Source of the DNA: Oryzias latipes
Taxonomy: Eukaryota; Chordata; Actinopteri; Beloniformes; Adrianichthyidae
NCBI RefSeq assembly: GCF_002234675.1
Contig: NC_019875.2
Coordinates: 27,773,818 to 27,837,817 of the forward strand
Length of the DNA: 64,000 nt
Direction: 5' to 3'
Position numbers and translations under genes: made by a program. This document shows positions 1-64,000 of the stretch, one piece after another. The first letter of the stretch is position 1. Each line of letters opens with the position of its first letter. The notes beneath the pieces were generated by a model. It saw nothing but the letters and a program-made list of their open reading frames with translations, was not told where the DNA came from and ran no database searches.

Positions 1-861
1 TTCTGAAACGAGACAAACAATAAAAAAAAAGCTTGAAAAAAAGAAATAGTTTAGATGTTTTTTGGCAGAACTGGATAATGAGATGTTTTTTATAAATGTT
101 GTTGTTGTAATGAGGTTTGAATGTAGTTCGGTGCCTCCCACTCGATCATCTTCACGTAAAGTTTGGATGAAGGCTGTTGTCGCTGCGAGAGGTGAAAGCT
201 GCAAGTATTACACTTTTTGTAAAATGAAACTATCTCTCCTTTTACCTCCACGATGCATTGTACTCTGAAACTCAAGAGCAGTTCACCTCAAGTTCTGTCA
301 TCGTTTCAGCTCCTATTATAATCAAAAGCCTTCGGCACTGTACACAACAGATTTCTGTTTTCTTCTGCAATTTCTGTCAAATTGGCCTTCTTCGCTTTTT
401 GTTGTTGTTCTACGGAGACCTTGTTTGGCCGTGATGCAACCATCAAAATCGCAAACACTGATTTGTTAGTTCAGAGACATTTTAAACTTCACAGACTCTG
501 ATGGATGCCACTTCCACTGTCTACAAAATCAGAAATGATGACCAGCAGTACCTAAACATTTGTGTGCCACTGTATCCGTTGTTCAGCTATGACTTCATTG
601 TTGCATCTTCACTCAAACTACCGGCTGAAAACAGCAGTTTTAATGTAATTCTTCCTTTAACTTCCATGATCATAAACATCTCCAGAGCCAACAGCCGTTT
701 TCTGTCGCCCCGGCCTTCAACCAAAAACCAGGTTTAGTTGAGCGGCTGAAACCTTTTTGCCATGATGTGCCCTCATGAGTTGAACTTCTAGCATTTGCAT
801 TGTGTTTTAGTTTCATTTCAGTCACCCTCACACATCTTTCTTTTCATCATGTCTATTCCAG

Positions 862-914
862 GATTTTCAAGAGAACCCAACCAGCCCTGGTGTCACGACT
901 AATCATGCCCCCAG
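862..914 (+). other. Putative frame-switching cassette exon of the ASIC gene
   Basis: A 53-nt segment bounded by a good acceptor (pyrimidine tract, then TATTCCAG) and a weak donor (CCCCAG/GTAGCA, with C instead of G at +5). It is open from phase 0 as DFQENPTSPGVTTNHAP plus two bases. Because 53 is 2 modulo 3, including or skipping it changes the frame of the terminal exon. Use as an exon is inferred from the sites and from the fit to the ASIC3 tail; alternative use is a hypothesis. Confidence 0.6.
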
Positions 915-1913
915 GTAGCACCCCGCTGCCCTGCTGTCCCTTTCTTTCATTCATCCCTGAGATCATCCCACCTTTAGTTGTCTAAATGCTTACAGGGATT
1001 TTGTTGGGAATTGCCCAAAAAAAAAAAAAAAAATGAAAGAAAAAGACTAAACTCTGATCTTCAGTGAGTATTCTGCCTCGTCAGAAGATTCAGTCATGAT
1101 GTGTGTTTGCGTTTCTCCGCCCAGATGAAGACAAGAGTTGGTTGGATTCTCTACGATTCTTACTTATTACAGCTTTCTCCTTCCACTGAATGACTGTTCC
1201 CCCCCCCCCTGTAGGTGAAAAAAATCAAAAAAAAAAAAAGATTTTAGTGTTAAAAAAAACAGAACAAGAGGATTTTTTTGCTCCTGCTGCCCACACATTC
1301 TACATTTGGCATAACTACGTGAAATCTTTGTGATGTGGTTTTATGCGCGGGAATAGCCACTTTTGGGTCTATGAATATTTGCTTTTCATAGTAGTTTATT
1401 ACATGTGAGCAGAGTTTTTCGATATTTCGATTTTAAAAGCATTGCACCATTTTAAATGTTAGCTCAGAAAAAGGACTAAAACTGTTTTCTTTCTCTTCTC
1501 CCTTCTTTAATTCTTTTCTTCCCGCCGTTCCATGACATCTTTCCTCATTTCCTCACTTTGTCCAAACTGGGAGAATATGTTCATCCATTCATGGATCTCC
1601 ACAACTCCTCATCCTCCATTTAAAATTGTTTGTCTAATTTTCCGTTAAAATGTTCCTGTTTTGGCATAATTTCTCTTTATTCCTCTTTTTTCTACCTTTG
1701 ATCGTGTTGCTTTTTTTTTGGTTTTCTGTGACTCCGCCTCTCCCTACATCACTCCTCCCTTAACATGGTTGAACTCGTCTTCCCTGCCCCCCCCCCTGTG
1801 TTTTGCAGAGCACCTGTGACACACTCCGGAGTCACTCGGACAGCCTCGGATTCACGCCGAACATGTTACCTCGTCACCCGACTTTAGGCAACTTTGAGGA
1901 GTTTGCCTGTTGA
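862..1913 (+). CDS. asic3: Acid-sensing ion channel (ASIC3/ASIC1 type), last two exons only
   Basis: 3' end of a proton-gated sodium channel of the DEG/ENaC family; the transmembrane and extracellular exons lie off the left edge. Two exons are visible: 862-914 (53 nt, after a pyrimidine-rich tract ending CAG, donor GTAGCA) and the terminal exon from 1809. Read with 862-914 included, the terminal exon gives a tail ending RTCYLVTRL and a stop at 1885-1887; this matches the ASIC3 C-terminus (human ends RTCYLVTQL, from memory), a PDZ-binding ligand. Read in phase 0 without it, the same exon gives CDTLRSH...NMLPRHP...FEEFAC and a stop at 1911-1913, matching the ASIC1 C-terminus (CESLRGH...NILPHHP...FEDFTC). 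The position beside cdk5 and abcb8 supports ASIC3. Teleost naming (asic3 or asic1c) is uncertain. The phase of the upstream exon cannot be seen here. Confidence 0.8.
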
Positions 1914-4900
1914 CAACGCAAAGTAAGGGTGTTGGGGCACATCTGGAGACTAGACAGCAAACTGTGAAACAACGTGCATTTAGCAAAAATAGGTTGAGTT
2001 TATGTTGACACAGGTAGTTGAAAAAAAAAAATGATGATGATACCACTTCCAAAACACAACTCAGGTTTGTCTGCCGTGTTAAGACGTCTGTTTTTGTTTT
2101 TCTCTTTCTCTTTGTTTTCCAGTCACTTTGGATCATTTACAAAGACTCGGTTTGTCATAAAAAGGAATTCTGACTTATTTTAAGATTCTTAAAAAAAATA
2201 ATAAAATAATAACAGTAATTGAAGCAACAAACTGTTTTTTTGTGAAAATCTGAGTCAAACTATAAACTGATTGGTTCTTGGGCCTCCGAATGGTTGTCAT
2301 ATCTATAATCAAGTTCCAAGTTTCCAGCATATTCACTGTGATCTTTTGAAATTCTGACTTAGCCTCTCCTGTTGGTTTTTCTTATGTGACTCTGTACCTT
2401 CATGTCCAACATCAGAGGCATGACAATCCGCGTGTCTTTTCCGGTTTTCTTTTGTTTTTGGTGGAATTAAATTTCTTCCAGACATGGAAATGGTATTCTT
2501 GAAACCTAAAATGATCCAGCTGAGATAGTCCTTTGATTTGTGTCCAGTAATACTGTAAGACTGTATTCCAAACACTGAACTGGTGTTTCGTGTTGCCTTT
2601 TGTTCCAATGAAGCTGTGAAAATGCTTCACTACTTAAAGAAAAAAACTGTGCTTACTGATTTAAAAACCCTGTAGGATGATTGATTGTTTGTACATAAGC
2701 AAACATTGGGTTTTGTTTCATCGTTTTACTCACTGCACAACACATAAGGTTAGCATGCAACAAGACAGCTTATTATATTTCAATGGCTGTCGTTTTTTTT
2801 TTCACAATCTGCTGTTTAGGGAAACGATCAAATGTAAGAAGCTAGTTTGACCCCTTGACACCTCAATTTATTTCCAGCAATGACAAAAAAATCACTAGGG
2901 TTTTTTCTAAGTGCTAACTTAGCCCTGATCGTAACTCAGACCCCCCCCCCCAGTTCAAAAAAAATTAAGAGTCGCACATCAGCAAATATCAAATCATTTC
3001 TAAAAATTTTGTGAACATGGAAAGTTCTGGTCATTGCTTGAAACATTAATGGGGTTTCTGGCCTTGTCATGTTTAAATGTAAGTACGGATGGGTGATAAA
3101 AAGTTATATTTACTCAGTTACTTTATTGAAATGTAGTTTAAAAAAAAGTATTCCCAAGAGATGTTTACCTGCACCTTACTTTTAACTTCTACTGGAGTAG
3201 ATTTATATGGATAAAAAAGTATTTCACTCAGCTACAATGTCTGTTTACTTTGTAACATAAATAATCAAATCTGAGCAGTATTAGTATCATCATAACTGGT
3301 TATTATAAAAAAAGATTTTGTCCAATCCTCATCAGCACTTTGGCAAAAAACGTCCAAACATCGGGGGAGTGGAGGAGCTCTGAAATGTCCACGATGGACC
3401 ACAAACTTGCTGATTGGAGCAGGGATGTTTGATGAAAAAAAAGGATTTAAAAAAATATGAAAATTAAAGGCCAGAAAACAATATTGGCCAACGTGTGTTT
3501 GGAAATATTGGACACCATAAAAATCTGATATTGTGCATCTCTTTTTCATTGATTTAACCAGGAGCTGAAAAAACACATAAAAAGACTTTTGTGTTGGACA
3601 GATTTTACTTTTACAATAGCAGGTTATGAAAGTTCAGACACACAAGGTGTATATTTGTATAAACCCCTTTTGTATTTGAGGCTAAAACTTTACGTATAGT
3701 AATTATATTTCCTATTGGATCAGACAGAATAGAGAAAAGAGAGTCTTTTATTCTGAAAATCTGTGAGTCTTGGTAATGCTTAAAAGAATGTAACAGAATG
3801 TTGTTGTTGCTTTTTTATTTAGTCTGGAAATACAGTAATTTGCACATTCAGTTTTATTTTTTTTTCAGAAGTTTGAAACTGTAAATTAGATGCACTCAAA
3901 ATGTAACTGAAGTCGTTTTTCCATCTGTTGTTTGTTTCAATATTACTTTGATGTGACATTACTCTTACTTGAGTAACAATACCCGGGCCGCCTCTGAATG
4001 TAACCGAACAGTTGTTAAAGGAATGTACAAAAGTTGGCCCAAGGTCCTCCATGAAGCACATTTTGGTGTCTTTCATTAGTTTCCTCTATCTTAGACTGTC
4101 TTTGACAAAATGAACCCTGTGCTGTTCTCCAAAAAGACTTGAAACTAGAGGTCAACTCTGGAAAATCATTGGAAAAATGTTAACTCGAGCCAGAATCAAA
4201 TGTAAACCTCTTGAAAAATTCAATATTTTGATTAGATGCTGTTTACTACTTCAGCAGGCTCCAGCAAGAAACATGCACTGCAAAAACAGGTCAAAAAAGT
4301 CACAGTTCTTAGAATTTATATACATATAGGCAAGAAAATCTGCCAATGGGAAAAGAAAATGGCCTTACCACCAAGGATAAGACAAGCTTTCCTAATATAA
4401 GACTATTTTCCAATTAAAAAACTTCATTAGGATTGTTTTTTATTAAAAATTAGAACATTTTAAGGGTATTTTTACTTTCTCAAGATGTAGTTTTTGCAGT
4501 GTGCAAGAGTCCATATCTCATATTTAAGACAAGAAGTTGTATTTTAACCTTAAATTTTATTTGTTGAAGCCTAAACATCAAATGTTTAGTATTGAACACA
4601 TTGACGATAAAAGGTTTTCATGTGAGGTTGAAGGGATTGCATTTGTTCAGTTGATTTTTAAACTTTTCCACCTATTTTTTTTTCATCTCATCTGCTCTAG
4701 TAACAACAACTTGCTGGATGGAAATGTGTAAATACTTGCAATCACAGGTAGATATCCCTCTTAAAAAAATGTTTGGGTCATTAATCATTAACTACACATT
4801 GCCTCAAAGCTGAACCTCAGCCCCATTCGGTTTGGCTATTTAAACAGCGAGTGCATTGTATAAAGTCATCACCACAAGTTATATAAAGCAGAAAGTTACT

Positions 4901-7900
4901 CCGAATAAGTCACAAGTAGATTGAAAATCTGTAACTTTTTCTCTGCTCTGTGCGTCAGTCTGTTCATTTGATAAAACGTCCCGCTGTCACTCAAGTCTTT
5001 GATACGACAGCAACAGGGCTGCATTTGTTAAAGGAAAACTTTTATTTTTCCCTCTTTTTTAATGTGAAGCGTAAATATATAAAAACTGTCGCATTAAGTG
5101 GTGTTCATAACACTGTAGCTGTATTACTCTATTGTCTCTGTATTAGATGACTGTTGATGTGAAGCACAAATTCTTGGAGATCAGCCATCACTTGAGAGCC
5201 GATGATTGGACATCTGTGGTTGTGGGGGCGCCTTCTGAGGCTCTAGTTTTAACTGTTACACATGATGTGCCCACAGCTCCTGCACGACCATATCAAGAAG
5301 ACCGGAGCCGGAGACCACTTTCAGGACAGACATTTTTGAAAGCTTTACAAACACACAAACAAACAGAAGTGGCGTTTCACGAAAACACGGAAAACTGACG
5401 GACAGATTTTGATTTCATTGCTTCTAGGTAGGATGCAGACGCTGCAACGCGTGAGCATCGCCGTTAAGGTCGGAGAGACTGCTGCCAGTTTGTCATACAC
5501 GATGATGCTGTTTGCTGTGATGATCTTGAATGTGCCTCATGCTGGGTTAAAGTGTGTAACGGCGACCCACAAATGATTGAAAACTGTTGATGTTCTGCAA
5601 GTAGGCAGTACGGTCTCTGTCCCCACCCCCTGCCTTACTACCTGTGTAAACAACAGCAGAGTGTACCTGAGCTGGTAGAAACTATAACTGAACTATTTAC
5701 GCTCATTTAATAATCCTCCATTGATCGTTACCACATAGCTATGGCCAAATGAAACTAATATTCTCTTGAATGAAGTATATTCAGCCCACGGCTCCTTTTC
5801 CTCCTTGCATGATCAAAGTGTGTATTCCTGTATCTCTGGTAGCCACGCTTTTCACTTTGTATTGTCCAAGGTGTAATTCCGAGTCAGATGAATCAAGAAT
5901 TGTGTTCTCTGCATCCTCCTGGATTGATGTGACACAAAAAATAGCAGAAAACATTTGGAAAGGAAAAGAGGGGGGGAAAAAAGGGTTCCTAAAAACTATC
6001 AGCAGCTTCAAGTGAAAGTAGTTTTATACAGGAAGGCGCTTCTGAGGGACCCAGGTCGATTCATCTGGCTCCAAATGCTCAATGTGCATTTACATGTAGA
6101 TATGTGATTTTAACTCTGAAATGTACATTTAGTAGTTAATACATTTAAAAACGAGTAGTGAGTAGTAAATCGAGCTTTGCTGGACATTTCAAGGTTGACC
6201 AACACACGGTATCGAATAATGCGAGAAGTGAACAAATGTGTTGTTTGAGAATCTTGGAAGAACTGACTGAATAAAACATTAAGCAAACGGTAAAAGCAGG
6301 AGATGAGTTTTACTAGACATTAAAATGAACCAGAGATGTGATCAGACAAAACTCCTTGTAGCTTTTCTTCATTCTGTCCTGCAGAAGTCCTGGACTTAAG
6401 GATTCACATTGTTTTGTCTTTTTTTTACTGCACCTCTGACATGAAAACTCATCTCAAGTTGTACGCACCTAGGAAACGGTGAAAATGAATTTTTTTACAT
6501 CATAGCAAGAAAAAACAAACTCTTATGGGCTCAAAAAATGTTTCAAAATCAAGACCAAAACACACGTATCTGGGATAGCCAGAGGAAGTTTGCCGATTTA
6601 CATATTTTTCCCACAATAGAAAAAGAAACTTTTGTTTGAGCAATCTTCATGAAATTTCACACACGTCTACAACCACAACCAAAGTTTCCTTGACTTTTGA
6701 CCTCAGGAAGAGGCTGCCATCTTGAATAAAAAATAAATAAATATATATACATCACAAAAGTGGCGTTCCTTTAGTGCTCATGCCTTTTTTCCCCCAGAAC
6801 ATTTGGAAAATGTAATGCATGAATTCTCTGCTCAAACTGAATGAACCAATATGAAATACAATATGAACACGTAACGTTAAAATATCGCTGGCAATGCTAA
6901 TAAACTCCCAAATGCATAAAACATGCTGGAATGAATTAAAAATTTTAATAAAATATAGAAATGGCACTTGAGTTTCAAACTTAACGATCATTTAACAGCT
7001 GACCTGTAATCGTTAAATTTAGTTTGGTACTAATTTGATCAAATGCACAGATGTTAATTGTTTTATAATATATATTTATATACATCCATAACCTTTTAGT
7101 GAATAAAACTATATGTGATCACAGCCATCTATTTGAGGAAACTAGAGCGGAAAATGTAGTTAAAGTCAACAAAAAGCTTTGTGTTTCTTGTACTTTCTTA
7201 AGTCGAACTGTGTTTTAGAGCATTGATTTTCAGATTACAGTAGAGACATTTGGGCCAGCCTAAGTGAATGTATAGAACAGAGGCAAAACTTTAAGAAACA
7301 TTCACAAACATAAAATCAAGCAAGCAGATAAAAGCTGATTTATTGCAATTGTATCTAAAACTGTTAAGCAAAGCAGTGAATGTATTTTAAAACATTCCTC
7401 TATCATCTTTACTGGAATTGCACACCTACCACGTTTCTTTTTTTTTAACATGCAATTCATGTTTTCTACAACACTTGAAAGGACAGAATAGACAAGCTAT
7501 TTACTTTGAAAGAAAAAGCAAGCATGTTTTTTTATGCAGAAGTCATGAAATACTTCCTGGTTTAAACTCACAGTTAAATGATATGTCACAAATTCAACCA
7601 GCAAAAGCAAAAAAAACAAAAAAAAGGCAAAGTGCAAAAGCTGTAAAAAAAAAGTACAAAAAGCAAACTCTCCATATAACTTAATCTATGTGCATTCAAC
7701 TTTTATTTTAAATACTGAAAAAAAGTGGAATTTAAGAATAATTATTTTAAATTCTCTACACAAAATGCTTAACTGCCAAAGTAAAAGTACTTAAAACATC
7801 CTTAATAAATACATGCAACTGGTTTTACCAACATCAGTAAAACTTTAACTTCTTAGAGAGCTGCTTCAGATTGCACTCAGTATTTTCACTTTTATAAGAA

Positions 7901-9057
7901 AAAAAGCAGTTAAATTTGAAATTTTAAAAAAAAATGCAGCAAGTTAATGTTACTATGACAGTTGTGTAACATGGAAATAAAAACTAGTGATTTTTTTTGC
8001 CATTTATAATTATAAAAGCATTCCAGTAAACCATATAAACATGATAAAAAAAAGCAATGTGTCACTATTGGTCATTTAAATATATAAAAGGCTTTTTATT
8101 GAGGATTAGCTGTAATCTGGACTGCCAGCGTTTAGCATGTCTATTCTGTGACAAAGTGCCCCAAAACCATACAAAACGGAAAATCAAAAGCCAGACCAAA
8201 AGAATGAAAAGTTCCTTTTTCTGGGAATAAAGAAAACTGGGATCAGAGATGAAAGAAAAGGATGAAGGGGGTAGTGTAAGCGGTTTAATAATCTGTGTTC
8301 ATAAATAGAGGCCGAATATTTGGTTGCAGTTTCAGTTTTCAGAAACAAAACATTTTCTCTGAAGGTCTTTTGTTCCGTTTTGCTTTGATGAAACCCAAAT
8401 AACAGGAAAAAAAGCTCTAAACCTAAACAAAAAGGTGAAGCATTTTTCAGTTACTAACTGACATTTGTCTGTCGTGTAAACCCGCCGTCTACAACGATTA
8501 AAAGTAGCTGTCTTAGTTAATTACTGGACAGGAAGGTATTTAATAAAAAAAATGTTCCGATTCGTCCGAAACATCTCCAATGACATCCAGTTTTTTCAGA
8601 CTCATTTCCTGCAGGGTTTCATTTCTTTGCTTTTGCATGAGGACTCAAAATGAGTTCACCTCATTTGAAAAGCCAATGCTTTAGGTTTTAAAGTAATTTA
8701 GCTCATGGCAAACTGGTACCATGTTATGAAGTGAACTGTAAACACTGCAACTTGCAATTTTTCTCTTTATTTTATGGTCTTAAATTGATTTTGGAGGGGG
8801 GAAAAAAGAGAAATAAATTAAAGACTATAGAATGTATCTAATGTTGTAAATCAGGAAGCATGTATAAAATGGTTCCAATGTAAAAAAAAATAAAAAATAA
8901 AGTACCACTGAGGCTTTGCTTCACACAGAGGCAAAAGCGAAGCGTTTGAAAGCCAGTCGGGGGATTTGCCTTATTTGAATGAGTCCTAACTACCAGACAG
9001 GTTGAAGGATTATTTATTCATTCTTGCAGCTCCAGCTCGGCGGGGGCAGCGCAGCCT
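1914..9057. other. Tail-to-tail interval between the ASIC gene and cdk5
   Basis: About 7 kb of AT-rich DNA holding the 3' UTRs of two convergent genes. A plus-strand AATAAA at 2200-2205 could end the ASIC transcript. On the minus strand AATAAA occurs at 9011-9016 and 8096-8101 and could serve cdk5. Short open frames here (for example 5147-5398, 5770-6015 and 7418-7684) show no recognisable domain and lack splice support. Around 6490-6990 lies a copy of a dispersed repeat seen again near 42330-42900. I see no other gene. Confidence 0.5.
6490..6990. repeat. Dispersed repeat, family B, copy 1
   Basis: Shares several ordered blocks with 42330-42900: CACAATA followed by a Lys-rich A tract, ATCTTCA(T/C)(G/A)AAAT, TTTGACCTCAGGAA, GTGGCGTTCCTTTA, and (T/C)GAATTnTnnGC(T/C)CAA(A/G)CTGAATGAA. 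The two copies are diverged and I see no terminal repeats or coding capacity. The superfamily is unknown to me. Confidence 0.6.
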
Positions 9058-13043
<3,986 letters not shown>

Positions 13044-13264
13044 CTTTTGGCAAATAAAACCGGCCCAAAAAAAGCCAGAAAACTAATATCGAACTAACAC
13101 CCCAAAACTGGGGTGGATACAAACACAGGTTAGCTCCAACCGTTAGCCTTTATCGACACTTGCTGCTTCGCTCGCAGACAGTCCTACTGCAATTTTGTGC
13201 CTGATGGCCATCTAGAGGCTTGGAGGTGCGCTGCAGCTTTCTGACGTGCAGCAGCACTACCCCC

Positions 13265-13265
13265 T

Positions 13266-13337
<72 letters not shown>
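13265..13337. repeat. (TTTA)n microsatellite
   Basis: Roughly 18 uninterrupted TTTA units about 220 bp upstream of the cdk5 start codon. Confidence 0.97.
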
Positions 13338-13338
<1 letters not shown>

Positions 13339-13371
13339 ATGATTTGTGATTTCCCGTGACTGGTATGGTAG

Positions 13372-13431
13372 CATTTCTATTGCATAATTAAAAATGTATT
13401 GACTTTTACTTTTAATTATGCAACAGAAATG
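13372..13431. repeat. Inverted repeat (hairpin or MITE end)
   Basis: Arms 13372-13393 and 13410-13431 are 22 nt each and complementary with one mismatch (core TTGCATAATTAAAA), separated by a 16-nt loop. No flanking duplication was found, so it may be a simple hairpin or a very short MITE. Confidence 0.8.
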
Positions 13432-14404
13432 GACTGGATGGACCAATATTTTGTCATTTTGAATGTGCATATATTGAAACACTTAAGGTATTTACGGGGG
13501 AACAAAGTTTGAAGTCCTTAAATCTCAGTAAATGCAAAACAACACACAACCAAATAAAAAATAATGGATTTTTTACTATTGTTTTAAAGAATATTGTTTA
13601 AATTATTCGATAAAGTGAAGTTAAAATAATAACTTTTGCTCTATTAATGTAGTACTACATTAATTAAATTAATTAAAATGCTAAAAACAGCTTTTAAATT
13701 TGACTCCAATAATCTTCTTTTTGTATCAATTATTAATTTAAAAAATACCCTTCCAAATCAAAAGTCAAACTGCAAACACATCAGCTGCAAGCCTTGTGCT
13801 GATTTGTTCAGTTTATGTCACATGTGGTCAATTTTATCATCCATGTAATAAATTTGAGTAAGGATAGCAAATACATGAAGCTTTTATGCTAGTATGTAGA
13901 CTTCAGCTGCAAGATTAAAAAAGAAATGACCTAATAAAATGGGCTGTTAAAGACAATAACTCAAAGTGGGTTCAATAAAATAATGAATAACTAAAATTAG
14001 AAATCGTCCAAAATAAGAAAAACTAGCAGGGCTTTGTAAATATAAGTAGAAAAGCTCATATGAGCTTTATGTCATTTATCTTAAGTGGATGGTTGTCAAT
14101 TAAGAAAATTCAGAAAAAAGATAATGAAAAATCTTGTTTTCAGTCAAATCAACTTTTATTGTTTTCACAGTTATTGAAGCTTCTCACAAGGGAAAAAAAA
14201 TAAATTATTGTCACGTTAGTTAAAAGTAACATGTTTACAATGCTGTAGCTTAACTAACACAGGTTGGTCTATTTATGATTTAACACAAAGAGGGATTTCT
14301 TAGGTTTCTAAAGACAAAAAGTAAACATTTACACCTCAATTACCCCAATGCATTTATTAAATCTGTTTATAGTTGATCTACATAAAGAAAAAGTTCTTCC
14401 GTTT

Positions 14405-17400
14405 TCATTTCTTCTCCTCAGCTCTCTGTCTGCGGATCAGATCGGAGTAAATACCTCCTTTGCTCAGCAGTTCCAGGTGTGTTCCGGCCTGAAAGAAAAT
14501 TAAAAAATAGTTTGTGGATAAGATGAAAAATTGAAGCTAAAAAGAAAATTTAACAGTGCTCAGCTGATTATCACAAAGGCCATGCATGTTACTGATGAAG
14601 CAACAGCAATACAAGGTGGAATTAAAATTGGCTGAACAGTCCAGTAAACCAATGCTAGTTGGATATTTTTTAATGTCTTATTCTAATAAGTTTTAAATTA
14701 CTCATAAATGTTATTTTATCTTAAATTTCACCTTTAACTAGAATAATCCTCAGGAACCTGATAAATAATAATAGTAGTTATACTTGCATTCAATGTAACA
14801 ATCCAACCTCAGTCTTGGGGAAGTTGCAGCTAAAAAACTGTCTGATGTGCAAACATTTTTGATAACTTTCATCAGTCTGTTCCTCAAAAACAAACCTCCT
14901 AAACCAGGGGTGGGCAATTATTTTAACTCACGGGCCACTTTGGTTTCTAAAATTCGATAGAAGGGCTGGACCACAAGCAGATGTGTGCAGTGAGAATGAT
15001 ATAACATGGAATGTAGATGAAAACTTTTGGATTGAAAATTATATTCTACAACAGAATATTCTAGAGTTATTAGTTTAAAACCTTTGTTCCTATTTTCTAT
15101 TTTTTATTGTGAAGCCCTTTGGTATCTTCAAGGAGTTGTAAAGTGCTGTGTGAATAAAGTTTCATTCATTTATGGCGCTTTTAATAAAATAAATAACACT
15201 ATTTATGAAATAAAACAATAACCAAATAACACTCTATGATTTTCAAAGACAAAAATTCAGGAAAAATATACTGATACATAAAAAAAACATTAAACAATAA
15301 ATAGTGGATCCTCTCCCGTCATAATCCTAATAAAGACTTTGAGCGCTGAGGCTCAGCAGTTTGCATAGCTGTTCTGTGTCCTGCACGTCTGTTTCTCATC
15401 CAGTAACAATGAAAAAAGCTAATGTCTCTGTCTTCTGCTGCAGCTACGCATATCTGTGTTACCTTTTCACCAGTACAGAGTTCCCTCGTTTATTGCAGGA
15501 GTTCTAAAAATAACAGTGATCGGTGAAATCCACGGAGTCTGATTACAGACGTTTATGGCATCAAAACTCCTCACTGCTAATTACACTTTTCTCACACAGA
15601 CATGAACATTTTCACCCTTGTCTTTTGTTTAAATTCTCAAACTTTCATAGAAATTAGGTCCAGGATCATAGAATGAAAACAAAGATGAGATCATCAAAGA
15701 TTTCTGATCTGAAGAGCTCCGCCTTTCTGTACAGGAGACTGAGGAGATTGAATGACAAGGTCTCCAGCCAATCAGGACACAGAACAGGGTGCACTGTTTA
15801 AAAAACGCAGCATGATCGCTCTAAAAAAAATGAGCTAAACCGGGAAAGATGAACTGCGACGTAGAAAGGGAAGACTGTCTTCTGTTCTGTTTGACAGAGA
15901 CTTTTAGAGGGTTTCAGATTGGAGCACAGACTGCAGAAGGGGGGACTAAAATGTCAGTTCTTGATCGTGTGGCCAGATTAAAAAAACAAAACAAAAAACA
16001 TGGGTCTCTGATATTGTTCAGTGGGCCGGACCAAACATTGAGGCGGGCCGGATCCAGCCCGCGGGCCGCGGTTTGCCCACCCCTGTCCTAAACTGTTGAT
16101 TTCTCAGATTAAGGGCACAGTGAATAAGTGTCTGATGTCTGAATTTCAGATGTGCCCTCCAATATACTTATACCTCCAAACAAACGCTCCCAAAATATAC
16201 AGTGCGACCTCTTGTGGCCCTGTCCAAGCAGAGCGTAGTGAAATACGTTTTTTTCAAATTTCCGACAACATTGAATTTGGATTTAGCCTTAATTGGCAAA
16301 GTTACTATGGCAACCATTTGCAGGATTCAAATTAGAATACATTTCCCTTCTGGTCTGATGTATTTGGATTTTGGAGTCTTTGTTTTTGTTCAGAGGAATG
16401 CAATTCTTAAAATGATCTAAAATATGTCATTCTGAGTTCTTGAGTCATAAAGATGCTGCATAGCAACAACAGCAACTTAGACGAGCCTTTGAAGTCCAGC
16501 TGCTCTGATGAACAGAAGCCCACAATAAAAGGAACCTTAATCCGAAAAGACTTACTCTAAGTCTTAGAGTCTATGCACTGCTGTAGTAGACAGAAGGCTA
16601 ATTTACTTATTTGGCATAATTATCCCTCACCTCCACAATGCGTCCATTACTCATAACACAGATAAGGTCAGCCCGCTGGATTGTGCTCAGTCTGTGGGCA
16701 ATAATTAGCACGGTGCGACCTCTTGTGGCCCTGTCCAGAGCCTCCTGCACCACTCTCTCTGACTCTGCATCCAGAGCGCTGGTGGCTTCATCCAGTACCA
16801 GGATGCTGGGGTTTTTGATCAACGCGCGGGCGATGGCGATGCGTTGTTTCTGCCCACCCGATAGCGTAGCGCCTCTCTCACCTGACGACAGAAACCCGGA
16901 GCTTAGACTTGACAGTGATCGCATAAGCGTGTGAGATTGATTCCCATCACGTACCAACCAGGGTGTTGAAGCCTTCTGGGAAACTTGTAATGAAGCCGTA
17001 TGCGTTGGCTTGCTTTGATGCTTCAATGACTTCAGCATCGGTGGCTTCTGGCTTCCCGAAACGAATGTTTTCCATGATGGACGATCCAAACAAAACTGGT
17101 TCCTACGGGAAAAAAGTGCAGTGAATAAAGAAAATGGGAAACCAATCAACTTAAAAACATTTGTTATGAAAAAAAGTGGGTGCCAGCATTTACCTGATTG
17201 ATAAATCCAATGACTTGCCCTCTGAGCCAAGACAGGTCGAGAGTTCGAATATCGAGGCCATCCAGCATGATTACACCACTGGATGGGTCATAAAAGCGCT
17301 CCAGCAGGGCTGCTACTGTAGACTTTCCTAAAAAACATGATATTTTTAAGGTTAATTGCTTCTATGTTTATATGTCAGACATTAAAAATTCTAATAATAA

Positions 17401-20400
17401 AAATTCACCTCCTCCAGATTCTCCAACGATAGCGATGGTCTTAGATGGTGGCAGCATCAGGTTAAACTTCTTTAAGACTTCATGTCCAGGTCTTGTTGGA
17501 TAACTTTCAATACACACACAACAGGTAAACATTTCATATAAGTTAATGCATTTAAATATCTTGATTCCATTATCTAAGATGATTCTAACCTGAATGAAAT
17601 GTTCATAAAGTCCACCCTTCCCATCAGAGAATGATGTGGGATGCGTCCTCCCCCACAGAGGGGGATGGAGGGCTGCAGAGAAAGGTATTCAAATACCCGG
17701 GCCCCAGAGCTTATTCCTCTCACCATCTGCAATTAATAAGAAAATTATAATAATAAATATTGGTTTTTATTAAAGTCTACATGGGATGAACTACTACTCA
17801 CCTGTCCAAAAAGGATGGAGATGCTTGCCAAAGACCTGTGCAGAAAGAGAATGCATGCAATAGTGAAAACACTTTCTTTACCAAACTAAACACCCACTGC
17901 AATCATCTTTTGATCTATCTTCAAAGTGTTCCCAGTGGCTTTTTAGTTGTGATTGTGCTGTTTTTAGCCAAAATCGTCTTCTTTTCCTTTCAGCTTCTCC
18001 CTTCAGGAGTTGCCAGAGCGAATCAGCTTCCTCCATCTAACCCTTTCCTCTGCATGCTCTCCTCTAAAACCAGCTACCGTCATGTCTTTGTTCACTCACT
18101 CACTTATCTTTATCCTAGAAACGTCTAACATGTACTCTTTCCTGATCCTATCCGTCCCGGTCGCTCCCAAAGGGAGCCCTTAGCATCTCCATCTCCAAGT
18201 GTCGTTTTCTAGGACATAGTTTCTGCAGAGCAGCAGTAGTTGATTAGAAATTCACAATTTGAATAAAGAAATACTCAGGAATGATATTTCTTGCTTAATT
18301 CTCTTTATCTGTGTCCTCTATCATCAGAAAAATGCCACAAGAACATGTAGAAAAAAAAACATTACCAAGGATTTCATAATTCGATTTTTGTGTTACCTCT
18401 GAACTGTCTGAGATGCAACCAAGAAGGACATCAGGTCTCCAGGAGACAGTTCGTTGTTAGAAATTAAAGTCCCTCCAGCAAAAATAGTTCCAAGGACAAT
18501 GCCTGTATCCGCGGCACAAAAAGCGTCAGCATCACAGGGATTCTTCTTCATCATCTTTTAGCAGCAAACTCACAGTTTAGAGCCACGTTGGACAGTCCTT
18601 GGAAGATGGCGATACCGTTTCCAAGATTTTCATTCATTTCACAGGATTTGTCAACTTCGTATGCGTATAATCTGAGGAAACAAACATGGATATTCCAACG
18701 TAAAATCTACCATGAGTGCAAAACTTTGACACTAAAATGCAGCTGCCTTACTGGAGCTCCCGTTCCTCCATTGCAAAAGCTTTCACAGTCCGAACATTAC
18801 CCAGTGCCTCATCTGCTACTCCTGTTGCTTTGGCCACCTACATTTTCAACATTAAACACCTTGATCATTTTACCAAGCTAATATTGAGGATCATAACACA
18901 AGCATTTGATTCTTTAGATTTATGATCATGTAATCTATTAGGACAATGGAATAAATTCCTACCTGCTCTTGAGCCAAACGTGAAAGTTTGCGCAGGAATG
19001 AGCCGATGAGAGCTCCTGCTCCCACGAGGCACGGGAGCACGACCACCGTCAGGCCGGTGAGTTTGGGGGAAATGACATAAAGAGACACAAAACATCCAAC
19101 TGTCTGTGTGACGCTCCGCAGACCCTGAAAATATGCAAAGAAGATCCGATTTTAAACAGAAAAACAAAGTCGCCAAACCAGGCTTGAGACCATAGCTAAG
19201 AAAAAATATAGAAATATGATTGTTGATCAAAATGTACATTTACAAAACATAAAGAAACTGTAATGTATATCTGCAAATACTGTGGGAGTGCACTTGGGTT
19301 GGTGGGGAAAAAAAAGATTTAAATGGAACCAAATGAGTGTTCATACATGACAGACGTGTGTTTAACGTTTCCATGTGTGCTTGTTTTTATGGCTGTGACC
19401 AAATGGGAGGGCTGTGTTCTTCTTGGGCTGCATTTGTTGGCTGCTGAGGTCACAGCGCCGCGACAAGTGCTGTCCAAATTCAACGACACCGTCAAATGCG
19501 GCCAACGAATACGGCCTTCTTTTTCCCGACTTCAAGGATTGGTCTGGTGTGTCCTGTACTGTGCTGTACATATCCCAAGATGCATTGCAGCCAAACACAG
19601 CGATTTTCTGACAACAATGCAGACTGTGAAGCGGGACCCGAAGTTGGAAATACTTACACCTTTTTTATGTAAATTAAATTAAGGCTGGACTCGTCCATTA
19701 AGATCCGGCCTACCCGCTCGACAAAAGACGAGGCCAACGACGACCAGAAAGGCCGTGGCCTTAGGAGGACGCAGTCCTTGAATTTGGACACACCTATATA
19801 TTTATCTATAGGTGGAGTTATCTGAACCTAAAACTGTTCCTCATTAGAGAGGGAACAGGGTTATAATAGATGGTGGGTGCACAGGCAAACATGGGGTGAG
19901 AATTTACAAGGATTTTACTTCTTTTCACTCCCTTTCAGATATTTCTTGTTTATTTATCTATTTATTTTTATCCTGTCCTATTTTTCCTTCAAGGCATATG
20001 TCCGAAATAAAAGATTATCATATCATACCTGAGAAATGACCAGTTTAAAGGATGACTTAAACTCCTGGATGTCAGCTGTCAATCGATTTACCAGCTGACC
20101 GGTTTTATTGGCATCAAAAAAGGCGACGTCTTGCCTGATGAAAGAAAGTATGAACAAAGAATATTGATATAAAGAAAAATGGATTCAACGTGAAACCATC
20201 TTTTGAATATAAATAAAGTGTCTTCCAAGTCAACATTGCTGCGTATTTACCTGAGTAAAGATGCAAACAGAGTCTTCCTCATGTCTGCTGCCACTCTCTC
20301 CCCGACCCTTGAAAGCAGGATTATGTAGCCACTTGTTAGCAAGCCCTGCATAAGGAAGACGGGGAATGGACTCAGCATTAAACCATTAGACTACTACGTT

Positions 20401-22572
20401 TTTGCATGCACTTGCCGAGACAAATTAAAGAAAAACTAAAACTGTTTTTAAAGACTAAGTTGATCCAGAACACTTTTTTTTTCCAGTTAATAGTACATTA
20501 AGCATAGTTTTTTGTACAGTTAAGTTTCTTATTATTAGACGATCTATTACCTGTTTTAATTAAAACAATACACAGATGTGCAAATATCATTCCTTAGAAT
20601 GCATTTCAAATGTTTTACTCTCATGTCTTGTATGTTGCCTTAAACTTCCTTACTTTTTTAAATGCCTAATTTCCAAATCCTGTCCTATGAAAACAGTTTT
20701 AGAATTACTAAAAAATAATTAGGATTACCTAGGTACTTACTTGGATACCATACATTCCAAGTAATTTCAGGGCAGGCCCTCTCATTTCCCCTATATAATT
20801 GCCTGTATTGTCCCTGAGGTGGCGTGCAACCACATTGACCAGATGCCCAAGCATCAGCGGGATTTGAATGTTCAAAATGGCTGCACCGAAGGCGAGCTGA
20901 AACGAGAGACATCGTCATTTCAATTCCAGTGTATTACTGTTGTATAATGAAACTGGTAAAACTCACCACAACTGCACAGGTGAGCGCAAACAGTTGAGGT
21001 TTGACAAACTCCCACAGGATGTGCCATTTGAACTCAGGCAGTGAGTCTTTGGTCACCACTTCTATTGGAGTGTTGTTGTTCACATCTTCCTGACAGTGAG
21101 CTACGTGGCAAAATAAGCGTGATGAGACAGTTAAAAAAGCTGGTCCGAGGAGGAATTTCAAACCCCGGGGTGTGATGGCGCCCTTTGGAGAGCGTCGTAT
21201 GCTCCTCTGAGTTAGACTCCAAAAGCGACTGACGGCGCTCCCCAGCTGCTGTGAGGAGCTCCGTGCACAAGTCACTGAAGAAATCCGCCTGGACAACAGG
21301 AATAAACAGGAAAACTGACATAAGAAGAGCAGAACCTAAAAGGTTAAAACAAGTTAATGAACTGGGAAATTTGTAAAAACAATAAAACAAAGCATTGTTT
21401 TACTAAAAAACTCTGAGATTTTTAGTGAGTCTCTGAGAAAATTCAGTGGTTAAAGCATCACAGTGTCACCAGAAATCCAAATATCCAAACATAAAATTGA
21501 AAAGTGACGAGCAAATTAAAGCCTACAATTGATGAATGTAAAAAAAGTTAAAGCAGTCAAAATTTCAGTCAGTATTTTAAATTATTATCAAACTTCAAAG
21601 GAAACAAAACTATGTCCCCTTTTTTAAATTTCATTTTCCTTGAGTTCTTAATGTTGACAAAAGGAAACAACAAAAACAGTGACTGCCAGTCAAAACGACA
21701 AAACCTGCAACTGACTTTTGTGTGTGACAATAGCAATGTAATGCATCAATAGTAACACTGTGCTGGGATTGTGATGTCTCAATTATCCAGGTGATATGGG
21801 ACTGGAAAGGGTTTCCATAGTGTCTCGTGTTTTTTACCATTTGTTCATTTATCCAAGTGAAAACTATGTCAAGTTGATTTTTCGTTTCTTAACTGACAGA
21901 AGTTTTGTATATGTTTAGACTTAAAGTTGATTTGATAAAAAGAATAAAAAACACTGAGGTGTCTTTTCATTGTTCTGCATGTCTTGTGTTTTTTTTTTTT
22001 TTTTTTTTTTTTTATGGTGTCGACATTTAAACTTAGTCTGTAAAAAATAAAACGTTATTCTATAGGACCAATCAGAGGAGCCATAGGCTGAAGGTTGGTT
22101 ATTGCCTTGAACTCTGAGTTCCCACAGAGCTCAAGTAAAGGTCATTTTATGCCTAAATGATTACTATTTTTCTGGGAAAACTTCATGAAAAAAGAGATTA
22201 AAAAAAACTTAAATTTAGGATAATATTGGTTTTCTCTATTTGCACTCCTACTTTTAAATAAAGACAAGGTGAAGGTCGTTTCTACATGAACGTTACCGTA
22301 ATCGTAGTTCATTGGATGGATGAATGTTTTCTAATCTTCTTTTCTTGTGATTATTTTTTAGGTCTGAGTAAAAACAAAGTAATAAAGTGTTGTTCTGTCC
22401 CAAATGTGCAGCTTTAACAACAGACCCAGATCTGCTGTCGTGATCCGGAGCAGCCACCGCTAACCTACCGTGACAGCTTCCACTGGACTCCTGCTTTATA
22501 CGGCACAGAAAAGACCTGTGACCGCAATGGTGAACATATCCCAGGTCTACTACAGCAAATGAGTTGCATCAT
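14405..22572 (-). CDS. abcb8: ABCB8, mitochondrial half-ABC transporter, complete
   Basis: Inner-mitochondrial-membrane ABC half transporter, linked to mitochondrial K-ATP activity and iron export. Sixteen minus-strand exons: 22469-22572, 20967-21288, 20741-20896, 20251-20345, 20029-20134, 18963-19124, 18752-18837, 18574-18671, 18397-18502, 17802-17835, 17590-17726, 17409-17503, 17194-17327, 16955-17102, 16631-16881 and 14405-14488. Every phase closes, giving 705 aa. The N-terminus is Arg/Ser-rich without acids, as in a mitochondrial presequence. The transmembrane half includes [14 protein letters not shown] and [15 protein letters not shown]. The nucleotide-binding domain shows Walker A GESGGGKST, signature LSGGQKQR, Walker [13 protein letters not shown] and the H-loop AHRLST. 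The tail [11 protein letters not shown] and the genomic position match ABCB8 rather than ABCB10. The start at 22572 is the first of two adjacent ATGs; exon 1 is the least certain exon. Confidence 0.95.
14905..16085. mobile_element. Non-autonomous hAT element in the last abcb8 intron
   Basis: Ends CAGGGGTGGGCAA and TTGCCCACCCCTG are inverted repeats. They are flanked by a perfect 8-bp duplication TCCTAAAC at 14897-14904 and 16086-16093, the hAT signature. The element is 1,181 bp with no transposase. Inside (15480-15690) is a segment related to the fold-back element at 29236-30240. Confidence 0.95.
17978..18200 (-). mobile_element. LINE 3'-end fragment in abcb8 intron
   Basis: Diverged and internally deleted copy of the element at 62823-64000. 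Shared stretches in the same order include a CTTC(A/T)-rich start, CAGnnGT(T/C)GCCA(C/G)AGCGAATCA, then (T/C)CCTGATCCTATC...CGCTCC and CATCTCCATCTCC. It contains no open reverse transcriptase frame. Confidence 0.75.
19270..20000. other. Unassigned insert in abcb8 intron
   Basis: Sequence of different texture from the surrounding intron, with a GC-richer core at 19420-19600 and an A/T-rich end. It has no terminal inverted repeats or duplication that I can define. The open frame 19323-19682 has no recognisable domain. Possibly an old transposon. Confidence 0.3.
21989..22013. repeat. Poly(T) tract
   Basis: Homopolymer run of over 20 T in abcb8 intron 1. Confidence 0.9.
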
Positions 22573-23407
22573 GTTTGAAGCGTGTTTGATCAAAGACAGA
22601 TGATTGCTTTGAAAAGCTGTTAGGTTTAACAGTAATCCGGCAAGACCCTGTAGGCAGCCATATTGACACTCAGCATGTGAGTATTTGTGGAATTAGAAAA
22701 AAAAATCTTGTGAATTTATTTATATTTTATTTTTTGACTAAGGTGGATTGTGGTTTTATTTTTTAATTTTCAAAGGAAAAAGCAAAATAAATAAATAAAT
22801 AAATTGTTTTAAACTACAAACGGAAATGGCGTAGGCTAAACGGAAGTGACGACAATTCTGTTTTTGTTGACATTTATTTGAGAAAGACAAAAACAGCGGG
22901 CACTCTTGTAGGCTGTTGAATAATTTTTTTGAGATGTCAGTGAACATATCTCAAGATATCTCAACTCGGTTTATTTAATCCTCAGCCTAGTTCGGTGATA
23001 AATAAGCGGGAACAGGGGGTGGAATTAAAGCGACCGGGAATGGACTCGGGAACAAAACAAACTGTGTCACCCGGACCACACTAGGGCTGAATCATTCACA
23101 TGCTACCTGGCTACGTCTTTTGTCCCTTTTCACGTCTAACTCAAAGTCAATTAATAATTTAGTCGTTTTTGCTGCTTTTTTTGTGTTAACTCGACTCGGT
23201 ATTATCCATGTCATTGCTGCGAGGGGTTACACAGTTTGTTTGTGCGACAAGCGAGTTAGCAAGCTAACGTTACAGTAGCTGTCCTTTGAACAGCTTTACC
23301 GGTTTCACGGCGGCTACATAATGGAACCGAGGTCCTGAGCCTGAGACCACTTTGTTTGTAAAAGCTTTAGCTCATCAATTTGGACCGACTGGAGAATGTG
23401 AAGCACC
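22573..23407. promoter_or_regulatory. Bidirectional promoter interval abcb8/atg9b
   Basis: 835 bp separate the start codons of divergent abcb8 (minus) and atg9b (plus). Human ATG9B and ABCB8 are also head-to-head (from memory). No TATA box is evident near either start. The short open frame at 22756-22947 is not supported as a gene. The 5' UTR limits of either gene cannot be set from sequence alone. Confidence 0.6.
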
Positions 23408-26400
23408 ATGGCCCATTTTGAAACCTACCAAGAATATCACAGGATCGAAGACTTCGAGGAAGATTCCCCGGCTGGAGAAGAAGATTTATTAGTTCACGTC
23501 CCTGAAAGTCTAAAAGGTAAACAAACCTCTAACATTACTGCTTGTTCGGTACAAAAATAGATTCAACTTAAGGTTGGTAAAAGCCCTGGAAGTGAAACCA
23601 GATCAAAAGCGCGATTTTTAGAGATAATTTGTATTAAAGCTATCCTTTTTATTAAAGATGCTGTTTCTGTGTTTTGTTTTTCTGACAGACTCATGGCACC
23701 ATATCAAGAACCTGGATAACTTCTTCACAAGGATATCCTTTCAAAATGTCTTGTTGCTATAAACTAGAGCAAGTCAGCGGTTAAAAATATGACATTTCAC
23801 AATGTTTACCAGGAGTTTGTTACGAAACAACTTGCCTCAGGGTACCGATCTGAAAATTCTTTTTGCAACCAGTCCTACCAGGACTGTGATTCCTTGACAG
23901 GGAATTAGAAAAGGTCAACCACAGAACAAGCTCATAAAAGTGTTTTTTATGCTTTGGTGTGTTTTTTCCTCTGCCTGATTGATTTTTTTATCTTGTTTTT
24001 TTTTTATGCTTTTATGACACACTCTAATGAAAATTATGTTTTTTCTGATGATGGTGGACATATATAAAGAAAATCAGGTTTTAAATTGTATTTCTGTATT
24101 CAAATCTTCTGAATCAGGAGCAGATGCAAAGCACCATTTTTAAAAAAAAACCAAAAGGTCGTATATGTTTTTATAGAAAATATGCTGGGCAGACCACAAG
24201 TTCTCTGCTCCGCTCCATTCTGATGGATCCACTCGCAGAGAAACAAATCCACGAACGCCTTTGTTTTCCTCGTTGGCGCTGGCATCTGGCTCAAAACTGT
24301 ACAGCTGGATAGCTCCAACATTGCTCACAGTTTTTTGCTTCACCTGTAATGTTAGGTTGAAGGAGAGGGTGTAAACAGATGCCAGGTGAATTTCTAACTC
24401 CTGCCGCTCTGCAGAAACTATGTCCTAGAAAATGACAGGTTGTTGGTTTTGGCTAAAATCTAAATAATTATAATTAAAAGACCACTGGGAACATTTTGAA
24501 AATGGATTAATAGATGATCGAGGTGGGTCTTTAACAACCGGACACTGAGCAAAGAAGATTTGGTAGTAAGCCAAACTGTAATGTATTTGGCATTGTAAGC
24601 AAAGTTGGTGTTTCATATGTGTGTGTCTATTGTTTTACTTTCCTTAACCACCTTGTCCACATTTATCATTTTCATCAAAAGAATGGATTTGCTTGTATGA
24701 TGTTATCAGAGTTTTTTGAACTCATGTAAGTATTTGTTTATTTGGAATCCTTCAGGTTGCATCGTTAGATACAGAGACAAACGTACTAAGGCTTTTTATA
24801 TATTTATGCTAATATCTCAGTGACCTCCAGCAAAAGCAATCCTTAAAATTATTACAGAAAATCATCTATTTCCAATCATAAAAAAATTCAGAATGTGCCC
24901 TTTTGATGTACTTTAAAGTGTTATTAATGCTTCTTTGTGATCATTTGCTCACTGACCAGCTTTGGTTTCAGTTGAGGTGTTTTTCATCTTTTGACCTGAG
25001 TTTGGTAATATTATCAGACCCGGATGATATCTCTGGAGAAGTTATGTCTTGACCATTCGAATTCAATATGTGCCAATTACAGCAAAATTAATAATTCCAC
25101 TCTCTGAAATCAAAAAGAGAAACGTTTTTTGGGGGCGGAACAGTAAATTCTGCAACTAACTCCTTTTAAAAACCTGTCAAGAATAGCCAGACGTCATTTA
25201 ACCCTCCTCCTTTGTAGGTTGTGCATGCTTTCCTAAATCTGATCTCGTCTCTCTGAGTTCTGTCCCGCCTGTCCAATTAGCCGTTAAGCCTGGCCTCTGC
25301 AGTTCCTGGTTTCTTTGGCTCGGTTTGACCCGCACACTGCAGATGACTTGACAATGTCAGCAGAAACAAGCCAGATGACATTTCACTGTAAAAGTTTTTA
25401 ATATGCCTGTGGATATAAAACAAGAAACCAGTTGGGGGCTCTGATGGCAGCTGGTGCGGTGATACTTTTGCTGTTTGCAGACCATTGTTGGGGGGAGTGC
25501 AGTGACTTTGTGATGTCCTTCTATCAACTGTTAATTCATTTGTTTGTTTGTTTTAAACAATCTTTTCCTTACAGTCAGTTTCTGTTTGTTGTGACGTTCA
25601 CCACCTTCCTGGTCAACTGCGTGGAATACGACATCCTTTTTGCCAACCGAGCGGTCAACCACACCGGGCCGGGCCACAGCCCTTTGGATCGGAACAAAGT
25701 CACGCTTCCAGATGCCATTCTACCCAGCCAGCAGTGCACTCAAAGGTATGGAATTCTGTATGCTGCACACTAACCCGGTTGTTTGGTATTGTTGTCATGG
25801 TGACTAATTACAATTCATTACTGATTTGTAGCCAATTTATCTGAAACACATCTTCATTTTTCTGTATAAATATTATATAACAAATCTTACGAATAGTAAA
25901 ACTGTAACGAATTTCCTTGCAAAACAAACAAAATGGGTGAAAAAATGGTTTTAAAAATTAGATATTTTCCTAAAAACAACAAGACCCACATTCAACATGT
26001 TGACCTCATTTTAATTTGTATTTGTTTGTGTTTCAATTAATTTTTCTTGCGGAGGGTATTCATTTAACATTAATAATATATGTAGAAATGTAAAGTATTA
26101 GAATATTGATTTCAGATGCAGCAATATCGATTGTGGTTTAACATTAGACCTGCAGTTTAGCTCAGGCGGTAGAGCAGGTCGTCCAATATATTCTACTAAA
26201 ATATATATTATTATTAATATTATTATTATTAGGGGTCTCTTTCTTTTTGTGAAATGTTATATTTAAGTTTTGACTCAAAAACCTCCTAAAGCTCTCAGCC
26301 CAGCGCTGGAAGGCCCTTAGAGAACAGGGCAATGTAACCGATAGCTCTGGTGTTGTGCTACAGGACATGATGGTGACATACTTAGTAGCTCATGACACCT

Positions 26401-29400
26401 TCATAAATTTGCTGTAACCCCCCCCCCCCCCTTTCTCTTCCATGTGGAAAACCCTGTTGTCACTTTTCTTCTTTTTAACAACATGCCGCCTCGACGCGAC
26501 TTGTTTTCTGCAGCTTGGCTCACAGACTTTTTGTGAATCTGATATGTGACGCAGAAGTTGTTTATACGAAAGTTAATGACGTGCGACAGCTTGTGATTCC
26601 AAGTAGGGAACAGCTTGTGCTACAGTTAGAAAAAAAAAAAAAACACACACACACATATATATATATCTATAAATATCTCCAGTCTGATATTTATAGCAAT
26701 TTTACATCTTATTTATAAACTAACTCTTAAATTTAGCTTGTTTGTAATTGAAATTGTAGAATATTGCCCACTTTTCACTTGCAATTGTAATAAATTGTAA
26801 ATGAAATATATCAAAACAAAACATGTGTTTATAAGTGAATTTTTTATTTATTACATTCAGGATACAAGACGACAGTTGGATCATATTCCTTCTCATCATG
26901 GCAGCAATCTTCTGGGTCTATCGGCTTGTTAAAGTCTTTTGCAATCTTTTGAGCTACTGGGAAATCCGGCAGTTCTACATCAAAGCTCTGAAGATCCGAA
27001 TGGTAATTATTATTGGCAGATTTCCTCTGAACAATGTTTGATATTTTTTAAATAGTGTGTGAAGAATTTGAGTCGTGGTATCATGCTTTTTTTTTTTGCT
27101 CTTGTGTATTCCAGGACGAACTATGCAACTTCACCTGGCAGGAGGTTCAGGGCCGAATCATCAGCCTGCAGAAAGAACAGCAAATGTGCATTCATAAGAA
27201 AGAACTGACAGAACTGGATATTTATCACCGCATCTTGCGTTTTAAGAATTACATGGTGGCCATGATAAACAAATCAGTGCTGCCGGTTCATTTACAGCTC
27301 CCCCTGCTGGGTAACGTAGTCTTTCTAACCCAGGGCCTCAAGTACAACTTTGAGCTCATTCTTTTCTGGGGGCCTGGCTCCCTCTTTCAAAATAAATGGA
27401 ACTTGCACCCCAAGTACAAGCGCAGCGGGAACCGCCTGGAGCTGGCCCAGCAGCTGAGCAGGGTCATCCTGCTGATGGGTCTGGCCAATTTACTGCTGTG
27501 TCCTTTCATCCTGGTGTGGCAGGTGCTCTACGCTTTCTTCAGCTACACCGAGGTGATCCGCAGAGAACCTGGAAGTCTGGGGGCCCGCCGCTGGTCCCTG
27601 TATGGTCGTTTGTACCTGCGGCACTTCAACGAGCTGAACCATGAGCTCCACGGACGATTGGGGCGTGGCTACAAACCCACTTCCAAATACATGAACTCTT
27701 TTACATCACCGCTACTGACTGTGATCGCTAAGAACGTCGCCTTCTTCTCAGGATCGGTATTAGCAGTTCTCATTGCACTGACTGTTTATGACGAGGACGT
27801 TCTGACAGTGCAGCACATCCTGACCGCTATCACTGTGCTGGGGGTGGTCATCACCATCACCAGGTGAGCTGGGACAAACACCTAAAAGCCACACTTACGC
27901 AATAATTCTTAAGAAGAAAGAATTTCAGCTTTATATGTGCAAAAATCTCTGGTTTGATGTGAATCTTGGCTACTATCTGACACTTTCTGCTTTCGTCACT
28001 AGATCTTTCATCCCAGACGAGCATTTGGTTTGGTGTCCGGAGCAGCTGCTGCAGTGCGTGCTGGCACATATTCACTACATGCCCGACCACTGGAGAGGCA
28101 ACGCTCACACAAGCGAGACCCGGGACGAGGTGGCACAGCTGTTTCAGTACAAAGCGGTGAGGAGAACACCAAAGTCCCGCCCCCAGCATCTTTACTTCAA
28201 TTTTTAAAGGGTCTTTTGGTTATGATGATGCTGTTTTTAGTCAAAATTTAAAATGCACTGTGTCGAGGGCAAAGTTTCTGCAGAGATGCAGTAGTTCATT
28301 CACCTCTGAGTTGCTTGGCAGGGAGCTTGTGCCCCGCCCAGCACATTTTCTACATCACAAATACAATTTTCTTAATAAATGTCCATTAACATCAGAAAAA
28401 TGCAGCAAAAACATGTGAAGAACACCCAAAAACGTCATTTTTATCAGAATGGGTCTTTAAATAATTGATAAAATGATGCATTTAAAGAATTGTTCTTAAT
28501 AATTGGGAGATCAAACTCTTCTGTCCATTGTTTCTTTGTATTGTTGAGAGTGAAACAGATGCTTTTCTTGTGTTGTCATCAGGTGTTTATCCTGGAGGAG
28601 TTGCTGAGCCCCATTGTTACTCCCTTTATTCTCATTTTCCTCCTGAGGAACAAGTCTCTGGAAATCATTGACTTCTTCAGGAACTTCACTGTGGAAGTGG
28701 TCGGAGTTGGCGACATCTGTTCTTTTGCACAGATGGACATCCGACGCCACGGAAACCCTGCGGTAAGACTTCTTTCGGGATTAGAGGCGATCTGCTTAGC
28801 ATCTCCCCGAAACATCATTAGTGCGGCTCTTTAATAGGACTCGCGTCTCGTTTCCGATTTGTGGCATCTTTGCGGTCTGTGTTTGCAGTGGATGTCGGAG
28901 GGTCAGACGGAGGCCTCCATGTACCAGCAGGCGGAGAACGGCAAAACGGAGTTGTCCCTCATGCACTTCACCATAAAGAACCCACGCTGGCAGCCGCCCC
29001 AGGAGAGCTCGGTGTTCATAAGCCACCTGAAGGAGAAGGTGCAGCACGACGCGCAGGGGGGTCCCTCCACACAGCTGCTCCTCTCAGAGGCTCCTCTCTG
29101 CACCTCGCTGCAGTCCAACGAGTCGGGGACCGGGGTGAGAAACTCGACACCCATGCTGGCTTCACTTTGGTTATGCATTTGTAGAATCAAGTGATGTAAA
29201 AATAGCACCTAGAAACTGTGAGGTAAAGTGGTCCCTTAATTATTTTGGGGATTCGTCCCATGGAAATCCTGCGATAGGGGAAGTCAGCTTTTTAGGATTC
29301 TAGATGTTTTATGGCTGTTTAACTCCTCATTACATACTTCATACTCTTCTCACAGACAGAACATTTTCAGTCTTGTCTCTCTTGTTTAAACTCCCAAAGA

Positions 29401-29499
29401 TCAAACCTTCATAGAATAACAAGTCCAGTTTTATAGAATGAAGATCTGACTGATCAAAGATTTATGTTTAGGTGTTTATTTTTGTTTTAGACACAGCGC

Positions 29500-29579
<80 letters not shown>

Positions 29580-32500
29580 CAGACAACTTTATTTATCCAT
29601 TTGTGAGGTTCCCGCATGGAAATTGACATCTCCATCGCATACAGCACTGGTTGACATACATATAGGAAAAAGGAAAAAGCAGCACAGTGACTAGAAAAAT
29701 CAGAAAGATTAGAACAGTAAGAAACAATTTAAATATCTGCAAATGCAGAACACTGTGCTGTGAAAAAGCATGCAAGATCGCTCTGAAAAAATTTGCAAAA
29801 CAGCAAAAGGTGAACTGCGATAAAGCGAGGGAACACTGGACATGCTTCACCGTTTGCTGTCTTGATTCTTTTCCTTTTTATATAGTTTATTGTGTTCTGT
29901 ACCCCGATTGGCTGTTGAGCATTGTCAATCAATCTACTCCATGCGGCCTCTCCTGTACAGAATGTTCATTTAGCCAAATTGGCAGAAAATGTCAATCCTG
30001 AGCAGATCTATTTCATTCTGTTTCATTCTGTAACGCTGGACTTATTTTTCTACAAAGGTTTGAACTTGAGAGTTTAAACAAGACAGAAAAGTGTGAAAAT
30101 GTTTATGTCCGTCTGAGAAAAGTGTAAAAAGTGTTGTGAGGAGTTTTACAGCCTTACATCTAGAATTATTGTAAAAAAAAATATTACGGATTTTGCCTAT
30201 GGTAGGTTATTTTTTTAACTTAACTTCCGCCATAAATGTTGCTGTAATCATGTAATCCTTATATTATATTTAAATTAAACCAGATCCTCTCATCAGGTTA
30301 CATTTTGGATTAGAAATGAAATTTGTCAGTTTTCTAAAGTGTACCGTCATGTCCAGCCCGATAATCTTCTAGCCAGTGTCCTGGCTCACCCCATCCTAAC
30401 TGCATCTGGGCTACAAGCGCGGGACCACCGCTTCATCCGACCAAGCACCGCTGCATCTGCTGCAGCCAGTGTCCTGGCCTCCTTATCCACCTCCCAGCTC
30501 CCACAAGGCAGTCGAGGGCGCCCCCACGGCCTCCTGCCCTCCTCCCTGCACCCCGAGGCCACCATGTATCACAGTGACCGCACTGCTGTTGACAGGTATT
30601 TCGGGATAATAAAACATTGCAGGTTTGAGGTTTCATTTTGCAGCTCTCGTCAGCTTTATAATTCTGTTGCAGTTTGTCCAACAGTGACTCTCATATCCGG
30701 AGCAACGCCCTGCACTCAGAGTTTGCGTCTGCAGAGATGAGCCTCCATGCCATCTATATGCACGAGGTCAGTTCCTCAACACAAACTGAATCATGTTGGA
30801 TGTGTGCACAAGTCCTCTTGTCATGACTGACTAAAGCACCTTCACTTGCTACTAACAATTAGGTTTAAAGAAAGAAAAACCTGAATTCCTTTGCGTCAGA
30901 TAATAGAGAGTCTGTTATACACAATGCTAGTAGTGGCATTCCGGCGGTCTAGAGGTCCGTTTATCTGCTCACTGACAGTTGTTTGTCTTTCCAGCTCCAC
31001 CAGCAGAGTTCCTACCCACAGAGGACATCGGGTCACTGGCAGAATCCCGTACCAATGAGAGATCTGCACACAAACACCAGTAAATGGAAATATTGATCTT
31101 CCCTTATCTCAGGGTTTACAGTTAAGCTTTTACACATGTGTGAGATAATCAGTGGTTCTCAGCGGGAGCTGTGTTTTCTGGAGATCTCCAGATGGAACAA
31201 ACAGACAAGACGAGAACTTAATTGGTGTACAGGGTTTGGGTTTTTAGTCACAACATCACTCCAATGTTTATTTTGCATGGATAGTCTTAGCAACTGTACA
31301 TAGAAGGATAAAGCCGGATGTTGCATCATGAAGCGTCGCCTACAACAGAAGCGGTCAACGCAAAATGCGTCCTTGACACAAAATCGTTATATATATTACT
31401 ACTCTCTGATCTAATCATAGTTTCTGTATTGTACAGAAAATCGGGGAAAGTATAAATCTACTCTGTATAGACAGTACTACAAAAAAGGCTATCAGGACAA
31501 TTCCCTGTGCTAATTACTGTAAACACACCCATCCACTATTTGTCAAATCTAAAATACTGAAATTATCTGACTTCATTGCATTCAAGATGGTTTCCGAGAC
31601 CCCAACTTCATTAGCATGATCCAAAGTTTCCTTAAAAACCCATTATATACAATAACTTGGTACATTTTCTGCCCTGTAGTTCACTATTATTCCACTAGGG
31701 GCTGTAGAAGGGCTTTTCATGCTCATTACAAAAATAGCTGCTTCTGCGAAATCTCAAAAAAACTTTTAACAGGAAAAGTTTAACTAATTTTCAAAATGCT
31801 ATGGTGAGAATACGGTAAATTCCGGGCTATATAGCGCACCTGATAACAAGACGCACCCTTTACATTTTTCAAGGAGTAACTATTTTATACACACACAAAC
31901 CACACTGTAATGGCTGCATGTACCCATGTTTAAACTTATTGTTTGAATATATTGCAGCGTATGTTTGGTACGTCTCCAACAGTCTCAGAGAGAGAGACGC
32001 AACTGCTAATTACATATTCTCCTTGCCAGTATTATAGCCTAATTATTTGAACACATCCACACAACCCAACAGCATGGACGTCACTTCTGCCCACAGCCAC
32101 CTCAGTCATGGTGAGGAACTTTACACCCACGATTCCCCACTTCCCATGAGTCCTAGGTGCTGAAGGCGGGGCTAACCCCCGGGTCGCCACACTATGTTGT
32201 AAATTAATTGATGTGAATACGCCTAAACCGTGCGCGTGTGTAAGAAGGAGGAGGGAGTGCGTGCGTGCGTGCAGCGGAAGGAAGGGAGAGCGTGCGTGCA
32301 GCGAGTGAGAGCAAGAGCAGCGAAAGTGTGTTGGGGGTGTGTGTTTATGTTTGTGATACAGCGTGAAAGAGAACTGTAATTAAAAAAAAAGGTTCCCCCA
32401 GTAGAAGATAAATGATTCTTTATTAACCCACTCTGGAGGCTCTGGGGGTCCAAACTAGAGGTAAGATCGGGCCTAAAAAATCCAGCCCGACCCGACACAG

Positions 32501-35206
32501 GCCAGCGGGCATTAAATCCGAACCCGGTCCGAACCCGACCAACTAACTTGATTTGCAGGCCCGAGCCCAAAGCAAACCCGAAATTTCAATTTATCCCATA
32601 GTATTTTGGGCAGAAAAAAAACGCCAGATTTCTTAAAGGTAAAATAATCTACATATTTTTATAATCATGAAGGTTATTTTCTTTCGAACAGAGAGTGGTC
32701 GCTGCAGCCGTGCGCGTAGTCAAGCTGGCTGTTGTGGCATAGAGTTCCACTGGAAGCGCTGCGCATAGGTTCCTTCCTGCATAATAAATGCATTTGCACA
32801 ACGAAATAACGCTGGAACACAGAAAGAGGCCAGACAGAGAGAGTGAAAGAGAGATCATGATGCGCATTCGCTCCGCACGCGGAGAAATACTGCAGCCGCG
32901 GTGGTGCGTGTTTGCCTTTTTAGTTCCCCTGTTTTAATTTTATCCTTGACTTCTTGCTGCTCCATACCGAACCGACCCGAACGTTCTGACTCGGGCTCGG
33001 GCTTAAGATCTTACCTCTAGTCCAAACAGGGAACTGAACAACTGAAGGAAGATCCGCCTTCGGCGTAGAGGAAAGAAGGAAAAAAGTTATCGCAGGAAAG
33101 GTTCAACACTTGATATATTTACAAAGAAAGACGGTACACAGAAATAGTTTTTAAAGTTGTAATAATATACCAGAGCTTTTCTTTCCAAACAGTGCCTGTG
33201 ACACGGCAGCAAAATGGTAGTAACAGGGCTGGTTAAAAAAACATACCGGTAAAAGTCACTGAGAGCAGCAGCGACTTATAAGTCGCTTGTGCTGGAAGTT
33301 TTATTCCACAACGATGACACACCGTAACACACCGCTGACAGGGTTGGTTTAAAAACATGAACGTAAAAGTCACTGAGAGCTTTCTTCATCTTCCTCCTGT
33401 GCACTGAAACCATGGAAGTCTTCCTCCTCAGTGTCGGATTGGAATAGCGTCAGATATTCTTCGCCACTCACTCTCTCAGTCTCTCCTTCGTAGTAGTTGT
33501 CAGTGTCACTCTGAGGTAAATTCTCTCCTGAGCTTGCGCTGTCCTGTCCGTCAGCAGCAGACTGGCTTTTCCAAACCCGTTGGTGATGGTGGATTTTTTC
33601 ACACTGCTTTTAAGATTGCTTTTAACTTGAAAGCTGCTTCATATTATAGTGGCGGTCACGCGCACGTTGGGTCTAACAGCAGCAAGGGATTGTGGGATAC
33701 AGCCAAAATAGGGCTGAGCATGGGTGTTTCTTTTTGTTGCACCATGACTGAGGGGTCTAAGAGCAGAAGTGACCTCAAAATAAATGGGCTTGATGACAGA
33801 ATTGGAAGTATACAGTCAGCTTTTCTCATAGACACCTCCTGAGACTGTTCAGTGTCAAGAGGTGCACGGTTCACGGATAATTTGCCATTACCTTCAGTTA
33901 TATGGGTGACAGCTCGGATGACAAATAGCTTGAATCGTCTACTGTCCTTATTGAATTTCCTGTGAGTATTTGTTCGTGTTCGTCATTCTGAAAGCGGGAA
34001 TTTAAATTAAACTTCCATTCCCTTTGTCTCACTCTGTCTCTATCTGCTCTAGCGCCCCTAGCGGCCGTTAGAAAAAATGTATAATTTAGCCGCATCATTG
34101 AACAAGCCGCAGGGTTGAAAGTGTTTGACAAAAGTAGTGGCTTATAATCTGGAAATTACGGTAATTAATTTATTGTGTTGATAATTCTTTAATATCTATT
34201 TACCTATTAGATTCTATGACTTTGTGTTTTTTATGATTCGTGTTGACTATTGTTGTAATATTGGGCTATATAAATAAACTACAATGTATTATAGGCTGCA
34301 GTTACACAATGTGTAAAAATGTGTGGATCAAATTTAAGACGGTTGGTAAACAGAATGTGTTTTTCCTGAAAACTCATGTTTTCATCTTAAACTAACACTG
34401 TTGCAATCAAAAACTTAACCCAACAGATCATAACTGATGCTTTCTATATCTCATAAAATAATGATATTGCAATTTTTTGTTGGGATTTCACCAAATGCAG
34501 GGCAGGCCAGCATATTTTCTATATCACAAATAAACCTTTTCTCAAAGTGCATTTTTTCATCTCTTCCTGGTTCGATTTGAATAAATAAATACTCAGAAAT
34601 GCAGTTTTAAGTTTAGTTTTCTTTATATACATATGTCCTTCATCATCATCAGATAGATACCATAGCAACATGCCAAAAACACAATTATCACAAACGTGGG
34701 TCCTTAAATAAGCTGCACCTTCTTCCTTTTCAATCATCTTTTTTTTTTCTTAAGTTCTGTCAAATGGGGACATTTTTTCTTCCTGCTATTTTCCTAAACT
34801 GAGTAACTATTGTTATCAGTAAGTAAATTCGATTTTTTTATCTATTGTCGTTTTTATGTTTGAAATAAACAATCAAACCTAGACTCCTGCCCCCCCATTA
34901 AAGAACCGAGTGTTTAAGTACAGATCATTTACAGAAGACATTAGTCAGCATGTTCTCAGCTAAAAGAAATAAATAGTAACAGAGGGAGACTATCTAGGGG
35001 CCTCAAAACATCAAAAAAGGATCCACTGACTTTTCCCGTCTTTGTTTTATCCAGGTTTCCACGCTCACGGTGGCCACGTTTCTAACCTTTCCACATCGAG
35101 CCCGGCTCCTTTAGGAGGATGGGCAGAGGTAGAAGAGGAAAATCTAGAAGATCAGGAGATCAACCTTGGATCTACTCCAACACACGGCACAGGAAGTAGT
35201 TGTTGA
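23408..35206 (+). CDS. atg9b: Autophagy-related protein 9B, complete
   Basis: ATG9 is a multispanning trimeric lipid scramblase on small vesicles that seed autophagosomes. Thirteen exons: 23408-23516, 23689-23732, 24661-24725, 25575-25745, 26861-27002, 27115-27863, 28003-28156, 28583-28762, 28889-29134, 30357-30595, 30673-30766, 30995-31079 and 35055-35206. Phases close to 809 aa. Landmarks: N-terminus GEEDLLVHVPES and SWHHIKNLDNFF; membrane segments around FLFVVTFTTFLVNC and IIFLLIMAAIFWVY; core TELDIYHRILRFKNYMVA, FELILFWGPGSLF, ALTVYDEDVL, SFIPDEH and IIDFFRNFTVEVVGVGDICSFAQMD (split here for length); C-terminal PLGGWAEVEEE. LFANRAVNHTGPG and the cdk5/abcb8 neighbours favour ATG9B over ATG9A. 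Intron 2 is AT-AC. The last 4-kb intron is filled with transposons. Confidence 0.95.
23733..24660 (+). other. U12-type AT-AC intron of atg9b
   Basis: A 928-nt intron between ...DNFFTR and IYHFHQKNGF. The donor ATATCCTTTC equals the U12 consensus. The branch site TTCCTTAAC at 24640-24648 is a perfect match, and the acceptor TCCAC ends 12-13 nt later. It lies in phase 0. Most of the intron is a dispersed repeat (23945-24545). Confidence 0.95.
23945..24545 (+). repeat. Dispersed repeat, family A, copy 1
   Basis: Shares long ordered blocks with 48835-49806 and 61862-62265: TGTGTTTTT, TTCTGATGATGG-type sequence, ACATATATAAAGAAA, CTGTATTCAAATC, CTCCATTCTGATGGATCC, AAACTGTACAGCTGGATA, and an end near GACCACTGGGAAC...GGGTCTTTAA. 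It is non-coding. No transposase or terminal repeat was recognised. Confidence 0.75.
26150..26186 (+). repeat. tRNA-like SINE head fragment
   Basis: Contains TAGCTCAGGCGGTAGAGC, the tRNA D-arm and pol III A box, followed by GGTCGTCC. It then breaks into AT-rich sequence, with no B box or acceptor stem. It reads as the truncated head of a tRNA-derived SINE rather than a tRNA gene. Confidence 0.6.
26626..26665. repeat. Simple repeat A-rich / (AC)n / (AT)n
   Basis: An A run followed by ACACAC and ATATAT tracts in atg9b intron 4. Confidence 0.85.
29236..30240. repeat. Fold-back (long inverted repeat) element with GATA microsatellite
   Basis: The left arm (about 29310-29450) reappears inverted at about 30005-30130. 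Shared text includes CTTGTTTAAACTC, CAAACCTT and TAGAATGAA or their complements. A related segment sits inside the hAT element at 15480-15690. The middle holds (GATA)n. It occupies atg9b intron 9. No transposase is present and the termini are not precisely defined. Confidence 0.65.
29501..29584. repeat. (GATA)n microsatellite
   Basis: About 20 consecutive GATA units ending in GACAGACA, inside the fold-back element. Confidence 0.97.
31811..34162. mobile_element. Non-autonomous DNA element in last atg9b intron
   Basis: Imperfect terminal inverted repeats: left ACGGTAAATTCCGGGCTATA, right complement ACCGTAATTTCCAGATTATA. It spans roughly 2.35 kb, of which 564 bp is a younger nested hAT element. 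No transposase frame is seen. The target duplication is not clear, so the superfamily is unassigned. It includes GTGC-rich simple sequence near 32250-32330. Confidence 0.65.
32456..33019. mobile_element. Nested non-autonomous hAT element
   Basis: Termini TAGAGGTAAGATC and GATCTTACCTCTA are perfect inverted repeats. They are flanked by the 8-bp duplication GTCCAAAC at 32448-32455 and 33020-33027. Length 564 bp, inserted inside the element at 31811-34162, so it is younger. Confidence 0.95.
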
Positions 35207-35898
35207 CGTGCCTTTTTTCATGAGGTATGCTCCTGCGGGGAAGCCGTGCAGCATCCCCGCTCCGTGTTTCTTCATCCTGTGACATTTGGAAAAGATCTTT
35301 CACCACACAAGGACGCATTACCTATCAACCTTTTTTTGTTTTGTTTTGTTTCATTTAGCATTGTGGCCTTAGATGACCTCAACATGGATGTTTAAAACAT
35401 CACTAGTGTTTGTTTGTTTGTGTGTGAGGGAGTCACTGACGACTAAACCACTGACTCGGCATCTCCACGCCTCATCCCGTCACATCGTCGCATCAGGGAA
35501 CGACGATGGCATCAGGGAAACCATTTGTCTTCCAACTATTTTCCTCGTGACTTTGTACCTAGTGTGCATACAGAGCTAGTGTGGTTTTTATAGGAACTTT
35601 GTGCGACAGATAAAGACTCACAACTTTCCAGAACATTTTCCAGAAATCTGTGGGGACAGACTCTTCTATGTCTGGCAAAAGGTCATTTTTTTTAAATAGT
35701 GGATCTAATCTTAAAAAAAAATACATTCACGATCTGATAAAAAACGTATAATAGCCGCAACACTGCAACATGTGCTTGTAAAGAAATCCCTGTCTTTATA
35801 GAAAGATTTCTAGTGGTAAACACATCCTGATGCTGCTATTCATAGGCAGAGCTCATTAACCCAGATATGGTTAATACATCGACAGCTGATCTGTTTTC

Positions 35899-36101
35899 TA
35901 CGGTGGCCCTGAAGTGCAAATTACACCAGTATAACACTCAAACGTATCTTAACGACAATGTTTTTGTTTTGTTAGTTTTTTTTGGAATGACGTTATTTGT
36001 TCTTTTTGATTTCTAAAATGTTCTTTTTATTATTTGTTTGATTTAACACAATCTTTATTCTGTTTTTCACATTGAGTAATTTGCACTTCAGGGCCACCGT
36101 A
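35899..36101. mobile_element. Short MITE
   Basis: Perfect terminal inverted repeats of about 26 bp starting TACGGTGGCCCTGAAGTGCA. They are flanked by a 6-bp direct repeat GTTTTC at 35893-35898 and 36102-36107. Length 203 bp, non-coding. The superfamily is not certain from a 6-bp duplication alone. Confidence 0.85.
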
Positions 36102-38804
36102 GTTTTCTCGCACATAAGTCTAAAAAACATTTGCAATAGCCTATGTCTATGAAGACTCTCATTTATGAAGGTTGATTCCATCACAGAAGTAGGTTTAAGG
36201 GCTGTCATCTGGACTGGCTTTTTAAAGTTGACGACGAAGAATTGGATGAGATCAGAATTCACAAAGCCTTTTGGATAAGAGGTGAAACGTCTTCAACTTT
36301 AAAAACCAATTCCAGATGACAGCCTTTAAACCCCCAAATTTGGATTTAGAAATAATTCAAATTTCGAAAAAGTTAGAAATTAGCTTCATGGCTTAGTAGC
36401 CATACAGCTAATTTTCTAAGTCCATGTTATAGCATTTGCAGTAAAACAGTTTAGTTTAAATGAAACTAGATCCGTAAAATCGTAACATGCAGTCCAGCAA
36501 ATGATTTAAGCATTCATTTTGGAATTTGTATTATTAATTATTATTAACACCTAAAACTAAATTGCATCATTCTTTTTAATCACATTGTATGCTTTAAAAA
36601 AACACATATATAATATAATTTAACCAGAAATGGTGTGTTTATTACTGTTGCATCTTTTGGGACGAAATTCCTGTTTTCAAAGTAAGAGCATGAAAAAGAT
36701 AGAACAATTTATTTACTTAATGAATATTTATTATCTGTTTTTCCCCAAATTTCAAATTGCAAAAGATGTATATGTACTATTTATTTGACAGAAACATATT
36801 TTTTTTTTAGTTACCAGACAGTCACGTAACACAGCTTGTAATCCAAAAAAAAAAAAAAGTTTAAATTCGTTGAAAACAATTCCTTTACACTTTTATATTT
36901 CTGGGAAAAAAAAGAAACTAAGGCTAGAGCTGCTTATTGTGTACAAAATACTATTTTCTACTAACTCTAGATTTATTTAAAACTTAAAGCAAAACCATCC
37001 TGCTACTACAAGACCTCATAAGCTACACCGGCAGTGTTTACAATTTATTTCACTTTTTTTCTGTTTTTTTTGTTGCATGTGTCAGGTAAAGGTGTGAAAA
37101 CTCAGACCTGACCTGGGTGTGTGCATGTGCATAAATACAGTTTGCATCTGTGACCTCCTTCCTAACATTATTTTCATGTAAAAGACAAAAAAAAAAAACC
37201 TCAAACATATCTTGAGAAGTTCACCGTTGTCACTCAGAGGGGTTCACAGTGTTAAACACTCACAGTGTAATAGTAGCTTGTGGGTTTTGATGGCGAAGAC
37301 CAACCCACGCCCTGCCCGTTTTGCAGCTAGCCCAGCTTCAGTAGATGCTAATTAGCTGGATTGAATCAGCCCAGTTTCTGACCGACTGAACACACCTGAT
37401 CCAGGTGAGCAGCAATCAGTGAAGCAAGGTTAGCTGCAGGGGAACAGGGTTGGGGAACCCCTGGCGTAGAGACGCTGGAACTCACTCGGCGTAGTTTTAT
37501 TTTGTAAGTCTCTACATTTACTTCCCCTGTGTACGTTTTGATGTCTTTTGATTACAAGCAGTGCCTTAGTATTAGTTTTTGCTCATTTTCAAGCTATTTT
37601 ATTTAAGCAATAAACAAATGTCCCATATGTGTATATTTGTTTCCCTCTCATATATATTTAGCAGAAGAAAGTATTTTCAGAAGGAGGTATTATAAAGCGT
37701 GGTGGACGTGACCTGTAACACGGAAGGTGGCGTTCAGATCAAGTGTTAGTCTTTTTGAAACCTGACTGCTTTTCTTCTTCTGATGGCGTCTTGGATTGTA
37801 CAGTCATCAATACCCCCCCCCCCCCTCCCAAAAAGGCGCGAGTCTGCCTGGTCATCACGGCCAAAGCGGTCACTTGTTATCCACTACACCAGTCCGAGCA
37901 TCATGGAGACTGGAACCTGGTGCTACGTCTTTTGGACAGTTTTTTCTGCTGCACCTTTGTGTTCTGTAACTGCGTTGGGAAATATGCCAAAAGAACCGAT
38001 TTTTTTTTTTTTTCATTTGTTTCCCAGAGAAGTAAATAAATCTTGTTTTGAGTGTGTTTGATAATTTCTCGTGCGATTGTTCATGTTTGTTCAAATTTAA
38101 AGAAACAAACAAAAAATCCACTTTCCTGTGTTGTGGTTTGCTTTGTCGTGTCTGCACCACCATGATGCTGCGTCTTACAGCTTGTTAGACACTTTTTATG
38201 GGTCAGCAGTCAATAAAATGTCTTTTCTCCAGAACAGATCACAGCACACTTGGAAGAGAAGTTCATCAAATAAAGGGTTTGGTTAACAATCAATTTTTTG
38301 TGTGGTACAGACTAAAATGTACTATTTTGAACATCCAAAAGATTTATTTAACTTAACTTATGTTTGCATATACTTAGATGGATTTCCAAAATGAAAAACC
38401 TGCCAAATAGAAAATAAAAAAAATATGTATAAATTAATAAATATATGTCCTCCATTATCAGAAAGATGACACAAAAAAAATGTTAAAAACACCCAAAAAA
38501 ACCCCAATTTTTATCAGATTGAAGTCCCTATCTTTACAACAATTTCACTTGTATTGCAGGACTCAAACTCTCGTTTAAAAAAATAATAACTCCATCATGG
38601 AATCAACTTATGTTTGACATTTTTGCATTTTTTTGTTTATATATTCATATTTTAGAAATATTAAGTACGTAGTTTTAGGCGTTACAACTCTGTGCCTCCT
38701 CCTGTGTCCATATTATTTTTAAAGTTACTTTAATATATGTAAATAATACACTTCCTGGCTAGATTTTAGAGTCTCCAGGCTGAAGTGGGACCTTTGCTCT
38801 TTTG

Positions 38805-39302
38805 ATGGAAGTGTCTGCCATCTGCTGTCCGTGTTGCTCAATGCGTCTTTGGGATGACGAGCATTACATGCCTCTGAGGTAACACCACTGTGTCAGGACT
38901 ATCATACAACCACCACCTTACTCTAGATGTCTGGGAGGTCACATTTAAGGGTAGAAAAGAATGCCTTCCATTCATTCATGAATGGAAGTGGGAGAACCAT
39001 GAAAAGGATCTGACACCATCAGGACTGACAATGGAGAAATGAAAGTTGGGGAAAAAAATTGGTTAAAGGGGAGATGAACGACTTGCTACAAACGTATATT
39101 CCTTCATAAGCACCAAGTTTTTAAATAAATATCTAGCACAGAGTTTCTGCATGTTTACCTTTTTCCTCTCAGTACCTTCAGGGATTTGGAAACCCAGAAC
39201 TGTAGGAAGCAGAGTCGTGGAGCCACAGTGGATTTGCCATCTGCTAGAGTTTCGGGAAGATTAGATCAGAGTCCAGGCGACCTGCTGCTGTCAGTCAAGT
39301 GA
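38805..39302 (+). CDS. Unrecognised two-exon candidate, 67-aa Cys-rich protein
   Basis: I do not recognise this gene. Exon 1 is 38805-38878 (ATG to donor CTGAG/GTAACA). Exon 2 is 39173-39302 (acceptor TTTTTCCTCTCAG, stop TGA). The joined frame closes in phase (2+1) and gives 67 aa. The N-terminus MEVSAICCPCCSMRLWDD has a CCPCC cluster that could be palmitoylated; the rest is hydrophilic and ends LLLSVK. An AATAAA at 39578-39583 lies 276 nt after the stop. An in-frame TGA just upstream of the ATG argues against a longer exon 1. It could instead be the last two exons of a longer gene, or chance. Frame, splice sites and poly(A) signal are observed; gene status is inferred. Confidence 0.35.
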
Positions 39303-40801
39303 GCTGGGGGGGGAAAGCCCACGCTGCTGCACTACAGTGACCAGGCTGACGAACGGGACCAAAGAGGTTTCAGTCATCTTTGAGTCGAATTGGAATTCTA
39401 GAATACATCTTAAAATAACGTTAAATGATTATATCATAGGGATGTAAAGGACGAATTTGGATTTCAGGCTCTTTCATCCCTTCACTCTGACAGGAATTAC
39501 TGTCCCTAATGTGACTGGAGAAACAAAAATCTCCAGTGAATCGTCAGTAAAATCTTCTGCTCAGTCAGAATATTATAAATAAACACATAGAGACAGTTTT
39601 TTCTCCCTGCATCTGTGATTTTACATATTGTAGTTCTCACAATAAGTCCTCAAATGCTGGTTATTTCATGTTTAGAGCATCATTTCTGATGTGTCCAGTG
39701 AGATCTGTTTATGTGAGAGATTTGAAACTGATTTTACATTGAAAGTGGAACCCCGACTTATCCATAGTTGTAAACAAAAACCCACTGTTATTAGATAAAG
39801 ATGCAAGTAGAAAGAAATATTTATACATTCAAAAAGCACGAGGTAAATGTATGTTATGGGGTGTATATTTCATTCTGTTTGAAGTGTGCAGTATTTTGGT
39901 GTTACACCTTTTTACACCCCTTTATTGGGCCAAATCTTTCTCAGCAGACAGTACAGTGTGATCCATGGATGTTGACTTTTTATATTATGATATAATTAGC
40001 CGATGACTGTGACCTTTTCACAGGTAATTTACCAAATCTCAATATATTTACATTTTTGTTTTATTTAAGGTTAAAAAAAAACAAAGAAATCAAAGCATGA
40101 TTTGTCTTACGCTTTACTTAAATTTATCCAATTCATGTCAAATTAAATCAATCTTTATTTCTGTAGCACTTTTAATACCCCTAACACAAAATGAATGATA
40201 AAATGTTTAAAAAACATGTCCAAACATTCTTAAAATGCAATATTCTTGGCATTGAGTTTATCATTTATTAGTTTATGCTGATTTATTGCATCATATAATA
40301 TCATGTTTTATATTTTGGAAAAGAAAAGAGGGCCATAAATAAATAAAAAGTTTGACAATTGGGGACAAAATGTTGCTTAAAATGTGGAAATTCTGTTTAA
40401 AACATTTACTGTGAAGGTTTATTAAATCATCTTCTGGGAATTTGTGCTCATTTTCCCACCTTGTGATATTTAGTGGAACGTGGAGGTGGAGGTGGAGGTG
40501 GTGAGGCCAGCCCGGCCTGCTTTTTCACCCGGCCTCCTCTACAGGCCTCTCCTATCTGCTGCAAATGACAGGTCTATTTTGGAAAAGAGGCAGCGCTAAA
40601 GTAGGAACGTCAGCTATTTGGCATCATGAGCCCTTGGAGAAGAAAGGAAAAATAAGTGTAGTCAAGCACCCACCGCAGGAGGCTGGGACTCGTTCCATCA
40701 ACCTGGATTTACAACCGTTTCACGGAGATTGGAGCATAAAGAAGAGATTTTTCAAAAAGCAGCGAGGATTGGATCGCTCTCTGGAAATTTGTCCAACTAA
40801 G

Positions 40802-40841
40802 TAACAGTCACGTGATTCACCTGTGCAGCTCAGAATCCAAG
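40802..40841 (+). promoter_or_regulatory. Probable obscurin 5' UTR exon end with E-boxes
   Basis: A strong donor AAG/GTGAGTAAG at 40841/40842 follows CACGTG (40809-40814) and CACCTG (40818-40823). The obscurin coding exon begins with an acceptor (GACGGCAG at 43331), so a non-coding exon must lie upstream and this is the best candidate. The transcript start is not defined. Confidence 0.4.
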
Positions 40842-42329
40842 GTGAGTAAGTAGGCTTTATATTGGGTCTATGATTATGATCCATGCCTTTCCACTTTAAT
40901 ACATTTTCCCCATTTCTAATATTGTTGAATTTCGGGGTGGGAACCCCATTGAAATTATTTTACACATCTTTTTGTGGCATGATTTGCTGCAGAATCTTTA
41001 GGCTGAATTAATTCAAATGTATGGTTTTAGTCGTTTTCCAGGCAGATGGTAGAAAAGAAAATTTCCAGAGTTTTATCAAACGGCCTCTGGCTTCTACAAA
41101 TGGCAGTGGTGAGAGATGAGCTCTGACAGCTGAGGTTATTTTTGGGACAGGCGGTTGAAGCCACAGAGGTGACAAAAGCAGGCAAATGTCACCAACGGAG
41201 AGTCACATATATACACTATGACCTTGTAACAGTGGGACTCATTTGTTGTGTTGCTGAACTGTCACTCAAGCTGCTCCGTAGCATTATGCCGCCGATTCTC
41301 CAAGTTTAGGGTGTGGGCGGATCCTTTTACAGCCTGGAGATGTGTTCAGATGGTTTCATACCACTTTTCCATTCATCACTGTATTTGATCAAAATCCCAC
41401 AGGAGGGGAACAATCATACCAAGCAGTATATGTATTTTAGGAATTTAACTTAATAGGAAATACTCCTTTGTGCAGAAAATGTGATATACCATTGCAAAAG
41501 TGGTATTTTGGGAAAGTAAAAAGACAATTTTTTAAAGAAAAATTGTCTTGTTTTCTGTCTTGCAAGTAAAATGATCCTCTTAAGGACGTTTTGCAATGTG
41601 AAAACAATCTTAGTCTAAGAAAACATGAGTAAAATCTTTTCTGAAAATACGAATTCTTGGTAAAACCGTTGATGGATTTATTTATTTCTTTATTTTGTTT
41701 AAAGAAAGTGTTTTAAATCTTATTAATTTTTGACTTGTTTTTGCAGTTTAGCAGCTATTTATTTAAGGCAAGCAAGTATTTACTTTCATAATTTATGCAA
41801 TTTCTTGAGTTAAAGCTAAACAAAAACCATTTAATCTTTCCATTTACCATCAGTAGTATTGTTGCTGCATGTTTTATCCACAACTCATCCGCCAGCTTCA
41901 TTTATTCTCCACTCTGCTTCTCAAGCTCCTAAGTAATCTGTGGGATCTTTTTCTAATCCTTTTTTTTTACTCATAACTATGTTAAATCTGGGCAAAGCAC
42001 CTTGCAAATGTTAAAATTTGTCTTCACTTTGTGACGCTCTTGATGAGCATGATTCCATCTAATTATTCACTCACACGCTTTCAACCATCAGAACTGTCTG
42101 GTTTTTTCTTTAAACTGTTTTTATCTCTACACTTCTATCATGTCCCGCAGCAGTCTTGTTTTTGAAATGCTTCCTTCGTAATGCACCTTCAAGCTAATAT
42201 TTTGCCCCCGCACCGCAAACTCAAAAACCTTTCAGGATTTGCACAGACCTAGTACTCAGTGAAAAATGACTTGCAATGATGACATCCCAGCTAGAGAAAC
42301 CATCAAGAAAGGGGAAAAAAATCTCCTCC

Positions 42330-42900
42330 TATAGTAATATGAAATCCACTAATGAAACCAAAACACGCGTGTCAGGGATATTTAAATGACATTTTAAAGT
42401 TATTATGGGATGGCCACAGAATCTACAGCTTGGCGGCAATTTTTTTGGCAAGGTATGAAATCTGGCCAAATTTTTCCACAATATGAGAAAAAAACAAGAC
42501 GTGTTCAAGTGATCTTCACAAAATGTCCCACACACAGCAATATGTTAAGTCCACCACCACAACTGAAATGATGTTGACCTTTGACCTCAGGAAAGAGCCA
42601 CAATTTGAATTAAAAAAATCACCTTTAGTCCCTTCTACAGATTTTGATCTAGGGATTTAGTTCTGTCACCTCCTAACTCATCAAGCATCATTAAGAAGCT
42701 ACCTGGGAATATATGTTTGAATTAGAAGTTGTAGATCTTGAACAAGCGTTTGCGTAGAGTGTAGTGGCGTTCCTTTATTGCTCCCATGTTTTTTTACCGC
42801 CGTATTGTAAAAATGTAATAGATGAATTGTTGGCCCAAGCTGAATGAAACAATATGACATACGACATGAAGATATTATGAGGGCAGTTAACAAAAAACCT
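42330..42900. repeat. Dispersed repeat, family B, copy 2
   Basis: Diverged copy of the repeat at 6490-6990, with blocks such as TTTGACCTCAGGAA and GTGGCGTTCCTTTA in the same order and orientation. Non-coding. Confidence 0.6.
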
Positions 42901-43122
42901 TGGTTGCCAAGGAAATCCTAGTTTTTACCTTTGCAGATTCCTCTAATACTAACATGGACCTGTGTCCGCCATAAAAGACTTGCTATGGAGATACAACTTA
43001 GAAAAAAAAGCCACAATTTTGAAAAAAAGTGTTTTTTTTTTAATGAATTTATCACGTGCAATTCTAAACAGGTTGACAAGAGCAGAAGGAGAGAGTGAGG
43101 GGTTTGGAGAAGGTGATCAATC

Positions 43123-43147
43123 AGTTAGGGTAAGGGTTAGGGTTAGA
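43123..43147 (+). repeat. Short interstitial telomere-like tract
   Basis: TTAGGGTAAGGG followed by TTAGGGTTAG, about 200 bp before the obscurin coding exon. Four degenerate units only; it could be chance or a repair scar. Confidence 0.6.
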
Positions 43148-43345
43148 AGTCGGTGGGTACCGTCTGCTGGCCGGCAATGCCAGTTGTGGTTGATTTTCTG
43201 ACTTGATTTGGAAAGAGTGTTTTAGTTTCTTGTTTATTTTTTAGGATTTTTTTTTTCTCTTAGGAAAAAGATTCTTGTATTAAAATGCATCCATACAGCT
43301 GTCATTACATTTCTGTTTTCTTTGACGGCAGGAAAAGAACAAAGA

Positions 43346-46300
43346 ATGGATCAGAACTTCTTCGGAGGGGCCCCCCGGTTTCTCACTCGGCCGAAGGCTT
43401 TCTCTGTGTGTGTGGGGAAGGATGCTGCACTCAGCTGCACCATCGTGGGCAGCCCCACCCCAGTCGTAAGCTGGGAAAAAGACAAGCTCAAGCTCACGTC
43501 TGGGGGCCGCTTCAAGACCGTGGAGGATGGAGATGTGTACCGCCTGACCATCTATGACCTAACACTGGAAGATAGCGGCCAGTACATGTGCCGAGCCAAA
43601 AACAGTGTTGGGGAGGCGTACGCTGCTGTGACCCTGAAAGTGGCCCTGCCAGCAGAGATGTCTCAGAGGGCCCCTGCCTTCATGGTGAAGCCGTCCTCCA
43701 CACGTGTGGGCTTGGGGGGAGATGTCGTCTTCCACTGCCGGGTGGCAGCTCACCCTGAGGCCAACTTTGAGTGGGAGAAGGATGGGCGCTACCTCGGAGA
43801 GACCAACCGCATCAAGATAGTCTCTGACGGCGACAGCAGCACATTAAAGATTCAGAGTGTTCGCAGTCTGGACGGCGGCACCTACACCTGCAGGGCCCAA
43901 AACTCTGCAGGCCGTTCCCAGGCTGCAGCGACCCTTGGCGTTGACACGCAGGATGCTCGCCACACGTCTGTGGACAAAAACACCTCCCTGCTCTCCCATC
44001 TGCAAAAGCGCAAAGAGGAAATGAAGAAGGACATTTCCATCTATCACTCTGAAGAAAAGAGCAGCTCTGTCTCTTCCTCCTCCACAACCAACGTTGCCGA
44101 CGTGTTGAGTTCACTGAACCTGGAACACCAGTTAAGGGCATCTGCTCTGGCCAAGCTTCCCAAGGGTGTGTTCACCCGCACGTGCACAGTGACTGAGGGG
44201 AAACATGCCAAACTCAGCTGCTTAGTGACAGGTCACCCCAAACCGCACATCATCTGGAGGAAGGATGGGACTAACATCAGCGAAGGCCGCAGGCACGTCA
44301 TCTACGAGGACCAGGCCGAGAACTTCATCCTGAAGATCCTGTATTGCAAGCAGAGCGATAACGGCCTTTACACTTGCAATGCCACAAACATGGCTGGGCA
44401 GACCTACAGTGCTGTGTTGGTTACAGTGAAAGGTAAGCCTTGAGTCCTAACATAAATACTGCAAATGCTACATTTATGCTACAGAAATAGGATAATTATG
44501 GTAATATATAATCCCTTAAAATCAGAAAGATGTATATCCTCTTTTTTGTTTGCACATGAACATAAACATAAACTAGAAATACATTTGGTAAAACAACTTG
44601 GAATGAAGCCCTCAAACTGCAGATAAAACAATGCTGCATTGGAGAAATTAATAGACAATATTCAATGGAAAAGCATCAGCATTGCTTTAGTTGCTGCTGA
44701 AATCACAGTATTCAGGTGTTGAGTGGATTTCTGCAGTCTGTAATGGATGGGGCTATTCATAACAATGTTAAATTTGGGCTAAGCCTCTTAAGGAAAGTAT
44801 TGCATTGCATCTATTTTCTGCTGCTGATGAGCCGTTCACATTTGCCTTGGACTTCTTCACTGGACCACACAGACGCATGGCTGCTGGAACGGCCTTCGGG
44901 ATGTGGTTCAAACTGCACCGTTAAAGATTTGTGTTGCTTATAATGGTGCTGGTTCGTCTTTTCTTTGGATTCATGATTGGATTCGAGAGTTTATAGTTAC
45001 ATTTTGAGTTTAAAGTTAAAGTAGAAAAATAATGGCAGCATACAAATGTGTAAGTTGCCAAAGAAAAGTACCCCAAACAAACCCAACCAAAATGTATTCT
45101 AAAAGACCTTTCAATGAGTTCTTGATAGACTCAAGCTTTAGATAAACACTGTGATGATCATGCGCTTGTGGACCATGGTGTTATCTTCTCTCTACCAGAG
45201 CCTAAAGTTCCATTTAGGAGGAAGCTGCAGGATGTGGAGGTGCAGGAAAAAACCTCGGCCAAGCTCATGTGTGAGGTCCCTCTGGTTGCCACTCAGGCCA
45301 ACTGGTTCATGGAGGAAACGCGCCTGGAGCAAAGTTACAAGTATCACATGGAGGAGGACGGCACCGTGCGTCGCCTCACCATACATAATGTCACCACCAA
45401 CGATGATGGCGTTTACATCTGTGAGATGAAGGAGGGCAGCCGGACTGTCGCTGAGCTCACTGTCCTAGGTATCATTCTGAGGATTTCTTTTGAAATAGTT
45501 GCGTTTTTGTAATCACTTCTTCAATGCAGTTGACATTTCATGTGTTCAATAATCCTGTTAATAAATTCTTTTTGCAGGAAAGTTGTTTTAAAGACTGTAG
45601 AGTCGACGTTTACTCCTAAAAGTCTTTATACTCTTTGAATCCAAGTGTGTTGTGTTCTTCATCTCAGGTAACATCACTAAAAAGCTTCCTCGAAGAACAG
45701 TAGTTCCTGTCAGTGACACGGTCATCTTCTGCGTGGAGCTGGAACATCCGTGCCCGGATGTGTACTGGACTCGGAACGGCGAGAAGTTGAAGCAAGATTC
45801 CCGCATTTCGATTGCTTCCACGCTCAGACAGTACACCCTGACCATCAGGGATTGTCAGGCAGACGACTCCGGAGAAGTGGCCTTTGTGGCTGGAGACTGC
45901 AAAACCTCCACACGATTCTCTGTTACAGGTTAGTCAAGTCCATCCATTCATTTCCCAAACCTGCTTAATCCCATTTGGAGTCAACGGGATGCTGGAGCCT
46001 ATCCCAGCCACTGTCAGGTGAAGGGGGTAACTTAAAAGGTTCACCAGCCCACTGCAGGGCTACACAGAGCAAGCACACATTCCCACCTAAGGACAAGTTA
46101 GAGGCATCAATAATGATGCATGATGATCCATGATGCATGTTTTTGGACTGTGGGAGGAAGAAGAAAAACCCACGCATGCATAAGGTGAACTATCAAACTC
46201 CACACATAAAGTAACCAGTTGGGATTGGAACTCGGACCTTCTCATTGTGGAACGAAAATGCTAATCGCTACACCTCATTCAGCCCCCGAATTGAATCAAA

Positions 46301-49300
46301 TAAACATTTATTATTTTCTTTTTCATTGATCAAAGTTCAATCAAGGTTCCATGAGTTGTAAACGTGTTCTCTGCGTTTGACCCAACCCTTGGAGAAGCGG
46401 TGAGCTGCAGACACAGAAACCATTTAGGGGGTTTAACCCCAAATCCAACCCCTTAATGCTGAGTGTTAAGCAGGAACCTTTGGGTCCCATTGTTGGAGTT
46501 TTTGGTATGACTTGACCGTAGATTTGAACTCAAGATCTTCCAGTCTCAGGGCGGACACTCCAACACAAGGCCAATGAGTTAATATTAGTATTAGTATCCA
46601 CAAGTATTGATACTAGCTAGTATTTCAGTGGAATAACAGAATTACCGGAAAAAAACAACAACAAAGTACTGGGGAATAAAACTGTAACCTGGTGATTAAA
46701 CTAATCAAAAAAGGTACAAATTGTTGTGGTTTACTCACTTAGTTGTATCTTATGTTGATACTATTTTCATTTTACAAACCCTAATGCTTGTTTGTATTTC
46801 ACCATTAGTCAAAAACCTGAACTGGAAATCAGGAAATGAAGGAAGGAATTTGGTTTGGGGTTGTATGACCCTTTAAAGCAAATCAAAGTGCTATAAAATA
46901 CATCAGAGTAAAACTGTCTCACAACCACTGACTGTATCACTGAGTGAGTGAGTGAGTGAGTGAGTGAGTGAGTGAGTGAGTGAGTGAGTGAGTGAGTGAG
47001 TGAGTGAGTGAGTGAGTGAGTGAGTGAGTGAGTGAGTGAGTGAGTGAGTGAGTGAGTGAGTGAGTGAGTGAGTGAGTGAGTGAGTGAGTGAGTGAGTGAG
47101 TGAGTTGTCAACTAAAGAAAATGGCTGAATTCCAGCTTCAACCAAAAAAGGGCAATTCAGTCGCCATATGTTTGTGACACGGACGCCGCCATGTTGGAAC
47201 CAGCTACATCAGTGAGGAGTGATTGCTCAGAGTCAGTCTGACTCATCGTTTTCTCTTGCCAAGGACGAATGATTGTTCTGCAAGTAGAATGACTGAGTAA
47301 TAGCCGTTTATTTCTCTATGGAAGTCATCGGGATTTTGGCTTCTTGGAGCCAGCAGGTATTTTCTGTTTGGAACGCCAAGTGGGGAGGAGACAACCAGTC
47401 CAGTTCTCACATACTTAATGATCACAACATACACAAGTACAGACCTCAGATCCCTGAGGTCATGTGACCAGGGTCTGCTGGTTGTTAAGTGGATCCAGTT
47501 AAGTGGTTAAGTGGATCCAGTTAAAAACTAAAGGTGACAGAGCCTTTGCAGCAGTGGCTCCATCTCTCTGGAACTCTCAGCCTCATATGTGTGGACTCAG
47601 TGTTTTCTTTTAAAAAAGCAGCTAAAAACCTATCTTTTTAAAATAGCTTTTACATCATTCTTTTTATATTCTGTGCTTTTACTGTGAGGCACTTTGTGAT
47701 TTTTATCTTGAAAGGTGCTATGCAAATAAAGTTTATTATAAGTTTGTTACAACATATTGTTGTTGGCAAGAATGTAAAAAACTAAACATTTTACAACTTC
47801 TACACAACAAGCAGCGGTTTGTGTTAAATGTGAAGGACTGTTGAGCCGATGTATGAAAATGTAACTGTAGTTTCTAGCTGGTTATTTTGTGCAGCTTCAC
47901 ACTGGCGAGCCCCTGGTTTCACTTGTTTACCCTCCACAGCTGCACGGAAACATCCTCCTGACCCCCCCGTCGATGCCGTGGTGCAGAACAAGTCTGACTC
48001 CTCGATCACCTTTGGGTGGGCTCCTCCTGACAGCGACCGTCCTGTACCCATCAAAGGCTATGTCGTGGAGAGAAGGAAAGTTGGCGCCTCTACCTGGCAA
48101 AGGTGCAACGCTGGAGAACTCATTGTTACAACTGAGATCTCAATCTGCAACTTCACTGAAGAAGCTAGCTACCAATTCCGCATTTCTGCTGTTAATGACT
48201 TTGGGCAGAGTCCTTACCTGGAGGTTCCTGGAAGCTTCTTTCTTGGTGAGTGTGTGCCTTTTTTGTGAATTTCTCCTTTTGTGTCCCTTTTTCATGGATC
48301 TCTTGCTTTTGTTTTTCAGAGCCCACTGCAGACCTGAGGAAAGGTCTGGCGGACAGCTCTGCAGTTTCCGGGCAGGAGTTCTCTCTGTCCGTGGAACTGT
48401 CCGCTGTTTGCTCGGGCTTCTGGTCTTTAAATGGACGCCTCCTGCGTAGTGGAGCTGACTACCTCATCACCAGGTCAAAGACCACCCACACACTGGTCAT
48501 CCGCAACGTGACGATGGAAATGAACGGAGCTGAAGTTAAATTTGTGGGTGGAGGGTCAGAGAGCAGCTGCATTTTATCTGTAAAGGGTAAAATATTGTTA
48601 AATGGTCTTCTTTTGTTTTCAAATCGCACAGAACAAGGATGGATTCTAACTGCACAACTTCTGTTTTTAGCCCCTCCTGTTAGGTTCACCAACAAGTCAG
48701 ATCTTCCTGCAGAGGTGACCTGCAGTGTTCAAGATGCCGCTGAGCTTACTGCTGAGGTCTCAGACTTTGAAGCGGAGGTTTGTAAAAATGTTTTCTGTTT
48801 GTTTCCTTCAGACATCAATTAAGGAGCCACTCAGATGAAAATTGTGTTTTTTGTGTGTTTTTAACATCTTCTTGTGGCATTTTTCTAATGAAGGAGGACA
48901 TAGACAAAGAAACTTAAACTTCACATTTTCTAAGGATGTCTTTATTCAAATCTTTGTGAATTAGAATAAGAAGAAAAAATATTGCAGGAAAATAATCTGG
49001 GCGGGGCCCCAAGCTCCCTGCTCCACTCCATTCTGATGCATCCAGATAAATTGATCCATATACGTCGTTGTTTTCCTCCTCTGATCTGGCATCTGGATCA
49101 GAACTGTACGTCTGGATAACTCCAATATTGCTCGCCATTTTTTGCAACGGTAATGTTAGGTTGGCGGTGTGAGGGGCTGTAAGCTAGCGGGAGAACGTGG
49201 AAAGGGGATGAAGGGCGGAGTTACGCCACACAAACACTCCCGCCCACAACTTACGGATGATTTTTAATCAACTTTGCAATACAGCATGTTGTCATAGACG

Positions 49301-52300
49301 GATGCATGGGCAGGGACCCTCATGCATCACATATTGATGCTTTGGGTGACACAAACTCATAGTATTTTCGACGAGCTGAAAATAAAGGATTCCAAAATGT
49401 TGGTGATTGATTTACGCTTTCCACCATAACAATAATTTTACTTTTATTTTTGTGTTATATACCAACAAAATATAGGTTATTATAAGTGCACTAGGTATAA
49501 TAAAGGGAAATACTTTTTATAATTTTTATTTATTTTTATAATTATGATGATGATGATTATTATTATTGAGGCAGAAGTCACTATTTGTGAAACTTTACCA
49601 AAGTCATTTAATGGGAGCAGGCAACATGTCGAAACACGAGGAGTTGGGTTCATCCAAAGCGTCAATATATGACGAGTTGGGGTGAAAACTTGTTGGAAAT
49701 TGTGTCCTATAGAAACGACATGGGGTTTATGATTTAGACTAAAAAGGCATAATCAAAATGAAAAGTCCACTGGGAACCATTTGAAAATAAAAAAATGGGC
49801 TTTAAATAGGGCTGCACGATGAGGAAAACTCGCGATATGCGATATTGGTGATTAATATTGCGATAACGATATAATTTGCGGTATATAAACAAATGGCAAA
49901 ACAACCAAAAACATAATTTCCATTTCACTGCAACAGTTTAAAAATGATACTCCAAATGCCCTAATCGACGTAGGAGGCAAACATCAGACATAAAAGGGCT
50001 CATCTGATTGATCAACAATGTAAACGGGTCCTTCCGATTGGTTAAATGCATACAGGGATTTCTTTAATTTGTTCAATATTTCAAGCTGCCATGAGTTTGT
50101 TTTAGCACATTTAAGGTAACCATTTATTGCGATTTTCGCTGTCTTTTGCGGTATGCATATTGCACAGCTTGATGTTGCGATAACTATAAATTAGCTTATA
50201 TTGTGCAGGCCTAGCTTTAAACCTGTTTGACCTTATATTGGAAATATAGGAAGTGGAATAAAACTAAAAGTATCTGTCTGCAGGTTTTTCTGGCTTAACC
50301 CTTATGTGGTGTTCGGGTCTGTGGGACCCGTTTTCATTTTTTATCAAAAGAAAAATGATACAATTAATTAATTTTTCAAACTCAGATTCACTGGCCTTGG
50401 CTCATTTTCTGTGAAGAACAGATATCAGAACACATTTTTAATGACCACACACCGTATACCCCCCCAACACATTTATATTACATATAAGATGTTCGGGTCC
50501 ACTGGACCCGGGGCTAATAGAAGTGTGGAAATTGATGTTTTATGTACCTACACTCTGTCCTCCACCTGTCTGGGCCTGCTGTGTGTGTGTGGGTGTGTGT
50601 GTGTGTGTGTTACCAGTGAGAAAGAGAGAGAGAGAGTGGCAGAGAGAGAAAGATTCACTGTAAATGTGAGTTCTGTTTCTGCACCTGCGGTTCCCGCGCA
50701 AGGTTGCAACATTGTTAGAATAATTCAAGAATCAACTCTGTTTGCTCTCGTTCTCCCGCACATTTGACATTTAACCATTTGACTTTCTTGCGGGAATCTT
50801 TAATATCTCGCTCTTTATCTGCTACAAATTGGAGGCGGGACACGTTAAATATAGCTTTGCCAGTGTGGTTTCTTATCATAACTGATCAAAATGGCCAAAA
50901 GGCTTTCTGCGCAGAGGGCCCTGGAATGGATTTTAGAAGAGAGTGACGTTTTTGAGGATGATGTAGAGGGAGACGATTCAGAAGAGGAGGTTTCAGAATT
51001 AGAGGATCACATTTCTGAAAATTCAGAGTCTGACAGTGACTCTGAAGAAGATGATTAGATTGGGGCGGCCGTGGAGCAGCGGTCGGGTGGTTGGCCCATG
51101 ATCGTACGATTGCAGGTTCAATTCCCGCCTTGCACGCCCATGAGTCGAAGTGTCCTTGGGCAAGACACTGAACCCCACCTTGCCTCTGGTGGTAGGCGGG
51201 CGCCTGTGTTTGGCAGCAGAGCCGCCACCAGTGTCTGAATGTGTGAGTGAATGTGTGTGTCACTGGGTGAATGGGTCTGTGACTGTAAAGCGCTTTGTCC
51301 TTGTTGGAAGAAAGGCGCTATATAAGTATACGCCATTTACCATTTACCATTGAGCATCAGCCAGTTCCAAAACGAAGCCATCAGCGACCAGGCCGTCAGC
51401 GGCCAGGACCATGTGTTGTACAGGCTAGTGGCTAGAAGGCCATGTGTTCAATGGGGCTGATGTGTTGTCTTGACTAATAGGTTTACTCTATGTGTTCAGC
51501 TTGTGTTGTGCAGCTGAATGGGTTCAGTTTCTGTGTTCAAATAAATAAAAGTCAGTAGTTTTGAAAACCCTTGCTTCACTTGAAAATTTGTTTCCACTCA
51601 TATCTTGATTTTAATTGATTTTCTTTATCACGTTTTAAATAATGAGTTATGAATGTGATCTAACAAAGGTAAAGGGCAAAAATTAACCAAATATACTGAT
51701 TGTAAATGGATATGGTAAACATCTGTCGAGTATTTTAACATCAAAGTGTTTGATTGTGAGGCATTAAAAACCACAACATGCAACGGGTCCACCAGACCCA
51801 CGAACACTGGCTGAGTAACAACAATATGAACACCACACAAGGGTTAAATGTTCTCCACAAGCAATGCTGAACATTTCTAATGATTTTTTTTGCACCCAGT
51901 AAAAAATACACCAATCTAATGGAGAGCATTTTATTTATTTTTTTACCTTCTGCCCTTTTGTTTCTTTTCTTATGCACTTTTTCCGTTTGTACAAAACTCA
52001 TGTTTGAAATATTTAGTCGTGTGAAATACTAACTGTTCATATCTGGTTTTTCAGGTTGTTTGGATGAAAAATGGTCGGGAGGTAAAAGTTGGCAAGAAGT
52101 ATGAATATGTGGTGATGGATCGAAAGAGGACCCTGGTAGTTCACAACGTAACGGAGGAAGATGTGGGCATTTATGAGTGTGTTTTAGGAAATGAAAAGTT
52201 ACCCATAAAACTCAACCTGAAAGGTACATTCATTATTTTTATATAAGCTTGCTTCTTCCCCCTCCTTTTCAAGCAATAAATCAAGCTCTACTGAACTTTA

Positions 52301-55300
52301 GTTAATTATCTCTTTATTTAATTAAGCAAATGTGATTTAGGTGACTTTTTTGTTTTGTTTTAGTCTTTGTCTTTTTAAAATATGCATTTCAACATTTCTG
52401 TAATGAGTTTGATAAATATGTGTAATTTCTTTATTACTTTGACTACAATGCTTGAAAAAAATCAAAAACCACTAAATCACAGTATAAAATCATTTATTTG
52501 TTTTTTTTTAAAAACTACATATTAAAAGAAGTGATTTATCATAGAATAACTGAGTCACTGAGTTACTTTTTTAATCTCTTAGACGAACCTGCCAAATTTC
52601 TGAACAAAGCAAGAGGAACTATGGGATTGTCATCCTCACTCAAAGGAGATCTTGAGTTGAGCTGTGAAGTCTCTCCTGCCAGCGGTGTTGTTGTTTGGAG
52701 AAAGGATCAAGTAGAAATTACGGAGGACCAAAGAACTATAATCTTTTCAAAAGGGACTCACAGGAAGCTCATCATCAAGGGCGCCAAGAAAAGTGATGAA
52801 GGCCATTACTCCTGTGAGACGGCAGCCGACAAAGTCACATTCCATGTCAAAATCAAAGGTAGGACTTTTAACCTTCTGCAAAACAAAGGTATAACTTCAT
52901 ATTGAAGTTTGCTTAGCTTTGATTTTTTGATTTCAGAAGCTCAAGCCCAAGCTTTTTTCACCAACAAAGAGTCCGTCCAGAAGGAGGTGAGGGCGACTCT
53001 TTCCCAGAAAGTAACACTTAGCTGTGAAGTGTCTGACTGCAAGATGGAGGTGAAATGGCACAAAGACGGCAAGCTGCTTGGGTCAAGTCGGACGGTGTAC
53101 CCAGAGGCAAAGGGGGCTGTCCGTCAGCTGGTGATTGAAAAAGCAGAGAGGAGTGATGCTGGAGAGTACACATGTGAAGCCGGAGGGGAGAAGCTTTCCT
53201 TTAGGATCCTTGTGTCAGGTAGAACCTGTTGATTTGTTTTGCATCTCCTTTCTTGGTCGTGTTCTTGGTATTAGTCAAGCACTTTGACAGGAACATCATT
53301 TTAGTGACAATTTTGGTGAAACTCTCATTTATCTTTCAGACGTTCAACCAACGTTCCTCAACAAGGACTTGGTTCAGAAGGAAGTGAAAGCCACCGTTTC
53401 CCAGAAAACCACTTTAAGCTGTGAGGTTGCGGATACCAAAACAGAGGTCAAGTGGTTTAAAGATGGCAAGCAGCTGACCTCCAGCAAAACTGTTCACACT
53501 GAATCAAAAGGAAAACTTCGTCAGCTGGTGATAGACAGCGTGGAGAAGAAAGATGCTGGAGAGTACATTTGTGAGGCTGGCCCAGAGAAGATGGCTTTTA
53601 AGATCCAAGTAGCAGGTAAAAGTAGAGGGTGAATGTTACAAAGCTTTTTAGGATCCTGTCTGATGTACTGATTTGCTGTCATAAACCTTCCATCAGAGAT
53701 GCAGCCGGTCTTCTCCAACAAAGATTCAGTCCAGAAGGAGATGAAAGCCAATGTGTCCCAGAAGGCCACTCTCAGCTGTGAGGTGTTTGATTCCAACACT
53801 GAAGTGAAATGGTACAAAGACCAAAAGCTCATCACTTCCAGTAAAACTGTTCATGTCGAGGCAAAGGGGAAGATTCGCCAGTTGGTAATCGACGGCTTGG
53901 ACAAGAAGGACGCTGGAGAGTACACCTGTGAATCTGGGACTGAAAAGCTGGTCTTTAAACTTCAGGTGGCAGGTAAGACCGGTACCAAACCCTTTCACCA
54001 AACCAAAGCTGACAGTTACAAAATACTGTCGTGTACATTTGTGGTCTGCCCAGACACGCAGGTGCAGTCGGCTTTCCTTAAAAAAGAATCAGTCCAGAAG
54101 GAGGTGAAGGCCACGCTCTCCAAGACTGCCACTCTGACCTGCGAGGTGGCTGATGCCAAAACGGAGGTGAAATGGTTCAAGGAGGGCAAACTGGTGACAT
54201 CCAGCAAGACGGTTCATGCAGAGTCTAAAGGGAAGATGCGGCAGCTGGTCATCGACAGCGTGGAGAAGAGAGATGCTGGAGAATACAGCTGTGAGGCTGG
54301 AACTGAGAAGATGACTTTTAAAATACACCTGGATGGTAAGGAAATGCAATGTTTTCAATAATAAATGTCAGAAATTGTAATTGACATGCTTATATATTAT
54401 TTTATAATTAGCTGGTTTGGGTAAAATTTGGAAGCTTTTTGTTTGTCTTTTCCTCAAAAAAACCCTATTATCTATATTTTTAGTCAGACTTTTATTTTGG
54501 AATTCAGTACGTCTTAGCTTAAATATTGAAGTTTATTTTAGGAACATGTATTGTTTCCCCTCAGCAGCTACTGCTTGGTTGTTGGTAAAAATCCAAAAAT
54601 TAAAGATGGAACCAGCAAATCATAAAGTCTTGATAGCAAAACTGTTTTATTTCTCTGTACCTCCACAGAAGGTCAACCCAAATCTGGCTTCTCCAACAAG
54701 GAGTCAGTCCAGAAGGAGGTGAAGGCCACGCTCTCCAAGACCGCCACTCTGACCTGCGAGGTGGCTGATGCCAAAACGGAGGTGAAATGGTTCAAGGAGG
54801 GCAAACTGGTGACATCCAGCAAGACGGTTCATGCAGAGTCTAAAGGGAAGATGCGGCAGCTGGTCATCGACAGCATGGAGAAGAAAGATGCTGGAGAATA
54901 CAGCTGTGAGGCTGGAACTGAGAAGATGACTTTTAAAATACACCTGGATGGTAAGGACATGCAATGTTTTCAATAATAAAGGTCAGAAATTGTATTTGAC
55001 ATGCTTATATATTATTTTATAATTAGCTGGTTTGGGTAAAATTTGGAAGCTTTTTGTTTGTCTTTTCCTCAAAAAAACCCTATTATCTATATTTTTAGTC
55101 AGACTTTTATTTTGGAATTCAGTACGTCTTAGCTTAAATATTGAAGTTTATTTTAGGAACATGTATTGTTTCCCCTCAGCAGCTACTGCTTGGTTGTTGG
55201 TAAAAATCCAAAAATTAAAGATGGAACCAGCAAATCATAAAGTCTTGATAGCAAAACTGTTTTATTTCTCTTTACCTCCACAGAAGGTCAACCCAAATCT

Positions 55301-58300
55301 GGCTTCTCCAACAAGGAGTCAGTCCAGAAGGAGGTGAAGGCCACGCTCTCCAAGACCGCCACTCTGACCTGCGAGGTGGCTGATGCCAAAACGGAGGTGA
55401 AATGGTTCAAGGAGGGCAAACTGGTGACATCCAGCAAGACGGTTCATGCAGAGTCTAAAGGGAAGATGCGGCAGCTGGTCATCGACAGCGTGGAGAAGAA
55501 AGATGCTGGAGAATACAGCTGTGAGGCTGGAACTGAGAAGATGACTTTTAAAATACACCTGGATGGTAAGGAAATGCTGTAACCCTAAAAAAACACCAAG
55601 TTAAAAAAAAAAATTGTGAGGGCCATTATTAATTATCCCCACATCAAGCCATATTTTTTTACTTGTTTATTGTTGTAATTTAATAATCTTTTATTTGTTT
55701 TTAAATAACGTCTCTTTAAGGAAAAGGACATAAGCATGAGAACAATCAAAAAATGGTTTTATTTTGCGGTCCTTTAAATCATTAAGAATGTTTATAAATT
55801 AGGGGAAATATTTCAGTGTTTCCTTTTTGCTTTTCTTCCGTGGCTTTATTATTCATTCTTAGGGCAACATTTAAACAAAATTCAATCAAAGGCTTTAAAC
55901 ATAACTCAGCTGTATTGCTTGAGTTGATTCATATTTTTCAGACTTTTTTATTCAAAATTTGACATAATCCTCAGATTAGGTTTAGGTAAGTAATATGTCC
56001 TCAATGTTGTCATTTAAGGTATAATTTTACTTAAAGGAATAAAAATAAAATAAAAAGTTGATGGTAGGGTGTACATCTAATTTTCTTTTATCTCATTTTT
56101 AGAATCTGCGTCTGCCTTCTCCAACAAAGATTCTGTTCAGAAGGAGGTGAAGGCCGCGCTCTCTGAAAAAGTCACCCTGAAGTGCGAGGTGGCCGATGTG
56201 AAGACAGAGGTCAAATGGTACAAGGACAACAAACTACTGATTTCAAGCAAGACGGTTCATGCAGAGTCAAAGGGAAAAAGCCGCATGCTGGTTATTGACA
56301 GCATGGAGAAGAAAGACGCTGGAGAATACACATGTGAAGCTGGGAGTGAAAAGTTGGATTTCAAACTAAAGTTATCAGGTAATACATGTTTTATCAGGTT
56401 ATTTTCTTTTATCCGGAGCTAAAGGTTTTTACATATAGCATCTGAAATGTCTTGAAGATGTGGCTGTCAAGTTCCAGAAGAAGTCCGTTAAGGAGAAATA
56501 TATTTTTGAAGCAAGTGAAAACATTGTTTTGGCCACTGAGCTGACCGCACAGAGCGGCAGCGTCAGGTGGTTCAGAGATGAGGTGGAGCTCAAGGAGGGC
56601 GGCAAGTATGAAATGAAAAGAGATGGCCTCTCCCGGACTCTGACGGTGAAATGTTCAGACGCCAAAGACAGCGGGACGTACTCCTGTCAGACCTCAGATG
56701 ACAAAGTGGAGTTCAAGGTTCAGGTTCAAGGTAAGCCGAGTTTCCTAAAACAGTGTTTTTCAACCAGTGTGCCGCGGCACACTAGTGTGCCGTGGGAGAT
56801 GGTCAAGTGTGCCGTGGGGAATTGCCCTCATTAACTGAAAAATTAAACATTTCCCATCTCCAGGATTTCAGCTCTCTGTTCATCCAAACAGGCCCTGATA
56901 AAACACTGAGGAGTTAGGAATATAAAAGATCGAAAAATACTTTTTCTTTGCGTTTATTTTATTTTATTAAAGACATTTTGACAGTAGCGGTTTTAGGCAC
57001 GGGCCATACGGGCGATCGCCCGGGGCGGAAAAATGACGGAGGGGCGGCGCCAGCGGCTCAGCTCTTGTAAAATACTTTATGCATCACTATTGGTTTACTT
57101 ATATCACAGAGTTTGTAACAGCCTGAAACCTGGCGGCGCCCCCGCCCCGCAGCTGCGCTCCCTGCTGTCTTTGAGAAGTAGACGCAAAATGTGTGTGAGA
57201 AGGAGAAGGGAGGGGGCGCGGGGTGAAGAAGGAGAAGGGAGGGGGCGCGGGGTGAAGGATGCAGGCTGAGAGGTGAGCACGGAGCGCAAAACGCATGCGC
57301 AAACCTGGCTGGATCTTCTTCCAGGGGGGCAACGGTCGCGGGCCGCGGCTCAGTGCTTGATGAAAAAATAAAAATAAAAATTGCGCCGCCATGTAGCGAA
57401 TTGGCGCCCCTGGGTGCAGCTGCACGCGCTCCTTCTGGAAATGTATGACGAACGGGGGGGGGGGGGGGGGGGGGGCTGCGGGTATAAAAAAGGTATAAAA
57501 AAATCATGCTTTTTTGGTTATTTTTGTGTGAAATGCCCAAATAAAAAATGGGAAAACAAAAAAAATTCTTCACTTAGATGACAGTTGGTTTAGTCGACAG
57601 ACTTGATACCTATGTCAGGACATTTATGCTAAATGCAAAAACATCTGAAATATGGAGAAAAAAGGTCAAAGCTGGTGCCCAATTTAGAAAGAAAAGAGAA
57701 GAAGAGGAGAAAAGAGACAAAGAAAAGGGTAATATCGCATAACTAGATGCACGTTTTCTAAATTCGAATGCTACCTGCCCTTCAACAACAACGTTGCAGA
57801 GGAAAAATCTCTTGTTTGGTCTACCATGACCAAAACTGAAGTAGGCCCAAATATTGCAAATAACGTCATTTTTAAGATATTTATTCTTAAATGTTTGCTC
57901 TGCCTTAACTTGTTACATTAGTTATGATTCGTGTGTCTGTCTGCTCTGCTGTAACACAAAGTTTTTGTTGTGTTTTATTGTTGTATATTAGTTCATAATG
58001 TTAAATAAGCTGTGATGGTAGCATGTTGCTGCTGCTGCTGTTAGCTTTTCAAAACTCCAGTTGATCAAGTCATACCTGAGATCACCAATGTCTCAGGAGC
58101 AACTCACTAACCTGCTGTTGTTAGTATCAATCATTCAGGGGGGGAGCAGATTTCATATGATGACGTTATTGACAAGCTTGCATCAGGAAGGCCACAAAGG
58201 TTAGGTTTTAGTTAGTGTTTTCTGTTCTTAGTGCTGCAGTTACATTTATTCTAGTGTATTATTTGTGTGATTTGTAGTTTATAATATTTATTTCAGATTA

Positions 58301-61300
58301 TTTGTGTTTATTAAATATTTCCTAACTGTATTTTCAGTTACAATAAATGGACAAAGTGACTCTATTGGGGGGGGGGGGGGGGGGGGGGCGAGGGGGGAGG
58401 GTCTCGCCCGGGGAGTAATTCAGGGTAGAACCGCCACTGCATTTTGATAAGAATGACGTACCGCGATTCAGCTGCAACTCCGGCTGTATTTTGGAAAAGT
58501 CCCGCCCCTTTAACTGTCTCCACCAATCATTCTTGGGGAGCTTAATCACATGTCATCAGTCTGACCAATCAGAAGTGGTTAAAGTCTTCACTTCCTTGTC
58601 CTGATTTAGCTCGTAAAGTCGCTCAGTTCTAACATAAATACCAGCTAAAGCTCGTCTTTATCGGTGCAGCTTTCCACAGAATCCGGTATCAGACCGTGGA
58701 ACAAGTGAACAAAACAAGGAAGCTCAGAGACGCGATCTCCGCCGGCCGTTTTATGCACTACATCTCCCATGATGCATTGGGTTGTGAGAGTGACAGCGCT
58801 CAAGGAGATCTGTTGTTAAACGTCTTGAAATCAACGAACACACATCAAACTGTTTTTACATCTTCTAACTTAACTTTTATTGCATCTTTTAGAAAAAAAC
58901 AGCTGCAGTTTCCAGCTTTTTCTGCAACAATTATCTAAAAAATGCATGTGAGATTGTGGAGGGGCTGTAGATCAATACAGACTATGAGTTTCTCCTTTTT
59001 TTTTTTTTTTTTTAATTTTGGGATCCTGGTGTGCCGCGGGATTTTTTTTAAGGTTAAAGTGTGCCGTGGCTCAGAAACGGTTGAAAAACACTGTCCTAAA
59101 ACGCCTCCCTGCATGTTCAAGTGACCTCTGATGAGGAACTCTGCTGGTTTCCCCTTCAGATGCAGCTTTGAAGTTTGTTGTTCCTTTGAAAGCTGCTTCA
59201 GTGGAGTCAGGCGGCACACTTAGCCTGGTTTGTGAATTAAACAAGGCCTTGGGCGATGTTGTCTGGAAACATGACGGCAAAGAGATCAAACCCGGGGGCA
59301 GGCACTGCATCGGAGTAGATGGTGCAAAGCGAGCTCTCACTCTGACCGGCATGACGAAAGAAGATGAAGGAGACTACAGCTGCGACTGTAAAAGTGACAA
59401 GACTTCTGCTAAAGTTACCACCAAAGGTAACTAATGAATGTTTGGTTCAAAGCTGGAAACATTTATGAAATATTTTGAAAATGGAACAAAGCTTTAAACG
59501 GACACTAAAGCCATTTGATACTACATTTTGGGGTTTGGTTAAAAAAGTAGTTTTAGAGGTAAAATTTGTGCACTTTCCATGTCTTTGCATATTGGGGGGT
59601 GCAGACAGAAAGCTCAGGCGCCTTCTTTACCTGCACACGAAACACCAACGTCTTCTGCTTGAACAAGCGCGAAAGACATCGGAACATAATCCATCACCTG
59701 ATTTAATGCACAGGAACAAAAAAAAGTAAATAATGATGATAAAAATTAGCATTACACTTTAGAAATGAAACACAATTCTAAAGAAAAAAAAATGAAGCAG
59801 AACATACAATAAATCAAATATTTAACACAATAAGTAAATATTACTACCACTCTGTGCTTTGTTTCATGATTTTATGCCTTCTTTTTGTAAAGCAGTGAGT
59901 GTTTCTTTGTGAAAACTGCTATATAAATAAAGATATTCCATTCAATTCTAAAATGAACATATAGGCTACAATAACATGCTGTGATAAATAAAAATAATGA
60001 AGCTCACATTGAACTTCTCTGTTATGCCATAGGAGTAAAAACTAACTTCGTTTGTATCTTAACGATCTGCTAAATTTTTATTTAGGCTAATAAACATATA
60101 AAAATTAAATTTCCCATGAATTTGTGACTGCTACTTCTGATCCAAACACATTTTTCTTTAGTTTTATTCCATCATTGCAGAAAATAGAAACTTTAATTTA
60201 GCATTTTTTCCTGCTTTCAGCGCCACGACTCGTGAGGCTGACCACCAAGCTGAACAATGTTGTTGCCACGGAGGGAAAAGACGCCATTTTTAAGTGCGCC
60301 GTAACGCCAGTGGATGCCAGTGTTAAGTGGTTCCACAAAAATGTTCCCATCACCGTTGGTCCAAAGTACAAGACTGAACACGGCGCAGGGACTCACTCAC
60401 TCACCATCGCCTCTGTCACCCAGAAAGATGCCGGCGAGATAAGCGTTGATGCAGAAGGCAAAACTTGCAAAGCAACTCTGCAAGTTCAGCGTAAGAAAAG
60501 CCATCTTTGTAGTCAGAATTATAAAGTTTGTGATATCTTCAGCGTCCACTTTTACTTTCTTCAGATGAACCTGTGACCTTCCAGAAAAAGCTGGAAAACC
60601 TGACGGTGGAGGAGCAGAGTGAGGTCAAACTGGAGGTAGAGCTCAGTAAGGCTTCCGATGAGGTCAGGTGGATGAAGAACAGTGTGGTGCTGCAGCCTGC
60701 AGGAAACATTGAGATTCGTCTCGATGGAGCTAAGCAGGCTCTAGTCTTCAAGAGAATCACCTATGATGACCGAGGACTCTATTCTTGTGAAACTCTGGAT
60801 GATAAAACTCAGGCCAAGCTTACCGTGGAAAGTACGGCTGATCCCTCAAGAGATATTTTAACTCTTTCCCTGTTTTTAGATTTATTTTTGAGTTTTTTTT
60901 TCCTTTCTTCTGCAGGGAAGAAGATCCGTGTCATTAAGGGTCTCGCAGACACCAAAGCGCATGAAGCAGAGAGTGCAAAGTTTGAGGTAGAGCTCAGTCA
61001 AGAAGATGTTGAGGGCTCATGGACCAGAGATGGGACCAAGTTGAAGACTGGAGCAAACTGCAGGATCGCAGTCCTTGGAAACAAGCACACCCTGACGCTG
61101 TCTAATCTTAGGAGAGAAGATGCTGGAACTATTTCCTTTAAGGCAGAAGGAGTCCATACTTCAGGCAAACTGGTTGTCACGGGTGAGTTCTGTCTCCTAT
61201 TAGACACTTTTTGAAATAGAGCAATTTTTGACGATTTTGCTCTGGTTCTGCAGAACCTCCTGCGCTGATCTGCAAACCTTTAATGGATATTAAAGTTTCA

Positions 61301-62420
61301 GAGAGGGAAAAGGTTGCTTTTGAATGTGAGGTTTCTAGAGCCAACGCTGAGGTTAGATGGTTGAAGGTAAGCCATCCGCATTCCATTATAGTCTCTGAGA
61401 TGAAAGAAAAAAGTCTCTTTTGTGACGTTTAAAAACAACTCCTCTCCAGGATGATCTAGAACTGAAACCCGGGAGAAACTTCGGCATTCATTCCTCAGGA
61501 CAAAAACGCACTTTGATCATCACCAAATGCACGCCTGAAGATGCAGGCACCTATGTCTGCCGCACAGCCGATGACAGCACCTCAGCTAAGCTCAGCGTTC
61601 ACGGTAGCGATGGCGTCACAGAGGAAACAGCCGTCACTCGTGACACTTCCACGGTAACACTGGATGTGTGTATTTGTGTTGCAGTCAGGGATATAAAGGT
61701 TGTGAAGAAGCTGGAAGATGTTGAAGTAATGGAGAAGGAGAGCGCGACTTTTGTTTGTGAAGTTTCACACGACGATGTGGAGGGCCACTGGTACAAAGGA
61801 AACGCCAAACTTAAAGCCAGTGACAACATCAAGATGAGACAAGAGGGTATGTTACCCAAAACCATGTTTTTTTTCTGTTTTTGACATGTTCTTGTGGCAT
61901 TTTTCTGATTACGGAGAACAAATATAAAGAAATTAAGCCCAAAATTGCATTTCAGATTATTTCTGTATTCAAATTGTTGTGAACCTGGAGCAGATGAAAT
62001 AATGCCATTTCAAAAGAGCATGTTTATGACAGACAATATGCTGGGTGGGCCACAAGCTCCCTGCTCTGGGCTTTCAGCAAAGGGAAGGAGAAGAGAGACG
62101 GGGCTGCTCCCCGCCAATGGCCCCGCCCACAATTCAAAGGCGAATCCTTGGTGGATTTCTGTCGCTTTGTTTCTTGATTTTGACAAAAAATGTCATAATA
62201 ATGATTAAATGACCACTGGAAATGATTTTAATGTAGCTCAAAAGATGATTGGAGTGGGACTTTAATGACTTAAATATATTTGAAATCTTTTTTTTTAACT
62301 TTGTTTTTTTTCCAGGCAAAACCTATGTGTTGTTGTTTAAGTGTGTTTCCCCTGAAGATATGGGGGAGATTAAATTTACAGCAGAAAAGGCATCTTCAGT
62401 TGCAAAACTCAAAGTTAAAG
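43346..62420 (+). CDS. obscn: Obscurin, N-terminal 24 coding exons (continues beyond the window)
   Basis: Giant sarcomeric Ig protein linking myofibrils to the sarcoplasmic reticulum. Coding exons: 43346-44432, 45199-45468, 45668-45928, 47940-48245, 48320-48586, 48671-48777, 52055-52223, 52583-52858, 52937-53218, 53340-53615, 53697-53972, 54054-54335, 54669-54950, 55284-55565, 56103-56378, 56458-56730, 59160-59426, 60221-60490, 60565-60831, 60916-61182, 61254-61366, 61450-61603, 61685-61846 and 62316-62420. All phases close (2,192 aa plus one base). Domain order is Ig1-5, FN3, Ig6-22. Start MDQNFFGGAPRFLTRPKAF and TVTEGKHAKLSC match obscurin, not OBSL1. Typical Ig marks are LSCEV, VKW(Y/F)KDG and DAGEY(T/S)CEAG. 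Nearly all exon joints are phase 1, one Ig per exon, which favours domain duplication. The donor at 61603 (GTAGCG) is weak. The kinase and RhoGEF parts are off-window. Which teleost obscurin copy this is cannot be told. Confidence 0.95.
45930..46290. repeat. Common fish interspersed repeat, old copy
   Basis: Contains the stretches GGAGCCTATCCCAGCC, GGACTGTGGGAGGAAG and ACCCACGCATGCA, ending with a tRNA-like TTGGAACTCGGACC. From memory this is one of the most frequent fish interspersed sequences; I cannot name the family with certainty. Diverged and non-coding. Confidence 0.65.
46941..47105. repeat. (TGAG)n tandem repeat
   Basis: About 41 uninterrupted TGAG units (165 bp) in an obscurin intron. 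The open LTHS-repeat frame on the minus strand is a by-product of the repeat. Confidence 0.98.
47530..47760 (+). mobile_element. LINE (L2-type) 3' tail
   Basis: Contains GCAGCTAAAAACCTATC, GAGGCACTTTGTGA and GGTGCTATGCAAATAAAG, a characteristic fish L2-like 3' end. The reverse transcriptase part is absent. Confidence 0.6.
48835..49806 (+). repeat. Dispersed repeat, family A, copy 2
   Basis: Ordered similarity to 23945-24545 from the CTTCTTGTGGCATTTTTCT block through GAACTGTACGTCTGGATAAC and, near 49750, CCACTGGGAACC. A hAT element has inserted at its end. An (ATT)n/(ATG)n tract lies at 49538-49566. Confidence 0.7.
49807..50213. mobile_element. Non-autonomous hAT element
   Basis: Termini TAGGGCTGCACGAT and ATTGTGCAGGCCTA are inverted repeats with few mismatches. 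They are flanked by the perfect 8-bp duplication GCTTTAAA at 49799-49806 and 50214-50221. Length 407 bp, with internal CGATA-rich sequence and no coding. Confidence 0.95.
50891..51058 (+). pseudogene. piggyBac transposase N-terminal remnant
   Basis: A 55-codon open frame beginning MAKRLSAQRALEWILEESD, then a strongly acidic stretch of Glu, Asp and Ser to the stop. An acidic N-terminal leader of this kind is typical of piggyBac/PGBD transposases. A SINE begins within a few bases of the stop, and just after the SINE (51353-51412) the sequence reads as Pro/Arg/Gln-rich codons that could continue the old frame. The DDD catalytic domain is absent. Confidence 0.7.
51060..51350 (+). mobile_element. 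tRNA-derived SINE
   Basis: A tRNA-like head with A-box-like GTGGAGCAGCGG and the pol III B box GGTTCAATTCC (51115-51125). It is followed by a body and an L2-like tail (GTAAAGCGCTTTG...GGCGCTATATAAGTA) ending in a short ATTTACC repeat. Inserted in the piggyBac remnant, so younger than it. The target duplication is unclear. Confidence 0.8.
54336..55565 (+). repeat. Tandem duplication (2 x 615 bp) of an obscurin Ig exon and its intron
   Basis: 54336-54950 and 54951-55565 are nearly identical over their full 615 bp, intron and exon alike. Only a few substitutions are visible, for example GAAATG/GACATG, AATGTC/AAGGTC, CTGTACC/CTTTACC and AGCATGG/AGCGTGG. Each unit is a 333-nt intron plus a 282-nt Ig exon. 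The preceding exon 54054-54335 is also close to identical over most of its length. Confidence 0.97.
56992..58439. mobile_element. hAT element nested inside another hAT element
   Basis: Termini CAGTAGCGGTTTTA and TAGAACCGCCACTG are near-perfect inverted repeats. They are flanked by the 8-bp duplication CATTTTGA at 56984-56991 and 58440-58447. It contains two long poly(G) tracts (about 57455-57475 and 58366-58388) and a short transposase-like remnant at 57653-57728. Confidence 0.95.
57653..57728 (+). pseudogene. hAT transposase leader remnant
   Basis: Reads WRKKVKAGAQFRKKREEEEK, then RDKEKG, up to a GT donor. A basic G-A-x-F-R-K-K-R leader followed by a charged run resembles the N-terminus of ZMYM/TTF-zinc-finger hAT transposases and their relatives (from memory). 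Only this leader is seen; no BED, RNase-H or dimerisation part was found. Confidence 0.45.
61862..62265 (+). repeat. Dispersed repeat, family A, copy 3
   Basis: Ordered similarity to 23945-24545: TTCTTGTGGCATTTTTCTGA, ATATAAAGAAA, TTTCTGTATTCAAAT, GGAGCAGATG, ATGCTGGG(T/C)(G/A)G(G/A)CCACAAG, GACCACTGGAAA and a GGGACTTTAATG end. Truncated internally. It sits in the last visible obscurin intron. Confidence 0.7.
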
Positions 62421-62822
62421 GTAACCCGTCTGCTTGGTGCTGACACTAATTTCACCACAAACACTAAATGCCTTGTTTGCATGGAATCCACCTAACCAAC
62501 ATTTGAGCTTTTAGCATCTTTGCAAACGGATTTCTCCTTCTTTGTTTCCATCAAACAACATTTTAAGTTCTCCCTTTATTTATTTGTCAACAATAGGATT
62601 TCAGTAAAATGGTCCCAGCCAGAAGTATTGTTGGTTCCAGACTTTGAGAAGGAAAAATCCAGTTGTATAGTTGTTCCTCATTGAGGCCTGATGGCATCAC
62701 AAAAAACATCTCCATGTTCACTTTATCATGAAGGGTTTTGTCCTGTGATTTTCAGACAGTTTGAAGCATGTGGACAATTCTAAGAGACCTCTGTTCTTCA
62801 GCCTTCAGAAGCTGAAATTCTT

Positions 62823-64000
62823 CTTTCTCTTTCGGCTTTTCCCATCAGGGGTCGCCACAGCGAATCATCCTTTTCCACCTCACTCTATCATGGACATCTT
62901 CTACCCTAACATTAGCCAACTTCATGTCCTCTGTTAAGACATCCATGTATCTCCTCTTTGGCCGTCCTCTTGCCCTCCTGCCAGGCAGCTCCATCTCCAA
63001 CATCCTTCTACCAATATATCCACTATTTCTCCTCTGAACATGTCCAAACCATCTCAGTCTGGCTTCTCTGACTTTGTCGCTAACACAGGCAACATGAGCC
63101 GTCCCTCTGATGTACTCGTTCCTTATCCTGTCTAACCTGGTCACTCCTAAGGAGAACCTCAACATCTTCATCTCCGCTACCTCCATATCAGCCTCTTGTC
63201 TCTGTCTCACTGCTACCGTCTCTAACCCATAGAGCAGAGCTGGTCTCACCACTGTCTTGTACACCTTTCCTTTGAGTCTTGCTGGCACTCTTCTGTCACA
63301 CAACACTCCTGACACTTTCCTCCATCCGCTCCAACCTGCCTGCACTCGCCTCTTCACCTCTTTTCCACACTCCCCATCACACTGAACTGTTGACCCCAAG
63401 TACTTAAACTCCTGCACCTTCTTCACCTCAGCCCCCTGTAACCTAATGCTTCCACCTTGATCCCTCTCGTTCAGACACATGTATTCTGTCTTACTACGAC
63501 TGACCTTCATGCCTCTTCTTTCCAGAGCAAACCTCCACCTCTCTAGCTGTTCCTCCACCTGCTCTCTACTCTCACTGCAAATTACAATGTCATCCGCAAA
63601 CATCATTGTCCAGGGAGATTCCTGTCTTACCTCGTCTGTCAGCCTGTCCATCAGCACAGCAAACAAAAAGGGACTCAAAGCTGATCCTTGGTGTAGTCCC
63701 ACCTCCACCTTGAACTCCTCTGTCTGACCTACAGCACATCTCACCACCGTCATACTTCTCTCATACATGTCCTGAACTACTCTGACATACTTCTCTGCCA
63801 CTCCAGACGACCTCATACAGTACCACAGCTCCTCCCTCGGCACCCTGTCATACGCCTTCTCTAAATCTACGAACACACAATGCAGCTCCTTCTGACCTTC
63901 TCTGTACTTTTCCATCAACATTCTCAAAGCAAAAATGGCATCAGTGGTGCTCTTACGGGGCATGAAACCATACTGCTGCTCACAGATCTCCACCTTCTTC
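62823..64000 (-). mobile_element. Non-LTR retrotransposon, reverse transcriptase 3' half (runs off the edge)
   Basis: An open frame from the right edge to a stop at 62845. It carries reverse transcriptase motifs: YGFMPRKSTTDAIF, VFVDLEKAYDRVPREEL, GLHQGSALSPFLF, the catalytic MFADDIVI, and EFKYLGS. It ends with an Arg-rich LRWFGHVQRR...GRRARGRPKRR region. This looks like an RTE-like fish LINE; the exact clade is uncertain. The long intact frame suggests a fairly young copy. The 5' part with the endonuclease is off-window. It lies antisense inside an obscurin intron. Another, degraded copy is at 17978-18200. Confidence 0.9.

Follow-up and report, generated by a model that had tools for sequence, protein, structure and literature searches.

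A probable teleost ASIC3 orthologue with a dual-coding terminal exon and a candidate splice toggle between two C-terminal tails

The C2/C2' variants of GRIN1 and the a/b variants of PMCA arise by splicing that shifts the reading frame and swaps a PDZ ligand, and to our knowledge there is no claim that the alternative tail of either is the tail of a paralog. One report describes penultimate-exon skipping with a frame shift as widespread (PMC7392665), and another describes non-triplet splicing that leads, in worms as well as in humans, to isoforms with dual coding (PMC13247117). In such cases, as would hold at the locus described here, a non-triplet exon before the last alters both the frame and the C-terminus and nonsense-mediated decay is evaded; unlike them, the fish locus has two frames that both resemble the tails of named paralogs. 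The main texts of these two reports contain no words beginning ASIC or PDZ, and no two-frame ASIC3 exon appears among the literature matches listed. The class of mechanism is known, and an exon with the tails of two paralogs in its two frames looks new.

The partners of the ASIC tails are described in a review (PMC8555555), which states that PICK1 binds ASIC1 and ASIC2 and not ASIC3, that CIPP binds ASIC3 and neither ASIC1a nor ASIC2a, that the ASIC3 motif is bound by NHERF1/2 and Lin-7B, and that PSD-95 binds ASIC3 and ASIC2a alike. The same review gives TCYLVTQL as the distal C-terminus and PDZ motif of ASIC3 and as the segment required by stomatin. Other papers also print TCYLVTQL as a human ASIC3 peptide and Ile-Ala-Cys as the ASIC2 end.

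The DNA analyzed is a stretch of 64,000 nucleotides from Oryzias latipes (the window; C17:27773818-27837817, where C17 is contig NC_019875.2 and other C numbers are further contigs of the same genome, 734 Mb in 25 contigs), and ~60 kb upstream was added to build the gene. Near the start of the window lies an exon that can be read in two ways:

1809 to 1913, + strand: terminal coding exon in phase 0, encoding the ASIC1/2-type tail STCDTLRSHSDSLGFTPNMLPRHPTLGNFEEFAC, with stop TGA at 1911-1913
1810 to 1887, + strand: frame +1 of the same terminal exon, encoding the ASIC3-type tail APVTHSGVTRTASDSRRTCYLVTRL with a PDZ-ligand-like end, and stop TAG at 1885-1887
2200 to 2205, + strand: candidate poly(A) signal AATAAA, ~290 bases past the phase-0 stop, a string match only

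The acceptor ahead of 1809 is ttttgcag (context ...ctgtgttttgcag|AGC) and joins in frame with an exon ending ...PSDNL. In phase 0 the exon carries the motifs STCDTLRSH...NMLPRHP...GNFEEFAC, and phmmer aligned this tail through the last residue with the PDB sequences of human ASIC1 and of chicken ASIC1; the ungapped comparison with human ASIC1 gives 14 identities in 34, of which 9/25 fall in the first and 5/9 in the last residues. One base over, the exon reads GVTRTASDSRRTCYLVTRL, identical at 7/8 positions to the printed TCYLVTQL and at 13/19 to the 19-mer AVTKTLSASHRTCYLVTQL, which we take to be the mammalian ASIC3 C-terminus; apart from TCYLVTQL and the published primers, all human and rat ASIC3 sequence used here is likewise presumed. 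The preliminary description had read two overlapping ASIC-like tails in this one exon, with the codons of NMLPRHPTL overlapping those of (R)TCYLVTRL, and both statements agree with the frames found: the bases are common to NMLPRHPTL (1860-1886) and TCYLVTRL (1861-1884). Both frames are open from 1810 to 1884, that is over 75 nt, and the dual-coding threshold of PMC13247117 is at least 60 nt. We conclude with high confidence that exon 1809-1913 genuinely contains both frames.

To which gene does this exon belong? The gene model was built from the following exons, among others:

C17:27736875-27737399: first exon, ASIC3-type
C17:27771365-27771436: penultimate exon, VFKDKVLGYFLRKKRPQRCPSDNL, ending ...PSDNL

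After the first exon, seven exons supply the extracellular domain and the second membrane segment, and in all nine coding exons precede the tail, with the chosen joins being GT-AG and the frame unbroken. Direct joining of the penultimate to the terminal exon is in phase 0 and yields a channel of 504 residues, ASIC1-type tail included, which matches chicken ASIC1 with 745.9 bits over residues 6-504 and is aligned to the last residue (phmmer). Pfam ASC exons above the cut-off and the full-length match with both membrane segments place it among the ASIC (DEG/ENaC) channels. A family search found ASC-family exons at no fewer than five places in the genome (C5, C7, C8, C21 and C17), these counts being lower bounds. 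The C5 gene (by tail and linker) and the C7 gene (by linker) are ASIC1-like, and by their tails the C8 gene is ASIC2 and the C21 gene ASIC4, the latter label being presumed. In the 20 kb around the second fish ASIC1 gene (C7:19215001-19235000), a motif search revealed no terminal exon of the usual kind, nor did a protein search among the best-scoring candidates.

When 11 first-exon segments were placed in a tree, the exon at 27736875 grouped with human ASIC3 (presumed sequence) with support of 91/93, the first value being under the tool's mark of 95. Its identity to this human ASIC3 sequence is 49%, compared with 33-44% for the other nine rows. The penultimate-exon stretch VFKDKVLGYF seems ASIC3-like. 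Human ASIC3 presumably adjoins ABCB8 and ATG9B, and two neighbors in the window bear on this arrangement:

17371 to 17688, - strand: open frame for part of an ABC transporter, whose best solved match is ABCB8 (41.2 bits), with ABCB1 at 40.4, from a short query and the best 60 of 112 hits
27052 to 28831, + strand: open frames of an ATG9 gene (27052-27864 and 28472-28831), matching ATG9A with 236.5 bits and ATG9B with 161.3

The ABC transporter is only 0.8 bits nearer ABCB8 than ABCB1, and the ATG9 gene is nearer ATG9A. The assignment to an ASIC3 locus is therefore based on the first exon, on the apparent likeness of the VFKDKVLGYF exon and, weakly, on the ABC neighbor. A C-terminus of the form TCYLVT(Q/R)L, by which ASIC3 was recognized, is encoded in the fish gene as well, and the gene is likely an ASIC3 orthologue. 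The gene as a whole is not simply ASIC1-like. A zebrafish review names six ASIC genes, none of them asic3, and nevertheless reports ASIC3 immunoreactivity. No chain named ASIC3 occurs among 32 PDB sequences listed, a search with the fish ASIC3-type tail gave no match, and viral_contigs and genome_contigs (viruses and prokaryotes) contained no relatives, a miss that was expected.

Upstream of the common exons there are three apparent alternative first exons. The exon at C17:27665555-27666091 is a-type (nearest ASIC1a by eye), that at C17:27736875-27737399 is the ASIC3-type exon of the model, and that at C17:27754323-27754838 is b-type and clusters with the ASIC1b and ASIC2b exons of the fish (support 100/100). 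All three would join this gene, since the family search found no other ASC exons between them. Exon 3 is doubled (C17:27758801-27758928 and C17:27762185-27762312), both copies being 128 nt and of the pattern DETSYEAGIKVQIHSQ.EPPF...; the first copy reads VSCQQQL and the second VSTQEQR, without the cysteine. Both have poor donor scores, and they are perhaps mutually exclusive.

A further question is how both tails could be made from one gene. An intron of 4189 bases separates the PSDNL exon from the terminal exon, and a plausible switch for the two tails, absent from the preliminary description, is found within it:

862 to 914, + strand: candidate cassette exon of 53 nt (2 mod 3), entered in phase 0 and left in phase 2, encoding DFQENPTSPGVTTNHAP plus R

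This candidate is a non-triplet exon before a common exon, the arrangement by which dual coding is recognized. If 862-914 is skipped, ...RCPSDNL would run into the terminal exon in phase 0 and the 504-aa channel would carry the ASIC1/2-type tail ending NFEEFAC. If it is included, the frame shifts to ...PSDNL DFQENPTSPGVTTNHAPR APVTHSGVTRTASDSRRTCYLVTRL, so that DFQENPTSPGVTTNHAPR would be inserted and a channel of 513 residues would carry the ASIC3-type tail with its PDZ ligand, ending RTCYLVTRL. Since both stops lie in the last exon, both transcripts should evade nonsense-mediated decay. The toggle would replace a PDZ ligand of the ASIC1/2 type, such as PICK1 binds, with one of the ASIC3 type, such as CIPP and NHERF1/2 bind and stomatin requires. 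Given the tail-specific partners in the review, such a switch would alter the partners, the surface level and the stomatin control of one channel, and we infer that 862-914 is used, that both tails are expressed and that partners are exchanged in this way in fish. We assign a probability of roughly 0.64 to the reading of this locus as a probable teleost ASIC3 orthologue with a dual-coding terminal exon whose tails would be toggled by 862-914, and the two-frame exon is much firmer than 862-914 as its switch. If true, one small exon that causes the same bases to be re-read would set the partners of a channel (PICK1 versus CIPP, NHERF and stomatin), and the locus would give vertebrates an example of dual coding with a recognizable and directly testable function in both frames.

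It is unlikely, in our estimate, that phase 0 alone is used in fish and that shared ancestry has left the ASIC3-type frame as a shadow, with the exon that exposes it gained later in mammals. The direct splice from the preceding exon, which is phase 0, favors this explanation. However, the wobble bases of phase 0 are the second bases of the other frame and would be expected to drift, and resampling addresses this point. In 20,000 trials for each test, the peptide of one frame was fixed and synonymous codons were resampled with the gene's own usage, a procedure that assumes saturated synonymous change since the fish/mammal split and uses references chosen because of the finding. With the phase-0 peptide fixed, 12/20,000 were as good against the printed 8-mer TCYLVTQL (92 by identities alone) and 3/20,000 against the presumed 19-mer (15 by identities alone), and 0/20,000 combined the 19-mer score with an open frame and a stop at the same codon. 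The phase-matched candidate exon at 862-914 also argues against use of phase 0 alone. In the reverse test, with the ASIC3-frame peptide fixed, 7/20,000 were as good against human ASIC1 in phase 0, and this test is weaker by identities alone (395/20,000). The last nine phase-0 codons lie almost all past the ASIC3-frame stop, yet they match ASIC1 at 5/9, and draws from the next 2,000 bases equaled this phase-0 likeness to the last nine ASIC1 residues in 0/20,000 cases. Neither tail's likeness follows from the other frame's, and chance resemblance is ruled out by resampling both ways. The proposal that the gene may keep both tails thus holds in so far as both are encoded and both likenesses exceed what one frame forces.

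The terminal exons of ASIC1, ASIC2 and ASIC4 in the same genome served as controls (10,000 resamplings each in the +1 frame; the ASIC2 exon was taken from its second AG onward, which omits its first codon). The +1 frame of fish ASIC2 has no match (p8 0.87, p19 0.29); that of ASIC4 reads TGYLRTSL, without TCYL, and matches at 5/8 and 8/19 positions (p8 0.043, p19 0.0098); and that of ASIC1 reads TCYLIIQA, matching at 5/8 (p8 0.010, p19 0.085). The p19 of ASIC4 and the p8 of ASIC1 indicate that some +1 likeness is common beyond this gene, and the partial shadow in ASIC1 and partial match in ASIC4 count in favor of a phase-0-only gene. They slightly weaken the test and are nevertheless consistent with an ASIC3 tail derived from a shifted ASIC1-type frame. 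Conserved NMLP codons as the sole cause are partly true as an explanation, and the paralogs reach neither the score nor the stop seen here. The three control exons are like the phase-0 tail in their ends (FEDFTC, LEEIAC or FEDFAC), and ASIC1 also in NMLPHHP; in contrast, a second frame of ASIC3 type that stops at this place is absent from all three.

If both tails are made, is 862-914 their switch? Splice scores were calculated with presumed splice-site matrices. The 862-914 acceptor scores 4.23 bits and ranks 6th of 224 AG in the intron, and its donor, CAG|GTAGCA, scores a weak 0.52 bits and ranks 11th of 225 GT, with 8 of 10 other donors in the gene being higher. As a pair the two sites come 3rd of 381 open AG-GT pairs in the intron, and one of the two better pairs, at window positions -1361 to -1315 (ISAGLLGNDLWEKLT), is also 2 mod 3. 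That both tails are made by some other switch, namely a different exon in the 4.2-kb intron, a tandem acceptor or ribosomal frameshifting, is an improbable alternative; it draws on the 112 phase-compatible open candidates, one of which stands slightly above 862-914 on splice signals, and on a tandem acceptor that does exist:

1807 to 1810, + strand: tandem acceptor CAG|AG|CACC with sites two bases apart, from a reading of the sequence

Against another switch, 862-914 is, of the 112 candidates, the one most like the presumed human ASIC3 linker and the second most like the presumed rat linker, a weak likeness with shuffle p of 0.04 for human and 0.10 for rat. Its peptide has QE close to its beginning and meets the tail with PR, the R there being as in PR.P. 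The second acceptor (1811), used from the PSDNL exon, yields HL and then a stop and was rejected as the switch; if the cassette were joined to the second AG, the tail would again be of ASIC1 type. The terminal exon of fish ASIC2 opens in the same way, with CCCAG|AG. No AG occurs between 1573 and 1806, so that simple lengthening of the terminal exon by an upstream acceptor there is rejected and the frame change requires a separate exon or some other device. TGCATG was absent near the exon within window positions 1-3000. A constitutive cassette, with the ASIC3-type tail alone used in fish and phase 0 a fossil, would account for the candidate exon 862-914 and for such an end in mammalian ASIC3 as described in the literature, but it is very improbable because the codons past the ASIC3-frame stop still encode NFEEFAC and a stop, near the fish ASIC1, ASIC2 and ASIC4 ends, and because of the downstream-DNA (0/20,000) and reverse (7/20,000) tests against ASIC1.

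Comparison with mammals extends the two-frame reading beyond one fish, the evidence base as a whole being that fish with the paralogs in its genome, presumed ASIC3 sequence and a single mouse primer of 22 bases. The sense strand of a mouse Asic3 reverse primer printed in three papers (CCTTGTGACGAGGTAACAGGTA) can be read over its 22 bases as TCYLVTR or, in a different frame, as YLLPRHK, the latter corresponding to NMLPRHP in the fish and NILPHHP in ASIC1. The best match of the primer on the + strand of the 64-kb window is at 1860 (17/22, 14 of them consecutive), compared with 15 for the next best and 14 for the best on the - strand, and 0/200 shuffled primers reached 17 within the exon. A look for the same overlap in human ASIC3 had been suggested, and over these 22 mouse bases it is present. 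The mammalian C-terminus (TCYLVTQL/R) is like that of the fish in frame and end, at 7/8, and differs in that YLLPRHK resembles part of an ASIC1-type tail within the 22 bases, whereas the fish exon has the full tail with its own stop.

One mouse forward primer is genomic, CACAG + CTCCAGGAGGAGTTGAA, and the other is cDNA, TG + CTCCAGGAAGAGTTGAATG. They diverge exactly before CTCCAGGA (LQEEL), with one inner base differing too. This divergence is suggestive only, and points to a mouse intron at the position of the fish intron after ...PSDNL; the primer descriptions give no amplicon length that would reveal a second one. Published work describes three human ASIC3 splice variants with different C-termini, which counts for a toggle, and states that rat ASIC3 is without such variants, which counts against it.

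From these comparisons, the mammalian ASIC3 tail may have derived from an overprinted frame of an older ASIC1-type tail. This direction of change is suggested by the ASIC1-type tail being common to the fish ASIC1, ASIC2 and ASIC4 genes, and the earlier proposal of a frame-shift origin for the ASIC3 ligand fits with TCYLIIQA in the same shifted frame of fish ASIC1. We tentatively suggest, at somewhat below even odds, that the toggle is ancient: the vertebrate ASIC3 gene would once have held both ends in one exon, as the fish gene still does, along with what seem to be a-type, b-type and ASIC3-type alternative starts, its PDZ ligand would have been born by overprinting, and mammals would later have fixed one option. 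If true, both readings would have been retained since before the fish/mammal split, the origin of the distinctive ASIC3 tail would be explained and an ASIC3 gene would be placed in fish.

In the rest of the window, the + strand carries an extended series of Ig-type repeats (43226-61881) that resembles an OBSL1/obscurin-type gene. Within it are near-identical blocks at 54408-54973 and 55023-55579, 615 bases apart. A perfect tetranucleotide array of 41.2 copies of TGAG occupies 46941-47105, and a long open frame on the - strand (62848-63999) is, by eye, like a retrotransposon reverse transcriptase.
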